Source: Nocardioides sp. SLBN-35 (GTDB taxonomy: Bacteria; Actinomycetota; Actinomycetes; Propionibacteriales; Nocardioidaceae). Taken from it: a stretch of 64,000 bases of DNA. Each line of letters opens with the position of its first letter. The first letter of the stretch is position 1. The stretch covers positions 1,178,001 to 1,242,000 of the forward strand of contig NZ_VFNU01000001.1 in assembly GCF_006715725.1 (NCBI RefSeq), given 5' to 3'. Below the pieces are notes generated by a model that did not search any database, had not been told where the DNA came from, and was given only the letters and a program-made list of their open reading frames with translations. The translations under genes and the position numbers were made by a program. Below, in pieces: positions 1-64,000 of the stretch.

Positions 1-1019
1 GGCAGCATCGCCGCGGTGGGCGAGACGGGCCCGGCCAGGCGGGTCTCCTCGTCGAAGACGGCGTGCAGGCTGCGGACGGGGACGTGCTCGTAGGCCCCGT
101 GCACCAGGCCCTGGCCGTGCCCGGTCCGGGGCAGCTCGTCGACGCAGCGCCGACCGTCGCCATCGACGTACAGGAAGCCCTTGCGGAAGGAGAACCGCGT
201 GTAGAAGCCGCTCTCGAAGCCCGGGACGCGGAAGCCCTCGATGCTGGTCATGTTGTCCATGTGCCACAGGTCGGCGCCCGCCTTCTGGGCCATCCGGTGC
301 CCGTCGCCGGTGTTGTACGGCGAGCCCCAGGTCAGCGTGTCCGGGAAGCGGAGGTAGTCGCGGACCATGCCGGCGTCGCCCTCGAAGCCACCGGTCGCGA
401 GCACGACGCCGCCCGCCGCAGGGAGGGTGCGGCGGGTGCCGTCGGCGTCGGTGACCTGGACCCCGACGACCGTGCCGTCGGCGTCCTGGACGAGGCGCTC
501 GGCACGGGTTCCGAGGAGCACCGTGATGTCGCGGCGGGCGAGTGCCTCGGTGAGTGCGGTCAGCAGCCGGGAGCGGCCGAGCGCGCCGCCGACGGCACGC
601 CAGCCGGTGACCGCGTCGCTGCCCTCGAGCTCGGGGAACTCCGGCGGGATCTCGACGACCGTGCCGGCGATGCCGCGGTCCAGGGTGCCCGGGACGGCGC
701 CGACCTCGGCGCCGACGGTGTCCCGCATCCACGCGGTGGTGCGGGTGCACTCCTCGGCCCATGCCGCGATGACCGGCTCGGGGACGCGGCGCTCGCCGCA
801 CAGGCTGCGCAGGTAGACCGCGGCCCGCTCGGCGCTCGACGGCTCCCACCACGCGCCACCGGACACGCGGGTGCTGCCACCCTCGAGGCCGGCGGCCATC
901 TTGTCGACGAGCACCACGCGGGCGCCCGCGTCGTGGGCCTCGATCGCCGCGGCGCAGCCGGCCGCGCCGTGGCCGAGGACGACGACATCGGCCACGAGGT
1001 CGGCCGCGAGGTCGCCCAT
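1..1019 (-). CDS. FAD-dependent oxidoreductase, KstD/fumarate-reductase-like (3' end outside window)
   Basis: Only the first 339 codons are visible; the C-terminus lies beyond the left edge. The N-terminus carries a dinucleotide-binding GHGAAG (residues 16-21) in a hydrophobic strand, followed by a Ser/Gly-rich GGSTRVSGG stretch and a later VVLATGGFEGD strand. This is the layout of the FAD_binding_2 family, which includes 3-ketosteroid 1-dehydrogenases, fumarate reductases and urocanate reductase. Its ATG overlaps the stop of the upstream 208-residue gene (ATGA), so the two are translationally coupled. The steroid-catabolic neighbours suggest a ring-desaturating or ene-reducing role, but the substrate cannot be read from sequence. 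It resembles the protein at 12532-13974 in architecture. Confidence 0.8.
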   Translation of the reverse strand, partial: MGDLAADLVADVVVLGHGAAGCAAAIEAHDAGARVVLVDKMAAGLEGGSTRVSGGAWWEPSSAERAAVYLRSLCGERRVPEPVIAAWAEECTRTTAWMRDTVGAEVGAVPGTLDRGIAGTVVEIPPEFPELEGSDAVTGWRAVGGALGRSRLLTALTEALARRDITVLLGTRAERLVQDADGTVVGVQVTDADGTRRTLPAAGGVVLATGGFEGDAGMVRDYLRFPDTLTWGSPYNTGDGHRMAQKAGADLWHMDNMTSIEGFRVPGFESGFYTRFSFRKGFLYVDGDGRRCVDELPRTGHGQGLVHGAYEHVPVRSLHAVFDEETRLAGPVSPTAAML

Positions 1020-1645
1020 CAGTGCGCCCGGCCCGCGACCGCCTCTTCGAGCCGGGTACGGCCGCTGAGCTGGATCAGGTCCTCGTGGAGCTCGAACCAC
1101 ACCGTGTGGTAGCTGTCGAGGATCGGGCGCGCCACCCAGGTGGTGTCGCCCTCGGCCAGTCGGTCCTGCGCGTGCTGCAGGCGCTGGGGATAGCGGGCCA
1201 GGCGCGGCGCGACCTGCGCGAGCCGCTCGACGAGCGGGAGAACCCGGGCGTGCAGGTCGGCGAGGCGCGCGAGCACCTCGGCGTCGTACGCCGCGTCGGT
1301 GTGGTCGTTCGGCGTGCCGTCGGCCCTGAGCTGCCACGCGGTCACGATGGTCTTGAGGTCGGAGTTGACGACGCAGAAGTCGTCGTACGCCGAGGCGAGG
1401 GAGGGCTGGTCGACACTCGCCGCGTCGGCGGCGAGCAGCTCGGCCAGGCGGTCGCGGCCGGGGTCGGCGAGCCGGAAGCCGGCGCCGGCCTTGACCAGCT
1501 CGCCCGCGGCCGCGAGATCCGTCAGCAGGGCGCCAGCCGCCTCGGGGGTGATCCCCAGGGGCGTGGCCACGTCGGCCTCGCGGACCCGGCCCTTCAGCTC
1601 GACGACGCGCAGCACGCTGAGCAGGGTGGGCTCGGCAACGGACAT
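1019..1645 (-). CDS. Winged-helix-like N-terminal protein of unknown function
   Basis: A 208-residue protein. Residues 1-60 read like a winged helix-turn-helix (a LLSVLRVVELKGRVREADVA helix pair, then a GITPEAAGALLTDLAAAGEL recognition-type helix and an FRLADPGR wing). The remainder is helical and rich in Asp/Leu with no motif I recognise. It overlaps by four bases the downstream FAD oxidoreductase and is divergent from the phosphatase gene at 1798. It could be a regulator or a domain that accompanies the oxidoreductase; I would not name a function. A TCCCG-N5-CGGGA palindrome lies 66 bp upstream of its start. Confidence 0.75.
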   Translation of the reverse strand: MSVAEPTLLSVLRVVELKGRVREADVATPLGITPEAAGALLTDLAAAGELVKAGAGFRLADPGRDRLAELLAADAASVDQPSLASAYDDFCVVNSDLKTIVTAWQLRADGTPNDHTDAAYDAEVLARLADLHARVLPLVERLAQVAPRLARYPQRLQHAQDRLAEGDTTWVARPILDSYHTVWFELHEDLIQLSGRTRLEEAVAGRAH

Positions 1646-1711
1646 CTCGATCTCCTCGTCTCGTTCGGTTCACCCGAGGTTCACCTGATCGCGCGGTGTG
1701 AGGGCCGTCGC

Positions 1712-1726
1712 TCCCGATCAGCGGGA
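1712..1726. promoter_or_regulatory. Candidate operator palindrome, steroid regulon (copy 1)
   Basis: TCCCGATCAGCGGGA: 5-bp arms TCCCG/CGGGA around a 5-bp spacer, between the divergent genes at 1645 and 1798. The identical 15-mer occurs at 10325-10339 upstream of hsaA, and a variant with the same arms at 6758-6772. Shared arms, spacing and promoter location suggest a common transcription factor site. The neighbouring IclR-type regulator is the obvious candidate. Confidence 0.6.
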
Positions 1727-1797
1727 CGAGTACGCGCCGAGCCGGTCGCTGCCGGGATCGTGACAACGTCGTCATCCCGATCAAGACGGAGGCAGTT

Positions 1798-2568
1798 GTG
1801 GGCACGGTGAGCGAGGCCACCCGGTGGCTCGACCTGGCAGAGGTCGACAACATCCGCGACCTCGGCGGCCTCCCCGTCGCGGGCGGCGGCTGCACGCGCT
1901 CGGGCGTGGCGTTCCGGGCCAGCACCCTGCAGGAGATCTGTGCCGCCGACGTGACCGAGCTGGTCGACGTACGCCGGCTGCGGACGATCATCGACCTGCG
2001 CCTGCCCGACGAGGCCGCCCGCGAGGGCCACGGGCTCCTCGGCAACGCGGGCGTGCGCGTGGTGAACCTCCCGGTGAAGAAGGCCGACGCGACCCTGCTC
2101 GACGTGGTCGTCCCGTCCGGCACCAGCGCCGATCTCGGCGCGCTCTACTGGCAGCTGCTCGCCGGCAGCACCGAGTCCTTCGTCGAGGCCGCCCGGATCA
2201 TCGGCGACCCCGAGCAGCACGCCGTGGTCTTCCACTGCGCCGCCGGCAAGGACCGCACCGGCGTCATCGCCGCCGTGCTGCTCGACGCCGTGGGCGTCTC
2301 CTCCCACGACATCGCCGCCGACTACGCGCTCACCTCCGAGCGCGCGGGCCAGGTGCGTGCGCGGTTGATCCGCATCCCCGCCTACAAGAACCTCCCCAAC
2401 GTCGGCCAGGGCGTCTTCGCCGTCGACGGCACCGCCATCGGGTCCTTCGTGGACGCGCTGCGCGCGACGTACGGCGGCGGCGCGGAGTTCCTGCTCCGCC
2501 ACGGCCTCACCGAGACCGAGCTGGCGGCGCTGCGGCTCGCGCTGGTGGGCGGCACCGGTTCTCGTTGA
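1798..2568 (+). CDS. Tyrosine-protein phosphatase, PtpB-like
   Basis: A 256-residue protein with the cysteine-phosphatase P-loop HCAAGKDRT at residues 146-154 (nucleophile Cys147, Arg153) and the N-terminal NIRDLGG signature typical of the Y_phosphatase3/PtpB family of actinobacteria. These enzymes dephosphorylate Tyr and sometimes Ser/Thr or phosphoinositides; mycobacterial PtpB is secreted, but no signal peptide is seen here. The GTG start is supported by GGAGG at 1788-1792, 5 bp upstream. Its TGA stop lies inside the first unit of the repeat array that begins at 2564. The steroid-region location and the shared operator suggest co-regulation, but its substrate is unknown. Confidence 0.85.
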   Translation: MGTVSEATRWLDLAEVDNIRDLGGLPVAGGGCTRSGVAFRASTLQEICAADVTELVDVRRLRTIIDLRLPDEAAREGHGLLGNAGVRVVNLPVKKADATLLDVVVPSGTSADLGALYWQLLAGSTESFVEAARIIGDPEQHAVVFHCAAGKDRTGVIAAVLLDAVGVSSHDIAADYALTSERAGQVRARLIRIPAYKNLPNVGQGVFAVDGTAIGSFVDALRATYGGGAEFLLRHGLTETELAALRLALVGGTGSR

Positions 2569-2803
2569 GTTGCCCCATCCTCACCGTTGAGTTGCCCCGT
2601 CCACACCGTTGAGTTGCCCCGTCCACACCGTTGAGTTGCCCCGTCCACACCGTTGAGTTGCCGCGTTCACACCGTTGAGTTGCCGCGTCCTGACCGTTGA
2701 GTTGCCGCCTTCTCACCGTTGAGATCGGCAACTCAACGGTGAGAAGGCGGCAACTCGACCACGAGGATGGGGCAACTCAACGGTGTGAACGCGGCAACTC
2801 AAC
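2564..2803. repeat. 22-bp direct-plus-inverted repeat array between convergent genes (family 1, locus A)
   Basis: Seven head-to-tail 22-bp units beginning GTTGAGTTGCC run from 2564 to 2717. They are followed by the core GTTGAGATCGGCAACTCAAC (2718-2737) and then by inverted units reading GGCAACTC(A/G)AC. The last direct unit and the first inverted unit form a perfect stem of about 25 bp around the core. The stop codons of both flanking genes (2566-2568 and, on the minus strand, 2799-2801) lie inside repeat units. The same core and unit type recur at 47755-47862. It may act as a bidirectional terminator or be a non-autonomous REP/MITE-like element. Confidence 0.9.
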
Positions 2804-3848
2804 CCCCGAGCGCGCGCAGCCGGCCGATCAGCGCGCGCGCGTGGTAGCCGCCGACCCTCACGTCGCGCCACAACCGCGCGACCGGGTCGCCGTTGTCGAG
2901 CGCGTGGGCGCGCAGGCTGGCGAAGACCAGGGCGGTCGCCTCGACGGCCCGGTCGACGGCGTACAGCTGGTCCTCGAAGGGATCGCGCGGCTGGTCGTCG
3001 GGGTCGTGGTGGCCGGTGGCCTGCTCGCGCAGCACGAGCGCGGCGCCGTCGACGAGCGAGGCGGCGCGGGCGATCCGGGCGGGGGAGAGGTCGAGCGCCG
3101 TGACGTCCTCGCCGCCGTGGGACAGCGCGAGCCTCCGCCGGGACTGGTCGAGGTGGGTGACGAGCGCACCCGCGGCCGAGCCGACCAGCGCCATCGCGGC
3201 GATGGTGCCGATCGCCCGCAGGTCGGCACCGCGGTGCTCGGCGTCGGCCCACGAGCCGACCGGGATCACCGCCCCGCGGACCCGCACGTCCTGGGCGCCC
3301 GACGCCGTCAGGCCGACGGTGTCGACCGGGTCGGAGAGCTCGCAGTCCTCGATGGGGACCAGGGCAAGGCCGGCGCGCCCGGGCTCGCCGGGCACCTCGT
3401 GGCGTCGTACGCCGAGCAGCAGCCAGGAGGCATTGGCCGCACCGGTCACCGCGGTCCACCGGCCGTTGAGGACCAGCTCGTCCTCGGGCCCCACCAGGCG
3501 GCCCGCGGGCTCGGGACTGAACGCGACCAGTGGGTCGCCGGCCTCGTCCCGCAGCCGGTCCCACGCGGCCTGCGGGAAGAGGTCGAGCAGCCACGGCACC
3601 GCGCCCCCGGCGGCGGTCACCCAGCCCGTCGAGCCGCACGCCGCGGACACCGTCCGGACCAGCTCGACCAGCTCCGCCTCGCGGTCGCCGCGCTCGCCGG
3701 CCGGCACCAGCGCGAACGCCCCCGCGTCGAGCAGCGCGGCCAGCACCTCGGTCGGGATCCGGCGCTCCGCCTCGGTGCGGGCGGCCTCCTCGCGGATGCG
3801 GGGGACCAGGTCCTCGACACGGTCGCGGAGCGCGGTGTGGGTGTGCAA
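2799..3848 (-). CDS. HsaA-like/acyl-CoA-dehydrogenase-fold flavoprotein
   Basis: A 349-residue protein of the acyl-CoA dehydrogenase superfamily, group-D flavin monooxygenase type. It starts with the helical N-terminal domain (IREEAARTEAERRIP), then an SAACGSTGW segment, a beta-domain with NGRWTAVTGAANASW, and a helical C-terminal domain with a LWRDVRVGGYHA end resembling the WRD segment of HsaA. It could be a monooxygenase component that uses reduced flavin from HsaB, or a dehydrogenase. The TTG start at 3848 has a strong AGGAGG (3853-3858) 4 bp upstream. It is divergent from a paralogue at 3898, with 49 bp between them. Confidence 0.75.
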   Translation of the reverse strand: MHTHTALRDRVEDLVPRIREEAARTEAERRIPTEVLAALLDAGAFALVPAGERGDREAELVELVRTVSAACGSTGWVTAAGGAVPWLLDLFPQAAWDRLRDEAGDPLVAFSPEPAGRLVGPEDELVLNGRWTAVTGAANASWLLLGVRRHEVPGEPGRAGLALVPIEDCELSDPVDTVGLTASGAQDVRVRGAVIPVGSWADAEHRGADLRAIGTIAAMALVGSAAGALVTHLDQSRRRLALSHGGEDVTALDLSPARIARAASLVDGAALVLREQATGHHDPDDQPRDPFEDQLYAVDRAVEATALVFASLRAHALDNGDPVARLWRDVRVGGYHARALIGRLRALGG

Positions 3849-3858
3849 GGGTCCTCCT

Positions 3859-3880
3859 AGTGTTCAGGTCGACACTAGTC
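3859..3880. promoter_or_regulatory. Candidate operator CTAGTGT-N8-ACACTAG between divergent flavoprotein genes
   Basis: A perfect 7-bp inverted repeat (CTAGTGT / ACACTAG, 8-bp spacer) sits in the 49-bp gap between the start codons at 3848 and 3898. In so small a divergent promoter a palindrome would be placed to control both genes. It differs from the TCCCG-N5-CGGGA sites, so a second regulator is implied. The half-site does not match the KstR or KstR2 consensus that I know. Confidence 0.5.
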
Positions 3881-3897
3881 GTGACGGAAGGGGAACG

Positions 3898-5031
3898 GTG
3901 AGCGAGGCGACCGACGCGGTCATCGCCGGGGTGCGGGCCATGCTTCCCGACCTGGCCCGCGACGCAGCGGCCGTCGAGATCAACGGCGCGGTCGACAGTG
4001 CGGTCGTCGAGAGGCTCACCGGGATCGGCCTGTTCCGGATGCTCCGGCCCGCGGCCTATGGCGGCCTCGAGGCCGACCCGGTCAGCTTCTTCCGCGCTGT
4101 CCGCCTGCTCTCGCGCTCCTGCCCCTCGACCGGCTTCGTCGCCTCCATCCTGGGCGCCCACGAGTGGCACCTCGCGCTCTTCGACGACCGCGCCCAGGCC
4201 GAGGTCTGGGGTGCCGACCCGCGCGCCCGGCTCGCGTCGTCGTACACCCCCGACGGGCAGCTCACCCCCACCGACGGCGGGTTCCGGCTCACCGGACGAT
4301 GGCGTACGTCGACCGGCATCCACCACGCGTCATGGGCGGTGCTCGGTGCGCTGCTGCTCGACGAGAAGGGCGAGCCGGTCGACTTCGTCGGCACCCTGGT
4401 CCCGGCTACCGACTTCCGCATCGAGGAGCGCTGGGACCCGACCGGCCTGCGCGCCGTCGGCGCTGATGGGGTGGTCGTCGAGAACGCGTTCGTGCCGTCC
4501 TACCGCACCTTCGGGTCGCGCGAGCGGATCCTCCAGGAGGACCCGGCCTGGGCGGGCAACCTGGCGCCGCTGTTCCGGATGCCCTACAGCGTCATCCACA
4601 CCCACGCCGTCGCCGTCCCCGTGATCGGTGCCGCAGAAGGTGCCTACGAGGCCCTGCTCGCCGACCGCCCCGAGGCCGCCGCCTCCCCGAGCGTCGCCCG
4701 CGCCGCCACCGACCTCCACGTCGCCTGGCGCCAGCTCACCGGCCACCTCGAGCGCCTGCTCCAACGCGCCGAACGCAACGAGCCGCCCGACACCGAGAGC
4801 GCCGTCCGCGCCCGCCGCGACCAGTCCCTCGCCGCCGAGCGCGCCGTCCGCGCCATCGGCGCCTTCCTCGACGCCGCCGGCCCCGAGGCCTGGGAGCGCC
4901 GCCACCCGCTCCAGCGCGCCTGGCGCGACGCCCAGGTCGCCGCCACCAACGCCGCCAACTCCGTCGACCAGACGCTGTCGATCTTCGGTCGCTGGGCCTA
5001 CGGGCTCGACGTCGGCGACCGGTGGTGGTGA
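3898..5031 (+). CDS. HsaA-like flavin-dependent monooxygenase / acyl-CoA dehydrogenase family protein
   Basis: A 377-residue protein closely following the HsaA layout: LFRMLRPAAYGGLEADP, CPSTGFVASILGAHEWH, VWGADPRAR, a beta-domain with GRWRTSTGIHHASW, ERWDPTGLRAVGADGVVVENAFVPSY split over two segments, and a C-terminal QRAWRDAQVAATNA. Compare PIQRFWRDAHTGLAHA in the hsaA product at 10429. In HsaA-type enzymes reduced flavin from HsaB reacts with O2 to hydroxylate a phenolic ring. The GTG start follows GGAAGGGG. Alternatives are an acyl-CoA dehydrogenase or a monooxygenase for another ring intermediate. Convergent with the IclR gene across a palindrome-containing spacer. Confidence 0.8.
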   Translation: MSEATDAVIAGVRAMLPDLARDAAAVEINGAVDSAVVERLTGIGLFRMLRPAAYGGLEADPVSFFRAVRLLSRSCPSTGFVASILGAHEWHLALFDDRAQAEVWGADPRARLASSYTPDGQLTPTDGGFRLTGRWRTSTGIHHASWAVLGALLLDEKGEPVDFVGTLVPATDFRIEERWDPTGLRAVGADGVVVENAFVPSYRTFGSRERILQEDPAWAGNLAPLFRMPYSVIHTHAVAVPVIGAAEGAYEALLADRPEAAASPSVARAATDLHVAWRQLTGHLERLLQRAERNEPPDTESAVRARRDQSLAAERAVRAIGAFLDAAGPEAWERRHPLQRAWRDAQVAATNAANSVDQTLSIFGRWAYGLDVGDRWW

Positions 5032-5100
5032 GGGCGGGGCGTCGGTCCCCGGCATGCGCAGCCGCCGCGGGCCGGGTGCATTGTCTGCGCCCGGTCGGGT

Positions 5101-5210
5101 TGTAACACGTTGTCCACCTCACTGGTCGCCGCTTGTCAGCACGACACGCCGCCGACACGCGGCGGTACCTGCTGACAACTGCCAGGTAGTCGGGTGGACG
5201 GCGTGTTACA
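5101..5210. repeat. Long imperfect intergenic palindrome between convergent genes
   Basis: Outer arms TGTAACACGTTGTCCACC (5101-5118) and GGTGGACGGCGTGTTACA (5193-5210) pair with two mismatches; inner arms TTGTCAGCA (5133-5141) and TGCTGACAA (5170-5178) pair perfectly; the centre holds a further GC stem. The element fills most of the 201-bp gap between convergent genes ending at 5031 and 5233. It has no T-tract, so it is not a classical intrinsic terminator. Its plan resembles the palindromes at 2564, 10236, 27034 and 47755, with a different sequence. Confidence 0.8.
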
Positions 5211-5232
5211 GCGAAGGACCCGCCGCGCTCGG

Positions 5233-6123
5233 CTACACCCAGCCGTCGGCCGGCAGCGTCCGCAGCAACCGTCCGAGCACCCCGTCCGACTGTGGCCGCA
5301 CCGGCTCGGCGTCCTCGTCCTGTCCGGAGAGCCGCTGGGTGACGTGGGCGGCGGCGCGGAGCATGAGCGGACCGAGACGCTCCAGCTTCTCCAGGGGTAC
5401 GGCGCCGCCGACCGAGATCGCGGCGAGCAGGCCGTCGGCGCGGATGGCGGCGCCGAGGGCGGAGGTGCCGAGGACCAGCTCCTGGTTCTCGTAGGCGAGG
5501 CCGCGGCGGGCGCGGATCCGGCCGAGCTCCTGGTGGAGGGTGGGCAGGTCGTCGATGGTGCGGGGGCTGCGCTTGGGCAGGCCGGGCCGGAACAGCGTGT
5601 CGATCTCCTCGCCGGGGAGCTGGGCGAGGATCGCCTTGCCGAGGGCGGTGGCGTGGGCGGGGACCCGGCCGCCGACGCGGGACGCCGTACCGACGTTGCC
5701 GGAGGCGGCCGTCGCGGCGCGACCGGCGATCCGGTCGAGCACCAGCACGTCGGTGCCGATCAGGACGCCGAGGTGCACGACCAGGCCGGTGTCGAGGTGC
5801 AGCCGGTTGAGGACCGGCGCGGCGACGGAGCGCAGCTCGGGATGCTCGGACGGCGAGTGCCGGGCGGTCGAGGCGCCGGCGGACAGCGAGTAGCCGTCGG
5901 GGCGGCGCTGGATCCAGCCGGTGACGAGCAGCTGGTCGAGGATCCGGTGGACCGTCGAGCGCGGTAGGCCGGTGCGGGTGGCGATGTCGTCGAGCCGGAA
6001 CCGCGCGCCGGGCTCGTCGAAGACCCGCATGATCAGGGCGATCCGCGCGACCATCGACACCGGCGGGTCGGAGCTCTCCCCGTCCGCCTTCTTCTTCGCC
6101 GCGGCACTCGCCATGCGGCTCAT
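5233..6123 (-). CDS. IclR family transcriptional regulator
   Basis: A 296-residue protein. An N-terminal Lys-rich tail precedes a winged helix (RFRLDDIATRTGLPRSTVHR at about residues 39-58), then the IclR effector domain with HLGVLIGTDVLVLDRI, the ATALGKAILAQL segment and a C-terminal AISVGGAVPLEKL. IclR proteins commonly control aromatic and steroid catabolic operons and bind small-molecule effectors in the C-terminal domain. The start could be 6123 or the next ATG at 6114; no strong ribosome site decides. It sits 34 bp downstream of hsaB on the same strand and is the best candidate regulator for the shared TCCCG-N5-CGGGA sites. Confidence 0.88.
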   Translation of the reverse strand: MSRMASAAAKKKADGESSDPPVSMVARIALIMRVFDEPGARFRLDDIATRTGLPRSTVHRILDQLLVTGWIQRRPDGYSLSAGASTARHSPSEHPELRSVAAPVLNRLHLDTGLVVHLGVLIGTDVLVLDRIAGRAATAASGNVGTASRVGGRVPAHATALGKAILAQLPGEEIDTLFRPGLPKRSPRTIDDLPTLHQELGRIRARRGLAYENQELVLGTSALGAAIRADGLLAAISVGGAVPLEKLERLGPLMLRAAAHVTQRLSGQDEDAEPVRPQSDGVLGRLLRTLPADGWV

Positions 6124-6157
6124 GATAGGCCCGCCGTACGACGGCCCGAGGCCACGA

Positions 6158-6715
6158 TCAGCTCCAGAAGTCCTGCTCGCCCCAGTGCGCGAAGCCCGCC
6201 TTGGGTGCGTCCAGACCGAACCGGCCGCGATGGAAGACCAGCGGCGGAGCGGCGTCGAGCTCGAGGCCCTGGACCCGCCCGATCGCGATGTCGTGGTCCC
6301 CGGCGACGTGCACGGTCTCGAGCGTCGCGTGCACCCGGAGCACGGCACCGGGCAGCGCCGGGGCGCCGTGCGGCGCGGTCCAGTCGAGCCCCTCGAAGCG
6401 CAGCCCGGTGCGCGAGCCGAAGCGCTGGCACAGGTCGACCTGCTCCTCGGCGAGCACGTTGACGCAGAAGGCCTCGGCCGACCGGATCCGGGCCCATGCG
6501 CGCCCCTCGCGGGTCGCGCAGAACAGCACCAGCGGCGGCTCCAGCGAGAGGGACGCGAACGACTGGCAGGTGAAGCCGACCGGCTCGTCGTCGTGGACGG
6601 CGGTGACCACGGTGACCCCGCTCGGGAAGGCGCCCATCGCGCGCCGCATCACGTCAGGAGTCGGCTCCAGCACCTCGGCGGGCCGCGGGGTCGGGGAGAA
6701 GGCGAGGGCGCTCAT
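6158..6715 (-). CDS. hsaB: Flavin reductase component of 3-HSA hydroxylase (HsaB)
   Basis: A 185-residue flavin reductase-like protein. The blocks PVGFTCQSFASLSLEPPLVL (residues 46-65) and RSAEAFCVNVLAEEQ are near-copies of those in mycobacterial HsaB, which supplies reduced flavin to HsaA for ring-A hydroxylation of 3-HSA. The C-terminal GDHDIAIGRVQGLE and the final HW segment also fit. A TACCGT element ends 8 bp before the ATG, suggesting a leaderless mRNA, and an imperfect AATGTT-N9-AACACT repeat lies at 6733-6753. It is separated from hsaA, hsaC and hsaD by strand, but they belong to one pathway. Confidence 0.9.
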   Translation of the reverse strand: MSALAFSPTPRPAEVLEPTPDVMRRAMGAFPSGVTVVTAVHDDEPVGFTCQSFASLSLEPPLVLFCATREGRAWARIRSAEAFCVNVLAEEQVDLCQRFGSRTGLRFEGLDWTAPHGAPALPGAVLRVHATLETVHVAGDHDIAIGRVQGLELDAAPPLVFHRGRFGLDAPKAGFAHWGEQDFWS

Positions 6716-6757
6716 GACATCGGACGGTAAGGAATGTTCCGATTCGTAACACTCCGG

Positions 6758-6772
6758 TCCCGTCCAACGGGA
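6758..6772. promoter_or_regulatory. Candidate operator palindrome, steroid regulon (copy 2)
   Basis: TCCCGTCCAACGGGA, extended to a 7-bp stem GGTCCCG/CGGGACC at 6756-6774. It has the same arms and 5-bp spacer as the sites at 1712 and 10325. It lies between hsaB and the divergent esterase gene, just upstream of where the esterase -35 box would be given the -10-like TACGTT at 6802-6807. Confidence 0.6.
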
Positions 6773-6801
6773 CCTGAGCCACTCCGGGGGAGAGCGCTGC
6801 C

Positions 6802-6807
6802 TACGTT
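6802..6807 (+). promoter_or_regulatory. -10 element, probable leaderless promoter of the esterase gene
   Basis: TACGTT fits the actinobacterial TANNNT -10 consensus and ends 6 bp before the ATG at 6814, so transcription would start at or next to the start codon. No ribosome-binding site is visible. Confidence 0.5.
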
Positions 6808-6813
6808 CGCCGC

Positions 6814-7758
6814 ATGCTCGACACCGAGGCCGCCGGGTTCCTGGCGCTGCTCAACGAGAACTTCCCGCTGGTCGCCACGATGAGCGGCGCCGAGGCGCGC
6901 GCCGCGACCAAGGCCCGCCAGGTCCCGCCCACCAACCTGGACGACGTGCGCTCGGCCGAGGACGTCACCATCGAGGTCGTCGGCGGCACCATCGGTGCCC
7001 GCGTCTACCGACCCCACGGCCCCGACGACGTACGACGCCCGCTGGTCGTCTTCATGCACGGCGGCGGCTTCGTGTTCTGCGACCTCGAGAGCCACGACAG
7101 CTTCTGCCGTCAGCTGGCCCGCGAGGTCGACGCGGTCGTCGTGTCCGTCGACTACCGCCTCGCCCCCGAGCACCGCGCGCCGACCGCCGCCGAGGACGCG
7201 TACGCCGCGCTGCTCTGGGCCTGCGCGCGCCACGACGAGCTGGGCACCGACCCGGACCGCGTGGTCGTCGCCGGCGACAGCGCCGGCGGGGCGCTCGCCG
7301 CCGTCGTCGCGCTGATGGCCCGCGACCGCGGCGGCCCGGCGCTGGCCGGCCAGGCGCTGCTCGGCCCGGTCATCGACCCCGCCTGCGACACCCCCAGCTA
7401 CGACACGTACGCCGACGGCTGGTTCAACACCCGCGCCAACATGGAGTGGTACTGGGACCAGTACCTCGGCGCCGACCGCGCCCTCCCCGAGCCGCCCGAG
7501 CTGGCCGCCCCCGCCCGCGCGGCGAGCCACGCCGGCCTGCCGCCGGCCGTCGTGGTCGTCACCGGCGCTGACCCGCTCGCCGACGAGGGGGAGCGGTATG
7601 CCGCCCAGCTCGCCGCGGCCGGCGTACCCGTCCTCACCCGGATTCACCCGATGCTCTTCCACGGCCTGCTCACCTTCATGACCCTGCGCGCCGGGGCCTC
7701 GGCCCGCGAGCTGCTGTACGCCGACCTGCGCGCCCTACTGAACCAGGAGAACCGATGA
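6814..7758 (+). CDS. Alpha/beta-hydrolase esterase, HSL (hormone-sensitive lipase) family
   Basis: A 314-residue esterase. The oxyanion-hole motif HGGGF is at residues 82-86, the nucleophile elbow GDSAGG at 154-159 (Ser156), with the acidic residue in a TGADPLADEG segment near 250 and the catalytic His in HPMLFHG near 287. HSL-family enzymes hydrolyse short- to medium-chain esters. Its stop overlaps the start of the Baeyer-Villiger-type gene by four bases, so they are co-translated. A natural reading is that the monooxygenase makes an ester or lactone and this enzyme opens it; that is inference. Confidence 0.88.
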   Translation: MLDTEAAGFLALLNENFPLVATMSGAEARAATKARQVPPTNLDDVRSAEDVTIEVVGGTIGARVYRPHGPDDVRRPLVVFMHGGGFVFCDLESHDSFCRQLAREVDAVVVSVDYRLAPEHRAPTAAEDAYAALLWACARHDELGTDPDRVVVAGDSAGGALAAVVALMARDRGGPALAGQALLGPVIDPACDTPSYDTYADGWFNTRANMEWYWDQYLGADRALPEPPELAAPARAASHAGLPPAVVVVTGADPLADEGERYAAQLAAAGVPVLTRIHPMLFHGLLTFMTLRAGASARELLYADLRALLNQENR

Positions 7759-9380
7759 CCACCGACACCCGCGACCTCGTCATCGTCGGCGCCGGCCTCG
7801 CCGGCATCTACGCGATGTACCGAGCCCTCGAGAACGGCCTCGACGTCGTCGGCGTCGAGGCCGGCGACAGCGTGGGCGGCACCTGGTACTGGAACCGCTA
7901 CCCGGGCGCCCGCTGCGACGTCGAGAGCGTCGACTACTCCTACTCCTTCGACCGCCAGCTGGAGAAGGACTGGAAGTGGACCGAGCGGTTCGCCACCCAG
8001 CCCGAGATCCGCTCGTACCTCGACCACGTCGCCGACCGCTACGACCTGCGCCGGCACTTCACCTTCGGCCGCCGGGTCACCGCCGCGCACTTCGACGAGC
8101 GGGCCTCGACCTGGACCGTCACCCTCGACGACGGCACCCAGCACCGCAGCCGCTTCGTGATGATGGCGACCGGCTGCCTGTCCCAGCCGAACCGCCCCGA
8201 CCTGCCGGGCATCGACGAGTACGCCGGCACCCAGCTGTTCACCGCGCAGTGGCCCGACGAGCCGGTCGACCTGACCGGCAAGCGGGTCGGCCTGATCGGT
8301 ACCGGCTCCTCCGGCATCCAGGCCGCGCCGCTGCTGGCCGAGCAGGCCCAGTCGCTGACCGTCTTCCAGCGCAGCGCCAACTACACGGTCCCCGCCCGCA
8401 ACCGGCCGCTCACCGAGGAGGAGTGGGAGAAGGTCCAGGAGACCTACCCCGAGCGCCGCAAGGCCTCGCTCTACGCCCCGGCCGGCTCGCTCAGCACCAC
8501 CCACGCGCAGAAGGCGACCGAGGTCGACGCCGCCGAGCGCGAGCGCGCGTTCGAGGCTCGCTGGCAGGAGGGTGGCGTGCTGTTCGCCAAGACCTTCCCC
8601 GACCAGGGCATCGACATCGTGGCCAACGACTACGCCCGCGAGTTCGCCGAGGCCAAGATCCGCGAGATCGTGAAGGACCCGCGGGTCGCCGAGGACCTGA
8701 TCCCCACCGACCACCCGATCGGCACCAAGCGGATCGTCACCGACACCGGCTACTACGAGATGTACAACCGCGACAACGTCGAGCTGGTCAACCTGCGCAA
8801 GCACCCGATCGAGCAGGTCACCTCGTGGGGCATCAAGACCGACGACGCGTCGTACGAGCTCGACGTGATCGTGTTCGCGACGGGCTTCGACGCGCTCACC
8901 GGCGCGCTCACCTCGATCGACCTGCGCGGCGCGCGCGGCGCGGTGCTCGCCGACGAGTGGGCGCACGGTCCCGAGACCTACCTGGGCCTCGGCGTCGCCG
9001 GCTTCCCGAACCTGATCACCCTCAACGGCCCCGGCAGCCCGTCGGTCCTCGCCAACATGTCCACGCACACCGAGCAGCAGGTCGACTGGGGCATGGAGCT
9101 CATCGAGTTCTGCCGGGCCAACGACATCGACCAGGCCGAGCCGCGCAAGGACGCCGCCGAGAAGTGGACCGCCCACCTCGGCGAGGTCGCCGAGGGCACG
9201 CTCTTCACCCGCGCCGCATCCTGGTACATGGGCGCCAACATCGAGGGCAAGACCCGCACCTTCATGCCCTACATCGGCGGCTTCGGCAACTACCGCCGAG
9301 CGTGCGACGAGGCCCGCGACAACGGGTTCGAGGGCTACGTCCTCACCCGCGTCTCGGCCCCGGCGGAGGCGACCGCGTGA
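7755..9380 (+). CDS. Baeyer-Villiger-type flavin monooxygenase with altered fingerprint
   Basis: A 541-residue protein of the CHMO/steroid-monooxygenase type, with two Rossmann motifs, GAGLAG (12-17) and GTGSSG (182-187), and the characteristic GGTWYWNRYPGARCD block (41-55). The type I BVMO fingerprint FxGxxxHxxxW reads YAGTQLFTAQW at 156-166: Phe becomes Tyr and, more strikingly, the fingerprint His is Phe162. Length and the rest of the sequence are normal, so the gene looks intact. It would use FAD and NADPH to insert oxygen next to a ketone. It is coupled to the esterase upstream (ATGA overlap) and to hsaD downstream (GTGA overlap). Confidence 0.87.
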   Translation: MTTDTRDLVIVGAGLAGIYAMYRALENGLDVVGVEAGDSVGGTWYWNRYPGARCDVESVDYSYSFDRQLEKDWKWTERFATQPEIRSYLDHVADRYDLRRHFTFGRRVTAAHFDERASTWTVTLDDGTQHRSRFVMMATGCLSQPNRPDLPGIDEYAGTQLFTAQWPDEPVDLTGKRVGLIGTGSSGIQAAPLLAEQAQSLTVFQRSANYTVPARNRPLTEEEWEKVQETYPERRKASLYAPAGSLSTTHAQKATEVDAAERERAFEARWQEGGVLFAKTFPDQGIDIVANDYAREFAEAKIREIVKDPRVAEDLIPTDHPIGTKRIVTDTGYYEMYNRDNVELVNLRKHPIEQVTSWGIKTDDASYELDVIVFATGFDALTGALTSIDLRGARGAVLADEWAHGPETYLGLGVAGFPNLITLNGPGSPSVLANMSTHTEQQVDWGMELIEFCRANDIDQAEPRKDAAEKWTAHLGEVAEGTLFTRAASWYMGANIEGKTRTFMPYIGGFGNYRRACDEARDNGFEGYVLTRVSAPAEATA

Positions 9381-10234
9381 GCCTCCCGTCGTACGACGAC
9401 ACGCGCCGCGAGCTCGCCACCGACGCGGGCACCCTCGTCTACCACGAGTACGGCGACGGCCCGCCGCTGCTGCTGCTCCACGGCTCCGGTCCCGGCGTGA
9501 CCGGATGGCGCAACTTCCACCAGAACCTGCCCGCCCTCGGCGCGCACTTCCGGTGCCTGGTGCTCGAGCTGCCCGGCTTCGGCGTCAGCCACGACATCGA
9601 CGAGTCGCCGTTCGTGGCGGCCGGTCCCGCGGTCATCCGGTTCGTCGAGGGCCTCGGCCTCGGCCCGGTGCCGGTGATCGGCAACTCGATGGGCGGCGTC
9701 GTCGCGGCCCAGCTCGCGATCGCCCGCACCGACCTGTTCACCCGGATCGTCACGGTCGGCGGCGTCGGGACCAACATCCTCGGCGCCGGCCCCGGCGAGG
9801 GCATCGTCCGGCTCACCGACTTCGTCGAGAACCCGACCCGCGAGGGCCTGGTCCAGTGGCTGCGGTCGATGGTCTTCGACCAGGGCATGGTCACCGAGGA
9901 GCTGATCCAGCAGCGCTGGGACCTGGCCACCGAGCCCGAGACGCTCGCCTCCGCGCGACGCATGTACGGCCGGGAGGCGAACGCCGCGCGGGCCGCGATG
10001 GCCGCGGCGAGCGACCGGCCGCCGTACTGGGCGATGCTCCACAAGATCACCGCACCCGTGCTCCTGACCTGGGGCCGCGACGACCGGGTCAGCCCGGTCG
10101 ACATGGCGCTGCTGCCGATGCGGGCGATCCCGAACGCCGAGCTGCACGTCCTGCCGCGCTGCGGCCACTGGGCGATGATCGAGCAGCAGGCGGCGTGGGA
10201 GGCGGCCGTGCTCGCCTTCCTCACCCGCGCCTGA
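9377..10234 (+). CDS. hsaD: Meta-cleavage product hydrolase HsaD (4,9-DSHA hydrolase)
   Basis: A 285-residue alpha/beta-hydrolase of the C-C bond MCP hydrolase class. It has the HGSGPG oxyanion segment (35-40), nucleophile elbow GNSMGG (102-107, Ser104), Asp in GRDDRVSP (233-240) and His in CGHW (His264). In the Hsa pathway it splits the ring-cleaved steroid 4,9-DSHA to DOHNAA and HHD. The length matches mycobacterial HsaD. The GTG start overlaps the stop of the monooxygenase gene. BphD- or CarC-type hydrolases are alternatives, but the adjacent hsaA and hsaC make HsaD the best reading. A 22-bp palindrome begins 2 bp after its stop. Confidence 0.88.
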   Translation: MSLPSYDDTRRELATDAGTLVYHEYGDGPPLLLLHGSGPGVTGWRNFHQNLPALGAHFRCLVLELPGFGVSHDIDESPFVAAGPAVIRFVEGLGLGPVPVIGNSMGGVVAAQLAIARTDLFTRIVTVGGVGTNILGAGPGEGIVRLTDFVENPTREGLVQWLRSMVFDQGMVTEELIQQRWDLATEPETLASARRMYGREANAARAAMAAASDRPPYWAMLHKITAPVLLTWGRDDRVSPVDMALLPMRAIPNAELHVLPRCGHWAMIEQQAAWEAAVLAFLTRA

Positions 10235-10235
10235 C

Positions 10236-10302
10236 GACCGCACCCCCTACGTTCTGGTCGCGAATCGCCGCATTCGACCGCCAGAACGTAGGGGGTGCGG
10301 TC
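10236..10302. repeat. 22-bp-stem palindrome directly after hsaD
   Basis: Arms at 10236-10257 and 10281-10302 are perfectly complementary over 22 bp (left arm begins GACCGCACCCCCTACG). The 23-nt loop has its own short CGAAT/ATTCG stem. There is no T-tract. It separates hsaD from hsaA, two co-directional genes, so it could terminate or attenuate transcription between them, or protect the upstream mRNA 3' end. Confidence 0.85.
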
Positions 10303-10324
10303 CACATCTCGCACGCAGAGCCGG

Positions 10325-10339
10325 TCCCGATCAGCGGGA
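10325..10339. promoter_or_regulatory. Candidate operator palindrome, steroid regulon (copy 3)
   Basis: TCCCGATCAGCGGGA, identical over 15 bp to the site at 1712-1726. It lies 90 bp upstream of the hsaA ATG and just downstream of the long palindrome, so hsaA-hsaC probably has its own regulated promoter rather than only read-through from hsaD. Confidence 0.6.
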
Positions 10340-10428
10340 GACGACGTCCACTGACCCCGGACCGCTGCGAGCGTGAGGTCGTCCCCGACACCCCCGTCTC
10401 CACACCGTCCGCTCCGGAAGGAACCCCC

Positions 10429-11625
10429 ATGACCGACCAGACCCGCGGCACCGTGCTCGCCGCCATCGAGGAGCACTCCGACGAGCTGGCGGCGCTCGGC
10501 CCGGCCAACGAGCAGCTCGGCCAGCTCGACGACCAGGCCGCCAAGGTGCTGAAGGACTCCGGCGTGATCCGGCTGCTGCAGCCCAAGGAGTTCGGCGGCT
10601 ACGAGGCCCACCCGGCCGAGTTCGCCGAGACGGTCATGCGCATCGCCCAGCTCGACGGCGCGACGGGCTGGGTCGCGGGCATCGTCGGCGTCCACCCGTG
10701 GGAGATGGCGATGGCCGACAAGCGGGTCCAGGAGGAGGTCTGGGGTGCCGACCCCGACACCTGGATCGCGTCGCCGTACGCCCCGATGGGTGTGCTCACC
10801 CCGGTCGACGGCGGCTGGACCCTGCGTGGGCGCTGGCAGTTCTCGTCGGGCACCGACCACTGCGACTGGATCTTCCTGGGCGCGATGATGGGCGACGCGA
10901 ACGGCGCCCCGGTCATGCCGCCGCAGATGATGCACGTCATCCTGCCGCGCGCCGACTACACGATCGTCCCCGACAGCTGGGACGTCGTCGGCCTGCGCGG
11001 CACCGGGTCCAAGGACATCCTCGTGGAGGACGCGTTCATCCCGTCCTACCGCGCGCTCGTCTACACCGACGTCGCCGAGGGCGAGGCGGCCAAGAACGCC
11101 GGCCTCACCGAGACCGGCTACCACGTGCCGTTCTCCTGCGTCTTCCCGCTCGGCATCACCTCCGCGGTCATCGGCATCTGCGAGGGTGCGGTCGCGCACC
11201 ACGCCGCCTGGCAGGCCTCGCGTACGACGGTCTCCGGCGCCGCGAGCAAGGACGACCCCTACGCCCTCTACGCCCTGAGCGAGGCCGCCGCCGACATCGC
11301 CGCGTCCCGCGCGGTGCTGATCGACAACGTCACCCGGATGTACGACGCGGTCGCCCGCGGCCACGTGCCGACCTTCGCCGAGCGGGCCGCCGGCCGTCGT
11401 ACCCAGGTCCAGGCGGCCTGGCGCGCGGTCCGGGCCCTCGACGAGGTCGTCGCCCGCTCCGGCGGCAACGCGATGCGGATGGACAACCCGATCCAGCGCT
11501 TCTGGCGCGACGCGCACACCGGCCTGGCGCACGCGATCCACGTGCCCGGCCCGACCTTCCACGCAGCTGGCCTCGGCGACCTCGGCCTCGAGCCGCCGGC
11601 CGGCCCGCTCCGCTCGATGATCTGA
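10429..11625 (+). CDS. hsaA: 3-HSA 4-hydroxylase, oxygenase subunit (HsaA)
   Basis: A 398-residue group-D flavin monooxygenase with the HsaA/acyl-CoA-dehydrogenase fold. Visible blocks are IRLLQPKEFGGYEAHP, DGATGWVAGIVGVHPWE, a GRWQFSSGTDHCDW beta-domain, DVVGLRGTGSKDI and the C-terminal PIQRFWRDAHTGLAHA. HsaA hydroxylates 3-HSA to the catechol 3,4-DHSA using reduced flavin from HsaB. Length matches mycobacterial HsaA (about 394). The ATG follows a GGAAGGAA-type site. The hsaC start is 10 bp after its stop, so hydroxylation and ring cleavage are encoded together. Confidence 0.9.
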   Translation: MTDQTRGTVLAAIEEHSDELAALGPANEQLGQLDDQAAKVLKDSGVIRLLQPKEFGGYEAHPAEFAETVMRIAQLDGATGWVAGIVGVHPWEMAMADKRVQEEVWGADPDTWIASPYAPMGVLTPVDGGWTLRGRWQFSSGTDHCDWIFLGAMMGDANGAPVMPPQMMHVILPRADYTIVPDSWDVVGLRGTGSKDILVEDAFIPSYRALVYTDVAEGEAAKNAGLTETGYHVPFSCVFPLGITSAVIGICEGAVAHHAAWQASRTTVSGAASKDDPYALYALSEAAADIAASRAVLIDNVTRMYDAVARGHVPTFAERAAGRRTQVQAAWRAVRALDEVVARSGGNAMRMDNPIQRFWRDAHTGLAHAIHVPGPTFHAAGLGDLGLEPPAGPLRSMI

Positions 11626-11635
11626 GGAGACCCCC

Positions 11636-12535
11636 ATGACCCACCTGCGCGGACTCGGCTACCTGCGGGTCCAGGCCACGGACCTGCCCCGCTGGCGCGA
11701 GCTGGCCATCGACTCGCTCGGCTTCGCCGAGGGCACCGGCCCCGACCCCGACGGGCTCTACCTGCGGATGGACGAGCGCCAGGCGCGCCTCATCGTCCTG
11801 CCGGGCGACACCGACCGGGTCCAGGCGGTGGGCTGGGAGGTCCGCGACACCGCGGACCTCGCCAAGGTCGCCGCCGACGTCGAGGCCTCGGGCCGCGGCG
11901 TGAAGGAGCTGGCCGTCGAGGAGTGCGCCGAGCGCGGCGTCGAGAGGGCGATCTCGTTCGAGGACCCGGCCGGCACCGTGGTCGAGGTCTTCTGCGGACC
12001 CGTCCTCGACCACAGCCCGGTCGTCACCAAGTGGGCGCAGAAGTTCCACACCGGCGCCGAGGGCATGGGCCACGTCGTCCTCCCGACGACCTCCCCTGCG
12101 GAGACCACCGCGTTCTACACCGAGGTGCTCGGGTTCCTCACCCGCGGCTCGATGAAGGTCCCCGGCGACCGGCGGATCCAGTTCCTCGGCATCAACCGCC
12201 GCCACCACAGCCTCGCCGTCTGCCCCGCCCCGCACGACGAGGCGCCCGGCATGGTGCACCTGATGGTCGAGGTCGACGAGCTCGACGCCGTCGGCCGCGC
12301 GCTCGACGAGGTCAACAAGCGGGAGTTCTCGATCTCCTCGACCCTGGGCCGGCACACCAACGACAAGATGATCTCGTTCTACGTCCGGGCGCCCGGCGGC
12401 TGGGACATCGAGTACGGCTGGGACGGCATGCTCGTCGACGAGTCGTCGTACACCGCCGAGGAGATCACCGCCGACAGCTACTGGGGCCACGACTGGTCCG
12501 GCTCCGAGCCGCTGGCCGCCTTCGTCCCCCGGTGA
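11636..12535 (+). CDS. hsaC: 3,4-DHSA extradiol dioxygenase (HsaC)
   Basis: A 299-residue two-module VOC-fold extradiol dioxygenase. The predicted Fe(II) ligands His146 (GHVVLP), His208 (MVHLMVEV) and Glu259 (WDIEYGWDG) fall at the positions conserved in BphC-type enzymes. HsaC performs meta-cleavage of the steroid catechol to 4,9-DSHA, the substrate of HsaD. The N-terminal RGLGYLRVQATDL block also matches the HsaC/BphC group. A GGAGA ribosome site precedes the ATG. The stop overlaps the GTG of the next gene. Confidence 0.92.
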   Translation: MTHLRGLGYLRVQATDLPRWRELAIDSLGFAEGTGPDPDGLYLRMDERQARLIVLPGDTDRVQAVGWEVRDTADLAKVAADVEASGRGVKELAVEECAERGVERAISFEDPAGTVVEVFCGPVLDHSPVVTKWAQKFHTGAEGMGHVVLPTTSPAETTAFYTEVLGFLTRGSMKVPGDRRIQFLGINRRHHSLAVCPAPHDEAPGMVHLMVEVDELDAVGRALDEVNKREFSISSTLGRHTNDKMISFYVRAPGGWDIEYGWDGMLVDESSYTAEEITADSYWGHDWSGSEPLAAFVPR

Positions 12536-13974
12536 CCTCGGTGGATGTCGAGGTCGACGTCCTCGCTGATGTCGTCGTCGTCGGCATGGGCTGTGCCGGC
12601 GCGGCGGCCGCCCTCGAGGCGGCCCGCGCGGGCGCGTCCGTCGTCGCCCTCGACCGGGCCGCTCCCGGGGGCTCGTCGGCGGTGTCCGGCGGCGAGCTCT
12701 ACCTCGGCGGCGGTACGGCGCTCCAGCGGGCCTGCGGCGTCGACGACGACCCGGACCTGATGTACGCCTACCTCCACGAGGCGCTCGGCCCCCACCCCGA
12801 CGAGGAGAAGCTGCGGCTCTACTGCGACGGCAGCGTCGAGCACTTCGACTGGTTCCTCGGGCTCGGGATCACCTTCAACCCGAGCCTGTACGACGGCGTC
12901 TCCTGGCTCCCGCCGACCGCCGACGGCCTGATGTGGCTCGGCGAGAACGCCTGGCCGTTCACCGAGCTGGCCCGTCCGGTCCCGCGCGGACACCGCCCCG
13001 CGACCGACGGGTACGGCGGCTGGCTGCTCATGGACAAGCTGGCCACCGCCGCCCGCGAGGCCGGCGTCGACGTCCACCCGGACACCCGGGTCACCGGACT
13101 GGTGCAGGACGAGGCCGGCCGCGTCGTCGGCGTACGCGCCCGCCGCTTCGGCGAGGACCTCACCTACGGCGCCCGCCGCGGCGTCGTGATCGCCACGGGC
13201 GGCTTCGCCGACAACGCCGAGATGGTCGCCGACCACGCTCCCGTGCTCGTCGGGCACTCCGCGGTGAGCGACGGCCTCGACGACGGCAGCGGGATCCGCC
13301 TCGGCGTCGCCGCCGGCGGCAGCCTGCGCCGGATGGCCAACACCCAGATCGCGCTGTCCGTCGTACCCGCCCTCGCCGTGCGCGGCATGCTCGTCGACGG
13401 TCTCGGGCAGCGCTTCGTCAACGAGGACGTCTACCCGGGACGGTTCAGCCAGGCCGCCGTCCGGCACCGCCCCGGCCCCTGGTTCACGCTCGTTGACGAG
13501 AAGGGCTGGGAGGACGTCCCCGAACGCGAGCGCTGGGGCGTGCAGCCCGCCGTCGTCGCCGAGACCCTCGCCGAGGTCGAGGCCGAGCTCGGCCTGCCGC
13601 CCGGCTCGTTGGAGGACACCGTCGCCCGCTACAACCGCGACGCGGCCGCCGGCGAGGACACCCGCTTCCACAAGGACCCGCGCTGGCTGCGGCCCCTCGA
13701 GCCGCCGTACGCCGTCGTCGACGCCGGCCGCGGCTTCGACCCCGAGGGCACCGGCCCGCGTGGCGGCACCGGCGTCTCCGGGTTCACCCTCGGCGGCCTG
13801 CGTACCTGCGTGGACGGCGAGGTCCTCGACGACTCCGGCACCCCCGTGCCCGGCCTGTACGCCGCCGGGCGGGCCACCTCCGGCATCCACGGAGAGGGCT
13901 ACGTCAGCGGCACCTCGCTCGGCGACGGCACCTTCTTCGGCCGCCGCGCCGGTCGCGCCGCCGCCCGCGCCTGA
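12532..13974 (+). CDS. FAD-dependent 3-ketosteroid dehydrogenase/fumarate-reductase-like protein
   Basis: A 480-residue FAD_binding_2 protein. A dinucleotide-binding GMGCAG lies near residue 20, followed by [18 protein letters not shown], an internal [14 protein letters not shown] strand, and a C-terminal FAD-closing [20 protein letters not shown] block. KstD enzymes dehydrogenate ring A; fumarate-reductase-like relatives reduce activated C=C bonds. I cannot choose between them. The GTG start overlaps the hsaC stop (GTGA), making this the last gene of the hsaA-hsaC unit. A terminator-like hairpin follows at 13978. Confidence 0.83.
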
Positions 13975-13977
13975 CCC

Positions 13978-14016
13978 GTCCCGGACAGGCCCGGAACCCC
14001 CACCGGGACTGGTTTT
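13978..14016 (+). terminator. Probable terminator of the hsaA operon
   Basis: GTCCCGG (13978-13984) pairs with CCGGGAC (14003-14009), enclosing a GC-rich loop, and is followed by TGGTTTT. The stem is short and the T-tract modest, but it lies directly after the last gene of the operon. Confidence 0.5.
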
Positions 14017-14278
14017 CCGCCCTGTCACATGTGTGTTGCAGAACCTTCATGGCCGCACCGAAGTTCGTGGCGGCAGGGAGGTTCCGCTGTCGCCGCTGGT
14101 TGGTAGTGTCGACTTCGCAGCGACTGCAGTTCTCGAAGGTGAACGCCTGCGGAGTCTGTGGCCGACGGCGTTCTGGTTTGTGGTGTCGTCATCACGCATC
14201 GGAGCGACGTGTCATCGCAGTCGCTGCCGGGCCGTCGAGGTGGCGGCTCTCGCCCCGATACGAGGAGTAACGAGCAAC
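14017..14278 (+). promoter_or_regulatory. Long leader of the cold-shock gene
   Basis: Of the 304 bases between the FAD oxidoreductase and csp, I find no credible coding sequence. A TANNNT match, TAGTGT at 14104-14109, would give a 5' leader of about 160 nt, the size known for some csp mRNAs whose leaders fold differently in the cold. The ribosome site GAGGAG at 14262-14267 lies 11 bp before the ATG. The promoter assignment is tentative. Confidence 0.4.
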
Positions 14279-14482
14279 ATGGCTCAGGGCACCGTGAAGT
14301 GGTTCAGCGCCGAGAAGGGCTTCGGCTTCATCGAGCAGGAGGGTGGCGGCGACGACGTCTTCGTCCACTACTCGGCGATCCAGACCAACGGCTACAAGTC
14401 GCTGGAGGACAACCAGAAGGTCGAGTTCGACGTCACTCAGGGCCCCAAGGGCCCGCAGGCGGAGAACGTCCGTCCCCTCTGA
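14279..14482 (+). CDS. Cold-shock protein, CspA family
   Basis: A 67-residue single cold-shock domain. RNP1 KGFGFIEQ (residues 16-23) and RNP2 VFVHYSAI (residues 31-38) are both present, as is the N-terminal [11 protein letters not shown]. Such proteins bind single-stranded RNA and DNA and act as RNA chaperones. Length is typical of the family. It is a monocistronic unit closed by a strong terminator at 14509-14547. Confidence 0.97.
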
Positions 14483-14508
14483 TTCACCTCCGAGGAGACC
14501 TCGTCTTC

Positions 14509-14547
14509 CGTGGAGCCTCGCCGGCCGGCGGGGCTCCACGAATTTTT
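14509..14547 (+). terminator. Intrinsic terminator of the cold-shock gene
   Basis: CGTGGAGCC (14509-14517) pairs perfectly with GGCTCCACG (14532-14540), with a GC-rich loop, followed by AATTTTT (14541-14547). This is the clearest rho-independent terminator in the window. Confidence 0.9.
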
Positions 14548-14627
14548 CCGGAACTTTTGGGTTTGGCGGGGACCGCGCGGGGGATCATGGAGTCGGAAGT
14601 GCGTTGGTCCGGCTCTAGGAGGGAAGC

Positions 14628-14774
14628 ATGGCCGATCAGTTCGACGTGACCCTCGAGGACGGCGACCTCCTCACCGAGGTCGAGCTGACCACCAACCTGA
14701 TCATCGCGGCCAGCAACTCCGACGAGCGCCTCTCGGTCGAGGAGATCGACCGCATCCTCGGCGTCCTGCACTGA
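14628..14774 (+). CDS. Small acidic protein, 48 residues, unknown function
   Basis: A 48-residue ORF with a textbook ribosome site, AGGAGGG at 14617-14623, 4 bp before the ATG. It is very acidic, beginning MADQFDVTLEDGDLL and ending with an SVEEIDRILGVL helix. No transmembrane segment, cysteine or known motif. The strong ribosome site and balanced composition suggest a real gene. The EEIDRILG end recalls helical docking segments, but I do not recognise the family. Confidence 0.7.
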   Translation: MADQFDVTLEDGDLLTEVELTTNLIIAASNSDERLSVEEIDRILGVLH

Positions 14775-15032
14775 GCTGGATGGCGCGAGCGCGTCGTCGC
14801 TTCGCTCCGCCGCGCTGCCGCGCGCGCCGTTGGCTTGCGTAGGAAGTCGGTTGGTCTGGTGGCCACACCGTCGGCTCGCGGAAAGGCTCGCCTCCTCCGC
14901 TCCGGTCGCTCCTTCGTCGCTCTCTACGCTCCGTCGCTGTCGCTGTCGCTTCCCGCGACGACCGACCGCGATGGGGAGGGTGGCGCGAGCGCGTCCTTGA
15001 GCTCGTCGACTAGCCGCGTAGCGAGACGTCGC
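14775..15032. other. Low-complexity intergenic region
   Basis: I see no gene here. The region is rich in CGCTCC/GTCGCT runs and carries two copies of GGCGCGAGCGCGTC (near 14785 and 14984), one at each end, as if a short segment were flanked by a direct repeat. It lies downstream of the 48-residue ORF and downstream of the minus-strand gene ending at 15033. Confidence 0.5.
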
Positions 15033-16082
15033 TCAGCAGGTCGCGAACAGCACCGGCCCGCTGCTGAGGTCGGAGAGCACGAACGTTCCCTCCACCGGCT
15101 TCATCGCCATGGTCAGCACCCGCCCGGTCGCGACCACCTTGCCGAGCTCGAACCGCTCGGGGAAGCTGCCGCCCTGCCCGGGTGCGGGCCCGGCGGCGAG
15201 CTTCGAGCGGCTGTCGGCGTCCTCGCGGGCCTGGTCGTCGGTCTCGAACGCCATCGCCACCCGTACGTCGCCGCCCGGCTGCGCCGCGATCGCGAACCCG
15301 GTCAGTGGGTGGACGCCGCCGGCCTGGGCCACCAGCTCGCTGGCCCGCGTCCGGTCGGCCGGGTCCGCGTCGGTCATCGCCAGCGCCGAGCAGGCCTGGT
15401 CGCCGGTGGCCACCGACGCGCTCAGCGCCGGACCCTCGGCGTCGACGACGTCGCTCACACCGTCCTCGTGATCGCCGCGGGCCAGGTCGGCACGCTGCTC
15501 CAGGAAGGCGGGGTCGTCGCTCCCGACGAGCAGGCCGTCCTCCTCGTCGATCTGGAGCGCGGCGAGCTCGGGGGTGACCGGGCCGTCGAGCCCCTCGAGC
15601 AGGTCGACGCCACCACTCCACACGCCGTCGGCCTCGTCGGGCTCCTCGAACCCGACCGTGCGCAGCCGCTCGCGCAGCCCGGCCACGTCGAAGTCGTCGG
15701 GCAGCCCCATGATCACCAGCGCGCCGTCCTTGCCCTGGGTGAACAGCTCCCAGTCGATCGTCGCGGGGGAGAAGCCGAGCTGCTCCTGGATGGTCGGGGC
15801 GGACGCGTCGAGCGCGGTCGTCGAGGCCAGGTCCCGGTCGAACGCGTCCTGGAGGAAGTCGTCGACCTCGGACCCCGAGGAGGACGCCGACAGGTCGGCG
15901 CCCAGCTCGGAGCGCACCCCCGCCCAGTCGGTCCAGCTGAACCGGGCCGCGGACGTCGGGGCCCAGGCGAGCGCGGCGGAGAACCGGCTGCGGTCCTCGG
16001 ACCGCAGCCGCCAGCCCACCACGACGGCTGCCGACACGACGAGTGCCGCGAGGACGAGGAGCAGGATCCAGCGGCGACGCAT
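15033..16082 (-). CDS. Membrane-anchored extracytoplasmic protein, unknown function
   Basis: A 349-residue protein with an Arg-rich N-terminus and a single hydrophobic segment (residues 5-25), then a soluble region of Asp/Glu-rich repeats such as FSWTDWAGVRSELG, with a single C-terminal Cys. No lipobox, so it is probably a type II membrane protein with its bulk outside. I do not recognise the family with confidence. It is divergent from the Nudix gene with only 17 bp between start codons. TAGGGT on the minus strand (16089-16094) ends 6 bp before its ATG, implying a leaderless transcript. Confidence 0.75.
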   Translation of the reverse strand: MRRRWILLLVLAALVVSAAVVVGWRLRSEDRSRFSAALAWAPTSAARFSWTDWAGVRSELGADLSASSSGSEVDDFLQDAFDRDLASTTALDASAPTIQEQLGFSPATIDWELFTQGKDGALVIMGLPDDFDVAGLRERLRTVGFEEPDEADGVWSGGVDLLEGLDGPVTPELAALQIDEEDGLLVGSDDPAFLEQRADLARGDHEDGVSDVVDAEGPALSASVATGDQACSALAMTDADPADRTRASELVAQAGGVHPLTGFAIAAQPGGDVRVAMAFETDDQAREDADSRSKLAAGPAPGQGGSFPERFELGKVVATGRVLTMAMKPVEGTFVLSDLSSGPVLFATC

Positions 16083-16087
16083 GCCCG

Positions 16088-16094
16088 TACCCTA
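16088..16094. promoter_or_regulatory. Overlapping opposed -10 elements of a divergent leaderless promoter
   Basis: TACCCTA reads TACCCT on the plus strand (16088-16093) and TAGGGT on the minus strand (16094-16089). Each fits TANNNT and each ends 6 bp before its start codon (GTG at 16100; ATG at 16082). The two -10 boxes share five base pairs, so the polymerases should compete. Confidence 0.55.
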
Positions 16095-16099
16095 GGCCC

Positions 16100-16960
16100 G
16101 TGCCCGACATCCTCGCTGCTGGCGTGGTCGTGTTCCGTCCCGGACGGGAGGTGCTTCTCGTACACCGCCCGAAGTACGACGACTGGTCCTTCCCCAAGGG
16201 CAAGCTCGACCGCGGGGAGCACCCGACGGCCGCCGCCGTACGCGAGGTGGCCGAGGAGACCGGCGTCCACGTCCGCCTCGGGCCCCCGCTGCCCTCGCAG
16301 CGCTACCCGGTCGCGCGGCGGATGAAGACCGTCCACTACTGGACCGGTCGGGTCGTGGGTGACGACGACGTGGCGGCGTACCGGCCCAACGACGAGATCG
16401 ACGCCGTGGCCTGGGTGCCGGTGGACGACGCGCCCGCGCGACTGAGCTACGACCACGACCGCGAGACGCTGACCGCGGCGCTGGGCGTACGTCGCAAGAC
16501 GCACGCCGTCGTCGTGCTCCGCCATGCCCAGGCCCGCTCGCGCAGCGCGTGGCACGGCGCGGACGCCGGCCGCACCCTGCTGAAGGTGGGCGAGCTGGAG
16601 GCCGACCGGCTGGTACCCCTCCTGGCGGCGTACGACGTCACCCGGATCGCCACCTCGACCAGCACCCGCTGCGTGCAGACGGTGCGGCCGTACGCCGAGA
16701 CGGCCGGCTACGCCCTCGACCTGCGCCCGCGGCTGAGCGAGGAGAACGCCACGGCGAAGGCCGTCGAGAAGATCGTCGAGGAGCTGCTCGCCGGCGACGC
16801 GGGGGCGGTGCTGTGCACCCACCGGCCGGTCCTGTGCCACGTGTACGACGCCCTCGGGATCGAGCTCGCCCCCGACGAGGGACTGGCTCCCGCCGAGCTC
16901 CTCGTCCTGCACGTGCGCAAGGGCCGGGTCGTCGCCGTGGAGCGGCACCGACCCCGGTGA
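16100..16960 (+). CDS. Nudix hydrolase fused to histidine phosphatase, MutT1-like
   Basis: A 286-residue two-domain protein. The Nudix box spans about residues 34-56 (GKLDRGE...REVAEETGV), with SFPKGKLDRG just before; the C-terminal half is a phosphoglycerate-mutase-like domain with LRHAQAR (catalytic His in the RH motif) and a second His in CTHRP. Mycobacterial MutT1 has this arrangement, hydrolysing 8-oxo-dGTP and diadenosine polyphosphates, and lies next to ppk; here ppk1 is 7 kb away. The RHG motif is RHA, as in other actinobacterial MutT1 proteins. The GTG start appears leaderless. Confidence 0.88.
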   Translation: MPDILAAGVVVFRPGREVLLVHRPKYDDWSFPKGKLDRGEHPTAAAVREVAEETGVHVRLGPPLPSQRYPVARRMKTVHYWTGRVVGDDDVAAYRPNDEIDAVAWVPVDDAPARLSYDHDRETLTAALGVRRKTHAVVVLRHAQARSRSAWHGADAGRTLLKVGELEADRLVPLLAAYDVTRIATSTSTRCVQTVRPYAETAGYALDLRPRLSEENATAKAVEKIVEELLAGDAGAVLCTHRPVLCHVYDALGIELAPDEGLAPAELLVLHVRKGRVVAVERHRPR

Positions 16961-16963
16961 GGA

Positions 16964-16979
16964 TGCGGCGACTCAACCC
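16964..16979. repeat. Solitary degenerate copy of the family-1 repeat unit
   Basis: GATGCGGCGACTCAAC here resembles the inverted unit ending GCGGCAACTCAAC at 2789-2802, with one mismatch in the last 13 bases. It follows the Nudix gene stop. It could be a relic of a family-1 element, or chance. Confidence 0.35.
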
Positions 16980-17024
16980 GCCGGGTGACGCCTGCCACGC
17001 CACCTCCCCACCCCGACCGCCACT

Positions 17025-17046
17025 GTTCACCGTTCGTTCAGATCGG
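17025..17046 (+). promoter_or_regulatory. PHO box upstream of pstS
   Basis: Two adjacent 11-nt direct repeats, GTTCACCGTTC (17025-17035) and GTTCAGATCGG (17036-17046), match the GTTCACC-type PHO box bound by the PhoP response regulator in Streptomyces. A -10-like TAACTT at 17074-17079 places the box over and upstream of the -35 region, as expected for an activator that induces pst in phosphate limitation. Confidence 0.7.
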
Positions 17047-17143
17047 CCGGGCAGTTGCGTTACCGACGCTGCCTAACTTCGGGGTCGTCCAGTACGCAAC
17101 GAGGGGCAGGAACGAGAGCCCCTCACCTCCGAGAGGCAGTTCC

Positions 17144-18241
17144 TTGAACCTCAAGTCCATCCGCAACGCTGCGGTGCCCGGTATCGCTGCTCTGGCCCTG
17201 CTGATGAGCGCCTGCGGCGCGTCCAACGAGGACGGCGGCAGCGACGGCGGCGACTCCGGCAGCAGCCTCAGCGGCAACCTGAAGGGTGGCGGCGCGACGT
17301 CGCAGGAGAAGGCCCAGGAGGCGTGGAAGACCGCGTTCCAGGGCCAGAACAGCGGCCTCACGATCGACTACGCCCTGCTCGGCTCGACCGACGGCCGCGG
17401 CCAGTTCACCAGCGGCGCCCTGTCCTTCGCCGGTTCCGACTCCTACATCTCCGACGAGGAGCTCGCGGCCGCCAAGGAGCGCTGCGGCGGCAACGTCGTC
17501 GAGGTCCCGGCGTACATCTCCTCGATCGCCGTGGCGTTCAACATCCCGGACGTCGACACCCTCAACCTCGACGCCGCGACCATCGCGAAGATCTTCGACA
17601 ACAAGATCACCAACTGGAACGACAAGGCGATCGCGGACCAGAACCCCGACGTCAAGCTCCCCGACCTGAAGATCGCGCCGGTCCACCGCGCGGACGACTC
17701 GGGCACGACCAAGAACTTCACCGACTACCTCAGCAAGGTCGCCCCGGACGCGTGGGGCTACGAGCCCGCCGACCCGTTCCCGGTCTCCGGTGGCCTCTCC
17801 GCCGAGGGCACCTCGGGTGTCGTCAAGCAGATCGGTGACACCGAGGGCGCCATCGGGTACGCCGACGCCAGCCAGACCGGCGACCTCAGCCACGTCTCGG
17901 TGAAGGTCGGCGAGGACTACGTCGCCCCGTCGCCCGAGGGTGCCGCCAAGACCGTCGAGGTCTCGCCGGTCGTCGAGGGCCGCGACGCCACCGACATCGC
18001 CGTCGACGTGGACCGCAAGACCACCGAGGCCGGTGCCTACCCGGTCATCCTGCTGTCCTACCTCATCGCCTGCGAGACCTACGAGGACCAGGCCGAGGCC
18101 GACAACGTCAAGGGCTACCTGAGCTACATCGTCTCCGACGAGGGCCAGGCCGAGGCGGCCGACTTCGCCGGCTCCGCGAAGCTCGCGCCCGAGACCGCCA
18201 GCAAGGCGCAGGAGATCGTGGCGGGCATCTCCGCCAAGTGA
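17144..18241 (+). CDS. pstS: Phosphate ABC transporter substrate-binding lipoprotein PstS
   Basis: A 365-residue lipoprotein. The TTG start follows GAGAGG; the signal peptide ends in an LMSAC lipobox with acylated Cys24. The mature part begins with a Gly/Ser/Asp linker and contains GGGATSQ, FAGSDSYI, VHRADDSGTTKNF and SGVVKQIGDTEGAIGY, the phosphate-contact segments of PstS. It binds orthophosphate outside the membrane and delivers it to PstCA. It is first in the operon, preceded by a PHO box and followed by a very stable hairpin, an arrangement that would raise PstS above the membrane subunits. Confidence 0.95.
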   Translation: MNLKSIRNAAVPGIAALALLMSACGASNEDGGSDGGDSGSSLSGNLKGGGATSQEKAQEAWKTAFQGQNSGLTIDYALLGSTDGRGQFTSGALSFAGSDSYISDEELAAAKERCGGNVVEVPAYISSIAVAFNIPDVDTLNLDAATIAKIFDNKITNWNDKAIADQNPDVKLPDLKIAPVHRADDSGTTKNFTDYLSKVAPDAWGYEPADPFPVSGGLSAEGTSGVVKQIGDTEGAIGYADASQTGDLSHVSVKVGEDYVAPSPEGAAKTVEVSPVVEGRDATDIAVDVDRKTTEAGAYPVILLSYLIACETYEDQAEADNVKGYLSYIVSDEGQAEAADFAGSAKLAPETASKAQEIVAGISAK

Positions 18242-18246
18242 CCTCA

Positions 18247-18285
18247 GGAGGGGGTGAGGACGGCGAACCCGTCCTCACCCCCTCC
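18247..18285 (+). terminator. Strong hairpin between pstS and pstC (partial terminator/mRNA stabiliser)
   Basis: A perfect 17-bp stem with a 5-nt loop: GGAGGGGGTGAGGACGG (18247-18263) pairs with 18269-18285. There is no T-tract. It begins 5 bp after the pstS stop inside the operon. Such hairpins commonly stabilise the upstream cistron or attenuate read-through, explaining the excess of a binding protein over its permease. Confidence 0.75.
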
Positions 18286-18339
18286 GGCCCGTACCACCCG
18301 AGCAGCACCCGAGCAGCACCCGAGCATGAGGTGACAGCA

Positions 18340-19308
18340 GTGACAGCACCCACCGCCGAGGTCGAGGACGCCTCCGCGAACTGGGCGAAGGCCCGCGCCG
18401 GTGTCGGCGACAAGATCTTCGCCGGTACCGCTCTCGCGGCCGGCCTCACGATCCTGGCCGCCCTGGCCGGCGTCTTCATCTTCCTCGCCATCAAGGGCGC
18501 GTCCGGCTTCACCAAGCCGGCCGAGGTCTACGGCCCGCACGCCGAGAGCTTCCTCGGGTACGTCGTCCCGCTGCTCGTCGGCACGTTCACCGCCTCGATC
18601 ATCGCGCTGATCATCGCGGTGCCGCTGGCCTTCGGGATCGCGCTGGTGATCAGCCACTACGCGCCCAGGTGGGTCGCGGCACCGGTGGCCTACGTGATCG
18701 ACCTGCTGGCCGCCGTACCGTCGGTCGTCTACGGCCTGTGGGGCGCGTTCTTCCTCGCGAAGAAGCTGGTCCCGATGCACGTGTGGCTGCACGAGAACCT
18801 CGGCCCGATCCCGGTCATCGGCAACCTGTTCGGCGAGCCGAACCCGGCCGGTCGCTCCGTGCTGACCGCCGGCATCGTGCTCGCGATCATGATCCTGCCG
18901 ATCATCACCGCCATCAGCCGCGAGGTCTTCTCGCGCACGCCGCGCCTGCACGAGGAGGCCGCCCTGGCCCTCGGTGCCACGCGGTGGGAGATGGTGCGGA
19001 TGACGGTCTTCCCGTACTCCCGCTCCGGCATGGTCTCGGCCGTGATGCTCGGCCTGGGCCGCGCGCTCGGCGAGACGATGGCCGTGACGATGGTGCTCTC
19101 GGTCGGCTTCGACCTGTCCTGGAACATCATCGCCACCTCGAGCCCGACGTCGATCGCGGCCAACATCGCGCTCAAGTACAAGGAGCGCAGCGCCGACCTG
19201 CTCAACGTCCTCGTCGCGACCGGTCTGGTGCTCTTCCTGATGACCTTCCTGGTCAACTTCCTCGCCCGCTGGATCGTGGGCCGCAGCGAGAGGCGGATGG
19301 CGCGATGA
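18340..19308 (+). CDS. pstC: Phosphate ABC transporter permease PstC
   Basis: A 322-residue integral membrane protein with about six transmembrane helices. The MetI-like permease EAA loop is seen in EEAALALGATRWEMVRMTVFP split over adjacent segments, and the LDLLAAVPSVVYGLWG block is typical of PstC. I prefer the GTG at 18340, with GAGG 8 bp upstream, over the GTG at 18331. It overlaps pstA by four bases (ATGA). Together with PstA it forms the channel of the high-affinity phosphate importer. Confidence 0.95.
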   Translation: MTAPTAEVEDASANWAKARAGVGDKIFAGTALAAGLTILAALAGVFIFLAIKGASGFTKPAEVYGPHAESFLGYVVPLLVGTFTASIIALIIAVPLAFGIALVISHYAPRWVAAPVAYVIDLLAAVPSVVYGLWGAFFLAKKLVPMHVWLHENLGPIPVIGNLFGEPNPAGRSVLTAGIVLAIMILPIITAISREVFSRTPRLHEEAALALGATRWEMVRMTVFPYSRSGMVSAVMLGLGRALGETMAVTMVLSVGFDLSWNIIATSSPTSIAANIALKYKERSADLLNVLVATGLVLFLMTFLVNFLARWIVGRSERRMAR

Positions 19309-20360
19309 CCACCCTCGAAGAGGTCCAGACCCGGGTCCACGTCCCGCTCGTCCAGCCGCGGCTGCCGCGCCAGGCCGGTCCCATCGTCGGCGTCATCGCC
19401 GCGGCCTTCGGCAGCCTGCTGCTCGTGCTCGGCATGGGCCTGGTCAGCGCCGTCCTGCTCGGCGCGCTCGCCTTCCTCGTCGCGCTGCCGGTCTGGTCGC
19501 TGGTGATCGAAGGCCGCCGGGGCGCCACCGACCGCCTGATGACCGGGCTGATCTGGACGTCCTTCGCGGTCGCCGTGGTCCCGCTGGTGTCGCTGATCTG
19601 GCGGGTCATCAGCAAGGGCGTGGGCCGGATCGACGGCACCTTCCTCAGCTACTCGTTCTTCAAGACCCAGATCGACCAGCCGGTCGGCGTCTACCACGCG
19701 ATCATCGGCACGCTGCTGATCACACTCGGCGCCGCGATCATCTCGGTCCCCGTCGGCGTGATGGCGGCCGTCTACCTGGTCGAGTACGGCAAGGGCAACA
19801 AGCTGGCCAAGGCGATCACCTTCCTGGTCGACGTCATGACCGGCATCCCCTCGATCGTCGCCGGCCTGTTCGCCTTCGCGCTGTTCACGCTGCTCTTCGG
19901 CCCGGCCTACGTGTCCGGCCTCGGCGGATCGGTCGCGCTGTCGCTGCTGATGATCCCCATCGTGGTCCGGGCCACGGAGGAGATGTTGATGCTGGTGCCC
20001 GACGACCTGCGCGAGGCGTCCTACGCGCTCGGCACGCCCAAGTGGAAGACGATCGTGCGGATCGTGCTCCCCACCGCGATCGGCGGCATCCTCACCGGCG
20101 TCACGCTCGCGATCTCCCGCGTCATCGGCGAGACCGCGCCGCTGCTGCTCATCGCCGGCGCCACCGACCGGACCAACATGAACCTGTTCGACGGTGCGAT
20201 GACGACCCTCCCGGTCCTCATCTACGGGCAGAACCTGCGGGGCGACGCCCCGGCCGAGGCGATCGCCTGGGGCGCCGCCTTCATCCTCATCGTCATCGTG
20301 ATGGTGCTCAACCTCGCAGCACGCATCGTCGGCAAGATCTTCGCGCCCCGAAACAAGTGA
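19305..20360 (+). CDS. pstA: Phosphate ABC transporter permease PstA
   Basis: A 351-residue membrane permease. The N-terminal part adds hydrophobic segments before the conserved permease domain, which contains the [14 protein letters not shown] block and the EAA-type loop [21 protein letters not shown]. The start overlaps the pstC stop (ATGA), indicating tight coupling. It is the PstC partner in the inner-membrane channel. Confidence 0.95.
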
Positions 20361-20388
20361 CCCGCAGGGTTTGAGAGGCAAAACAGCC

Positions 20389-21168
20389 ATGGCCAAGAGC
20401 ATCGACGTCTCCGACGTCAACATCTACTACGGCGACTTCCTCGCCGTGCAGGGCGTCAACATGACGATCCGTGCCGGCGCGGTGACCGCGTTCATCGGTC
20501 CCTCGGGCTGCGGCAAGTCGACCTTCCTGCGCTCGCTCAACCGGATGCACGAGGTGATCCCGGGTGCGCGGGTCGAGGGCAAGATCGTCGTCGACGGGCA
20601 GGACCTGTATGAGCCCGGCGTCGACCCGGTCGCCGTACGCCGCCAGGTCGGGATGGTCTTCCAGCGGCCCAACCCGTTCCCGACGATGTCGATCTACGAC
20701 AACGTCCTCGCGGGCCTCAAGCTCAACGCGGGCAAGATGAAGAAGTCCGCGGCCGACGACATCGTCGAGAAGTCGCTGCGCGGCGCCAACTTGTGGAACG
20801 AGGTCAAGGACCGGCTCAACAAGCCCGGCATGGGCCTGTCCGGCGGTCAGCAGCAGCGCCTGTGCATCGCCCGCGCGATCGCGGTCGAGCCGCAGGTCCT
20901 GCTCATGGACGAGCCGTGCTCCGCGCTCGACCCGATCTCGACCTCGGCGATCGAGGACCTGATCCACGAGCTCAAGAACGAGTTCACGATCGTCATCGTC
21001 ACCCACAACATGCAGCAGGCGGCGCGCGTCTCCGACGACACCGGCTTCTTCAACCTCAAGGCCACCGGTGAGCCGGGCCACCTGGTCGAGTTCAACCCGA
21101 CCAAGAAGATGTTCGCCAACCCGGACGACCCGGCGACCGAGGCCTACATCTCCGGCCGCTTCGGCTGA
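20389..21168 (+). CDS. pstB: Phosphate ABC transporter ATP-binding protein PstB
   Basis: A 259-residue ABC ATPase with Walker [11 protein letters not shown]-loop [14 protein letters not shown], signature LSGGQQQRL, Walker [14 protein letters not shown] and switch His in VTHNMQQA. These are diagnostic of PstB. It powers phosphate import and in many bacteria takes part in Pho signalling with PhoU. The ATG at 20389 follows GAGAGG. It ends the pstSCAB operon, 20 bp before a winged-helix regulator. Confidence 0.96.
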
Positions 21169-21188
21169 GCCGGACGGTCTCGGACGAG

Positions 21189-21938
21189 ATGGGAACACGG
21201 GACGACGGGCACCGCGATGCCCGTCGCCGGTCCGTGCGCGCCTACCTCCACCGGTGGGTCGAGTCCGCGGGAGCGCAGCTCCTGGTGGTCGACCCCAGCG
21301 ACGACGGGGGTGTGCTCGCGGAGGCGATGGCGGGCCGCGGCGTGCACGTGACCTGGGTCGGGTCGACCCTCGACGGGCTGGTGGAGTTCGGGCGCACCGA
21401 CCCGCATGCGGTCGTGGTGACGCCCGGAGCGCCGGGCATCCCCGCGGCGGAGTTCGTCGGGGTGATCCGCCAGCACGGCTCGCCGTACGTCATCGCGGGG
21501 ACGTGCGACGTCGAGGACACCGGCTCCGACGGCGTCGGGCCGCTCATGCTGGCGGGGGCGTCCGCGGTCGCGGTGCGGCCCTACGCGCCCCAGCACCTGT
21601 GGGACCTGCTCACCCATGCACCCCGCTCGCTGGCCGAGCACGCGCGCCTCGAGTTCGGGCGGATCACGCTGGACGCGACGGCCTACAGCGTCCGGGTCGA
21701 CGGCGAGCGGATCGGCGACCTGCCGCTCAAGGAGTTCGAGCTGCTGCGCGCGCTGCTGCTGGCCGCGCCGGGCGTGGTGACCGACGACGAGCTCAGGGAC
21801 GCCCTGTGGGGCACCGACGGCAAGCGACCCGGTGGCAACACGATCGCCATGCATGTCACCCGGCTCCGGGCCCGCCTCGGCGGTGCGGCCGACGTACGCC
21901 GGATCCGCGGACGGGGCTACAGCCTCACAGCAGAATGA
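21189..21938 (+). CDS. Winged-helix regulator with degenerate receiver domain, PhoB/GlnR-like
   Basis: A 249-residue protein with an N-terminal receiver-like domain and a C-terminal OmpR/PhoB winged helix (IGDLPLKEFELLRALL, then HVTRLRARLG, ending RIRGRGYSL). Where a true receiver has the phospho-acceptor Asp, the strand reads HAVVVTPGAPG, with Thr near the Asp position, so phosphorylation is unlikely. Atypical OmpR regulators such as GlnR act without a kinase. Placement 20 bp after pstB suggests a phosphate role. It overlaps the 3' end of pitA by 14 bp on the opposite strand. Confidence 0.82.
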   Translation: MGTRDDGHRDARRRSVRAYLHRWVESAGAQLLVVDPSDDGGVLAEAMAGRGVHVTWVGSTLDGLVEFGRTDPHAVVVTPGAPGIPAAEFVGVIRQHGSPYVIAGTCDVEDTGSDGVGPLMLAGASAVAVRPYAPQHLWDLLTHAPRSLAEHARLEFGRITLDATAYSVRVDGERIGDLPLKEFELLRALLLAAPGVVTDDELRDALWGTDGKRPGGNTIAMHVTRLRARLGGAADVRRIRGRGYSLTAE

Positions 21939-22953
21939 GCCGCAGCAGCTCGTAGCAGCCCCACGAGGCGAGTGCGGCCGCGGGGAAGGTCGAGACCCAG
22001 GCGACCAGGATGGTGCGGGCCATGCCCCAGCGCACCGCGGAGAACCGCTTGGTCGCGCCGGCGCCCATCACCGCGGAGGTGATGGTGTGGGTCGTCGAGA
22101 TCGGGGCGTGGAAGACGAACGCCGTCGTGTAGAGCACGCCCGCGCCCACCGACTCGGCGGCGAAGCCGCGCGGCGGGTCGAGGTGGATGATCTTGCGGCC
22201 CAGGGTGCGCATGATCCGCCAGCCGCCGGCGTACGTGCCGGCCGAGATGGCACCGGCCGCGGCGAGGACGACCCAGATCGGCAGCGTCTCGATGTCGTAC
22301 GTCGACGGGTAGGCCACGACGAGGGCGAGCAGGATGACGCCCATCGTCTTCTGCGCGTCCTGCAGGCCGTGGCCGAGCGCCAGGGCGGCGGCCGAGATCG
22401 TCTGCATGCCGCGGAAGCCCCGGTTGATCCGGTGCGGGTTGCCCTTGCGGAAGATCCACAGGATCGCGGTCATCACCACGAACGCCGCGCAGAAGCCGAA
22501 CAGCGGCGAGATCACCATCGGGATGAGCACCTTCTGCACGATGGTGTCCCACTTGACGCTGACCCCGCCCGCGACCGCCGCACCCACCAGGCCGCCGATG
22601 AGGGCGTGCGAGGAGGACGACGGCAGGCCGAAGTACCAGGTGATCAGGTTCCAGATGATCGCGCCGAGCAGGCCCGCCATCACGATGACCAGGCCGTGGT
22701 GCACCCCGACCTGGAGGTTGCCATTGGCGTCCTCGATGGTGATCACGTCCGCGACCGTCTTCGCGACCTCCTGCCCGAGCAGGGCGCCGATGAAGTTCAT
22801 CAACGCGGCCAGGGTGAGCGCGATCCGCGGCGTGAGCGCGCGGGTCGAGACCGACGTCGCGATCGCGTTGGCCGCGTCGTGGAAGCCGTTGGTGTAGTCG
22901 AACGCCAGGGCGATGACGACCACGGCGATGACGATCGCCAGGGTGAGGGTCAT
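21925..22953 (-). CDS. pitA: Low-affinity inorganic phosphate transporter, PiT family
   Basis: A 342-residue polytopic membrane protein with duplicated PiT signatures: DYTNGFHDAANAIATSVSTR near the N-terminus and a C-terminal repeat around STTHTITSAVMGAGATKR, plus the FGLPSSSSHALIGGLVGAA block. PiT carriers import phosphate or metal-phosphate driven by the proton gradient. It follows the DUF47 gene by 11 bp, the standard pairing. It is convergent with, and slightly overlaps, the regulator gene after pstB. Confidence 0.93.
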   Translation of the reverse strand: MTLTLAIVIAVVVIALAFDYTNGFHDAANAIATSVSTRALTPRIALTLAALMNFIGALLGQEVAKTVADVITIEDANGNLQVGVHHGLVIVMAGLLGAIIWNLITWYFGLPSSSSHALIGGLVGAAVAGGVSVKWDTIVQKVLIPMVISPLFGFCAAFVVMTAILWIFRKGNPHRINRGFRGMQTISAAALALGHGLQDAQKTMGVILLALVVAYPSTYDIETLPIWVVLAAAGAISAGTYAGGWRIMRTLGRKIIHLDPPRGFAAESVGAGVLYTTAFVFHAPISTTHTITSAVMGAGATKRFSAVRWGMARTILVAWVSTFPAAALASWGCYELLRLILL

Positions 22954-22964
22954 GGGAGGACCGG

Positions 22965-23621
22965 TCAGCCTTCCTTGACGGCGATCTGCTCCACCGTGTT
23001 CGCGACCCGCTCGAACGCGTCGATGGCGCCCTCGAGGGACTCGACGATGTCCTTGAGCTTGAGCACCTCGAGGGTCGGGTACTCGCCGGAGAACAGCTTG
23101 GCGAGCGTGCGCCGGTGGTTGCGGTCACCGGCGTTCTCGAGCCGGTTGATCTCGATCCAGTAGTCGTCGAGGGACTGCATCGACTGCAGGCGCGGCATCG
23201 CGGCAGCGGTCAGCTCGGCGCAGCGCTGGAGGACCTCGACCTGCTCGGACAGCTCAGCGGGCAGCGCGACCTGGACCTCGTAGAGCAGGATCAGGTCGAC
23301 CGCCTCGTCCATCATGTCCATGACGTCATCGAGGCCCGAGCCGAGGGCGTAGATGTCCTCGCGGTCGAACGGCGTCACGAAGGTGCTGTTGACCTTCTTG
23401 ACGATCGCGTGGGTGGTCTCGTCGGCGGCGTGCTCGGCGGCACGCATCCGCTCGGCGACACCGGCCTTGTCCGACGACTCGGACAGCATCTCGGCGAGAA
23501 GCTCGGCGCCGCCCACGAGGTGCTGGGCGGACTGGGTGAAGAGGTCGTAGAAGGAGGTATCGACCGGACGCAGACGCAGACCCACATGGACTCCCGTTGA
23601 GGCGGAGGCGAACGCGCTCAT
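22965..23621 (-). CDS. DUF47/PhoU-like Pit accessory protein
   Basis: A 218-residue all-helical protein of the DUF47 family, with the TSFYDLFTQSAQHL start, ADETTHAIVKKVNSTFVTPFDREDIY split across adjacent segments, and a DDVMDMMDEAVDLI helix whose acidic residues may bind metal as in PhoU. DUF47 proteins are encoded beside Pit transporters and are thought to modulate them. On the minus strand, GTTCACGGGGA upstream of the start resembles one PHO-box half-site, but no clear second repeat is seen. Confidence 0.9.
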   Translation of the reverse strand: MSAFASASTGVHVGLRLRPVDTSFYDLFTQSAQHLVGGAELLAEMLSESSDKAGVAERMRAAEHAADETTHAIVKKVNSTFVTPFDREDIYALGSGLDDVMDMMDEAVDLILLYEVQVALPAELSEQVEVLQRCAELTAAAMPRLQSMQSLDDYWIEINRLENAGDRNHRRTLAKLFSGEYPTLEVLKLKDIVESLEGAIDAFERVANTVEQIAVKEG

Positions 23622-23726
23622 GCTAGGGGACCACTTCCCCGTGAACGCAACTGCGGGCCCTCCGGCGCGCTGTGGTGCGGCGCACGGGAACGTGTTGTCG
23701 CAGGTCAGAGGCGGGTCGGGCCCCGA

Positions 23727-25901
23727 TCAGTCGTCGGTACGACGCCTCCGCTGCTGCTCGATCAGCGTCTCCTGCAGGTGGACCGTGCCGGCGTTGCGCT
23801 TCCACTCGCCGTCGGCGCCGAGCTCCCACGCCTGGGTGGTCGGGGCGAACGCGAGGTCCAGCAGGCGTCGTACGTCGTCGCGGCTGGCCTCCGGGAGGCG
23901 CACCAACACCTCGACCCGGCGGTCCAGGTTGCGGTGCATCAGGTCGGCCGAGCCGATCCAGGTCGCCGGCTCGCCGCCGCCCTCGAAGGAGAAGACCCGG
24001 CTGTGCTCGAGGAAGCGGCCCAGGATCGAGCGGACCTTGACGTTCTCGCTGAGCCCGGCGACGCCGGGGCGCAGCGCGCAGATGCCGCGCACGAGGAGCT
24101 CGACGGGGACGCCCTCGCAGGAGGCGAGATAGAGCGCGTCGATCGTCTCCTCGTCGACGACGGAGTTGGCCTTGAGCCGGATGCCGGCAGGTCGGCCGGC
24201 CTTGACGTGCTCGATCTCGCGGTAGATCTGGTCGACCAGGCCGGTGCGCACCGAGTCGGGCGCGACCAGGAGCTCCTCGTAGGTCGCCTTGCGCGACCAG
24301 CCGGACAGGTTGTTGAACAGGTGGGCGACGTCCTCGCCGATCGTCTCGTTGGTGGTGAGGAGGCCGAGGTCCTCGTACATCCGCGACGTCTTCGGGTTGT
24401 AGTTGCCCGTGCCGATGTGGGTGTAGCGGCGGATGCCCTCCGGCTCGTCGCGGACCACCATCGCCAGCTTGCAGTGGGTCTTGAGGCCGACCAGGCCGTA
24501 GACGACGTGACAGCCGGCCTGCTCCAGCTTGCGCGCCCAGCGGATGTTGGCCTGCTCGTCGAAGCGAGCCTTGATCTCGACCAGCACCAGGACCTGCTTG
24601 CCGGCCTCGGCCGCGTCGATGAGGGCGTCGATGATGGGGGAGTCGCCGGAGGTGCGGTAGAGCGTCTGCTTGATCGCCAGCACGTGCGGGTCGGCCGCGG
24701 CCTGCTCGATGAAGCGCTGCACCGAGGTCGCGAACGAGTCGTAGGGGTGGTGCAGCAGCACGTCGCGGCGGCGCAGCGCCTTGAAGACGTCGACCGGCGC
24801 GGCCGACTCGAACTCCGCCAGCCGGGTGTGGGTGCTCGGCACGAAGGAGGGGTACTTGAGGTCCTCGCGCGGCAGGTCGGCGATCGAGTGCAGGCCGCGC
24901 AGGTCGAGCGGCCCGGGCAGCCGGAACACCTCGTTCTCGCTGATCCCGAGCTCGGAGACGAGCAGCTCGAGCACCGAGGGAGCGATCGACTCCTCGACCT
25001 CGAGCCGGACCGGCGGGCCGAACTTGCGGCGCAGCAGCTCCTTCTCGAGCGCGGCGAGCAGGTTCTCGGCGTCGTCCTCCTCGACCTCGAGGTCCTCGTT
25101 GCGGGTCACGCGGAAGGTGTGCGCCTCGAGGACCTCCATGCCGGGGAACAGGCGGCGCAGATGGGCGCCGATGACGTCCTCGAGAGGTACGAACCGGGCG
25201 TTGCCGAGCGAGACGAAGCGGTCGAAGTTCGACGGCACCTTCACCCGGGCGAACAGCTCCTTGCCCGACTTCGGGTTGCGCAGCACCACCGCGAGGTTGA
25301 GCGAGAGCCCCGAGATGTAGGGGAACGGGTGCGCCGGGTCGACGGCCAGCGGGGTCAGGACCGGGAAGATCCGGTCCTTGAACAGCCGCTTGCACTCCTT
25401 CTGCTCGTCGCGGTCCAGGTCGCCCCAGCGCACGATCTCGATGCCCTGTGCGCCGAGCGCCGGGATCACCTCGTCGTGGAAGACCCGGGCGTGGCGCTGG
25501 CTCAGCTCGGCCGATCGGCGCCAGATCGCCTCCAGCACCTCCAGCGGCATCAGGCCGCTCGCGGCCCGCACCGCCAGCCCGGTGGCGATCCGGCGCTTGA
25601 GGCCGGCCACGCGCACCATGAAGAACTCGTCGAGGTTGCTGGTGAAGATCGCCAGGAATCGGGCCCGCTCGAGCAGCGGCAGCGCCTCGTCCTCGGCCAG
25701 CTCCAGCACCCGCTCGTTGAACCGCAGCCAGGACAGCTCGCGGTCGACGAACCGGTTGTCGACCGACTCGATCGCCTCGACCAGCGCGGGATCGGGGACG
25801 TAGCCGGACTCCTCGGCCGCCGTCGGGTCGCCGGACACCGCGACCAGGGTGCCGGTCTCGGCGTCGGGGAGGAGGGACGTCGGCTGCTGCTCGGTCGACA
25901 T
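23727..25901 (-). CDS. ppk1: Polyphosphate kinase 1
   Basis: A 724-residue PPK1. N-terminal [19 protein letters not shown], the [11 protein letters not shown] block, [13 protein letters not shown], and the active-site segments [11 protein letters not shown] and [19 protein letters not shown] (catalytic-region histidines) are all present. It reversibly transfers the gamma-phosphate of ATP to polyphosphate. The ATG at 25901 gives the normal family length. A PHO-box-like repeat upstream suggests control with pst. Confidence 0.96.
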
Positions 25902-25919
25902 GTTCGCGAGTGTCGCACC

Positions 25920-25941
25920 TCCGGGTGAACGCGAGGTGACG
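25920..25941 (-). promoter_or_regulatory. PHO-box-like direct repeat upstream of ppk1
   Basis: On the minus strand, CGTCACCTCGC (25941-25931) is followed directly by GTTCACCCGGA (25930-25920): two 11-nt units with GTCACC/GTTCACC cores in the spacing of Streptomyces PHO boxes. It is weaker than the pstS site and lies only about 20 bp from the start codon. Confidence 0.45.
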
Positions 25942-25976
25942 TCGGACGGGACGTCACGCGTCGCCGTACTCGCAGT

Positions 25977-27008
25977 ATGTTGTGCCGCGTGAGCCTCAGG
26001 AACGCGGTCGAGTCCCGTGCCCTCTCGACGTTGATGGGACTGCCCGTGAGGGCGCAGCGTCTGGTGACCGGGCGGGCCCTCGTGCTCGACGGGCAGACCC
26101 TCGCCCCGGACATCCAGGTGATGCTGACCCTTCAGCGGATCGCCCGCAAGGGGGACCTCGCCGGCGAGTCCATCGCCCAGGGCCGCGCCGCGATGCGGGC
26201 CAATGCCGCCCTCGTGGGCGGGCGCCAGCCGATCGGGAGCGTGCGCGACCTCGCGGTCGCCGATCTCCCGGGCCGGCTCTACGAGCCCACGCGCCGGGTC
26301 GGGAACGGGCTGCTGGTCTTCTTCCACGGCGGTGGCTTCCTGTACGGCGACCTCGCCTCGCACGACGTGCCCTGCCGCCTGCTCGCGGAGGAGTCCGGCG
26401 TGCGGGTGCTGGCCGTCGAGTACCGGGTCGGGCCCGAGGCCGCCTTCCCCGCCGCCTTCGACGACGCCGAGGCCACGCTGCGCTGGGTGCACGAGAACGC
26501 CGGCTCGCTCGACGTCGACCCCGAGCGGATCGGCGTCGCCGGCGACTCGGCCGGCGGCAACCTGGCCGCCTGGACCGCGATCGCCGCCGCCCGCGCGGGC
26601 ATCCCACTGGCCTTCCAGCTGCTCGTCTACCCGTGCACCGACGCCGACCGGTCGACCGAGAGCCTGCGGCTGTTCGGCGAGGGGCTGTACCTCACCGCCG
26701 AGTCGATCGCGTCCTTCAACGACACCTACCTGCCCCGCCCGCAGGACCGGGTCGACGAGCGGGTGAACCTGCTCGACATCGACCTCCCGGCCGGCCTCGC
26801 GCCGGCGTACGTCGTCACCGCGGGCTTCGACCCGCTGCGCGACGAGGGTGAGGACTACGCGCGGCGGATGGTGGACGCCGGTGTCGAGGTCGAGCTCAAG
26901 CGGTATGTCGACCAGATCCACGGGTTCTTGAACATCCTCGGCGTCGGACGCACGAGCCGCGCCGCCGTACGCGAGATCGCTGGGCGGGTGGCCGCCGCTC
27001 TCGGCTGA
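25977..27008 (+). CDS. Alpha/beta-hydrolase esterase, HSL family
   Basis: A 343-residue esterase with HGGGFLYGD oxyanion motif, [15 protein letters not shown], nucleophile elbow GDSAGGN, acidic [13 protein letters not shown] and catalytic His in DQIHGFLN. The visible motifs are complete. The start may be the ATG at 25977 or the GTG at 25989. It is divergent from ppk1 and of unknown substrate. Its 3' end meets a 27-kb-junction palindrome shared with the convergent membrane-protein gene. Confidence 0.88.
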
Positions 27009-27033
27009 CCCGGCCCGAACTGCCGTCTGATCT

Positions 27034-27120
27034 GCGTCGACCCGGCAGAAAGTGGCCTCAGAATCACGTCGACCCGGCAGAAAGTGGCTCGAGCTCGAGA
27101 CACTTTCTGCCGGGTCGACG
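27034..27120. repeat. Direct-plus-inverted 20-bp repeat between convergent genes (family 2)
   Basis: CGTCGACCCGGCAGAAAGTG occurs at 27035-27054 and 27068-27087 as direct copies and at 27101-27120 in inverted orientation; the second and third form a perfect 20-bp stem with a 13-nt loop. A degenerate CCGGGTCGG follows at 27143. The plan (direct copies, then an inverted copy, between convergent genes ending at 27008 and 27159) is that of the family-1 arrays, with unrelated sequence. Confidence 0.88.
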
Positions 27121-27158
27121 CCTGATGAGGGACCCGTTTGTGCCGGGTCGGCGAGAAG

Positions 27159-27767
27159 TCAGAGCTCGGGGCGGTGCTCGCGCAGCTGGCGGAGGAACTC
27201 GTCGGCGTCGACCATCGAGCCGTCGATCACGAACGGCTCCATCGCCTTGCGCGGGAAGCGGACCTGCCAGCCCGGCTCGCCCGGACGACCGACCACCTCG
27301 ACCTGTGTCTCGGGCTTGCGGATGTCGAAGCGATGCGTGGACTCGCCCTGCTCGACGTACACGACACCGCGGCTGACGCTCACCTCGACCGGCACCACCC
27401 GGGTGCGGGCCGCGGCCCAGCCGAGGCCGATCGCGACGAGGACGATGGCCACGCCGAAGGGGGTGACCAGCTTGCCGTTGAGGAGGGTCAGCAGCGCCAC
27501 CATCCCGGCCACGATCGCGGTGGCGCCGAGCACCATCGAGAGCACCCGCGGGTCGCTGCCGTCGCCGGTCAGCCGGTCGCCGGGCTGAGGTCCGCCGTCG
27601 AACAGTGACAGCGACTCGCCTGCCTCCAGCGAGGCGATCTCGGCACGAGAGCTCTCCAGCGCGGCCCTCAGGCGCGCCACCTCGTCCTGGCTGGCCGCCA
27701 GGCGACGGGCCAGGTCGTCGCGCTCGAGCCGGAGCGCGACCATCGGGTCGACGTCGTGCTCGCTCAC
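27159..27767 (-). CDS. Membrane protein with coiled coil and C-terminal domain shared with its giant neighbour
   Basis: A 202-residue protein. Residues 8-50 form a heptad-rich coiled coil, two transmembrane helices lie at about 74-120, and the C-terminal 80 residues form a beta-rich domain ending [20 protein letters not shown]. That domain is clearly paralogous to the C-terminus of the 1201-residue protein upstream ([20 protein letters not shown]). The GTG at 27767 overlaps the upstream stop (GTGA); an earlier ATG at 27782 is possible. Function unknown. Confidence 0.78.
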
Positions 27768-30700
27768 AGGTCCGGTTGCCACTGCCGCAGCGCTTCCAGG
27801 AAGGTGTGGGCGTCGACCATGCGGGAGTCGATGACCACCGGCGCCATGCTGCGCCGCAGGATGAGGACCCGCCAGGCCCGGGAGCCCGGCGTACCCGTCT
27901 GCTCGATCTTGGTGTTCGGGCTGGTCAGGTCGAAGGTGCTGTTGGTGTCGCCCTGGGTGACCTTGAGGACGCCGGTCTCGTCGATGCTGACGCTGCGCGA
28001 GGAGTTGCTCGCCTTGAGCGCGTAGCCGAGCAGGATCGCCGCCACCACCGTGAGGGTCGCGCTGAACGCGATGTCGTCGGACAGCGTGCCCTTGATCGCC
28101 CGCATGCCGACCACCGCGGCCAGGCCGAGCGCGACCAGGATGGCGAGCGGGGCCAGGCTGTCCGAGCCGCGCTTGGCGTGGAACGGGACGCGCTTGACGG
28201 CCGGCTGGGGGGCCTCGACCGCCGCGGCGACCGGGACGGGCTCGGGCTCCACGACGGGCTCAGGCTCGGGCTCAGCCTCGACGACGGGCTCCGGCTCGGG
28301 CTCGGGCTCCGGCTCGGGCTCCGGCTCGACGAGGAGCTCGGGCTCGGGCTCGGGGTCGACGAGGAGCTCGGGCTCGGGGTCGACGAGGAGCTCGGGCTCG
28401 GGCTCGGGGTCGACGAGGAGCTCGGGCTCGGCGTCCTCGGCGGCCACGTCGAGAGTCTCGACGTCGTCGAGGAACTCCTCGGTCTCGTCGGTCTCGTCCG
28501 GCGTGCTCGCGGTCGCACGCCACTGGTCCATCAGGGACGGACCGCGGTCGGCGTGCCGACCCAGCCCCCCGGTGACAGCGGGAGTCTCGGGCTCGGCCTC
28601 GTCCTCGAGGTCCTCGGTGAGCACCGGCTCGTCGGACGAGCCGTCCTCCTCGGCCAGGCGGGCGCGTATCTGCGCCATCTGGGCGGCGAGGTCGCTGACG
28701 GCGGGTACGTCGGTCGCGGGCTCGGCCTCCACCAGTGCCGCGACGTCGGGTTCGGGCTCTGGCTCGGGCTCGATGAGCAGCTCGGGTTCCGGCTCGGGCT
28801 CCGGCTCGACAAGCAGCTCGGGCTCGGGTTCCGGCTCGGGCTCGATGAGCAGCTCGGGTTCCGGCTCGGGCTCCGGCTCCAAGATCAGTGCCGGCTCGGG
28901 CTCCGGCTCGGGCTCGGGCTCGATGATCAGCTCGGGCTCGGGCTCGACCACCGGCTCGGCCAGCGGTACGACGACCGCCTCACTCCGGGGAGCCTCCGGC
29001 ACCTCCGGCACCTCCGGCACCTCCGGCACCTCCGGCACCTCCGCGCCGAGACCGGCGCGGATCCGGGCGACCTGCTGGGCGAGGGCGGCGGCGTCGGCGA
29101 GGGCGCGCTCGCGTTCCCGGGCGAGCTCGGCGGCGCGGGCCTCGGCCTCGGCGCGGGCGCGGGCGTGCTCGAGGGCGCGTTCCTCGGCCTCGACCAGCTC
29201 GGAGCGCAGGGTCTCGACGGCGGTGGTGTGGGCGGCGGCGGACTGCTCGAGCTCGGCGAGAGCGGCGGCGGCGCGCTCCTCGGCCTCGGCGCGGGCGCGG
29301 GTCGCCTCGGTAGCGACCTCGGAGGCGAGGGCGAGGGCCTCGGTCGCGGCCTTCTTCTCCTCGGCGAGGGCGGCGGCCGAGGTATGAGCGGCCGCGGCGG
29401 CGGCCTGGGCCTCGGTCGCGAGCTCCAGCTGCTGGCGGGCGGCCTGCTCGGCGAGCAGGCGGGCCTGGTGGGCCTCCTCGGCGCGGCGGGCCTGCTGGGT
29501 GGCGGACTCGTCGGCGGCGACGCGGGCGGCGGACTGCGCCTCGGCCCGGGCGGCGGCGTCGCCGGCGCGCCGTTCGGCGGCCTCGGCGGTCTCGAGCGCG
29601 AGGCGGGCCAGCTCGGCCTGCTCCAGCGCGGCCTCCTCGGCGAGGCGCCGGGAGGCCTGGGCCTCCTGGGCGAGGCGGGCGTGCTCGGCGGCGGCGTGCT
29701 CGGCGACCGCGCGCTCCTCGACCGCCTGGCGGGCGAGCGCACCGTGCTCCTCGGCGCTGGCCGCGGCCTGGTCGGCCAGGATCCGGGCCCGCTCCTCGGC
29801 GGCCTCAGCGGCGCGGTGGGCGTCCTGGGCGAGGGCGGCCTGCTGGCGGGCGGCCTCCTCGGCCAGCGAGCGGGCCTGGGCGATCTCTGCGGAGGTCCGC
29901 TCGGCGGCCTCGCGCTCCTCGAGCATCCGGCGCGCGAACTCGGCGTGCTCGGCGGCACTCACCGCGGCCGCCTCGGCCATCACTCGGGCGCGGGCCTCGG
30001 CGGCTTCGCGGGCCTCGTGCGCCTCGGCGGCGAGCCGGGCCTGCTCGACCGCCCGCAGCTCGGCCTCCTCGCGCTGCGCGGACGCGGCGTTGGCCAGGCG
30101 GTCGGCCTCGGCCCGGGCCTCGTTGGCCAGCCGGGCGGCCTCCTCGGCGGCGAGCCGCTCGGCGGCCTGCTCGGCTGCGGCCAGCTCGGCGTCGCGCCGC
30201 AGCCGGGCGGCGAGGGCGGCGACCACCTCGGCGTTGTCCGGTACGGCGCTCTCGGCGGCCTGGACCCCGTCCGTCGTCTCGACCGGTGCGACCAGCTCGG
30301 CCTCGATCTCGGCCCGCGCGTGGGCGAGGACCTCCTCCGGGCGCCGGGGTACGTCGTCGATCCGGTCGATGTTGGGGATGGGCTCGTCGAGCAGCGGCGG
30401 CTCGACGACGTCCTGCAGGGGACGGGCCTGGGGCCGCGGCGCGGCTCCGGGGCCCTGCCGGCGGCGCAGGCGTGCCAGGCCCTTGGGCTGGGGCGCGGGC
30501 GTCGGCTCGGCGAAGCCACCGTCGACGGCGGCCGCGATCACGCGCTGGCCGGCCTCCTCGTCGCTCAGCCGGCGATCGGGGATCGCCTGCTCGGCCACGG
30601 GCGCGCTCTCGGCCTCGACCTCCGGCTCCTCGACCTCCGGCTCCTCGACCTCGACCACCGGCTCGTCGGTCTCCGCCTCGGCGTCCTCGTCGAACCACAC

Positions 30701-31369
30701 CTCCGCGGTCAACGGGTCCACCGGCTCGGCCTCGGCGGCCGGCTCCGGAGCGCTGACGCCGTGCGCGTCGCCGAACGGACGCTCGGTGGCACGGGCGATG
30801 ATCGCCGACCAGTCGCCCGCCGTGGTCTCTTCCTCCCCGACGTTCTCCGCCGCGTCCTCGGGAGTGAGCTCCTCCGGAGCAGCGTCCTCGTCGGCAGCCT
30901 CGTCGCCCGCCCCCGAGCGCATCCGCTCCAGCCGGTCGGTGAGCGTGCCGCGGAGGGTCGGGTCCTCGGAGGCGGCGGTGGAGCCTGCCTCGAACTCGTG
31001 CGGCTCGATCTCGGTCAGCGGCCGGCCCAGGGAGCGGTCGATGACGCTGCCCCAGTCGAGGTCCTCGGCGTCACCGGGGTCGGGGAGCGCGCCGGAGCGG
31101 TTCCCGACGCGCGTCGCAATGTCGTCGCCCGGCCGCGCGGTCGCGGTGTCCTCGGAGGTCGGCTCCGCGGCGTCGGCCTCGGGCGGCACCGAGGTGTTGC
31201 TGCGGCGCAGCAGCTCCTGGACGTCGTCCGCGTCGAGCTCGCCGACGGCAGGGACGTCCTCGTCGTGACGCCGCCACAGCATGCCTCTCCGCCCCCGGCC
31301 GCGCCCAGGGCGCGACTCAGCGAGCCGGGAGTCCTCGGGACCCGGCTCGCCGTCGGTGACAGAGCTCAT
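27764..31369 (-). CDS. 1201-residue coiled-coil, Glu-Pro-repeat membrane protein
   Basis: A giant protein of unknown function. Residues 1-370 are acidic and probably disordered; about 380-770 is one long Ala/Glu/Arg coiled coil; about 776-792 is a VPE tripeptide repeat; 811-877 and 980-1038 are Glu-Pro tracts with repeated EPELL(V/I) units, which could stiffen a spacer. Two transmembrane helices lie at about 1070-1120, followed by a small beta-rich domain shared with the adjacent 202-residue protein. It resembles a cytoskeletal or polar scaffold tethered at its C-terminus to the membrane. The long ORF on the opposite strand is a codon-bias shadow. Confidence 0.85.
28993..29042. repeat. Tandem 9-bp repeat encoding (VPE)n
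   Basis: The 9-bp unit CTCCGGCAC is repeated about five times within the giant coiled-coil gene, encoding Val-Pro-Glu on the minus strand. With the GAGCC-rich Glu-Pro tracts on either side it is likely to vary in copy number by slippage; the unit is a multiple of three, so frame is kept. Confidence 0.85.
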
Positions 31370-31380
31370 GGTGGGTAAAT

Positions 31381-32271
31381 CTACTCAGGGGCGGGGGAGT
31401 TACGGGCGACTTCCGCCCGCTGGTACTGGACATGGGTGTCAGCAGCCGTGTGGTGGAAGCCCAGATCCTCGTACAACCGCCGCGCGGGGGTGTTGTCGGA
31501 TTCGACATAGAGGAGCACCTCGGCCACGCCGCGGGCCGCGAGGTGCTGCAGGCCGGCCACGGTGAGAACCCGCCCGAGGCCGCGGCCCTGGGCGGCGGGG
31601 GAGACGCCGACGACGTACACCTCGCCGAGCCCGGCGTCGTGCTGCTTGGTCCAGTGGAAGCCCAGCAGCGCACCGTCGTCGTCGACCGCCAGTAGCAGGC
31701 CGGCCGGGTCGAACCACGGCTCGGCCATCCGCTCGGCCAGGCCCGCGGCGTCCAGCGCGCCCTGCTCGGGATGGTGGGCGAACGCGGCTGCGTTGACCGC
31801 GAGCACCGCGTCGGCGTCGGAGGCGCCGAAGTCGCGGATGCGTACGCCGGCGGGCGGCTCCACCGCCGGCAGCGGTACGGCGGCCGGCCGGCGCATCACC
31901 CACAGCTCGCGCGTCCGGGCGAACCCCCACCGGCGGGCGAGCGCGGCGGCCGCTGGGTGGTCACCGTGGGACCAGGCGGTCAGCGGGCCGGGCTCGGCGA
32001 CAGCCAGCGCGCCCAGGGCGCCGCCCACCCCCTTCCCCCGGGACGACGGATCCACCGCGAGGTCGAGGGCGCCCTCGTGCCGCAGCGCGAAGCCCTCGCC
32101 GCTCACCCAGGCACCCGCGCCTGCCAGCCCGTGGTGCTTGAGACGGAGGGCCACCGCCTCGTCGACGGGGTCGGTCCCGTCGTGCTCACGGCTGGCGTCG
32201 CGCACCCGCCCGATCGCATCGAGAGCGGCAGTGTCGGTCAGCAGGGAGGGCTCCGAGGTCACCCCTCCCAC
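31381..32271 (-). CDS. mshD: Mycothiol synthase MshD
   Basis: A 296-residue protein with two GNAT domains. The C-terminal, better-conserved domain has the acetyl-CoA loop [14 protein letters not shown] and the [16 protein letters not shown] end typical of MshD; the N-terminal one retains [12 protein letters not shown]. MshD acetylates Cys-GlcN-Ins in the last step of mycothiol biosynthesis, a marker of Actinobacteria. Mycobacteria have mshD beside a GlnR-like regulator and a pstB paralogue; here GlnR lies 1.7 kb away. A GTG at 32262 is an alternative start. Confidence 0.9.
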
Positions 32272-32294
32272 GCTATCGGCCGGGCCCGAGACCG

Positions 32295-32324
32295 TTTACA
32301 TGTGACACCGCGACGCGGTAGGAC
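32295..32324 (+). promoter_or_regulatory. Probable promoter of the FMN glutamate-synthase-like gene
   Basis: TTTACA (32295-32300) and TAGGAC (32319-32324) are spaced by 18 bp, and the -10 ends 7 bp before the ATG at 32332, implying a leaderless transcript. Confidence 0.45.
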
Positions 32325-32331
32325 TGCCTCC

Positions 32332-33879
32332 ATGAAGCTGAGCCACGCCGTGGGTGGGGCGGCCGCGGCGCTCGGGGCCCTCGCCGCACGCGACCTCGTC
32401 CAGAAGAGGCACGCGCTGCAGCGCAACTTCCCGGTGATCGGCCACTTCCGGTACTGGCTCGAGACGATCGGGCCCGAGCTGCGGCAGTACATCGTGACCA
32501 GCAACGAGGAGGAGCGGCCGTTCAGCCGTGACCAGCGGACCTGGATCTATGCCTCCAGCAAGGAGGAGAACAGCTACTTCGGGTTCGGCACCGACGTCGA
32601 CGTCGAGCACGTCCAGGGCCACGCCTACATCAAGCAGCGCACCTTCGCCGACCGGCTGCCGAGCGACCAGGACAGCAACTGGACCCTGCCGGCGGCCAAG
32701 GTCCTCGGCGGGCCGCGTGGGCGGGCGAAGGCGTTCCGGCCGGGCTCGGTCGTCAACGTCTCCGCGATGAGCTTCGGGTCGCTGTCCTCCAACGCGATCA
32801 CCGCGATCAACAAGGGCGCCGCCGCGGCCGGCTGCCTGCACAACACGGGCGAGGGCGCGATCTCGCCGTACCACCGCAACGGTGCCGAGCTCGTCCTCCA
32901 GATCGGTACGGCGTACTTCGGCTGCCGTGACGAGAAGGGCGACTTCTCGCTGCCGCGGCTCCTGGAGCTGGTCGACTCCGCGCCGGTCAGGGCGCTGGAG
33001 ATCAAGCTGAGCCAGGGCGCGAAGCCGGGCCTGGGAGGCCTGCTGCCGGCGGCGAAGGTGACCGCCGAGATCGCGAAGATCCGCGGCATCCCCGAGGGCA
33101 AGGACTGCGCGTCCCCGTCGCGGCACAGCGCGTTCCACGACGTCGACTCGATGCTCGACTTCGTCGAGATGCTCGCGGCCGAGACGGGCCTGCCGGTCGG
33201 CATCAAGTCGGCCGTCGGGGCGATGGGCTTCTGGGAGGAGCTGGCCCGGCTGATGTCGCCGCGTGATCGCGGCGTCGACTTCATCACCGTCGACGGCGGT
33301 GAGGGCGGGACCGGCGCGGCCCCGCTGATCTTCGCCGACTCGGTCGCGCTGCCGTACCGGATGGGCTTCTCCCGGGTCTACGGCAGCTTCGCCGAGATGG
33401 GCCTGACCGACGACGTCGCGTTCATCGGCTCCGCCAAGCTCGGCCTGCCCGACAACGCGATCGTCGCGTTCGCGCTCGGCGCCGACATGATCAACGTCGC
33501 CCGCGAGGCGATGCTCTCGATCGGCTGCATCCAGGCGCAGAAGTGCCATACCGACCACTGCCCGACCGGCATCGCCACCCAGAACCCGTGGCTGGTCCAC
33601 GGCCTGGACCCGGTCTCGAAGGCGGAGCGGTGCGCGGTCTACCTGCGCACCCTGCGCAAGGAGCTCACCCGGGTCTCGGCCGCCGTCGGCGTCGCACACC
33701 CGTCGCTGATCACCTGCGCCGACGTCGACATCTTCAACGGCGACTACGACGCGCGCTCACTGGCGTCGGTCTACGGCTACAAGGACGGCTGGGGCGAGCT
33801 CGGGCCCGAGCTGCGTGAGCAGGTGCTGCGCCTGATGCACACCGCCGACCACTTCGACGAGCAGGGACGCACGTCCTGA
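32332..33879 (+). CDS. FMN-binding glutamate synthase-family protein
   Basis: A 515-residue protein with an N-terminal hydrophobic segment followed by the GltS_FMN domain: SAMSFGSLSSNAI, NTGEGAISPYHR, VDGGEGGTGAAP and the CIQAQKCHTDHCPTG cluster, whose CxxxxxCxxxxC spacing is the 3Fe-4S motif of glutamate synthases. It lacks the amidotransferase and central domains of GltB, so it is one of the stand-alone homologues of uncertain reaction. The GlnR-type regulator at its 3' end gives a nitrogen context. Its 3' end is convergent with glnR. Confidence 0.88.
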   Translation: MKLSHAVGGAAAALGALAARDLVQKRHALQRNFPVIGHFRYWLETIGPELRQYIVTSNEEERPFSRDQRTWIYASSKEENSYFGFGTDVDVEHVQGHAYIKQRTFADRLPSDQDSNWTLPAAKVLGGPRGRAKAFRPGSVVNVSAMSFGSLSSNAITAINKGAAAAGCLHNTGEGAISPYHRNGAELVLQIGTAYFGCRDEKGDFSLPRLLELVDSAPVRALEIKLSQGAKPGLGGLLPAAKVTAEIAKIRGIPEGKDCASPSRHSAFHDVDSMLDFVEMLAAETGLPVGIKSAVGAMGFWEELARLMSPRDRGVDFITVDGGEGGTGAAPLIFADSVALPYRMGFSRVYGSFAEMGLTDDVAFIGSAKLGLPDNAIVAFALGADMINVAREAMLSIGCIQAQKCHTDHCPTGIATQNPWLVHGLDPVSKAERCAVYLRTLRKELTRVSAAVGVAHPSLITCADVDIFNGDYDARSLASVYGYKDGWGELGPELREQVLRLMHTADHFDEQGRTS

Positions 33880-33892
33880 TTGACGTTCGGAA

Positions 33893-33996
33893 CCGACTGG
33901 GTTTCGAGACGCCTCGCTCGGTCCTCGCAGGCTCGGCCCGAGCCGACGCTCCTCAACCTTCGGCCGTCACCCGCGGGTTCGCAGGCTCACCCGCGG
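33893..33996. repeat. Intergenic imperfect repeats and hairpin between convergent genes
   Basis: The gap holds an imperfect palindrome-like stretch starting GGTTTCGAGACGC and ending GCTCCTCAACC (33900-33959), then CCGCGGGT (33971-33978) pairing with ACCCGCGG (33989-33996) next to the glnR stop. The second is a plausible bidirectional terminator stem but lacks a T-tract. The first resembles a type of short dispersed repeat that I associate with related actinobacteria, which I cannot verify here. Confidence 0.5.
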
Positions 33997-34001
33997 TGGC
34001 C

Positions 34002-34742
34002 TCAGGCGTCCTGCTGGTCCCGCTCCGCCACGGCGGCGGCGTCGGCCTCCGCCGCCGACTCCTTCGACGGCAGCACGAACCGGTAGCCGACGTTGCGCAC
34101 GGTCCCGATCAGGGTCTCGTTCTCGGGGCCGAGCTTGGCGCGCAGGCGGCGGACGTGGACGTCGACAGTGCGGGTGCCGCCGAAGTAGTCGTAGCCCCAG
34201 ACCTCCTGCAGCAGCTGCTGGCGGCTGAACACCCGTCCGGGGTGCTGGGCGAGGAACTTGAGGAGCTCGAACTCCTTGAAGGTCAGGTCGAGCGCGCGGC
34301 CACCGACCTTGGCGGTGTAGGTCGCCTCGTCGACCACGACCTCGCCGGAGCGGATCAGGTGGGCGTCGGGGTCGGCGGCGTCGCGGGCCGCGGTGAGCCG
34401 GCCGATCGCCATCCGGATCCGCGCCTCGAGCTCGGCGGGCCCGCAGGTGTGCAGGACGACGTCGTCCATGCCCCAGTCGTGGTTGACGACGGCCAGGCCG
34501 CCCTCGGTGACGATCAGCAGGACAGGTACGTCGGTCCCGGTCGTGCGGATCAGCCGGCACAGGTCGCGGGCACCCGCGAGGTCCTGGCGGCCGTCGACGA
34601 GGAGCAGGTCCGCGTCGGGGGCGTCGAGCAGGGCACTGCCCTCGGCGGGCAGGATCTTCACCTGGTGACCGAGCAGCGCAAGACCGGGCAACACCTCGGC
34701 GGAGGGTTGCAGGGCGCTGGTCAGCAGAAGGAGAGTGCTCAC
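34002..34742 (-). CDS. glnR: GlnR-like response-regulator-type transcription factor
   Basis: A 246-residue OmpR-fold regulator closely resembling mycobacterial GlnR (Rv0818). Matching blocks are [10 protein letters not shown], the PAE and LLVDGRQDL receiver strands, [29 protein letters not shown] and [20 protein letters not shown]. GlnR controls nitrogen assimilation genes and is an atypical receiver that works without a cognate kinase. I chose the GTG at 34742, which has GAGGAGG 6 bp upstream, over earlier in-frame starts. Divergent from the MoaD-like gene. Confidence 0.88.
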
Positions 34743-34873
34743 TCTGGCCTCCTCACCGGCACCGGCCGTCGCGGCGGCACCGAGTCGAGACCGAAACGCA
34801 ACGTTGGGCAACGGCCAGTTTTCTGGTGAGGCACGATACCGAAATACGCAGGCAACGGGGAAGGGTCGAGCAC

Positions 34874-35149
34874 GTGAGTGAGACGCAGGTCATCCGGGTG
34901 CGCTACTGGGCAGCCGCCCGCGCGGCCGCCGGCATCGCCGAGGAGGAGGTGGCCGTCGCCGGCCCCGTGAGCCTCGCCGAGCTGCGCGCCGAGGTGGTCG
35001 GCCGGCACCCCGGCACCCGGCTCCCCGAGGTGGTCGGCGTCTGCTCGGTGCTCGTCGGCGAGCGCCCGGTGTCGTCCACGGACCCGGCCGCGGTCGTCGT
35101 ACGGCCGGGGGAGACGGTCGAGTTCCTCCCGCCCTTCGCGGGCGGCTGA
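34874..35149 (+). CDS. MoaD/ThiS-family sulfur carrier protein
   Basis: A 91-residue beta-grasp protein ending in the diagnostic Gly-Gly (FAGG), which is adenylated and thiocarboxylated in sulfur transfer. The [12 protein letters not shown] start and the [12 protein letters not shown] end are typical of MoaD of molybdopterin synthase. No MoaE or MoeB neighbour is present, so MoaD, ThiS or another carrier role cannot be separated. A hairpin follows at 35151. Confidence 0.88.
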
Positions 35150-35150
35150 G

Positions 35151-35173
35151 CGCCCGCGGATCGGCCGCGGGCG
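35151..35173 (+). terminator. Hairpin after the sulfur-carrier gene
   Basis: CGCCCGCGG (35151-35159) pairs perfectly with CCGCGGGCG (35165-35173) around a 5-nt loop, directly after the stop codon. No T-tract follows, only AGAAAGG. It probably separates the carrier gene from the polysaccharide cluster. Confidence 0.5.
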
Positions 35174-35188
35174 AGAAAGGCCGTCGCC

Positions 35189-35194
35189 TAGACT
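35189..35194 (+). promoter_or_regulatory. -10 element before the Wzy-like gene
   Basis: TAGACT fits TANNNT and is preceded by a terminator-like hairpin and followed by a leader of about 45 nt with the ribosome site GAGGAGA (35233-35239), 4 bp before the GTG start. Confidence 0.4.
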
Positions 35195-35243
35195 CCCTTC
35201 CGCCGTTGTCGGTACGACGACAGCGGAGCCGACGAGGAGACCA

Positions 35244-36569
35244 GTGCCGAACCAGACCACCGTGCGACCGCCGACGGCGATCCGGAGCGACGGCAGCAAC
35301 GGCGTGGTCCAGCGCCGTGTGGTCACCGTCTTCCTGGTGCTGCTGGCGGCACTGCTTGCGGCGGCCTCGGCGCGGGGGCCGATCGCGGCGATCCTCGCGA
35401 TCTTCCTGGCCGTCCTGATCAGCATGTTGGCCGTGCTCGGCCGGGAGCGGGTCGCGTTCTTGGCCATGATGGCCGCGTTCGCCACGGCGCCGATGAACCG
35501 CGGCCTGTCGCCCGGGGGACCGTCCAACCCGATCACGCCGACGGACCTGCTCTTCGGGCTCGCGGTGATGCTGCTGCTCCCGACGCTGCTGCGCCGTCAG
35601 CTGCGGCTGCCGCTCACCTACGTCATCGGCATCACGCTGATCCTGGTGACCGGCACGATCGCGACGGCCGCAGCGGCCGCCCCGCTGCTGAGCGCCCTCC
35701 AGTTCGCCCAGTGGCTGGTCGTCATCCTCGGGCTGCTCGTCCTGTTCGCGGTGTGGGCCCCCAGCTGGCGGATGGTCGACATCCTGCTGTGGAGCTATGT
35801 CGCCGGACAGATGCTGAGCATCCTCTACGCACCGCTCGGGGGAGCGGTGGGCAACCGCTACCAGGGCCTCTCGCACCACCCCAACGAGTTCGGCGGCGCC
35901 GGCGTGATGGCGTTCGCGGCGCTGATGTACCTGTGGCGGCGCAACGACGCCGTCTGGTACCGCGTCGCGGTCGCGCTGGCCGCGAGCGCGTGCGGCGTCT
36001 CGGTCGTGATCAGCGGCAGCCGGGCCGCGACCGCGGTCATGGCCGGCCTGATCCTGCTGATCCCGATCGTCGAGCGCTCGGCGGTCAAGGGCTTCGTGCT
36101 GGCGATCCTCGGCGCGCTCTTCGTCTTCGCGCTGCCCCTCGTCGTCGGTGAGTCGGGCGAGGGCTCGGCGATCTCCCGCCTCGCCGGGTCCGCCGACGCC
36201 CTGGGCGCCGACAAGGCCCGCAGCGAGGCCCAGGACTTCGGCATCGACATGTTCTTCCAGCATCCGCTGTTGGGCAACGGATTCGCCGACGCGCTCTACG
36301 TCCACAACGTGGTCCTGGGCGTCGCCACCAGCATCGGCATCTTCGGCCTGATCGGCTACCTGCTGGTGCTGTTCACGCTCGCCCGTCCTGTCCTCGGGAA
36401 CCATCCCAACCGCCGCCTCTGCTACGTCGTGGCGGCCTTCGTGGCGATCACCCCGACCTTCCCCGGACTCGAGGACCGCACCCTGTGGGCCCCCATGGCG
36501 CCGGCGATCCTGCTGGCCATCCAGTCCCGGCTGCCCGCCTCCGACGCGGAGCGGGACGCACGTCGATAG
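35244..36569 (+). CDS. O-antigen ligase/polymerase-like membrane protein (Wzy-type)
   Basis: A 441-residue polytopic protein with about 11 hydrophobic segments. The large periplasmic-type loop contains YQGLSHHPNEFGGAG, the pattern seen in Wzy_C/O-antigen ligase proteins, and the C-terminal FFQHPLLGNGFADALYVHN resembles the HN(x)nF-type end of the family. It would polymerise or transfer lipid-linked repeat units outside the membrane. First gene of the exopolysaccharide locus; the start is supported by GAGGAGA. Confidence 0.83.
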   Translation: MPNQTTVRPPTAIRSDGSNGVVQRRVVTVFLVLLAALLAAASARGPIAAILAIFLAVLISMLAVLGRERVAFLAMMAAFATAPMNRGLSPGGPSNPITPTDLLFGLAVMLLLPTLLRRQLRLPLTYVIGITLILVTGTIATAAAAAPLLSALQFAQWLVVILGLLVLFAVWAPSWRMVDILLWSYVAGQMLSILYAPLGGAVGNRYQGLSHHPNEFGGAGVMAFAALMYLWRRNDAVWYRVAVALAASACGVSVVISGSRAATAVMAGLILLIPIVERSAVKGFVLAILGALFVFALPLVVGESGEGSAISRLAGSADALGADKARSEAQDFGIDMFFQHPLLGNGFADALYVHNVVLGVATSIGIFGLIGYLLVLFTLARPVLGNHPNRRLCYVVAAFVAITPTFPGLEDRTLWAPMAPAILLAIQSRLPASDAERDARR

Positions 36570-36589
36570 GGTTCACCAAATCGCGGTGA

Positions 36590-36605
36590 GCAAGCGTATG
36601 CTTGC
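36590..36605 (+). promoter_or_regulatory. Palindrome containing a -10 element before the TylF-like gene
   Basis: GCAAGC-GTAT-GCTTGC is a 6-bp inverted repeat that contains TATGCT (36597-36602), a good TANNNT box, 47 bp before the ATG. A protein binding the palindrome would block the promoter. Confidence 0.4.
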
Positions 36606-36649
36606 CCCGCGGCGCCCCCACCCCCACCGCCGCGTGGAGTGACTTCCCG

Positions 36650-37363
36650 ATGCCCACTGCAGTTCAGCGCGCCATGGCGCACGCCCGGATCAAGTCGAAG
36701 GTCGCGATCGCCCGGGTCGGCCGGGACAGCCGTCGGCTCGACACGATCGTCAACCTGCCGAAGATCGAGACCTGGCGCCGCGAGCACGTCCCGGCGGGCA
36801 CCCCGGCGTTCCCCGACCGCGAGGACATGTACGACCACGTCCACGCCGAGCTGATCGGCGACCAGCCGATCGACTACCTCGAGTTCGGCGTCTTCGAGGG
36901 CAGCTCGCTGCGTCACTGGGCGCGGCTGAACACCCACCCCGACTCGCGCTTCTACGGCTTCGACTCGTTCGAGGGACTCCCCGAAGAGTGGAAGCGGTTC
37001 GACCGCAAGATCGACAAGGCCCACTTCGACGTCCAGGGCGCGCTGCCCGACATCGACGACGACCGCGTCACCTTCGTCCCCGGCTGGTTCCAGGACAGTG
37101 TCGACCCCTTCCTGGAGACCTTCACTCCCGAGCGCCAGCTGGTCGTGCACATCGACGCCGACCTCTACTCATCGACGCTCTACGTGCTGACCCGGCTCAA
37201 CGCGCTCCTGGTCCCCGGGACGATCGTCGTCTTCGACGAGTTCTCCTCGGTGCTCAACGAGTTCGCGGCCCTGGAGCACTACTGCTCGGCCTACGTGCGT
37301 GAGTACGACGTGCTCGCCTCGGCCTGGCACTACTTCTGCCAGATCGCGATCCGGATGCGCTGA
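36650..37363 (+). CDS. TylF/MycF-type O-methyltransferase
   Basis: A 237-residue class I methyltransferase. YLEFGVFEGSS (motif I-like), FYGFDSFEGLPEEW and VVHIDADLYSSTL are the characteristic blocks of the TylF family, whose members methylate sugar hydroxyls, usually with a bound divalent metal (the DAD acidic pair). In this locus a glycan sugar or glycan precursor is the likely substrate. It has its own probable promoter within a palindrome. Confidence 0.85.
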   Translation: MPTAVQRAMAHARIKSKVAIARVGRDSRRLDTIVNLPKIETWRREHVPAGTPAFPDREDMYDHVHAELIGDQPIDYLEFGVFEGSSLRHWARLNTHPDSRFYGFDSFEGLPEEWKRFDRKIDKAHFDVQGALPDIDDDRVTFVPGWFQDSVDPFLETFTPERQLVVHIDADLYSSTLYVLTRLNALLVPGTIVVFDEFSSVLNEFAALEHYCSAYVREYDVLASAWHYFCQIAIRMR

Positions 37364-37389
37364 GCCCCGCTCGCGCGCCTCGGCCAGGC

Positions 37390-38094
37390 TCAGGCGACGT
37401 CGGCCTCGGCCGGGCCGACGTACCGCTGGTGCGCCAGCTCGGGGGCGTGCAGCCGGTGGTGGCGCGGCTGGGCCATCCGCAGCGCCTTCTCGTAGCTCAT
37501 CGGCTTGCGCAGGCCGAAGGTGATCAGCACCGTGTGGAGCAGGATCATGAAGTCCAGCCGGAGGCTGGGGGCGGTCGCCGAGCGCAGTGAGTACGCCGAC
37601 TCGAGGGCCAGCCGCTGCTGGTCGTCGACGCCGTGGCGGCCGATCAGCTGGGGGAGACCCGTGAGACCGGCCGGGGTCACCCAGCGCGAGTCGATGTCGC
37701 CGTGGAGCTCGCTGAGCGCGTCGCGGACGACGTCGGTGAGCGGCCGGGCGCCGACGATGCTCATGTCGCCGCGCAGCACGTGGATGAACTGCGGGATCTC
37801 GTTGAGCCCGAGCCGGTCGAGCAGCCGCCCGATCGGCGTGTAGAGCGGCGAGTCAGGCGGCGTGTTCAGGAAGCGGCCGGCCTCGACGGGCGCCGTCACC
37901 TTGTTGGCGTTGGGCACCATGACCCGCAGCTTCACCATCTCGATGGCGGTGCCGGGTCCGACCCAGCGCCGCGACCTGTAGAAGATCGGTCGACCAGACA
38001 GCACCAGCACGGCGACCGCGGAGAGTGCCACGACAGGCACCCACACCACGGCAGCCAGGCAGATGACGACGATGTCGAACGCCCGCTTCTTCAC
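37390..38094 (-). CDS. Initiating sugar-phosphate transferase (bacterial sugar transferase family)
   Basis: A 234-residue protein with one N-terminal hydrophobic hairpin followed by the bacterial sugar transferase domain: KLRVMVPNA, GRLLDRLGLNEIPQFIHVL and GDMSIVGARPL are its conserved segments. It transfers a sugar-1-phosphate to undecaprenyl phosphate to start repeat-unit assembly. The short form lacks the extra N-terminal helices of WbaP. It lies in the same direction as the GT4 enzyme and the epimerase gene upstream. Confidence 0.9.
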   Translation of the reverse strand: MKKRAFDIVVICLAAVVWVPVVALSAVAVLVLSGRPIFYRSRRWVGPGTAIEMVKLRVMVPNANKVTAPVEAGRFLNTPPDSPLYTPIGRLLDRLGLNEIPQFIHVLRGDMSIVGARPLTDVVRDALSELHGDIDSRWVTPAGLTGLPQLIGRHGVDDQQRLALESAYSLRSATAPSLRLDFMILLHTVLITFGLRKPMSYEKALRMAQPRHHRLHAPELAHQRYVGPAEADVA

Positions 38095-38189
38095 CAGTGA
38101 CCTCCACCAGAAATGTGTCCCCGAATTGGCGGGTGAGGCGGTCCCGCGAACCTCTCAACGACCAAGTGCCCGATGAGATACGTGTCTCG

Positions 38190-39416
38190 TCACAACTTTG
38201 CGAGGGATCGCCGATCACCCGTCGTCGCGCCCACCTGCGCGGCGAGCAGGTGCTCGAACCTCGTGGCGCAGCCCTGGAGCGCGAACTCCAGCTCGGCCAG
38301 GTCCCGGGAGGCCTCGCCGAGCTCGCTGCGAAGCTCGGAGTCGGCCAGCACCCCACTGACCCAGCTCGCGGCCTCGGCCAGCGAGTCGTCGGCCGGGGGC
38401 AGGACCAGGCCGCCGGCCCTCGTGACCAGCGACGAGGCGAGGTTCTCGCCCGGCATCAGGCCCAGCACCGGCCGGCCGGCGCACAGGTAGGACAGCGTCT
38501 TGGACGGCACCGAGAAGGCACCGGCCTCCTGCTCGAGCAGCACCACGAGCACGTCACCGCTGCCGAGCACCTCGGGCAGTCGCTCGTAGGGCTGGAAGGG
38601 CAGCAGCGTGACGGGTACGTCGAGCCGGCGCGCCTCGTCCTGCAGCACGTCGACCGCGGGGCCCTCGTTGACCACCACCAGCCGCACCGGCTTCCCGGCG
38701 TCGTGCACGGCTCGCGCGAGCCGGACCAGCAGGGCGGGGTTGTGCTTGAGGCCGAGGGTGCCCGAGTAGAGGAGGGTCGCGACGTCGTCGAGCTGGTGCT
38801 CGGTCGCCCAGTCGTTCTTGCGCTCGGTCGGGACGATCTCGTCGAGCGGGGCCCAGTTCGGGATGACGGTGACCTTGTCGGCCGTCCCCCACGCCTCGTG
38901 GACCGGTACGAAGGACGGGGCGATGACGACGATCGCCGCGGCGCGCCGCGAGCACCACCGCTCGGCCACCTCGAAGGCCCACGCGACGAGCGCGAACCGC
39001 TTCGGCAGCTTGCTGCCGGTGAACGACTTCACCGCCACGGCGTAGACGTCCTGGTGCCACAGCACCCACGGACGCCGGAGCACCGCCATCACGAACGAGA
39101 AGATCACCAGGGTAGGGATCTGCACGTTGGACAGCATCACGATGTCCGGGTCGACCTTGCGGACGTGCTGCACCAGCTCGACGCCGCGGCGGACCTCGCG
39201 CAGCAGCCGCTGCGCCATCCGCTGGTTGTCGACCTTCTTGGCGCCGCCGATCGCCTCGAAGGTGATCGACTCGCCGGGGATCGCCTCGAGGCGACCCTTC
39301 CCGGAGACGTAGCCCTCGACGTACGAGTGCGTGACGTCGTGGCCGCGCCGGGCCAGCTCACGGCTGAGCTCGGCCTGGAAGGGGTGCCCGCTGTGGTCGT
39401 GGACGAGGATGCGCAC
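38190..39416 (-). CDS. Glycosyltransferase family 4
   Basis: A 408-residue GT-B enzyme. The N-terminal domain has ILVHDHSGHPFQAELSRELARRG split in blocks; the C-terminal domain has VIPNWAPLDE, LLYSGTLGLKHN and the donor-binding SVPSKTLSYLCAGRPVLGL, in the WbuB/WcaI group of GT4. It transfers a sugar from a nucleotide donor to a lipid-linked acceptor. The GTG start is 15 bp after the epimerase gene stop, so the two are in one operon. Donor sugar unknown. Confidence 0.88.
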   Translation of the reverse strand: MRILVHDHSGHPFQAELSRELARRGHDVTHSYVEGYVSGKGRLEAIPGESITFEAIGGAKKVDNQRMAQRLLREVRRGVELVQHVRKVDPDIVMLSNVQIPTLVIFSFVMAVLRRPWVLWHQDVYAVAVKSFTGSKLPKRFALVAWAFEVAERWCSRRAAAIVVIAPSFVPVHEAWGTADKVTVIPNWAPLDEIVPTERKNDWATEHQLDDVATLLYSGTLGLKHNPALLVRLARAVHDAGKPVRLVVVNEGPAVDVLQDEARRLDVPVTLLPFQPYERLPEVLGSGDVLVVLLEQEAGAFSVPSKTLSYLCAGRPVLGLMPGENLASSLVTRAGGLVLPPADDSLAEAASWVSGVLADSELRSELGEASRDLAELEFALQGCATRFEHLLAAQVGATTGDRRSLAKL

Positions 39417-39431
39417 CGTGCCGCTGTCCGC

Positions 39432-40415
39432 TCAGCCCTGGGCGCGCTTGACCTGGTCGTAGACCCAGGCGTAGGTCTGCGCGAGGCCGTCGGCGAGACT
39501 GATCGACGGCTCCCAGCCGAAGACCTCGTTGATCATCGTGTTGTCGGAGTTGCGGCCGCGCACGCCCTGCGGGGCGGACAGGTCGTACTTCCGCTCGCAC
39601 TTGATGCCGGCGATCTCCTCGACGATCGTGTAGAGCTGGTTGATCGAAACCAGCTCGGCCGAGCCCAGGTTGATCGGGTCCTCGAGGTCGCTGGCCAGGA
39701 TCATCTGCGAGCCCTTGACGCAGTCGTCGATGTACATGAACGACCTCGTCTGCTCGCCGTCGCCCCAGATCTCGAGCTCGTGCCGGCCAGAGATGACCGC
39801 CTCGGCGATCTTGCGGCACACGGCGGCGGGAGCCTTCTCGCGGCCACCGGTCCACGTGCCCTCGGGGCCGTAGACGTTGTGGTAGCGCGCCATCCGGGTG
39901 GTGAGGCCGAAGTCCTCGCGGAAGTGGCGGGCCATCCGCTCGGTGAAGAGCTTCTCCCAGCCGTAGCCGTCCTCGGGCATGGCGGGGTAGGCGTCGGACT
40001 CCTTGAGCGCGGTGACGCCCGGGTCGGTCTGCTTGTCGGCGGCGTAGACGCAGGCCGACGAGGAGTAGAAGTAGCGCTCTACGTCGTACTTCTTGGCAGC
40101 CTGGAGCATGTGGGTGCTGGTCAGCACCGTCAGCATGCACAGGGCCTTGTTGTTCTCGATGAAGCCCATGCCGCCCATGTCGGCGGCGAGCATGTAGACC
40201 TCGCGCGCGCCCTTCGTGGCGGCCTCGGCCTGGTCGAGCAGCGACAGGTCGCCGACGGCGTTCTGCGCGTCCGGGTGCACCTGGTACCACTCGTCGATCG
40301 GCTTCACGTCGACCGAACGAACCGTCTTGCCCTGGGCGAGGAGGTCAGCGACCAGGTGACCTCCGATGAAGCCGCCGCCACCGGCGACGAGCACATCTAC
40401 TGGGCCCGAGTTCAT
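39432..40415 (-). CDS. GDP-mannose 3,5-epimerase homologue
   Basis: A 327-residue extended-SDR. It has GGGGFIGGHL (NAD), AADMGGMGFIENNKA, SSACVY, YGWEK (Tyr-x-x-x-Lys), RYHNVYGPEGTW followed by GGREKAPAA, and GVRGRNSDNT. These blocks and the Cys and Lys residues match plant GDP-D-mannose 3,5-epimerase, which makes GDP-L-galactose and GDP-L-gulose. The ATG at 40415 is chosen because GAGGAG ends 5 bp upstream. Other epimerases are possible, but the combined blocks are distinctive. Confidence 0.82.
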   Translation of the reverse strand: MNSGPVDVLVAGGGGFIGGHLVADLLAQGKTVRSVDVKPIDEWYQVHPDAQNAVGDLSLLDQAEAATKGAREVYMLAADMGGMGFIENNKALCMLTVLTSTHMLQAAKKYDVERYFYSSSACVYAADKQTDPGVTALKESDAYPAMPEDGYGWEKLFTERMARHFREDFGLTTRMARYHNVYGPEGTWTGGREKAPAAVCRKIAEAVISGRHELEIWGDGEQTRSFMYIDDCVKGSQMILASDLEDPINLGSAELVSINQLYTIVEEIAGIKCERKYDLSAPQGVRGRNSDNTMINEVFGWEPSISLADGLAQTYAWVYDQVKRAQG

Positions 40416-40526
40416 GCGCACTCCTCAATGTCGATTGGATCCGCCCCCCCAGCGTCGTGTGACCAACGAGAGGCCGCCGGGTGCGTCACGGCCTCCGTCC
40501 GCGAATCCGGGGACTGGTGTGAAGTC

Positions 40527-40550
40527 GGGACCAAGTACCCGCTTGGTCCC
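40527..40550 (+). promoter_or_regulatory. Operator-like palindrome over the -35 region of the GMD-like gene
   Basis: GGGACCAAG-TACCCG-CTTGGTCCC is a perfect 9-bp inverted repeat. It sits 7 bp upstream of TAGGGT (40558-40563), a -10 that ends 6 bp before the GTG at 40570. The overlap with the -35 region is the classic position for a repressor. Confidence 0.5.
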
Positions 40551-40569
40551 GGCCTACTAGGGTGAGGCC

Positions 40570-41541
40570 GTGCGTACCGCCCTCGTCACCGGCGTCGCGG
40601 GGCAGGACGGTGTCTACCTCGCGCGCTCCCTCCGTGCCGCCGGCACCGCCGTCGTCGGGACCGTCGCGCCCGGGTTCGCCGCGACCGATCCGCGGCGGGT
40701 CCACCTCGACGGGGTCGACCTGCGCGAGCTCGACGTCCGCGACGGTGCGGCGCTCGAGGCGCTGGTCGCCGAGGTCGTGCCCGACGAGGTCTACAACCTG
40801 GCCGCGCTGAGCTCGGTCGGCCGCAGCTGGGAGGAGCCGGAGCTCACGGCGGCGACCAACGCCGCGCCGGTCGAGCACCTCGTCGCCGCGCTGCTGCGGC
40901 TGCGTGCCGCCCGCGGCCACGACGCCCGGCTCTTCCAGGCCTCCTCCGCGGAGGTGCACGGCAGCGCTGCCGACAGCCCGTACGCCAAGGCCAAGGCCGC
41001 GGCCGACGAGGTGGTCCGGCGGGCGCGTGCCGACCACGACCTGTTCGCGGTCTGCGGCGTGCTCCACAACCACGAGAGCCCCCTGCGACCGCCCCGCTTC
41101 GTGACCCGCAAGATCACCCTGGGTGCGGCCGGCATCGCGCTCGGCCGCTGCGCCACGATCAGCCTCGGCAACCTCGACGTGCACCGCGACTGGGGGTTCG
41201 CCGGGGAGTACGTCGAGGCGATGCGGCTCCAGCTCGCCCACGACGAGCCGCTCGACCTCCCGATCGGCACCGGGACCGCGCACTCCCTGCAGGACCTGCT
41301 CGAGGTGGCGTTCGCGGCTGCCGGACTCGGCGAGCCGGGGGACCGTGTGGTGCAGGACCCGGCGCTGCTGCGGCCCGCGGACACCTCGGTGTTCGTCGCC
41401 GACCCCGAGCCGGCCGCGGCCGCGATCGGCTGGCGGGCTCGGGTCGGCTTCGACGCGCTGGTCGAGCACATGGTCGCCGTCGACCTGGAGCGGCTGCGCT
41501 CCGGTGTCGAGGAGTCGCCGGGCTACCTGGCGCTCCCCTAG
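40570..41541 (+). CDS. GDP-mannose 4,6-dehydratase-like SDR
   Basis: A 323-residue extended-SDR related to Gmd: TGVAGQDGVYLA at the NAD site, DEVYNLAALSSVGRSWEEPE, SSAEVHG, SPYAKAK (active-site Tyr-Lys), LHNHESPLRPPRFVTRKI and DVHRDWGFAGEYVEAM. Compared with the gmd product at 45829 it is shorter and more diverged, so it may act on another GDP- or NDP-sugar. The start appears leaderless. Divergent from the epimerase gene and convergent with the next dehydratase-like gene. Confidence 0.82.
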   Translation: MRTALVTGVAGQDGVYLARSLRAAGTAVVGTVAPGFAATDPRRVHLDGVDLRELDVRDGAALEALVAEVVPDEVYNLAALSSVGRSWEEPELTAATNAAPVEHLVAALLRLRAARGHDARLFQASSAEVHGSAADSPYAKAKAAADEVVRRARADHDLFAVCGVLHNHESPLRPPRFVTRKITLGAAGIALGRCATISLGNLDVHRDWGFAGEYVEAMRLQLAHDEPLDLPIGTGTAHSLQDLLEVAFAAAGLGEPGDRVVQDPALLRPADTSVFVADPEPAAAAIGWRARVGFDALVEHMVAVDLERLRSGVEESPGYLALP

Positions 41542-41547
41542 CGTCGC

Positions 41548-42645
41548 TCAGTCCGCGAGGACGTTGCGGGCGCCGGCCCGGGTGAACGCCTCCTGGTTCT
41601 TGGCGTACCACTCGACGGTCCGGTTCAGGCCCTCCTCGAAGCTGACCCGCGGCGTGAAGCCGAACTCGTGGAGCTTGCTCGAGTCGAGGAACTGGTCGGG
41701 GATCTCGATGAAGTTCGCGGGCTTCGGGATCGTGACGGGCTCGAGCGCGCCGCCGAGGATGCCGCCGATCTGCTCGATCACCTGGCGCACGCTGCGGATG
41801 TTGCTGTAGTCGCCCGGCGCCTTGCCCGACGCGCTGGAGAAGCTCCCGACGTTGAACGCCGGCCAGCCGTACGTCGCGCGGCCGGTGCGGGGCATCGCGG
41901 TGCTGAAGTGGCGCTCGACGTTCTCGGCGAGGTAGAGGTAGGAGTCGACGAGGTCGTCGATGTAGACGTACTCGCGCAGCACGTCGGCGTTGCCGAGGTT
42001 GATCACCGGCGCCTTGTTGTTGAGCATCCGCAGGCTGGTGCGGGGGATCAGCCGGGTGAAGTTGAGGTCGCCCGCGCCGTAGATGTTGCAGCTGCGCACG
42101 ATCAGGGCCGGCACGTTGAACTGGAAGCCGTAGGTCTGCGCGATCAGGTCGGCGCACGCCTTCGAGGCGCTGTAGACGTCCATGCCGCGCAGCGCGTGAC
42201 CCTCGCGGTACGGCAGCGGCTCCGGGTCGTCGGCGTCGGCGTGGTCGCCGTACGACTTGTCGGTCGAGGCGATCAACACCCGCGGGATGTCGTTGATCCG
42301 CGCGGCCTCGAGCAGGTTGAGGGTCGGCAGGATGTTGTTGTGCAGCGTGCTCATCGGCGCGTTGGCCGCGTCGGCGACGATCGCCGACGCCGCGAGGTGG
42401 AAGATCGTGTCGATCTGGTGGCGGTTGCACAGGCGCTGAACCTGGGTGAAGTCGTCCATCTCGCAGACCTCGACGTCCGGCCGGGCGTCGAAGCCGAGCA
42501 GCGCCGCGGTGGGGACCGGCCGGTTGTGCCGCACCGTGATCGTGACCATGGCGCCGCGGCGCAGCAGTGCCTCGGTCAGGTTGCTGGCGACGAAGCCGTC
42601 GCCGCCCGTGATCAGCACGCGCTTGCCGTACCAGAAGTCGTTCAT
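41548..42645 (-). CDS. CDP-glucose 4,6-dehydratase-like NAD-dependent SDR
   Basis: A 365-residue extended-SDR with GGDGFVASNL, FHLAA, ASTDKSYGDH, YSASKACAD (catalytic Tyr-x-x-x-Lys) and RSCNIYGAGDLNFTRLIPR. The STDKSYG segment and the DLNFTRLIP block point to the RfbG (CDP-glucose 4,6-dehydratase) group, but substrate cannot be fixed. It makes a 4-keto-6-deoxy sugar nucleotide or related product for the glycan. It is convergent with the preceding gene, 6 bp apart. Confidence 0.78.
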   Translation of the reverse strand: MNDFWYGKRVLITGGDGFVASNLTEALLRRGAMVTITVRHNRPVPTAALLGFDARPDVEVCEMDDFTQVQRLCNRHQIDTIFHLAASAIVADAANAPMSTLHNNILPTLNLLEAARINDIPRVLIASTDKSYGDHADADDPEPLPYREGHALRGMDVYSASKACADLIAQTYGFQFNVPALIVRSCNIYGAGDLNFTRLIPRTSLRMLNNKAPVINLGNADVLREYVYIDDLVDSYLYLAENVERHFSTAMPRTGRATYGWPAFNVGSFSSASGKAPGDYSNIRSVRQVIEQIGGILGGALEPVTIPKPANFIEIPDQFLDSSKLHEFGFTPRVSFEEGLNRTVEWYAKNQEAFTRAGARNVLAD

Positions 42646-42768
42646 GGTGGGGGTCCCCTCTAGCGGAACTCGATGACGGTGGTCGAGCGGGTGCGACCGT
42701 ATCAACCGCAACAACGGCCTGGGCTCGATATGGTCACCCCCGAATCGCCGATCACAGAGGAGTACTCG

Positions 42769-43776
42769 GTGCAGACACCAGTCGTCATGTTCGTGTTCAA
42801 CCGCCCGGACCTGACCCGACGCACCCTCGCCTCGATCAGGGCAGCCAAGCCGGAGCGGCTGTTCGTGATCGCGGACGGACCCCGGTCGGGCAACGAGAAC
42901 GACGCGCGGCTGTGCGCCGAGGTGCGGGACCTCTTCAGCGAGCTCGACTGGGACTGCGAGGTGCTGCCACGCTTCGCCGAGACCAACCGCGGCCTCGACC
43001 CCAACATCGAGGCCGGGATCGACTGGGTCTTCTCCCAGGTCGACGAGGCGATCTTCCTCGAGGACGACTGCATCGCTGACCCGACCTTCTTCGTCTACTG
43101 CGAGGAGCTCCTCGAGCGCTACCGCGACGACAAGCGGGTCTGGCTGATCTCGGGCGACACCCACGAGGTGCCCGAGTCCTACTTCGGCGACCTGAGCTAC
43201 GACTTCGCGACCTGGGCCAGCATCTGGGGCTGGGCGAGCTGGGCCGACCGGTGGCAGGCCCACCGCAAGCTGTTCGACCGCGTGCACGTCCCGGTCGACC
43301 AGCCCGGCCAGCTCGTCCCGCCGAAGCGCGCGGTGCCGGCGCCGCCCCACCCCGATGCGCTGGTCTCCGAGGCCGGCAAGCGGCACTTCACCAAGGTGTC
43401 CACCGATGTCGACCCCTCGTCGTACTTCTGGGACCACCACTGGTGGGTCACGATCATCAACCAGAACGGCCTGTCCGCCGTCCCGCGACACAACCTGATC
43501 GAGAACGACGGGTACGGCGAGGGCGCGACCAACGTGCGCGCACAGAAGGAGTCGATCCCCGCGCGGGCGCTGGACCTCCCGCTGCGTCACCCGGCCGTCG
43601 TCGAGCGCAACCGGAAGGTCGAGGAGGAGCTCGAGCTGATCATGGTGCGCACGGACAGCTGGATCTCGCGGGTCGCCCGCGCGATCATCCGTCCGCTGTG
43701 GCTGCGTGCGATCGTGCGGAAGATCATCACGCAGCCGGTCATCTGGCGCGTGGTGCGCAAGCTCCTGAACCGCTAG
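42769..43776 (+). CDS. GT-A fold glycosyltransferase (paralogue of 58435)
   Basis: A 335-residue protein starting PVVMFVFNRPDLTRRTL, with the metal-binding-type LEDDC at about residue 100, LLERYRDD and WASIWGWASWADRW; all are repeated in the protein at 58435. This is a GT-A-like family found in polysaccharide loci. The GTG is chosen because AGAGGAG ends 6 bp upstream. The nucleotide donor is unknown. Confidence 0.78.
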   Translation: MQTPVVMFVFNRPDLTRRTLASIRAAKPERLFVIADGPRSGNENDARLCAEVRDLFSELDWDCEVLPRFAETNRGLDPNIEAGIDWVFSQVDEAIFLEDDCIADPTFFVYCEELLERYRDDKRVWLISGDTHEVPESYFGDLSYDFATWASIWGWASWADRWQAHRKLFDRVHVPVDQPGQLVPPKRAVPAPPHPDALVSEAGKRHFTKVSTDVDPSSYFWDHHWWVTIINQNGLSAVPRHNLIENDGYGEGATNVRAQKESIPARALDLPLRHPAVVERNRKVEEELELIMVRTDSWISRVARAIIRPLWLRAIVRKIITQPVIWRVVRKLLNR

Positions 43777-43787
43777 GCGCCGGCCGG

Positions 43788-44681
43788 TCAGCCCTTGCGC
43801 GCCCGTACGTCGAGCACGATCCGCGGCGCGATCGGGCTGGAGACCAGCCGGTCCAGCAGCTTCGCGGCGGGTCGGACCGACCAGGACGGCGGGTTCATCG
43901 AGGCGATGTAGGCCTCGGACGTGAGCGTGTAGCGCAGCCGCGGCTCGGCGACCACGTCGACGAAGCCGAGCCGGGTCAGCTGGGCGGTGATGCTGCGCCG
44001 GGTGTGCAGGATCCAGTGGTGCTGGGCGATCCGGCGGTCCGGGACCTGGCTGGTCCGCCCGCGGGTGGCCCGCTTGACGAGGTGGGCGGCCTGGTCGGCC
44101 GCCGTCCAGTGCGGGGTCTGCAGGAACAGCACCCCGTCGGGGCGCAGCATCGTGTGGATGTCGGCCAGCAGGCCGTCGCCCTCCGTCACGTGGGCCAGCA
44201 CGCACCACAGCGTCACCGCGTCGGCGGTCTCGACGTGACCGAGGGTCTCGAGGTCGCCGAGGTCGAGCGTGACGCCGTGCCGCTCCCGGGCGAGCTCGAC
44301 CGCGCCGGCGACGATCTCGTTGCCGGTGACGTCGTAGCCGAACTCGTCGCGAGCCACGCTGAGGAACTCGCCGTCGCCGGCGCCGATGTCGTAGATCAGC
44401 GGCCGCCGCTCGCCGCGCTCGCCCAGCGCCTCGCCGATCCAGCCGAGCGCCTCGCGCCAGGCGTCGGGCCCGGCGCCCTCCCGCTTGATGTCGACCCAGT
44501 CGCCGTAGTCGTCGGCCGACCACTCCTTCTGGACCACGATCGCGTCCATCCGCTCCTCCGCCAGGTGGTCGGACCAGTAGCGCGCACCGCAGTCACGGCA
44601 GGTGCTGATCCTGCGGCCGGTGGCGCGCGAGGCGACGGCGGTGTGGATGCGGGCGCCTGCGCAGGCAGGGCAGTGGGTCAT
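43788..44681 (-). CDS. Class I SAM methyltransferase with N-terminal zinc ribbon
   Basis: A 297-residue protein. The first 35 residues carry CPAC and CRDC pairs, a probable zinc ribbon. They are followed by the methyltransferase domain with YDIGAGDGEFLSVA (SAM motif I), GNEIV, LWCVLAHV and LRPDGVLFLQTP. Zinc-ribbon methyltransferases of this type are common in sugar C- or O-methylation in polysaccharide and antibiotic clusters. The start at 44681 keeps the first Cys pair at the N-terminus. Confidence 0.83.
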   Translation of the reverse strand: MTHCPACAGARIHTAVASRATGRRISTCRDCGARYWSDHLAEERMDAIVVQKEWSADDYGDWVDIKREGAGPDAWREALGWIGEALGERGERRPLIYDIGAGDGEFLSVARDEFGYDVTGNEIVAGAVELARERHGVTLDLGDLETLGHVETADAVTLWCVLAHVTEGDGLLADIHTMLRPDGVLFLQTPHWTAADQAAHLVKRATRGRTSQVPDRRIAQHHWILHTRRSITAQLTRLGFVDVVAEPRLRYTLTSEAYIASMNPPSWSVRPAAKLLDRLVSSPIAPRIVLDVRARKG

Positions 44682-44748
44682 GCACGACTCCGGTGGGGGC
44701 GAGGGGCGAGCTGGGTGATGGACGGACGGTAGTACAGCAGGTCGACGC

Positions 44749-45804
44749 TCACCGCAGGCCGGAACGGACCACTTCCGCCGTACGACGCCACGTGAACGCC
44801 TCGGCGAAGGCCCGGCCCTCCGCGAGCCGGTCGGCGGAGAGCTCACTGGCGCGGCCCATGGCGACCGCGAGGTCGGCCGGCCTCGTCGAGGCGGTCACGA
44901 CGGCGTACCCGCCGGTGACCTCGGCCAGCGCGGGGTCGTCGGACACGACGGTGGGGATGCCGAGCCGCAGCGCCTCGGCCGCGGGCAGGCCGAAGCCCTC
45001 GAAGTCGGACGGGAACACGACCATGCCGGCGCCGGCGAAGCACGCGCCGAAGGCGTCGTCGTCCAGCCATGGCATCAGCTCGACGCTGTCGGTGCTGCCG
45101 AGCCGGTCGACCTGCGCCTGCGCCGCCTCGCGGTCGGCGCGACCCATGCCGACCAGGCGCAGGACCCACCCGGGGTGGGCGGCGACGAACTCGGCCCAGC
45201 CGGCGATGACGGCGTCGGCGTTCTTGTTGCCGAAGTGGCCGAAGGCCAGTGCATAGGGCCGCTCGCCCGGCTCGGGCCGGGGCCAGGCGAGGGCGTGGTC
45301 CGAGCCGAGGGCGGCCGTGACGGCCGCACGGCCCAGGCGCGGGTGGCGGCGGCGCAGGTCGTCGCGGCTGCGGTCGGAGATGCAGAAGATGCCGTCGGCC
45401 AGGTGCATGCTCCACGCCCACGAGAGGCGGCGCGCGACCCGGGTCCGGAGGGAGAACTGCTCGGGTCGCAGCTCGTGGCGCAGGTCGTAGAAGATCAGGC
45501 CGCGGGGCTGCCGGGTGCCCAGCAGGCTGCTCGCCGGGGCCGAGCTGAGCACCGCGTCGACATCCAGCGCCCGGGCCGCACGTCGTACGGCGCCCGAGCG
45601 GGACCAGAGCTTGCCGAGCGGGCCCGACGCGGGCAGCTCGGTGACCCGGACCCCCGCAGGAGTGGCGAATCGCTCGCTGTCGGGACCGAGCAGGACAGTG
45701 AGCTCGTCGTCGGGGAAGGCCTCGGTCCACCCGCGAACCAGGTGCTGAACGACGATCGAGACACTTCCGGGGCGGGCAAGGATCGCATCCACCAGCACAT
45801 GCAC
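44749..45804 (-). CDS. Glycosyltransferase family 4
   Basis: A 351-residue GT-B enzyme. It starts [15 protein letters not shown] and has [23 protein letters not shown] and the donor-binding [16 protein letters not shown], the E-x7-E-like GT4 motif. The GTG at 45804 is only 24 bp from the divergent gmd start. No ribosome site is visible; TATCGT on the minus strand (45818-45813) ends 8 bp upstream, so a leaderless message is likely. Confidence 0.85.
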
Positions 45805-45812
45805 GGTCAGCG

Positions 45813-45820
45813 ACGATACT
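45813..45820. promoter_or_regulatory. Overlapping opposed -10 elements between GT4 and gmd
   Basis: ACGATACT reads GATACT on the plus strand (45815-45820) and TATCGT on the minus strand (45818-45813). Each ends 8 bp before its start codon (45829 plus; 45804 minus). It is a second case, with 16088, of symmetric leaderless divergent promoters sharing -10 bases. Confidence 0.5.
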
Positions 45821-45828
45821 GTGCCCCC

Positions 45829-46824
45829 GTGACCAAGCGTGCTCTCATCACCGGAATCACCGGTCAGGACGGTTCTTATCTCGCGGAGCTGCTGCTCTCG
45901 AAGGGATACGAGGTGCACGGACTGGTCCGTCGGTCGTCGACCCTGAACCGCAGCCGGATCGATCACCTGCACGGAACCGCGGACCTCCACCTGCACTACG
46001 GCGACCTGACCGACGGTGTCAGCCTCAGCAACCAGCTGCGCGAGATCGAGCCCCACGAGGTCTACAACCTGGGGGCGCAGAGCCACGTCAAGGTGTCCTT
46101 CGAGCTCCCGGAGTACACCGCCTCGACCGACGCCGTCGGCACGCTGCGGCTGCTCGAGGCGATCCGCGCCGCCGGGCTGGACTGCCGGTTCTACCAGGCC
46201 TCCACCTCCGAGATGTTCGGCGCGACCCCGCCGCCGCAGAACGAGTCGACGGTCTTCTACCCGCGTTCGCCGTACGGCGCCGCGAAGCTCTACTCGCACT
46301 GGGTGACTGTCAACTACCGCGAGGCCTACGACCTGTTCGCGGTGTCCGGGATCCTGTTCAACCACGAGTCGCCGCGCCGCGGCGAGAGCTTCGTGACCCG
46401 CAAGATCACGCTCGGCGTCGCCTCGGTCAAGCTCGGCATCGCCGACCACCTCGACCTCGGCAACCTCGAGGCGATCCGCGACTGGGGCTACGCACCCGAG
46501 TACGTCGAGGGCATGTGGCGGATGCTGCAGCAGGACGAGCCGCAGGACTACGTCCTCGCCACCGGCACCGGCACGACGGTGCGCGAGTTCTGCCAGTACG
46601 CCTTCGCGCACGCGGGCCTGAACTGGGAGGACCACGTCCGCTACGACAAGAGCTTCGAGCGCCCCACCGAGGTCGACGCCCTCATCGGCGACGCGTCGAA
46701 GGCCGAGGAGGTCCTCGGCTGGCGCGCGCAGACGCACGCCAAGGGCCTGGCCGAGCTGATGGTGGACGCCGACATCGAGCACCTCGGCCGCCTGGTCCAG
46801 CACCGCAAGGAGATCGACGGATGA
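45829..46824 (+). CDS. gmd: GDP-mannose 4,6-dehydratase
   Basis: A 331-residue Gmd with [64 protein letters not shown] (catalytic Tyr-x-x-x-Lys), [18 protein letters not shown] and [14 protein letters not shown]. It converts GDP-D-mannose to GDP-4-keto-6-deoxymannose, precursor of GDP-fucose, GDP-rhamnose or related sugars. No dedicated GDP-fucose synthase is evident; a nearby SDR may do the next step. Its stop overlaps the FkbM gene. Confidence 0.93.
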
Positions 46825-47711
46825 TGGGCCCCGGCATGGCGGTCTCGACCGCGAAGCGTCGCCTGGGCTGGTTGATCCGCGACCGGTTCCCGTTCCGCCC
46901 GGTCGTGCGTGACGTCCAGGGCGTCACGCTGGTCCTGCCCTGGTCGCACCGGCTGCCCGACTACGCGCGGTGGGGCCCGACGTACGGCCAGAACCTGGTG
47001 GAGCTGGCGCGCCTGGTCGCCGAGTCCTCGCCGCTGACCGTCCTCGACGTCGGTGCCAACGTCGGCGACTCGACCGTGCAGATCCTCAACGCCGCCGACG
47101 GCCGGGTGCTCTGCATCGAGGCGGACCCGGCGTACCTGGAGTTCCTGCACCGCAACGTCGACGGCGACAAGCGGGTCTCGGTCGTCGAGGCGCTGCTGTC
47201 GGTCGACGACGAGCAGACCGCCCGCACCGCTGTCCGCACCGGCGGCACGACCCGGTTCGCCGAGGGCGGCGACGCCGACGCGATGCCGATGGTCTCGCCG
47301 AGCCGGCTGCGCGCCGAGCACCCGGACTTCGACCGGCTGCGGCTGGTCAAGTCCGACACCGACGGGTACGACGTCGTGCTGGTGCCCGCAGTCGCCGAGG
47401 CCTGGGCCGACGCGCACCCGATCCTGTTCTTCGAGTACGACCCCTACCTGACCCGGATCGCCGGCCACGACCCGGCCGCGGTCTGGGCGCGGCTGGCGGA
47501 GCTGGGCTACCGCGACGTCGCGGTCTGGGACAACGGCGCGACGCCGGTCGGCCGCACCACGACCGCCGAGGCGGGCCGCCACGGTGCGGTCCTCGACGTG
47601 GCGAGCAACCAGCGCAACCGGGGCCGCACGTACTGGGACGTCGCCGTCGTGCACGCCGACGACCTCGCCGGACAGGCCGCGATCGAGCAGCTGGTGCCGG
47701 GCCTGATCTGA
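46821..47711 (+). CDS. FkbM-family methyltransferase
   Basis: A 296-residue protein with the FkbM fold: [16 protein letters not shown] (SAM site), [22 protein letters not shown] and FFEYDPYL. FkbM enzymes O-methylate sugars and polyketides. The ATG overlaps the gmd stop, so methylation of a Gmd-derived sugar is plausible. It is followed by a repeat array shared with the 2564 locus. Confidence 0.85.
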
Positions 47712-47754
47712 GCGCCTCGGCGGTCGGGCCCGGGTCGGCTCATCCCGATGCCCC

Positions 47755-47862
47755 GTTGAGTTGCCCCATCCTCGTCGTTGAGTTGCCCCATCCTCGTCGT
47801 TGAGTTGCCGGGAACTCACCGTTGAGATCGGCAACTCAACGGTGCGAAAGCGGCAACTCAAC
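47755..47862. repeat. 22-bp direct-plus-inverted repeat array between convergent genes (family 1, locus B)
   Basis: Three direct 22-bp units beginning GTTGAGTTGCC (47755, 47777, 47799), the core GTTGAGATCGGCAACTCAAC (47821-47840, identical to 2718-2737), and one inverted unit ending CGGCAACTCAAC (47841-47862). It lies between genes ending at 47711 and 47876, again convergent. Copy number differs from locus A (7 direct, 3 inverted). Confidence 0.92.
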
Positions 47863-47875
47863 GGCCGGGGGGCGC

Positions 47876-48529
47876 TCAGCGCCAGGTCACGTCGCGGCGG
47901 ATGATCTTGGCGGGCACCCCGCCGACCAGGCAGCCCGGCTCGGTGATCGACGAGGTGACCACGGACCCGCCGGCGACGATGCAGCCGTCGGCGATCCGCA
48001 CGCCCTTGTAGATCTGGGCGTGGCTGCCGATCCAGACCCGGTCGCCGATCGTGATGTCGGGGGCGGTGCCGCGCTCCTCGGACTCGCCGGCGGCGAGGTG
48101 GCGGTGGAAGTCGTCGTCGAGCAGCTGCACCCGCCAGCCGATCGCGCAGCCCGCGCCGATCGTGATGCCGCTGTTGCTGACCAGCAGGCCGTCGGGCGAG
48201 AAGTAGGTGCGCGCGCCCACCGAGACGGTGGAGTCCGGCCCGATGTCCCAGCGGTTGCCGGTCGCCACGGTCACGTTGCCGCCGAGCCGGAGGCGGCCCC
48301 GGACCCGGATGATCGACCACTCGTGGCCGGTGAGGAAGCCGTAGTAGTTGACGCCGAGGCGCAGCCGGGCGCCCTCGGCGACCTCGATCCGGCGGCGGCC
48401 GACGATCCGGAACCGGCGGCCGACCAGCACCGTGCCGTGCATGCTCAGCCTCGCGAGGAGGGTGCGGACGTACGAGACGCGGAACGGGCCGACGGCCAGC
48501 CCGCGCACGGCGTCGACGCGCTCGCTCAT
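47876..48529 (-). CDS. Hexapeptide-repeat acyltransferase (LbetaH, acetyltransferase type)
   Basis: A 217-residue left-handed beta-helix protein with many [LIV]-G-x4 turns: IGPDSTVSVGARTYFSPDG, ITIGAGCAIGWRV, ITIGDRVWIGSHAQIYKGV and the IVAGGSVVTSSI end, plus a DDDFHRH loop that includes the likely catalytic His. The C-terminal PAKIIR is typical of xenobiotic/NodL/WcaF-type acetyltransferases. It probably acetylates a glycan sugar. Its ATG overlaps the SGNH hydrolase stop. Confidence 0.88.
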   Translation of the reverse strand: MSERVDAVRGLAVGPFRVSYVRTLLARLSMHGTVLVGRRFRIVGRRRIEVAEGARLRLGVNYYGFLTGHEWSIIRVRGRLRLGGNVTVATGNRWDIGPDSTVSVGARTYFSPDGLLVSNSGITIGAGCAIGWRVQLLDDDFHRHLAAGESEERGTAPDITIGDRVWIGSHAQIYKGVRIADGCIVAGGSVVTSSITEPGCLVGGVPAKIIRRDVTWR

Positions 48530-49260
48530 GGCGTGTGCTCGAGGAGCCGGCGCAGGGCTGCCTGGGCGACCTCGCGACCGGCGTCGTTGGGATGGACGCC
48601 GTCGGTGTGGAGCTCGGCGCGGAACCAGCCGTCGTCGTCCGACAGGTCGTCGGTGGCGTCGAGCAGGACGAGCCGCGGCGTCGCCGACGAGGAGGCGGCG
48701 AGCTCCTCGACCAGCTGCTTGCGCAGGACCCCGTGAGTGGCGAGCCGCTCCTCGTTGGTGCCGCGCACGGGGAACGACTCGTGGACGAACTGCTGGGTGG
48801 CCGGCGGGACCGGGACCATCACCACGCCGAGCGGCGAGCCGAGGTCGCGCAGCAGGCCACGGAGCCGGTCGACGTACGCCGCCACGAAGTCCACGTCGCC
48901 ACCGGCCATCACGCGAGGGGCCAGGTGGCAGCGGATGTCGATCTCGCCAAGGCTGAAGATCCACACGACGTCGCGGTTGCCCGGCAGCCGGCCGAGCAGC
49001 CGGGCGGCGCGGTGCAGGGCAGGGGTGAAGTCGTCGCGCGCGACGGAGTACATCAGCCGCGGCCCGAGGTGCCAGACCCAGCACCGCTCGACGGTGCTCC
49101 CCACGCCGAGCGCGGGGAACCGGTCGCCGCCGAAGAAGGCGGCGTTGGACTCGCCCAGCCACACCTGGTCGACCTGGCCCCGGGAGATCGCCCGGGCCAT
49201 CCGCGCGAGCCCGATCCAGGCCAGCAGGTGGGCCCGGACGACCCGGAGCCGGTGCTTCAC
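48526..49260 (-). CDS. SGNH/GDSL hydrolase
   Basis: A 244-residue protein with an N-terminal helical segment, WLGESNAAFF (nucleophile Ser in the block I position), SLGEIDIR and the C-terminal DGVHPND block whose Asp and His complete the triad. SGNH enzymes in polysaccharide loci add or remove acyl groups. Its partner is the hexapeptide acyltransferase encoded directly downstream, and its start overlaps the methyltransferase-like gene upstream. No signal peptide is obvious. Confidence 0.8.
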   Translation of the reverse strand: MKHRLRVVRAHLLAWIGLARMARAISRGQVDQVWLGESNAAFFGGDRFPALGVGSTVERCWVWHLGPRLMYSVARDDFTPALHRAARLLGRLPGNRDVVWIFSLGEIDIRCHLAPRVMAGGDVDFVAAYVDRLRGLLRDLGSPLGVVMVPVPPATQQFVHESFPVRGTNEERLATHGVLRKQLVEELAASSSATPRLVLLDATDDLSDDDGWFRAELHTDGVHPNDAGREVAQAALRRLLEHTP

Positions 49261-50216
49261 GCCCTGCCTCTGGCGCCGACGGCGGTCGCGACCGTGGTCT
49301 CGGTGCCGGTGGTCACGTCGATGACCGGGAGGTCGCCAATGAGTGCGAGGCGCTCGGCGACGCTCCGGTTGCGCGACAGGGTGCCGTCGGGGTTGCGACC
49401 GGTGAGGAACCGGCTCTCGCGGTAGCCGCTCGCGGCGGTCTGCGCGGGCAGGTCGCCGGCGACGTCCTCACGAACGAAGAAGGCGTTGGCGCCGTTGCTG
49501 GCGCACCCGACGAAACGGTAGCCGCGCTGGCTCCCGAGGTGGACCAGGGCGCCCAGCGAGGCACCGAAGTAGAGCTGGGAGAAGTGGGCATCGGAGTTCA
49601 CGAACGCCGGGTCGTAGGGCACGGTGATCGCGGCCTCGGGCCCGAGGAGGGCGTTGTACTCCGCCACGACGATGGCGGGATCGACCACGTCGATCGCGTT
49701 CCACAGCCAGTAGTCGATGCCGTCGACGTCGACGGACAGCAGCCCGATCCGCCCGTTCAGGCCGGCGTCGCCGATCAGCTGGTTGACGTTCTCGCGGGTC
49801 ACGAAGGCCGACACCGGCTCGACGTCGTAGCGCCAGCTGAGCCCGGAGCCCAGGACGAAGCGGACGTGGTCCTCGCCGCCGTCGATCACGACGCCGCGCC
49901 AGTTGTCGTTCTGCAGCAGGAACCGGGTGTTGGACTCGCGGTAGTCGCCGGTCCCGATCTCCACGAAGGTCGTCTCCGCGGGATCGACGGCACGCACCAG
50001 GTGCTGGATGATCCCGTCCTCGCCGAACTGGGAGAACACCTTGAACTCGGCGTCCTGCAGCCGCTGCGGGCGGCGCAGGTCGAGCAGGTGGCTCTCCAGC
50101 CGGCCGATGGCCAGCCGGATCTCGTCCTGCTCGCCGCGCACCCGCTGGATGAGGTGCCGGGCGCCGGGTGCGGAGGCCAGACGTCGCAGGGAGCTGTAGG
50201 CGAAGTCAGACGGCAA
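49257..50216 (-). CDS. FkbM-like methyltransferase-fold protein
   Basis: A 319-residue protein. FSQFGEDGIIQHL, FVEIGTGDYRESNTRFLL and LSVDVDGIDYWLW are seen, resembling the SAM site and acidic strand of FkbM-like proteins found in polysaccharide clusters. The TTG start has GGAGG 4 bp upstream (50221-50225). First in a three-gene operon with SGNH hydrolase and acyltransferase. The substrate is unknown. Confidence 0.75.
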   Translation of the reverse strand: MPSDFAYSSLRRLASAPGARHLIQRVRGEQDEIRLAIGRLESHLLDLRRPQRLQDAEFKVFSQFGEDGIIQHLVRAVDPAETTFVEIGTGDYRESNTRFLLQNDNWRGVVIDGGEDHVRFVLGSGLSWRYDVEPVSAFVTRENVNQLIGDAGLNGRIGLLSVDVDGIDYWLWNAIDVVDPAIVVAEYNALLGPEAAITVPYDPAFVNSDAHFSQLYFGASLGALVHLGSQRGYRFVGCASNGANAFFVREDVAGDLPAQTAASGYRESRFLTGRNPDGTLSRNRSVAERLALIGDLPVIDVTTGTETTVATAVGARGRA

Positions 50217-50319
50217 CGGACCTCCAGGCCTTGGGTGCCGGCCTCGGTCGGCCAGCGATCGTGCGGAGAATAACGGACGGCGGTGGGCGCCGGTGGACGA
50301 ACGGACCGGTCGGCCGTGG

Positions 50320-51714
50320 TCAGGACTCGGGTCCGGCCATGCCGCGCAGGGTCTTGGTGCCCTTGGTCGCCAGCTCCTCCACCAGGGCGATGCTGCGCGG
50401 TCGCCAGGCCGGCGGCAGGTCGGCCACGGCGGCGCGCACCTCCCGCTTGAGCGCCTCGGCGTCGGCTGCCGCGAGCTCGCCGACGGGCACCACCTCGGTC
50501 GCGACGATCGCGCCGGTCAGCCGGTTGGGCCGGCCGAAGACGCGGGCCATCGAGACCCCCGGCAGGGCGGCGATCCGCTCCTCGACAGGCAACGGGTGGA
50601 CCTTGACCCCGCCGACGTTGATCACGTCGGAGTTGCGGCCGCGGAAGAGCACCCGGTCCTCGACCACCTCGGCCAGGTCGCCGGTGGCGACCCAGCCGTC
50701 CTCCTCCGCGGGCGTGTCGGAGCGGTCGCCGGCGTACCCGCTCATCCCGGTGCCCGCGCGCACCCACAGCTGTCCCTCGACCACCCGCAGCAGGCCGTCG
50801 GGGTTCTCCGGACTCCACAGGCTCGCGACCGAGAGCCCCGGGCGTCCGTCGCCGACGGAGGCGATCGAGCCGAACTCGGTGGACGCGTAGACCTGCGAGA
50901 TCCGGGTGTCCGGGAACGCGGCCCGGAGCTCGGCCAGCAGGTCCGGCGAGCTCGCCTCGCCGCCGAGCGTGATCTGCGTCAACGGGGGGAGCGCGACGCC
51001 CCGGCCGCGGGCCTCGGCGAGCAGGAAGCGCCAGTACGTCGGCGTCGCGCTCACGCAGTCGAGCCGCTGGCCGAGCAGGGCGTCGAGGCCGTCGCGCGGC
51101 TGGCGCGGGAAGGGGGCGACCAGGGTGCCCTGGATCGCCATGACGTGCTGGAGCACCTGGATCCCCGCGAACTGCTGGGGGCCGTAGGCCAGCAGCCAGT
51201 GCTGCCCGGGACGAGGCGTGGCGTCGCGCGTGGTGCGGGCGAGCACCGACCAGTCGTGACGGGCGGCCTTCGGCAGGCCGGTGGTGCCGGTGGTGCGGAT
51301 CAGGATCGGCTGATCAGCGGCCTCGGCGGCCTCGGCGGCCTCGGTGACCGGGCCCTCCGCGACCAGCTCGTCGGGCCCGACCACCCGGAGGCCGTCGCCG
51401 GCCAGCTCCTCGCGTCGCGACACGACGACCGTGTGACCCAACGCCTCGGCCTGCTCCCGGAACTGCGCGGCGTCGATGTCGGGCTGGTACTGGCACGGCT
51501 CGGCGCCGACGAGCGCGGCCCCGGCCAGCAGCGTGAGCACCCGGCCGGCGTCCGGCTCGACGACCGCGAACCGGTCGATGCCGCGGGACCGGAGGGCGGC
51601 GCCCACGGACCGGGCGGCGGCCAGCAGGTCGGCGTACGACGTGGTGGCCTCGGTGGTGATCACCGCCGGCTGGTCCGGCACTGCGGCGGCGGCTCGTTCG
51701 AGCAGGCGGATCAT
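50320..51714 (-). CDS. AMP-dependent acyl/aminoacyl ligase (stand-alone adenylation enzyme)
   Basis: A 464-residue ANL-superfamily protein. The P-loop LIRTTGTTGLPKA, QVYASTEFGSIAS, GWVATGDLAEVVEDRVLFRGR and a final KGTKTLRG Lys-rich loop (the catalytic Lys is in this position) give a complete adenylation enzyme, slightly shorter than the usual 500-550. It activates a carboxylic acid as acyl-AMP. It is 139 bp from a divergent condensation-like gene, and an ACP lies nearby, so loading of ACP is plausible. Confidence 0.82.
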   Translation of the reverse strand: MIRLLERAAAAVPDQPAVITTEATTSYADLLAAARSVGAALRSRGIDRFAVVEPDAGRVLTLLAGAALVGAEPCQYQPDIDAAQFREQAEALGHTVVVSRREELAGDGLRVVGPDELVAEGPVTEAAEAAEAADQPILIRTTGTTGLPKAARHDWSVLARTTRDATPRPGQHWLLAYGPQQFAGIQVLQHVMAIQGTLVAPFPRQPRDGLDALLGQRLDCVSATPTYWRFLLAEARGRGVALPPLTQITLGGEASSPDLLAELRAAFPDTRISQVYASTEFGSIASVGDGRPGLSVASLWSPENPDGLLRVVEGQLWVRAGTGMSGYAGDRSDTPAEEDGWVATGDLAEVVEDRVLFRGRNSDVINVGGVKVHPLPVEERIAALPGVSMARVFGRPNRLTGAIVATEVVPVGELAAADAEALKREVRAAVADLPPAWRPRSIALVEELATKGTKTLRGMAGPES

Positions 51715-51853
51715 GGCGCCAGTATGGCCGAGCACCGGCGGACGGGTGCGCCGGATGGGAGGATCGTGACGCTTGTCCCGTGCGAGCGTTGGGCAGGAAG
51801 CCGGTGCTGACCGCACCGGGCGACGAACCGGGCGACGAAGAGGAGTGGCAGGC

Positions 51854-53119
51854 GTGGGCGTGCACCGTCCGATGACGACCGCGGAGAAGTACTACACCTT
51901 CCTCGACCACCAGTGGCCGAGCAACGTGATGATCTCCGCGGACCTCGCGCGCTGCTTCGAGCCCGCCGCCGTCGCTGCCGTGTGGGACACGTTCCGCGAG
52001 CGCCGGATCCTCGGTCGCGCGGTCGCCACCGAGGACCTCACGCTCGCCGATCCCGGCGTCCGGCCCGGCCACTTCACCGCCCGTGACCTCCCCGTCGCCG
52101 CGTGGGACGCGGTCTTCGACGAGGAGGCCACGGTGCGCCACGAGCTCGGCCTGGCCCCGCGTCTGCTCTACCTGCGCAGCCCCGCCGAGGGCCGCTCCCG
52201 GCTGATCCTGCTCGGCCACCACGCCCTGCTCGACGGACGGATCGGGCTGGGCGAGGTGCAGTGGCTGGTCCGCCTCCTCGACGGCCAGGACGTGCCCGAG
52301 CAGCAGGAGCTGTCGAGCCCGCCGCCGGTGGCCGGGCCGACGTACCCCTGGCAGCAGGACCGTACGGCGATGCTCGACCTGCTCCGCTCCATCCGGGCCC
52401 GCAACGTCGAGCTCGGCGCGCCCGGCCCGGAGTGGTGGCCGGAGACGTCGGTGCCGTGCCGGCCGCGGCTCCGGCAGCTCGTCCTCGACGCCGAGCCGGC
52501 CGCCGAGCTCCTGGCCACCGGACGCCGGCACGGCTCCAGCGTCTTCGCCACGGTCGCCGCCGCGTGGATGGGAATCGTGGCCCGCGAGCTGTGCGGGGCC
52601 GATCGCGCGACCGTCCAGCTCGCGGTGCCGGCCGACCTGTCGACGCCGAGCCCGACCCCGAACGCACCGACCGCCATGTCGGTCGCCGTCGTCTCGCGCC
52701 CCTTCCGCGTCGACGCCGCCGAGCCGTGGGGACTCGCGGGGGAGATGGTCGCGACCGTCCGCGAGGCGCTGGCCCGTGGCGAGGGTGAGCTCTTCTTCCA
52801 GCTCACCCGGACCGAGAAGGTCTCCGACCTCGACACCGGCCGTGACCTGGTGGCCGCCGCGCTGAGCGCGGGCCCGCCCTGCCTGGTCGTCAGCAACATG
52901 GGCGTGATCGACCCGGGCACCGACCCGGAATGGCTCACCTTCGTGCAGGGGCAGCTCGCGCCGGCGCCCAACCAGGTGGTGTTCGTGGCGACGCTCAGCT
53001 ATCGCGGCCGGCTGATCCACACCATCGCGACCGACGACAACCGCATCGGTGAGGAGCGCACCGCTCGCCTCGTCGACTCCTACCTCGCCTTCCTCGGCGA
53101 CGTCGCGGCGGGCCGGTGA
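51854..53119 (+). CDS. Condensation-domain-like acyltransferase (PapA/WS-type fold)
   Basis: A 421-residue protein with the condensation/acyltransferase active-site motif HHxxxDG, seen as LGHHALLDGRIG, and a later VSNMGVIDPG segment like the C-terminal part of PapA-type acyltransferases. Such enzymes transfer acyl groups from CoA or a carrier protein to hydroxyl or amine acceptors. The GTG at 51854 has GAGGAG 8 bp upstream; the later ATG at 51872 is an alternative. Its stop overlaps the flippase start. Confidence 0.75.
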   Translation: MGVHRPMTTAEKYYTFLDHQWPSNVMISADLARCFEPAAVAAVWDTFRERRILGRAVATEDLTLADPGVRPGHFTARDLPVAAWDAVFDEEATVRHELGLAPRLLYLRSPAEGRSRLILLGHHALLDGRIGLGEVQWLVRLLDGQDVPEQQELSSPPPVAGPTYPWQQDRTAMLDLLRSIRARNVELGAPGPEWWPETSVPCRPRLRQLVLDAEPAAELLATGRRHGSSVFATVAAAWMGIVARELCGADRATVQLAVPADLSTPSPTPNAPTAMSVAVVSRPFRVDAAEPWGLAGEMVATVREALARGEGELFFQLTRTEKVSDLDTGRDLVAAALSAGPPCLVVSNMGVIDPGTDPEWLTFVQGQLAPAPNQVVFVATLSYRGRLIHTIATDDNRIGEERTARLVDSYLAFLGDVAAGR

Positions 53120-54420
53120 GCGAGCCGGCAACCGACTCGGGTGACGCGGCCGCGCCTGCGGGGACGGCGCGCGGGGCCGGAAGCCGGCTCAGCCTGATCA
53201 CCGTCGACCAGGCGCTGTCGAGCCTGTCGAACATCGCTGCGCTGATCTGGGTCGCGCACGCCTTCGACCCGGTCGACTTCGGGCGGTTCAGCCTGATCGT
53301 GATGGTCTACACGGTGGCGCAGGTGGCCGTGCGCAGCCTGATCTCGACCACGGTGGTCGTGCACCCCGAGGAGGCCGACCAGCGGCCGCGGACGATCCTG
53401 GCCTCCGCGAGCGTGACCGGCCTGGTCGCCGGCGTCCTCACCGGCCTGGCCGGTGCCGTGCTGCTGGCGTTCGGCAGTGCCCTGGCGTGGCCGGTGCTGG
53501 CGCTCGCCGTACCCATGCCGTTGCTGGTCGTCCAGGACGTCGGCCGCTACCTCGGCATCGCGCGCCGCCAGCCCGGGCGCGCCGTGGCGATCGACGCGCT
53601 CTGGCTGGTGCTCATGATCGCCGGCTTCGGTACGGCGCTCGCCGCCGACCTCGACGGACTCGTCTGGCCGATCCTGATGTGGAGCTGGTCGGGCGGCGTC
53701 TCGGGGCTGTGGGTCTTCGCCCAGTACGGCCTGCCCGGCCGCGACGGCGTCGCCTGGGTCCGCGAGCACTGGTCGTTCTCGTGGCGCTCGCTGGTCAGCG
53801 GGGTCGCCAGCAGCGGCATCACCCTGCTCTTCGCCTCGCTGATGACGCTGTTCAGCTCGGCGCTCGCCGTGGCGGCCTACCGCGCGGCGACCCTGTTGGC
53901 CGCGCCCAGCACCGCGGTCCAGCTGGCCGTCTCCACGGCGGCGGCCACCGACATCGCCCGTGACCGGGCCGACGAGGGCGCCTGGTGGGGCCACGTCCGC
54001 AAGGCGATCGCGATCTGCCTGGCCGTCGGCGTCGTCAACCTCGTGGTCCTGGTGTTCCTCCCGGACCCGATCGGGTGGGCGGTCCTCGGCGAGTCGTGGG
54101 ACATCGTCCAGCCGCTGATGCTGGCCATCAGCTGCAAGGTGCTCCTCATGGCCGGACAGAGCGGCCTGCGGGCGGCCCTGATCGGCCGGCACCGGATCCA
54201 GACCGCCATGGTCACCGACATCGTGGCGCTGGTGCTGATCGGCGTGTGCATGGTCGCCGGCGCCGTGCTCGGCGACGCGGAGGGCGCACTGTGGGCGATG
54301 GCGGTCGGCACCGCCGTGTCCACCGCCTGCTGGTGGATCGCGATCGCCTGGGACGGGCGGGCGCCCCGCGGGCGCCACGTCGCCCGCCGGGGTGACGTGG
54401 TCGCCGCGCGGCAGGGCTGA
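53116..54420 (+). CDS. Polysaccharide flippase, Wzx/MATE-like
   Basis: A 434-residue polytopic protein with about 12 transmembrane segments and no soluble domain, starting with an amphipathic LSLITVDQALSSLSNIAALIW. The profile is that of Wzx-type oligosaccharide flippases, which move lipid-linked repeat units across the membrane. The GTG overlaps the previous stop, so export and acylation genes are coupled. It is convergent with the ACP/ketoreductase operon. Confidence 0.82.
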   Translation: MSEPATDSGDAAAPAGTARGAGSRLSLITVDQALSSLSNIAALIWVAHAFDPVDFGRFSLIVMVYTVAQVAVRSLISTTVVVHPEEADQRPRTILASASVTGLVAGVLTGLAGAVLLAFGSALAWPVLALAVPMPLLVVQDVGRYLGIARRQPGRAVAIDALWLVLMIAGFGTALAADLDGLVWPILMWSWSGGVSGLWVFAQYGLPGRDGVAWVREHWSFSWRSLVSGVASSGITLLFASLMTLFSSALAVAAYRAATLLAAPSTAVQLAVSTAAATDIARDRADEGAWWGHVRKAIAICLAVGVVNLVVLVFLPDPIGWAVLGESWDIVQPLMLAISCKVLLMAGQSGLRAALIGRHRIQTAMVTDIVALVLIGVCMVAGAVLGDAEGALWAMAVGTAVSTACWWIAIAWDGRAPRGRHVARRGDVVAARQG

Positions 54421-54453
54421 CGACCCGGCGGCCGTCGCGTCCGCCGCCCCGGA

Positions 54454-55191
54454 TCAGGCGGTCAGGCCACCGTCGACCACCAGCACCTGGCCGGTGATCC
54501 AGTCGTTGCGCTCGTCGACGAGGAACTCCACCGCGCGAGCGATGTCCTCGGGCTCGCCGAGGCGACCGGCCGGCGTACGGCGGACGATCTGGTTGAGCTG
54601 GCCGTCGTCGAGGCCGTGGCTCATCTCGGTCTTCAGGTAGCCCGAGGCGATGCTGTTGACGGTGATCCTGCGTGAGCCGACCTCGCGGGCCAGGCCGCGG
54701 GTGAAGCCGTCGAGCGCGGCCTTGGTGGCGCCGTAGACGCTCAGGCCGCGGTAGCCGGTCAGGCCCGTGATCGAGGAGATGTTGACGATCCGGCCGCCGC
54801 CGTGGGCGAGCATGTTGCGCACCACCTGCTTGGTGAGGTGGATGGTCGCCTTCAGGTTGAGGTCGATCACCGTGTCGGAGTCGTCGTCGCTGAACAGCGC
54901 CAGGATGCCGTCGCGTGCGACGCCGGCGTTGTTGACGAGCACGTCGACCGAGGCCCACTCGGCCACGACGTCCTTGAAGAAGCGCGTGCAGTCCTCGCGG
55001 TCGGCGAGGTCGGCCTTGCGGAACAGGAACCGGCCGTCGTACGCCGGATCGGCCTGCCACGCGCGGACCGCGTCGGTCTCGCTGCGGGCACAGGTCGCGA
55101 CCCGGTCACCGGCGTCGAGGAAGTGCTGGACGATGCCCTCGCCCAGGCCTCGACTGCCGCCGGTGATGACGACCGTGCGGGGTGCGGTCAT
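54454..55191 (-). CDS. SDR oxidoreductase, 3-oxoacyl-ACP reductase-like
   Basis: A 245-residue classical SDR: TGGSRGLG cofactor motif, NNAG, SSITG Ser, and YGATK (Tyr-x-x-x-Lys), with a C-terminal LVVDGG. It resembles FabG, the NADPH-dependent ketoreductase acting on ACP-bound 3-oxoacyl chains. It overlaps the ACP gene by four bases, which supports an ACP-bound substrate rather than a sugar. Confidence 0.88.
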   Translation of the reverse strand: MTAPRTVVITGGSRGLGEGIVQHFLDAGDRVATCARSETDAVRAWQADPAYDGRFLFRKADLADREDCTRFFKDVVAEWASVDVLVNNAGVARDGILALFSDDDSDTVIDLNLKATIHLTKQVVRNMLAHGGGRIVNISSITGLTGYRGLSVYGATKAALDGFTRGLAREVGSRRITVNSIASGYLKTEMSHGLDDGQLNQIVRRTPAGRLGEPEDIARAVEFLVDERNDWITGQVLVVDGGLTA

Positions 55192-55445
55192 GCGGACGCG
55201 GCGGTCGCGTCGGCGTAGAACGCCACGATGTCCGCGACGGTCTCCGGCAGCAGGCCGGCGCCGAACGGGTCGGTGCCGAACTCGTCCTCGAGGATCGCGG
55301 ACAGCTCCGCGGTCTCGAGCGAGTCCAGGCCGAGCCCGTCGTCGCCGTGCAGCGCGGCGTCCAGCGCCACGGTCTGCTGCTCGCGGTCCGAGCGCTCCAG
55401 CAGCTCGGTGACGATGGTGACGATCCTGGGCTCAATGTCGTTCAT
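55188..55445 (-). CDS. Acyl carrier protein
   Basis: An 85-residue acidic helical protein with the phosphopantetheine-attachment motif GLDSLETAEL (Ser in DSL). It is encoded between a hexapeptide acyltransferase (8 bp away) and the FabG-like reductase (overlap). It is distinct from housekeeping ACPs, which sit in fatty-acid operons, so it probably serves a specialised acyl group. Confidence 0.9.
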   Translation of the reverse strand: MNDIEPRIVTIVTELLERSDREQQTVALDAALHGDDGLGLDSLETAELSAILEDEFGTDPFGAGLLPETVADIVAFYADATAASA

Positions 55446-55453
55446 GGTGACCT

Positions 55454-56155
55454 CTACTCAGATGGGGGGTTCGCAGGGCCAACGACGTCACGGGGTCCTT
55501 GGTAACGGGCGCGGTTGTAGACGTGCCTCGGAATGTCGATCGGAGCGAGCCGTCGAGCCGGTACGCCGCCGTGCAGGTGGGCGCCCTTGGCCTCCTGCCC
55601 GGTCCACGTCGTGGAGCCGGCCGCGATCAGCGCGCCCTCGCCGATGACGGTGCCCGGCAGCATGGTGCAGGAGGTCGCCACCACCGCCCGGTCGCCGATG
55701 GTGACCGGGTCGAGGATGACGCCGCCGTTGGTCGGGTCGAACGCGTGGGAGAGCAGGGTCGAGCGGATGCCGGTGACCCAGGTGTTGTCGCCCAGCACGA
55801 TCCCGCCGCCGCAGTCGAGGTAGTGCTGGCTGATGATGTGCGAGTCGTCGCCCATCCGCAGGGTGCGCAGGTTCTCGGTCTGGGTGGCGCCGGGCTCGTA
55901 GCCGGAGTCGCCCACGACCTGGTTGAACAGCATGATCCGGCAGCCGACACCCAGCTTCACCAGCCGCAGGTCGCGGAACAGGTTGAAGTGGTGGATGAGC
56001 GAGCCCGCGCCGAGCTCGAAGCGGTCGACCCGCCGCACCAGGCAGATGCCGACGACCGCCGTCGGGTGCACCTGGTGGCCGAGCCGGTTGAGCAGGCGGA
56101 TCTTGAGGCCACTCGGCGGGAGGAGGAACACCAATGTCGTGAGAGCCTGACGCAC
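55454..56155 (-). CDS. LbetaH acyltransferase of the polysaccharide locus
   Basis: A 233-residue protein with a beta-helix: IVLGDNTWVTGIRS, VTIGDRAVVATSCTMLPG, VIGEGALIAAGSTT and a GVPARRL end. The helix is typical of maltose/xenobiotic acetyltransferases. No ribosome site is seen before the GTG; TAGGGT on the minus strand (56168-56163) ends 7 bp upstream, so it is likely leaderless. Co-operonic with ACP and reductase. Confidence 0.82.
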   Translation of the reverse strand: MRQALTTLVFLLPPSGLKIRLLNRLGHQVHPTAVVGICLVRRVDRFELGAGSLIHHFNLFRDLRLVKLGVGCRIMLFNQVVGDSGYEPGATQTENLRTLRMGDDSHIISQHYLDCGGGIVLGDNTWVTGIRSTLLSHAFDPTNGGVILDPVTIGDRAVVATSCTMLPGTVIGEGALIAAGSTTWTGQEAKGAHLHGGVPARRLAPIDIPRHVYNRARYQGPRDVVGPANPPSE

Positions 56156-56223
56156 GCGGGCGACCCTATCCCGGATCCGCCGACGGAATGGGGCATCCCG
56201 CGGCGCGCACTCGGCGGGCGCCG

Positions 56224-56229
56224 TATCCT
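56224..56229 (+). promoter_or_regulatory. -10 element, leaderless promoter of the sulfotransferase gene
   Basis: TATCCT ends 7 bp before the GTG at 56237 and no ribosome site is visible, as for the divergent acyltransferase gene. Confidence 0.5.
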
Positions 56230-56236
56230 CACGCCC

Positions 56237-57298
56237 GTGGTCGTTCTTGCCAAGGCGTCCGGAGACCAGGTCTCCCTCCAGTGCGACGTCTGTGTCCCCC
56301 CGGTCCTCACCGTCGGACCGCCCGATCGGCTCAAGCGCCTGGGCTGGACGCTGCGCTCGGCCGGGCAGCCGGTCGACGCCTGCCTCAACTGCACCGCGCA
56401 CCTCGCGCCGCGCCAGCGGGTGGCGCGCGCCGACGCCGTACCGACGACCCCGGACCCCGCGCGGATGCCGAACGTCATCGTGATCGGTGCGATGAAGGGC
56501 GGGACGACGAGCATGCACAACTACCTCGACGTCCACCCCGACATCGCGGTGTCCACGGAGAAGGAGATGCGCTTCTTCTCCGACCCCGGCGCTGCGGACT
56601 GGGTGGGCCGCTACCAGCAGCACTTCCCCGAGGGCACCCGGTTCCGGGTGGAGTCCTCGCCGCACTACACGAAGTTCCCCGTCGTACCGGGCGTGGTCGA
56701 CCGGATGGCCGACCTGGTGCCCGACGCGCGGCTGATCTACCTGGTGCGGGACCCGGTGGAGCGCCTCGTCGCCGAGTACGTCGAGCAGGTGCAGTGGCAT
56801 GCCGCCCACCGCAGCCTCGACGAGGAGGTGGCCGACGCCGACGACCCGGCCCACGCGCTGATGGCCTCGAGCCGCTACGCCACACAGCTGGCGGAGTTCC
56901 TGCGCCGCTTCCCCGCCGAGCAGGTCCTGGTGCTCGACCTCGCCGACCTCGGGGCGGACGTGGTCGGCACGATGGCCCGCGTCTTCGCCTTCCTCGGCCT
57001 CGATGCACCCGCCGCGAGCGCCGAGGACTACGGCCGGCACAACACCCGCGACGAGAAGTACCAGGTGCCCGGCTGGCTGCTGCGGCTGCGGAAGGGGCCG
57101 CTGCTGCGGGCCTTCCGCAAGCTGCCCGCCGGGCCGCGCCGGATGATCAGCATGGCGGCGTGGCGCCGCTCCGGGAACCTGGTCGAGCGGCCCACGCTGA
57201 CGCCGGCGACCGAGGCCCGGCTCCGCGAGCTGCTGGCGCCCGAGGCGCAGCGGCTGCGGGAGCTGACGGGGGAGCCGTTCGCGAGCTGGAGCGTGTGA
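56237..57298 (+). CDS. Sulfotransferase with N-terminal Cys-pair domain
   Basis: A 353-residue protein. The catalytic region has the 5'-phosphosulfate-binding IGAMKGGTTSMHNYLD, ESSPHYTKFP and the 3'-phosphate-binding YLVRDPVERLVAEY, as in PAPS-dependent sulfotransferases. The first 70 residues carry CDVC and CLNC, a possible zinc ribbon rarely seen in this family. It would sulfate a glycan, lipid or small molecule. The GTG start is leaderless-type. Confidence 0.85.
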   Translation: MVVLAKASGDQVSLQCDVCVPPVLTVGPPDRLKRLGWTLRSAGQPVDACLNCTAHLAPRQRVARADAVPTTPDPARMPNVIVIGAMKGGTTSMHNYLDVHPDIAVSTEKEMRFFSDPGAADWVGRYQQHFPEGTRFRVESSPHYTKFPVVPGVVDRMADLVPDARLIYLVRDPVERLVAEYVEQVQWHAAHRSLDEEVADADDPAHALMASSRYATQLAEFLRRFPAEQVLVLDLADLGADVVGTMARVFAFLGLDAPAASAEDYGRHNTRDEKYQVPGWLLRLRKGPLLRAFRKLPAGPRRMISMAAWRRSGNLVERPTLTPATEARLRELLAPEAQRLRELTGEPFASWSV

Positions 57299-57314
57299 GC
57301 GGAACCGCGGGTGT

Positions 57315-58364
57315 TCAGGCGTCCCTGCGCTTGAACAGGTAGAACCGGTCGTGCAGGTCGATCAGCTCGCGCAGCTCGTCGGACTGGTGGATCGGCCGGT
57401 CGTCGACCAGCTCGTAGCCACGGTCGAGGACGTCCTGGCGGAAGGGCTCCATCGACCCGTCGGCCTCGGTGCTGCGCAGCTCGTCGGGGGTGTTCGGGAC
57501 GATGAGCAGCCACGGGATGTCCCGCTCGGCGATCCGGTCCAGCCACCAGCGGATCGCGTCGTGCGAGCACTCCGAGAAGCTGTGGATGTTGACCGCGACG
57601 TCGTAGCGCTCGCCGAGCTTCTCGTGCTCGTCGAGCCGGACCACCCGCACCGCGTCGGGCAGCTCGCGGAAGCGGGTGTAGTAGGAGCACAGGAAGGTCG
57701 AGGTGGCCACCCCGTCGATGCAGTCGTACGCCGCCAGGTTGGGCAGCGCGGTCGACATCCGGTGGGCCAGGCGGCCGTAGCCGGCGCCGATGTCGAGGAC
57801 CCGCAACCCCTCGATGGACGCGAGCCCCATCTGGTCGTCGAGGTAGTTGATCTCGTTGATGCTGTCGAGCAGGTCGCGGCTGATCGGCGGGCGCTGGCCG
57901 AAGGTGAACGTGAACGCGCCGAACAGGCCGTCCTCGTCCAGCTTGGCGAACAGGCCGAGGCGGTCGCGCTCGAGGACGTCGAGCATCGCCAGGTACATCC
58001 GGATCCGTGCCGAGCTGCCGAGCTGGCGGAACTGCCACACGTAGGCGTTGTCGCCGCGGAACCAGGCGAGCGAGAGGTTCTTCTTGAGGAAGCTCTGGCG
58101 CCACTGCGTGTGGGCGGCCGCAGCGACTCCCAGGGCGTCGTACGCCGCCTCGAGCTCGTCGAGCGCCGGGTTGTCCGGCCGCAGCTCGTGCTCGGCGCCC
58201 GCGGGGAGCGGGACGTCGTCGTTGTGGGTGATCTCGACGTAGCGCCGGCTCTCGTCGTTCATCCGGGTGATGAGGAACCCGGCGCGCGCCGCGGCGACCT
58301 TGGTGCGCTGGGTGGCCCAGCGGCGGACCATGGACGGGTAGGACGAGGGGGAGTTCGGGGGCAC
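57315..58364 (-). CDS. Putative sugar O-methyltransferase
   Basis: A 349-residue protein with LDIGAGYGRLAHRM (SAM motif I), an HSFSECSHDAIRWWL segment and a long N-terminal helical part; these are features of the putative sugar O-methyltransferase family found in polysaccharide clusters. I chose the GTG at 58364 because TACAGT (minus strand, 58378-58373) ends 8 bp upstream; the next ATG is at 58331 and an upstream in-frame start at 58442 would overlap the divergent gene. Confidence 0.78.
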   Translation of the reverse strand: MPPNSPSSYPSMVRRWATQRTKVAAARAGFLITRMNDESRRYVEITHNDDVPLPAGAEHELRPDNPALDELEAAYDALGVAAAAHTQWRQSFLKKNLSLAWFRGDNAYVWQFRQLGSSARIRMYLAMLDVLERDRLGLFAKLDEDGLFGAFTFTFGQRPPISRDLLDSINEINYLDDQMGLASIEGLRVLDIGAGYGRLAHRMSTALPNLAAYDCIDGVATSTFLCSYYTRFRELPDAVRVVRLDEHEKLGERYDVAVNIHSFSECSHDAIRWWLDRIAERDIPWLLIVPNTPDELRSTEADGSMEPFRQDVLDRGYELVDDRPIHQSDELRELIDLHDRFYLFKRRDA

Positions 58365-58434
58365 GGTCGGCAACTGTAATGGCGGTCGAGCCGATCTGGT
58401 CGAATGTCTGCGGAACTCGGAGGAGGCACCTGCG

Positions 58435-59463
58435 TTGTCCACATCGATGAGTCAATCCACCCCCGTGGCCCTGGTGGTCTTCAACCGACCCCACCTCACC
58501 GAGCAGACGCTCGCCGCGATCCGTGCCGCCGCGCCCCAGCAGCTCTTCGTGATCGCCGACGGGCCGCGCGAGGGCCGGCCCGACGACGAGGAGCTGTGCG
58601 CGCGGACGCGGGCGCTGATCGACACCGTCGACTGGCCGTGCGAGGTGCACCGCCGCTTCGCGCCGCGCAACCTGGGGCTCGAGGCCAATGTCGAGCTCGG
58701 GCTGGACTGGGTCTTCGCGCAGACCGACGCCGCCATCGTGCTGGAGGACGACTGCCACCCCGACCCGTCGTTCTTCCCGTACGTCGAGGAGCTGCTCGAG
58801 CGCTACCGCGACGACCCGCGGATCTGGCAGGTGTCGGGCAGCGGCATGGGCGTGCCGGAGCGGCTCTTCGCCGGTGACAGCTATGCGTTCACGGCGTGGG
58901 CGAGCGTGTGGGGCTGGGCGACCTGGGCGGACCGCTGGCAGCGGCACCGCGCGATCTTCACCCGCGACCACGCGCCGAGCGACGCCCCGGTGCGCACCCT
59001 CGCCGCGACCCAGCAGCCGGGACACCTGGTCACCCGGTCCGGCCAGCAGCACTTCGCCGACGCGGCGCAGTCCGGCGACACGGTGATCCATGGCTGGGAC
59101 AAGCACTGGTGGCTCACCATGCTCACCCTCGGTGGGCTGGCGCTCTCCCCGTCGCGCAACCTCGTCGAGAACGTCGGCTGGGGCGAGGACGCGACCCATG
59201 GCGCCGCGGCCGGCAAGCGTGACCACGGCGCCGGCGCGATGGACTTCCCACTGCGGCACCCGGCCGAGGTCGCCGTCAACGTCGAGGTGGAGCGCGAGCT
59301 CGAGCTGGTCCTGAGCCGGGTCGGCGGTCGCGCGGCGATGTTCGCCCGGCGGTTCGTGAAGTCGCCGCAGGTACGACGCGTGGCGCGGGTCGCGGTCAAC
59401 AGCCGCCCGGCGCAGGCGGTGCAGCGCTTCGTCAGCCGCTCGCGGGACCGGGTGGCGTCGTGA
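58435..59463 (+). CDS. GT-A fold glycosyltransferase (paralogue of 42769)
   Basis: A 342-residue protein with VALVVFNRPHLTEQTL, LFVIADGPR, IVLEDDCHPDPSFF, LLERYRDD and WASVWGWATWADRW, matching the 42769 protein block by block. The TTG start has CGGAGGAGG 8 bp upstream; the ATG at 58447 would be too far. It opens a three-gene operon with the GT61 and methyltransferase genes. Confidence 0.8.
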   Translation: MSTSMSQSTPVALVVFNRPHLTEQTLAAIRAAAPQQLFVIADGPREGRPDDEELCARTRALIDTVDWPCEVHRRFAPRNLGLEANVELGLDWVFAQTDAAIVLEDDCHPDPSFFPYVEELLERYRDDPRIWQVSGSGMGVPERLFAGDSYAFTAWASVWGWATWADRWQRHRAIFTRDHAPSDAPVRTLAATQQPGHLVTRSGQQHFADAAQSGDTVIHGWDKHWWLTMLTLGGLALSPSRNLVENVGWGEDATHGAAAGKRDHGAGAMDFPLRHPAEVAVNVEVERELELVLSRVGGRAAMFARRFVKSPQVRRVARVAVNSRPAQAVQRFVSRSRDRVAS

Positions 59464-60704
59464 GCCTGCCCGCCTGGCTCAGGCCGTGGTGGCCGCTGTT
59501 CAAGCGGCTGCACCGCGCGGCGACCTTCGTCCTCGGCTGCCTGTTCCGGGTGCTCTCGCGGCTGCTCGGCAGCCGCGGCGTGCCGGTTCGGGCCACGGAG
59601 CGCTCGAGCGACACCGCAGACCGGGAGCCGGGAGTCGTCGTCCTGCACCCGGGCCGCGCGGAGCAGCCGCTGCCCCGCCCGGCCACCGCGGGCGTGCCCG
59701 CCGGGCACTGGCTCTTCGCGGCCGTGCACACGACCACCGAGCCCACGGCCGTGGTGCCCGCGGTCGACCTCCCGGCGACCTTCGTGCTCGAGGTCGCCGG
59801 CGGCCGGCTGAGCGGTGACTACGCCGCGACGACCACGCCGGGCAAGGTCCTCGACCACGAGACGAGCACGTACTTCGGCGTCGAGGACTGGCGCGAGCAC
59901 CCGATCTTCCTGCGGCCCACCCTGGGGCCGACCGAGCACGTCCCGGGCACGGTGCTGAGCCTGACCACCCGCGGCACGTCGGTGAACTACTACCACTTCC
60001 TGTACGACGCGATCGGCCGGCTCGCGGTCCTCGAGGACGCCCTGCCGCACGCCCTCGCGCAGGCGGACGCGGTCGTCGTACCGCACCGGACGAGGTACCA
60101 GAAGCAGCTGCTCGAGCTGGCCGGCGTGACGGCCCGCCTGATCGAGCCCGAGCGCGGCCGGACCGTGTCGGCCGACCGGCTGCTCGTGCCCAGCAACCCG
60201 AACTGGGCGCTCCAGGCGCCGCCCGCGACCGTGCGCTGGCTGCGCGAGCACCTGCCGCCCACGCCCGGCGCCGACGGACCGCGCCGGCTCTACGTCACCC
60301 GCGGCGACACGCCCCGGACCCGGCGCTACGTGCAGGAGGCCGAGCTGTGGCCCGAGCTCGAGCGCCGCGGCTTCGTCCGGATCGACCCGGGCAGCCACAC
60401 CGTTCAGGAGCAGATCGACCTGTTCCACGGCGCGGAGGTGGTCGTCTCGCCGCACGGCGCCGGGCTGTCCAACCTCACCTTCTCCCGGCCCGGAGTGCGG
60501 GTGCTCGAGATGTTCGCGTCGACGTACGTCCACCTCGGGCTGTGGTCGATCTGCCAGGCCGTCGACGCCGACTACCGCTACCTTGTTGGGGACGGCCCGA
60601 GCGGGGGACCGGGGCGCAACTCCGGGGTGCTCGACGACGTCTCCGTGCCACCGCGGACGGTGCTCGACCTCGTCGACGACATGCTGAGGGGGCTCCACCA
60701 GTGA
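59460..60704 (+). CDS. Glycosyltransferase family 61 protein
   Basis: A 414-residue protein with an N-terminal hydrophobic stretch, then the GT61/DUF563 blocks NYYHFLYD, RLYVTRGD, VSPHGAGLSNLTF and VLEMF. GT61 contains xylosyl- and N-acetylglucosaminyl-type transferases in eukaryotes and is widespread in bacterial polysaccharide loci. The GTG overlaps the previous stop. The N-terminal hydrophobic segment suggests membrane association. Confidence 0.85.
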   Translation: MSLPAWLRPWWPLFKRLHRAATFVLGCLFRVLSRLLGSRGVPVRATERSSDTADREPGVVVLHPGRAEQPLPRPATAGVPAGHWLFAAVHTTTEPTAVVPAVDLPATFVLEVAGGRLSGDYAATTTPGKVLDHETSTYFGVEDWREHPIFLRPTLGPTEHVPGTVLSLTTRGTSVNYYHFLYDAIGRLAVLEDALPHALAQADAVVVPHRTRYQKQLLELAGVTARLIEPERGRTVSADRLLVPSNPNWALQAPPATVRWLREHLPPTPGADGPRRLYVTRGDTPRTRRYVQEAELWPELERRGFVRIDPGSHTVQEQIDLFHGAEVVVSPHGAGLSNLTFSRPGVRVLEMFASTYVHLGLWSICQAVDADYRYLVGDGPSGGPGRNSGVLDDVSVPPRTVLDLVDDMLRGLHQ

Positions 60705-61495
60705 CCATCCGACATGAGGGCGACCAGATGAGTGATGCGGGACAGGGATTCCAGCCGGGCGAGACGCTGTCGCGGCTCTATCCGGAGGTCCGCGCCGGTG
60801 GCTACACCCGCTACGACGGGTTCATCGAGTTCTACACCCGGGTCAACGCGCTCCTGGGCCCGGACAGCCGCGTGCTCGACTTCGGCGCCGGTCGCGGCCT
60901 GTGGGCGATCGAGCCGTTCCCCGAGCTGCACCGCCGGCTGCGCTCCTTCCACGAGCGGGTCGCCGAGGTCCACGGCGTCGACGTCGACCCGGTCGTCCTC
61001 GACAACGCCACCCTCACCTCGGCCCAGGTGATCGAGCCCGGCGCCCGGCTGCCCTTCGCCGACGCCTCCTTCGACCTGGTCCTCGCCGACCACGTGCTCG
61101 AGCACGTCGGCGAGGAGGACGCGCCGACCGTCTCCGCCGAGATCCTGCGGGTCCTCAAGCCAGGTGGCTGGCTCGCGGCCCGCACCCCCAACAAGTGGGG
61201 GATGATCGGCATCGGCGCGCGCGCCGTGCCCAACGACCTGCACACCCGGGTGCTCCGTCGCCTCCAGCCGCACCGCAAGGCCGAGGACGTGTTCCCGGTC
61301 CGCTACAGCATGAACACCCGCCGCTCCCTGACGGCACTGTTCCCCCCGCCCCACGAGCTGGTGGTCTACGGGCACTCCTCGGAGCCGACGTACTTCGGCT
61401 CGAACGCGCCCGCCTGGCGGGTCGCCCAGCTCGTCGACCGGCTCACGCCGCCCGCGCTGGCGCCGACGCTGATGGTGTTCGTCCGCAAGGGCTGA
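60701..61495 (+). CDS. Class I SAM-dependent methyltransferase
   Basis: A 264-residue protein with LDFGAGRGLW (motif I), GVDVDPVVL, LADHVLEHV and LKPGGWLAARTPN. It uses SAM, with a Methyltransf_11-like domain. The GTG at 60701 overlaps the upstream stop; the ATG at 60728, with GAGGG 7 bp upstream, is an equally good start giving 255 residues. Substrate probably a glycan sugar. Confidence 0.83.
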   Translation: MTIRHEGDQMSDAGQGFQPGETLSRLYPEVRAGGYTRYDGFIEFYTRVNALLGPDSRVLDFGAGRGLWAIEPFPELHRRLRSFHERVAEVHGVDVDPVVLDNATLTSAQVIEPGARLPFADASFDLVLADHVLEHVGEEDAPTVSAEILRVLKPGGWLAARTPNKWGMIGIGARAVPNDLHTRVLRRLQPHRKAEDVFPVRYSMNTRRSLTALFPPPHELVVYGHSSEPTYFGSNAPAWRVAQLVDRLTPPALAPTLMVFVRKG

Positions 61496-61510
61496 GCGCC
61501 ACGACGACGA

Positions 61511-61545
61511 ACGAGCCGCCGGGGACCAAGTCCCCGGCGGCTCGT
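61511..61545. terminator. Bidirectional terminator hairpin
   Basis: ACGAGCCGCCGGGGAC (61511-61526) pairs perfectly over 16 bp with 61530-61545 around a 3-nt loop. It lies between convergent genes ending at 61495 and 61567. Only a few T residues follow on the plus strand. Confidence 0.75.
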
Positions 61546-61566
61546 GCTGTTGATGCGTGGTGGAGG

Positions 61567-63003
61567 TCAGGCCTTGCGGCGCCCGGAGGACTCGGCCTTG
61601 GCGTCGCCCTTGCCCGAGCGACCGGCGGCGCTGGTCTCCTCGTAGTAGTAGTAGTAATACGAGCCGATGGCGCGCTTGGCGACCATGTTGACCACGACGC
61701 CGTAGAGCCGGGCGCCGACCTGGTTGAGGCGGTTGATCGCCTCGTTGACCTGTTCGCGGGTCGTCTTGGCGTGCCGCACGACGATGATGACGCCGTCGGC
61801 GAGCTTGGCCAGCACCGATGCGTCCGCGACGGGGAGCAGCGGCGGGGCGTCGATGATCACCATGTCGTACGACGACCGCAGCCGCCGGATCAGGTCGTGG
61901 GTGATCTTCGACTGCAGGATCTCGGTCGGGTTCGGCGGCTTGGCGCCGGACGCGAGCACGTGCAGGCCGCTGGCCTCGTGGACCTGGATCGCGTCGTGGA
62001 TCTCGGTCTTGCCGACCAGGGCGGTGGTGAGCCCGATCGCCGGGTCCAGGCCGAGGGTGCTGGCGACGCGCGGGCGGCGCAGGTCGGCGTCGATGATCAG
62101 CGTGTTGCGGCCGGTCTGGGCGAGCGCGACCGCGAGGTTCGTCGAGGTCATCGTCTTGCCCTCGCCGGGCACGGCGCTGCTGATCACCAGGCAGCGCGGC
62201 TGGTGATCGAGGTCGATGAACTGCAGGTTCGTGCGCAGCAGGCGGAACGCCTCGGTGCGCGCCGCGAAGCCGCCGAGGTCGGTGAGCAACGGGGCGGACC
62301 GGATGTCGCCGTCGAAGCCGATGCTCGCGAGCACGGGCGACTCGGTGAGCTCGGCGACGTGGTCGGCCGTGCGGATGGTGCGGTCCAGGAGCTCACGGGC
62401 CACGGCCAGGCCGATGCCGAGCAGGGTGCCGATCAGGATGGCCGCGACCAGGTTGAGCACCACGTTGGGGCTGACCTGGGTGGCGGCCGAGGCCTTGTCG
62501 GTGACCTGGGCCCGGATCTGCGAGTCCTCGGGATTGCCCGTGGTCGTGCCGCCGTCGGTGGTCGCACCGGGCGTCTCGAGGCCGGCGACGTACTCGGTGA
62601 ACTTGTCGGTCGCGTAGTCGGCGATCTTCGTCGCGTCGTAGGGGTTCTCGTCCTTGTAGCTGATCTGGATGAGCGAGGTGCTCTCCACGACCTCGGCGTC
62701 GAACCGGGAGGCGAGCTCCTCGGCCGACATCTTCAGCTTGAGGTCCTTCTTGACGACCTCGGCGAGCCCGGTGCTCTTCACGACGGTGGCGTACGACGCC
62801 GCGCGGTTCGACGCGAACAGCAGCGCCGCATAGGCGTCGGTCGTGTCGCGGACGTCGACGGTGAGGAAGATCTGCGTCTTCGACTCGTACATCGGCGTAC
62901 GCGTGAACGTGATCGCGGCGCTGACCCCGAGTGCGAGCAGGATGATCGACACGATGCTCATCCAACGGCGACCCAGCACCGTCAGGAATTGCTTGAACTC
63001 CAA
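61567..63003 (-). CDS. Polysaccharide co-polymerase/tyrosine autokinase (Wzz-Wzc/BY-kinase)
   Basis: A 478-residue fusion. Wzz-like chain-length domain with TM helices at about 16-36 and 183-203, then a BY-kinase domain with Walker A SAVPGEGKT (276-284), Walker A' LIIDADLRR (302-310), Walker B VIIDAPP (382-388), and a C-terminal cluster of six Tyr (449-454) for autophosphorylation. These kinases control polymerisation and chain length. It lacks a separate Wza-like protein, as expected in a monoderm. Confidence 0.92.
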   Translation of the reverse strand: MEFKQFLTVLGRRWMSIVSIILLALGVSAAITFTRTPMYESKTQIFLTVDVRDTTDAYAALLFASNRAASYATVVKSTGLAEVVKKDLKLKMSAEELASRFDAEVVESTSLIQISYKDENPYDATKIADYATDKFTEYVAGLETPGATTDGGTTTGNPEDSQIRAQVTDKASAATQVSPNVVLNLVAAILIGTLLGIGLAVARELLDRTIRTADHVAELTESPVLASIGFDGDIRSAPLLTDLGGFAARTEAFRLLRTNLQFIDLDHQPRCLVISSAVPGEGKTMTSTNLAVALAQTGRNTLIIDADLRRPRVASTLGLDPAIGLTTALVGKTEIHDAIQVHEASGLHVLASGAKPPNPTEILQSKITHDLIRRLRSSYDMVIIDAPPLLPVADASVLAKLADGVIIVVRHAKTTREQVNEAINRLNQVGARLYGVVVNMVAKRAIGSYYYYYYEETSAAGRSGKGDAKAESSGRRKA

Positions 63004-63140
63004 GTCCCGTCCCTTGCTTGTGACATGCGTCCCGACCCGACCGACTGCCGATCCTAGGCCCCCGCCCCCGTACCCAACGCGGCAGACGGTCGATGGTCAC
63101 TGTCCCATGGCCACCAATTGTCCGCTGCTAGGACATGGCC

Positions 63141-63146
63141 TAGTCT
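63141..63146 (+). promoter_or_regulatory. -10 element, leaderless promoter of the DUF4012 gene
   Basis: TAGTCT ends 7 bp before the ATG at 63154. No ribosome site is visible. Confidence 0.5.
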
Positions 63147-63153
63147 CCCGGGC

Positions 63154-64000
63154 ATGTCGCCCGAGATTCGGCGTCGGCGCCGGTCTCGCGGCTTCCGGCG
63201 GCTGCTGCGGCAGGTACGCCGGTTCCGCCGGGAGCACCCTCGCTGGACCGTGGCGATCGGTCTCGGTGCGGTGCTGGTGTTGCTCGGGGGCTGGGCCCTG
63301 TGGGTGGCGCTCGGGGCTAGCCGCGACCTGGGGGAGGTCGACGAGCAGGCCCGCGCGATGCGCGACGCCCTGGTGCAGGGCGACGCCGCGGGTGCCCGCT
63401 CCGCCCTCGCCGCCTACCAGGAGGCCGCCGACTCCGCGGACGACACCACCCACGGCGCGACCTGGTCGGTGTTCGGGGCGCTCCCGCTCGTCGGTGACGA
63501 CGCGAAGGGCGTGGCGACCGTGGCCGAGGTGCTCGCCGACGTCGGCCGGGACGGGCTGACGCCGGTGGTCGACGCGGCCGACCTGGTGACCGCGGAGAGC
63601 TTCCAGCCGGTCGAGCACCGCTTCCCGCTCGACCGGATCGCGGCCCTCGAGGAGCCCGCGGCCCGCAGCGAGAAGGCGTTCGACACGGCCAGCCGCAGGT
63701 TGGCCGCGGTGGACCCGACCGGGTTCGCCGGCCCGATCCGCACCGCGTTCGACGGGCTGCGGGGCCTGGTCGACGACGCGCGCGGAACCCTGCAGTCGAC
63801 GTACCGCGCCTCCCGGCTGATCCCCCGGATGCTCGGCGAGGGCGGTGACCGCAACTACCTGCTGGTCTTCCAGAACAACGCCGAGTCGCGCAGCAGCGGC
63901 GGGCTGCCGGGCTCGCTGTCGCTCATCCAGGCCCGCGACGGCAAGGTCGACATCGTCCGGCAGGTCGACATGGCCGAGCTCGGCGCGACACCCGGCCACC
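63154..64000 (+). CDS. DUF4012 family membrane protein (3' end outside window)
   Basis: 282 codons are visible; the C-terminus is beyond the right edge. An Arg-rich N-terminal tail precedes a transmembrane helix near residue 30-50, followed by an external helical domain and NYLLVFQNNAESRSSGGLPG, the hallmark of DUF4012. DUF4012 proteins are frequent in actinobacterial exopolysaccharide loci; their molecular role is not known. The ORF is open to position 64000. Confidence 0.85.
   Translation, partial: MSPEIRRRRRSRGFRRLLRQVRRFRREHPRWTVAIGLGAVLVLLGGWALWVALGASRDLGEVDEQARAMRDALVQGDAAGARSALAAYQEAADSADDTTHGATWSVFGALPLVGDDAKGVATVAEVLADVGRDGLTPVVDAADLVTAESFQPVEHRFPLDRIAALEEPAARSEKAFDTASRRLAAVDPTGFAGPIRTAFDGLRGLVDDARGTLQSTYRASRLIPRMLGEGGDRNYLLVFQNNAESRSSGGLPGSLSLIQARDGKVDIVRQVDMAELGATPGH

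Follow-up and report, generated by a model that had tools for sequence, protein, structure and literature searches.

A ligase-ACP-reductase cassette in a Wzx/Wzy-type glycan locus of Nocardioides sp. SLBN-35 and its proposed role in acyl tailoring

INTRODUCTION

Acyl chemistry that depends on an acyl carrier protein (ACP) has already been described for several glycan loci (PMC3927599, PMC6519341, PMC7874193). In the viosamine island of Pseudomonas syringae pv. tabaci (vioS, vioR, acp, vioB), which acts on an amino sugar of flagellin, the acyl group is 3-hydroxybutyryl and is made by a KAS III (vioS); a vioR mutant lost the modified viosamine (PMC3927599). The O-polysaccharide locus of Flavobacterium psychrophilum (wfpC-wfpG) contains an ACP and a ketoacyl-ACP reductase together with two ketosynthases for a 3,5-dihydroxyhexanoyl group; its acyltransferase was predicted to use acyl-ACP, and the main text of that report makes no mention of a ligase (PMC6519341). 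The group II flagellin island of Aeromonas carries luxE and luxC, and its orf1 to orf3, described as encoding an ACP, a 3-oxoacyl-ACP reductase and an AMP-dependent synthetase, were named without an assigned function (PMC7874193).

Here we analyze a stretch of 64,000 nucleotides from Nocardioides sp. SLBN-35, called the window, which contains a ligase (LIG), an ACP, a FabG-type reductase (FABG), a condensation-like protein (COND) and a hexapeptide protein (HEXA) next to a Wzx-type flippase (Table 1). An earlier note on this DNA had ranked the joining of nonribosomal-peptide/polyketide-type chemistry to Wzx/Wzy export as the most novel system of the window; ACP-dependent acyl modules of glycan loci are known from the reports cited above. 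The cassette shares with the viosamine island a dedicated ACP, a FabG-type reductase and a transferase, but it has a ligase, which is not among the seven island genes described (PMC3927599), and the window has no DegT aminotransferase. The likeness to the Aeromonas island is one of gene description, and that island, as described, has no COND-like gene (PMC7874193). Ketosynthase, MBOAT, luxE and luxC families were all absent from the 29 genes scanned between 31381 and 61495, a set that excludes one frame of 91 aa (34874-35149). Plasmid p3 of Azospirillum brasilense Sp7 (L144) carries homologous adjacent ACP, LIG and short-chain reductase (SDR) genes between pseI and a flagellin gene, along with glycosyltransferases; identities to the best family member are 47% for ACP, 44% for LIG and 52% for FABG, and the triad is followed by a KAS III, with neither COND nor the methyltransferase MT21 (see below) annotated. 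In DltA-DltC D-alanylation a stand-alone ligase likewise charges a stand-alone carrier; the Dlt system has the MBOAT protein DltB and DltD but no reductase. The domains of α-keto-acid modules of nonribosomal peptide synthetases (NRPS; A-KR-T-C) are fused, whereas the window has four separate genes.

Triads of ligase, ACP and reductase recur in capsule-type loci of actinobacteria and, similarly composed, in flagellin islands of proteobacteria, where as far as described they were named without a function; the literature searched, which took in few subscription journals, assigns none to this set. We propose that the genes probably form an accessory cassette that tailors acyl groups for a surface glycan without a ketosynthase.

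RESULTS

Judged by its profile matches, the DNA around the cassette is a Wzx/Wzy-type (capsule-type) glycan locus of a soil actinobacterium. It encodes a Wzy_C-like protein, an initiating sugar transferase (Bac_transf, 2.8e-34), glycosyltransferases, a GDP-mannose 4,6-dehydratase, methyltransferases, a sulfotransferase and a Wzz-tyrosine kinase, the chain-length kinase matching TIGR01007 above cut-off. The Wzy_C match at 35244-36569 (29.3 bits) lies under its cut-off of 31.7, and two Glycos_transf_2 matches are below theirs. The five genes named in the earlier note and wzx are all present between 50320 and 56155, with intact reading frames and confirmed Pfam families. HEXA, ACP and FABG form a minus-strand run with an 8-bp gap before ACP and a 4-bp overlap between ACP and FABG. 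COND and wzx, both on the plus strand, overlap by 4 bp and separate ACP-FABG from LIG, which is oriented divergently from COND. The coupling of COND to Wzx that had been proposed is not obligatory, as the two genes are adjacent in only 3 of the 13 COND loci examined (the window, L073 and L074) and the overlap is not conserved.

Table 1. Features of the acyl-tailoring cassette and its surroundings (window coordinates)
Feature	Coordinates	Strand	Basis and remarks
LIG, stand-alone adenylate-forming ligase, 464 aa, proposed acid:ACP ligase, core	50320..51714	-	Pfam, motifs, distribution
COND, free-standing PapA/condensation-superfamily protein, 415 aa	51872..53119	+	PapA_C, PDB, fold; alternative GTG start 51854
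Wzx-type flippase	53116..54420	+	Polysacc_synt_3 1.7e-5, 24.7 bits, cut-off 23
FABG, FabG-type short-chain reductase, 245 aa, core	54454..55191	-	Pfam, NCBIfam, PDB match
ACP, dedicated acyl carrier protein, 85 aa, core	55188..55445	-	PP-binding above cut-off
HEXA, left-handed beta-helix (hexapeptide) acyltransferase, adjoins ACP	55454..56155	-	Hexapep 1.1e-6
SGNH/GDSL-like protein tracking COND	48526..49260	-	Lipase_GDSL_2 5.8e-6, 27.4 bits, below cut-off 32.9
Wzx/Wzy-type glycan locus around the cassette	35244..61600		Profile matches; kinase gene extends to 62961

LIG matches AMP-binding (1.8e-24) and AMP-binding_C (1.8e-7), and a TTG(T/S)TG motif and K454 are conserved. Its PDB relatives are diverse, the top ones being CoA ligases, and by this likeness the products of LIG could be thioesters of CoA instead of ACP. 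An NCBIfam match to the 2-oxoglutaryl-ACP ligase AmcH, at 65.7 bits, falls far below the cut-off of 370. The ACP matches PP-binding (1.4e-4, 22.5 bits, cut-off 20.8), and its Ser42 within the sequence LDSL is kept in 12 of 12 cases. FABG matches adh_short_C2 (4.9e-58) and passes the cut-off of the FabG subfamily PRK12826.1-2 (224.8 bits, cut-off 222) but not that of TIGR01830 (228.5 bits, cut-off 297.75); its top PDB match is MupS (4yxf, 2.2e-71), and S139/S140, Y153 and K157 are likewise kept in 12 of 12. We take these residues, the TTG(T/S)TG motif and K454 of LIG, ACP Ser42 and COND H117/D121 to be the key residues of the four proteins.

The distribution of the core genes was determined in 116 genomes, the strain's own and 115 relatives. 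The searches scored the best candidates in each genome (for example, 14 ligase and 23 reductase candidates), with E-value limits (1e-30 and 1e-75) that were set after earlier results were known. Family versions of ACP, LIG and FABG were confined to the same 12 genomes: the LIG family (at least 50% identity) occurred in 11 further genomes, identical to the 11 ACP-bearing ones, and FABG at E ≤ 1e-75 in exactly 12. Co-occurrence in relatives, the check suggested in the earlier note, was thus observed for these three genes, and because their genome-wide distributions coincide, their association goes far beyond chance. A scan of named genomes yielded 53 family loci, of which seven (L073, L074, L076, L097, L100, L101 and L107) lie on contigs that match genomes of the 116-genome set in length and place, so that the two surveys overlap. 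ACP, LIG and FABG were complete in 50 of the 53, whereas an ACP was present in none of 18 control loci holding remote ligases only. These counts come from a six-frame tally that replaced a tally of called genes (ACP 42/46, reductase 46/46), in which some genes had been missed. The order ACP-LIG-FABG on one strand was found in 34 of the 53 loci, and HEXA-ACP-FABG-(COND, MT21 or nothing)-LIG in 12. The core of three genes is found again in distant bacteria; the cassette is real and widespread. The idea of a single five-gene module therefore stands for LIG, ACP and FABG, which are invariant, but not for COND (11 of 53 loci) or a close hexapeptide homologue (13 of 53).

A close HEXA homologue has an ACP as its neighbor in all 13 loci where it occurs; the hexapeptide gene of L068 adjoins a second ACP. 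In 9 of the 53 loci neither profile nor tblastn searches gave a hexapeptide gene of their target types; the profile tally had given 11, of which L108 and L113 were positive by tblastn. HEXA has QdtC (3fs8, 2.4e-11) among its PDB matches. Glycan loci often encode hexapeptide proteins, and HEXA may be an ordinary acetyl-CoA enzyme.

COND and the SAM methyltransferase MT21 exclude each other in the family loci, MT21 being present in 25 of the 53, COND in 11 and both together in none. They share operon slots: between FABG and LIG lies COND in L101 and L105 and MT21 in L091 and L103, and before ACP lies COND in L079 and MT21 in 16 loci. On the best tree the two alternated at least six times. A plain calculation on 50 rows gave a probability of 3e-6 for zero overlap, whereas a tree-aware sign test on 4 independent pairs did not reach significance (median p 0.25); eight rows had been dropped beforehand, L090 and L120 because of contig ends and L117, L118, L119, L122, L123 and L124 as remote, and an MT21-like match of 38 bits in L108 did not enter the count. 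Among the nearest PDB entries of MT21 are MitM and a D-glucose O-methyltransferase, but it also matches families of cyclopropane synthases and C-methyltransferases; MT21 probably O-methylates.

COND matches PapA_C (6.2e-13, 49.1 bits, curated cut-off 30), and H117 and D121 of its HHxxxDG motif are invariant in 12 of 12. The closest PDB profiles include 8s6l (1.4e-17) and PapA5 (1q9j, 8.2e-10). An AlphaFold model (pLDDT 87.6, pTM 0.87) resembled 8s6l most (Z 37.4), followed by the next structure at Z 28.3, with PapA5 at Z 25.1. COND thus has the fold and HxxxD motif of the PapA5/AzeD branch of the condensation superfamily, at 18% identity to 8s6l. Proteins of this branch partner with polyketide synthase (PKS) or NRPS lines. 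COND may tailor the ACP-bound acyl group rather than transfer it, given that a methyltransferase takes its operon slot in other loci and that the solved structure nearest to it bears a dehydratase title.

The strongest competitor, which we regard as possible but less than even in probability, is that COND transfers the hydroxyacyl group carried by ACP to a hydroxyl of a sugar, much as PapA5 transfers mycocerosyl groups, and that HEXA is an ordinary O-acetyltransferase. The PapA_C family and the HHxxxDG motif suit this role, as does the fact that the five strong COND matches in relatives, the window not counted, all lie in core-bearing genomes, and L075 and L079 combine COND and the core without a hexapeptide gene. 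However, the constant neighbor of ACP is the hexapeptide gene and not COND, and the methyltransferase with which COND alternates would not transfer an acyl group to a sugar. Such a swap is compatible with a second alternative, in which COND is a dehydratase that converts hydroxyacyl-ACP to an unsaturated acyl group. Its nearest relative by both fold and profile, 8s6l, is entitled AzeD dehydratase, and dehydrating condensation domains are known in the superfamily (PMC10880069). The label is nevertheless that of the entry title, the molecule name being transferase; on the activity of 8s6l nothing was found in the literature searched, and at so low an identity we consider a dehydratase unlikely. 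Tailoring of the ACP-bound acyl group remains the reading of COND that we prefer.

At least two glycan-like genes lay near 39 of the 53 family loci compared to none of the 18 controls, a control that is weak where gene calling failed (3 of the 18 had no called gene); 14 of the 53 had fewer than two. L075 and L079 lie mostly amid transport or housekeeping genes, with almost no glycan-type neighbor in the flanks available (one nucleotidyltransferase in L079). To judge by these two loci, in which the cassette includes COND but no hexapeptide gene, its target may not be a glycan in every case. The surroundings of L075 and L079, and a Burkholderia plasmid on which a ligase-SDR pair lies near a 6.3-kb PKS-like gene, would also fit a pathway for a free lipid, signal or small molecule merely co-located with glycan genes. 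We judge this improbable in view of the 39 loci with glycan-like neighbors and of triads of the same make-up in glycosylation islands or by polysaccharide genes (Azospirillum, Aeromonas, Y. ruckeri). That the core consists of housekeeping MenE, FabG and AcpP genes brought together by chance is hardly credible: LIG does resemble o-succinylbenzoate-CoA ligases, among others, in the NCBIfam and PDB comparisons, but the genome has carrier-protein places at three other sites besides the cassette ACP, and the absence of the set from 104 of the 116 genomes rules such an origin out.

DISCUSSION

Because ligase, ACP and reductase are a conserved unit usually found among glycan genes, the sequence of loading, reduction and attachment put forward in the earlier note is the best reading of the locus. 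Every chemical step, substrate and acceptor of this scheme, including acylation of the repeat unit ahead of its export, we infer from gene content. LIG would adenylate a small free keto acid and load it onto its dedicated holo-ACP, and FABG would reduce the keto group, still on ACP, to a hydroxyl. Two kinds of substrate might fit: from a 3-oxo acid, for instance acetoacetate, the product would be 3-hydroxybutyryl, and from a 2-oxo acid, for instance pyruvate, it would be lactyl; for the latter, depsipeptide synthetases offer a precedent with their adenylation-ketoreductase-carrier modules. COND would then tailor the hydroxyacyl-ACP by O-acylation or dehydration, a role that MT21 would take in the sister loci, or might itself transfer the acyl group. 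A transferase, most likely HEXA beside ACP, would acylate a sugar hydroxyl in the cytoplasm, either on the lipid-linked repeat unit or on its nucleotide sugar, and Wzx would finally export the acylated unit. DegT aminotransferases (PF01041) have 12 places in the genome but none within the window, which for this strain favors an ester over an amide.

If the scheme is correct, surface glycans with unusual acyl groups, be they hydroxyacyl, methoxyacyl or capped in another way, could be predicted from sequence alone, and the cassette would offer stand-alone ligase, carrier and reductase enzymes. The natural swaps between COND and MT21 in nearly identical gene orders make the role of the condensation-type protein directly testable. 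A candidate for a COND-LIG fusion in L116 (Nocardioides sp. TF02-7) was discarded, since its 1064-aa frame comprises pieces of COND, LIG and the following gene in several frames and represents frame-shifted sequence.

More tentatively, the core could be viewed as a dissociated NRPS-like mini-module, with the ligase as A, ACP as T and FabG as KR, that serves several phyla as a portable acyl-cap factory for surface glycans. Its last gene would be exchangeable: either COND, often accompanied by an SGNH-like protein, or a methyltransferase would treat the new hydroxyl, and the swap of this one gene would change the surface chemotype. The SGNH/GDSL-like gene was present in 9 of 12 COND loci compared to 1 of 45 others, the window being left out.

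Gene content of the locus

The earlier note had read a stand-alone adenylating ligase (LIG), a condensation-like acyltransferase (COND; here termed a PapA/condensation-superfamily protein), a FabG-type reductase (FABG), an ACP and a hexapeptide protein (HEXA), interleaved with the flippase Wzx and modification genes, as one acylation module in a glycan locus. These five genes and Wzx were indeed found at 50320-56155 of the window (see the table), which covers 1178001-1242000 of a genome consisting of a single 5.37-Mb contig, with 72% G+C. Genes in the surroundings encode SGNH-like, sulfotransferase, methyltransferase, glycosyltransferase and GDP-mannose dehydratase proteins, together with the initiating sugar transferase, a protein resembling Wzy_C and a tyrosine kinase of the Wzz type. 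Two further genes we take to be FkbM-like; the first gave weak matches in Pfam searches and the second none. A glutamate-synthase-like protein is encoded near a GlnR-type regulator where the glycan locus borders on other genes.

Features of the window and of loci in other genomes
Sequence	Feature	Positions	Strand
Window	transporter region	15033-20389	
Window	glutamate-synthase-like	32332-34661	
Window	FkbM-like, first	46821-47711	
Window	SGNH-like	48526-49260	
Window	FkbM-like, second	49257-50216	
Window	ligase	50320-51714	minus
Window	COND	51872-53119	plus
Window	Wzx	53116-54420	plus
Window	FabG-type reductase	54454-55191	minus
Window	ACP	55188-55445	minus
Window	hexapeptide protein	55454-56155	minus
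L068	second ACP	7049-7285	
L075	COND, ACP, LIG, FABG	8362-12135	
L079	COND, ACP, LIG, FABG	8267-12111	
L087	second ACP	1554-1769	
L103	second ACP	4116-4364	
L116	disrupted COND and ligase genes	8600-12100	

Distribution of the three-gene core

Among 116 related genomes, the source genome included, the ligase family (at least 50% identity; next ligase matches at most 40%) was present in 12, and the identical 12 genomes held the strong ACP matches (E < 1e-14) and the reductase matches at E ≤ 1e-75. Two weak ACP matches (1.6e-4 and 9e-4) lay outside these 12, and reductases of this type are abundant, with 93 matches in the source genome. COND was strong in six of the 12 core-bearing genomes, with two weak matches (1.1e-4 and 7.6e-4) elsewhere; the SAM methyltransferase MT21 (E ≤ 1e-30) occurred in four of the 12, never alongside COND, and in none of the rest of the 116. 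Close HEXA homologues (at least 56%) were present in seven of the 12; a further two of the 12, and three genomes outside, gave weaker matches.

A search of named-genome contigs with the ligase alignment yielded 71 loci, whose genes were tallied by six-frame search: 53 family loci (L073-L125) and 18 with remote ligases. Ligase, ACP and reductase occurred together in 50 of the 53; the contig starts inside the ligase in L090 and L120, and L123 has an ACP and no reductase. The 18 remote-ligase loci had no ACP and in four cases a weak reductase. Hosts were Nocardioides, Pimelobacter, Aeromicrobium, Marmoricola, Jatrophihabitans, Smaragdicoccus, Paraconexibacter and further MAGs of actinobacteria, with Chloroflexota and Proteobacteria as more remote cases; closest to the window in the ligase/reductase tree were Nocardioides, Pimelobacter and one Propionibacteriales MAG. 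The same-strand order ACP-LIG-FABG was found in 34 of the 53 loci. Layouts were MT21-ACP-LIG-FABG (16 loci), ACP-LIG-FABG (12), the same with MT21 reversed (3), HEXA-ACP-FABG-COND-LIG (COND reversed in 5, forward in 4), HEXA-ACP-FABG-MT21-LIG (2), LIG-FABG (2) and nine others, once each. In L116, whose genome is recorded as complete, several frame changes disrupt the COND and ligase genes; these are probably sequence errors.

Exchange of COND and MT21

COND was found in 11 and MT21 in 25 of the 53 family loci, and both together in none; the layouts indicate that the two share one slot, in two gene orders. On the tree of 50 ligase-plus-reductase rows (13 with COND, 27 with MT21, 10 with neither) they alternate at least six times when rows with neither are left aside, and the starred branches require at least four changes of COND. 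Zero overlap in these 50 rows has a plain probability of 3e-6, but a tree-aware sign test of the exclusion, with only four independent pairs, was not significant.

Profile searches with COND matched 8s6l (1.4e-17), titled AzeD dehydratase, and PapA5 (8.2e-10). Its confident predicted model (pLDDT 87.6, pTM 0.87) aligned with 8s6l at Z 37.4 (2.9 A, 397 residues), with NRPS condensation domains at Z 28.3 and below and with PapA5 at Z 25.1. Acyl transfer and dehydration are therefore both candidate activities.

SGNH-like and hexapeptide partners

With the window left out, an SGNH-like gene accompanied nine of 12 COND loci versus one of 45 others; it was found in L069, L073, L074, L076, L077, L080, L101, L105 and L116. 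Within the clade in which COND and MT21 alternate, the COND loci L069, L101, L105 and L116 carry it, and it is absent from the MT21 loci L068, L091 and L103, from L106 (neither gene) and from the COND locus L108, on a short contig. The SGNH-like protein may handle the same acyl ester as COND.

A HEXA homologue adjoins the ACP in all 13 HEXA-bearing loci among the 53. In L068, where HEXA lies apart from the main ACP, it has a second ACP beside it, which favours, not decisively, the use of acyl-ACP. Second ACP genes were seen in three loci.

Putative function

For the pathway as a whole we infer activation of an acid from elsewhere, its reduction, treatment of the resulting hydroxyl and O-linkage of the acyl group. 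Since no ketosynthase was found at the locus, the chain is probably not made there, and the ligase would supply a ready-made acid, which should carry a keto group, as the reductase would otherwise be without purpose. A 2-oxo acid would lead to lactyl-type groups, which arise from 2-oxo acids in depsipeptide synthetases. A 3-oxo acid would give a 3-hydroxyacyl group, a type known on modified viosamine (PMC3927599). The COND/MT21 swap within one slot is most simply read as two treatments of the new hydroxyl. Because the window holds no DegT aminotransferase and Gmd scored above its curated cut-off, an acyl group O-linked to a 6-deoxyhexose is a reasonable guess.

Genomic context

At least two glycan-like genes lay near 39 of the 53 family loci versus none of 18 controls (gene calling failed in three controls), and 29 of the 53 had a Wzx-like gene, recognized by two profiles, inside the flank. 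Of the 14 loci under the two-gene mark, L117 encodes a hexapeptide protein as well as a flippase, and L118 an MBOAT protein as well as a glycosyltransferase, according to Pfam. The cassettes of L075 and L079 have scarcely any glycan-type neighbour: the former adjoins transport genes, presumably pst-like, that are homologous to the window's transporter region, and the latter MoeA, YkuD, CtaG and a nucleotidyltransferase.

Glycan islands with carrier-protein acyl modules have already been described (PMC3927599; PMC6519341). A similarly composed triad appears among the listed genes of Aeromonas islands, its function not being determined in that account (PMC7874193). The present analysis adds the strict three-gene unit, its spread, the COND/MT21 swap, the SGNH and hexapeptide partners and, in the window, a locus without a ketosynthase. 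A table for Yersinia ruckeri O1 likewise gives a phosphopantetheine protein, an AMP-dependent synthetase and a 3-oxoacyl-ACP reductase under consecutive tags, followed by a polysaccharide deacetylase (PMC5552943). On plasmid p3 of Azospirillum brasilense Sp7, pseI and a large flagellin gene enclose a homologous triad that is followed by KAS III, and this region is probably a flagellin glycosylation island with both ligase and ketosynthase. A ligase-SDR pair on a Burkholderia stagnalis plasmid sits outside a glycan context and is followed by one small gene and a 6.3-kb PKS-like gene annotated as SDR family.
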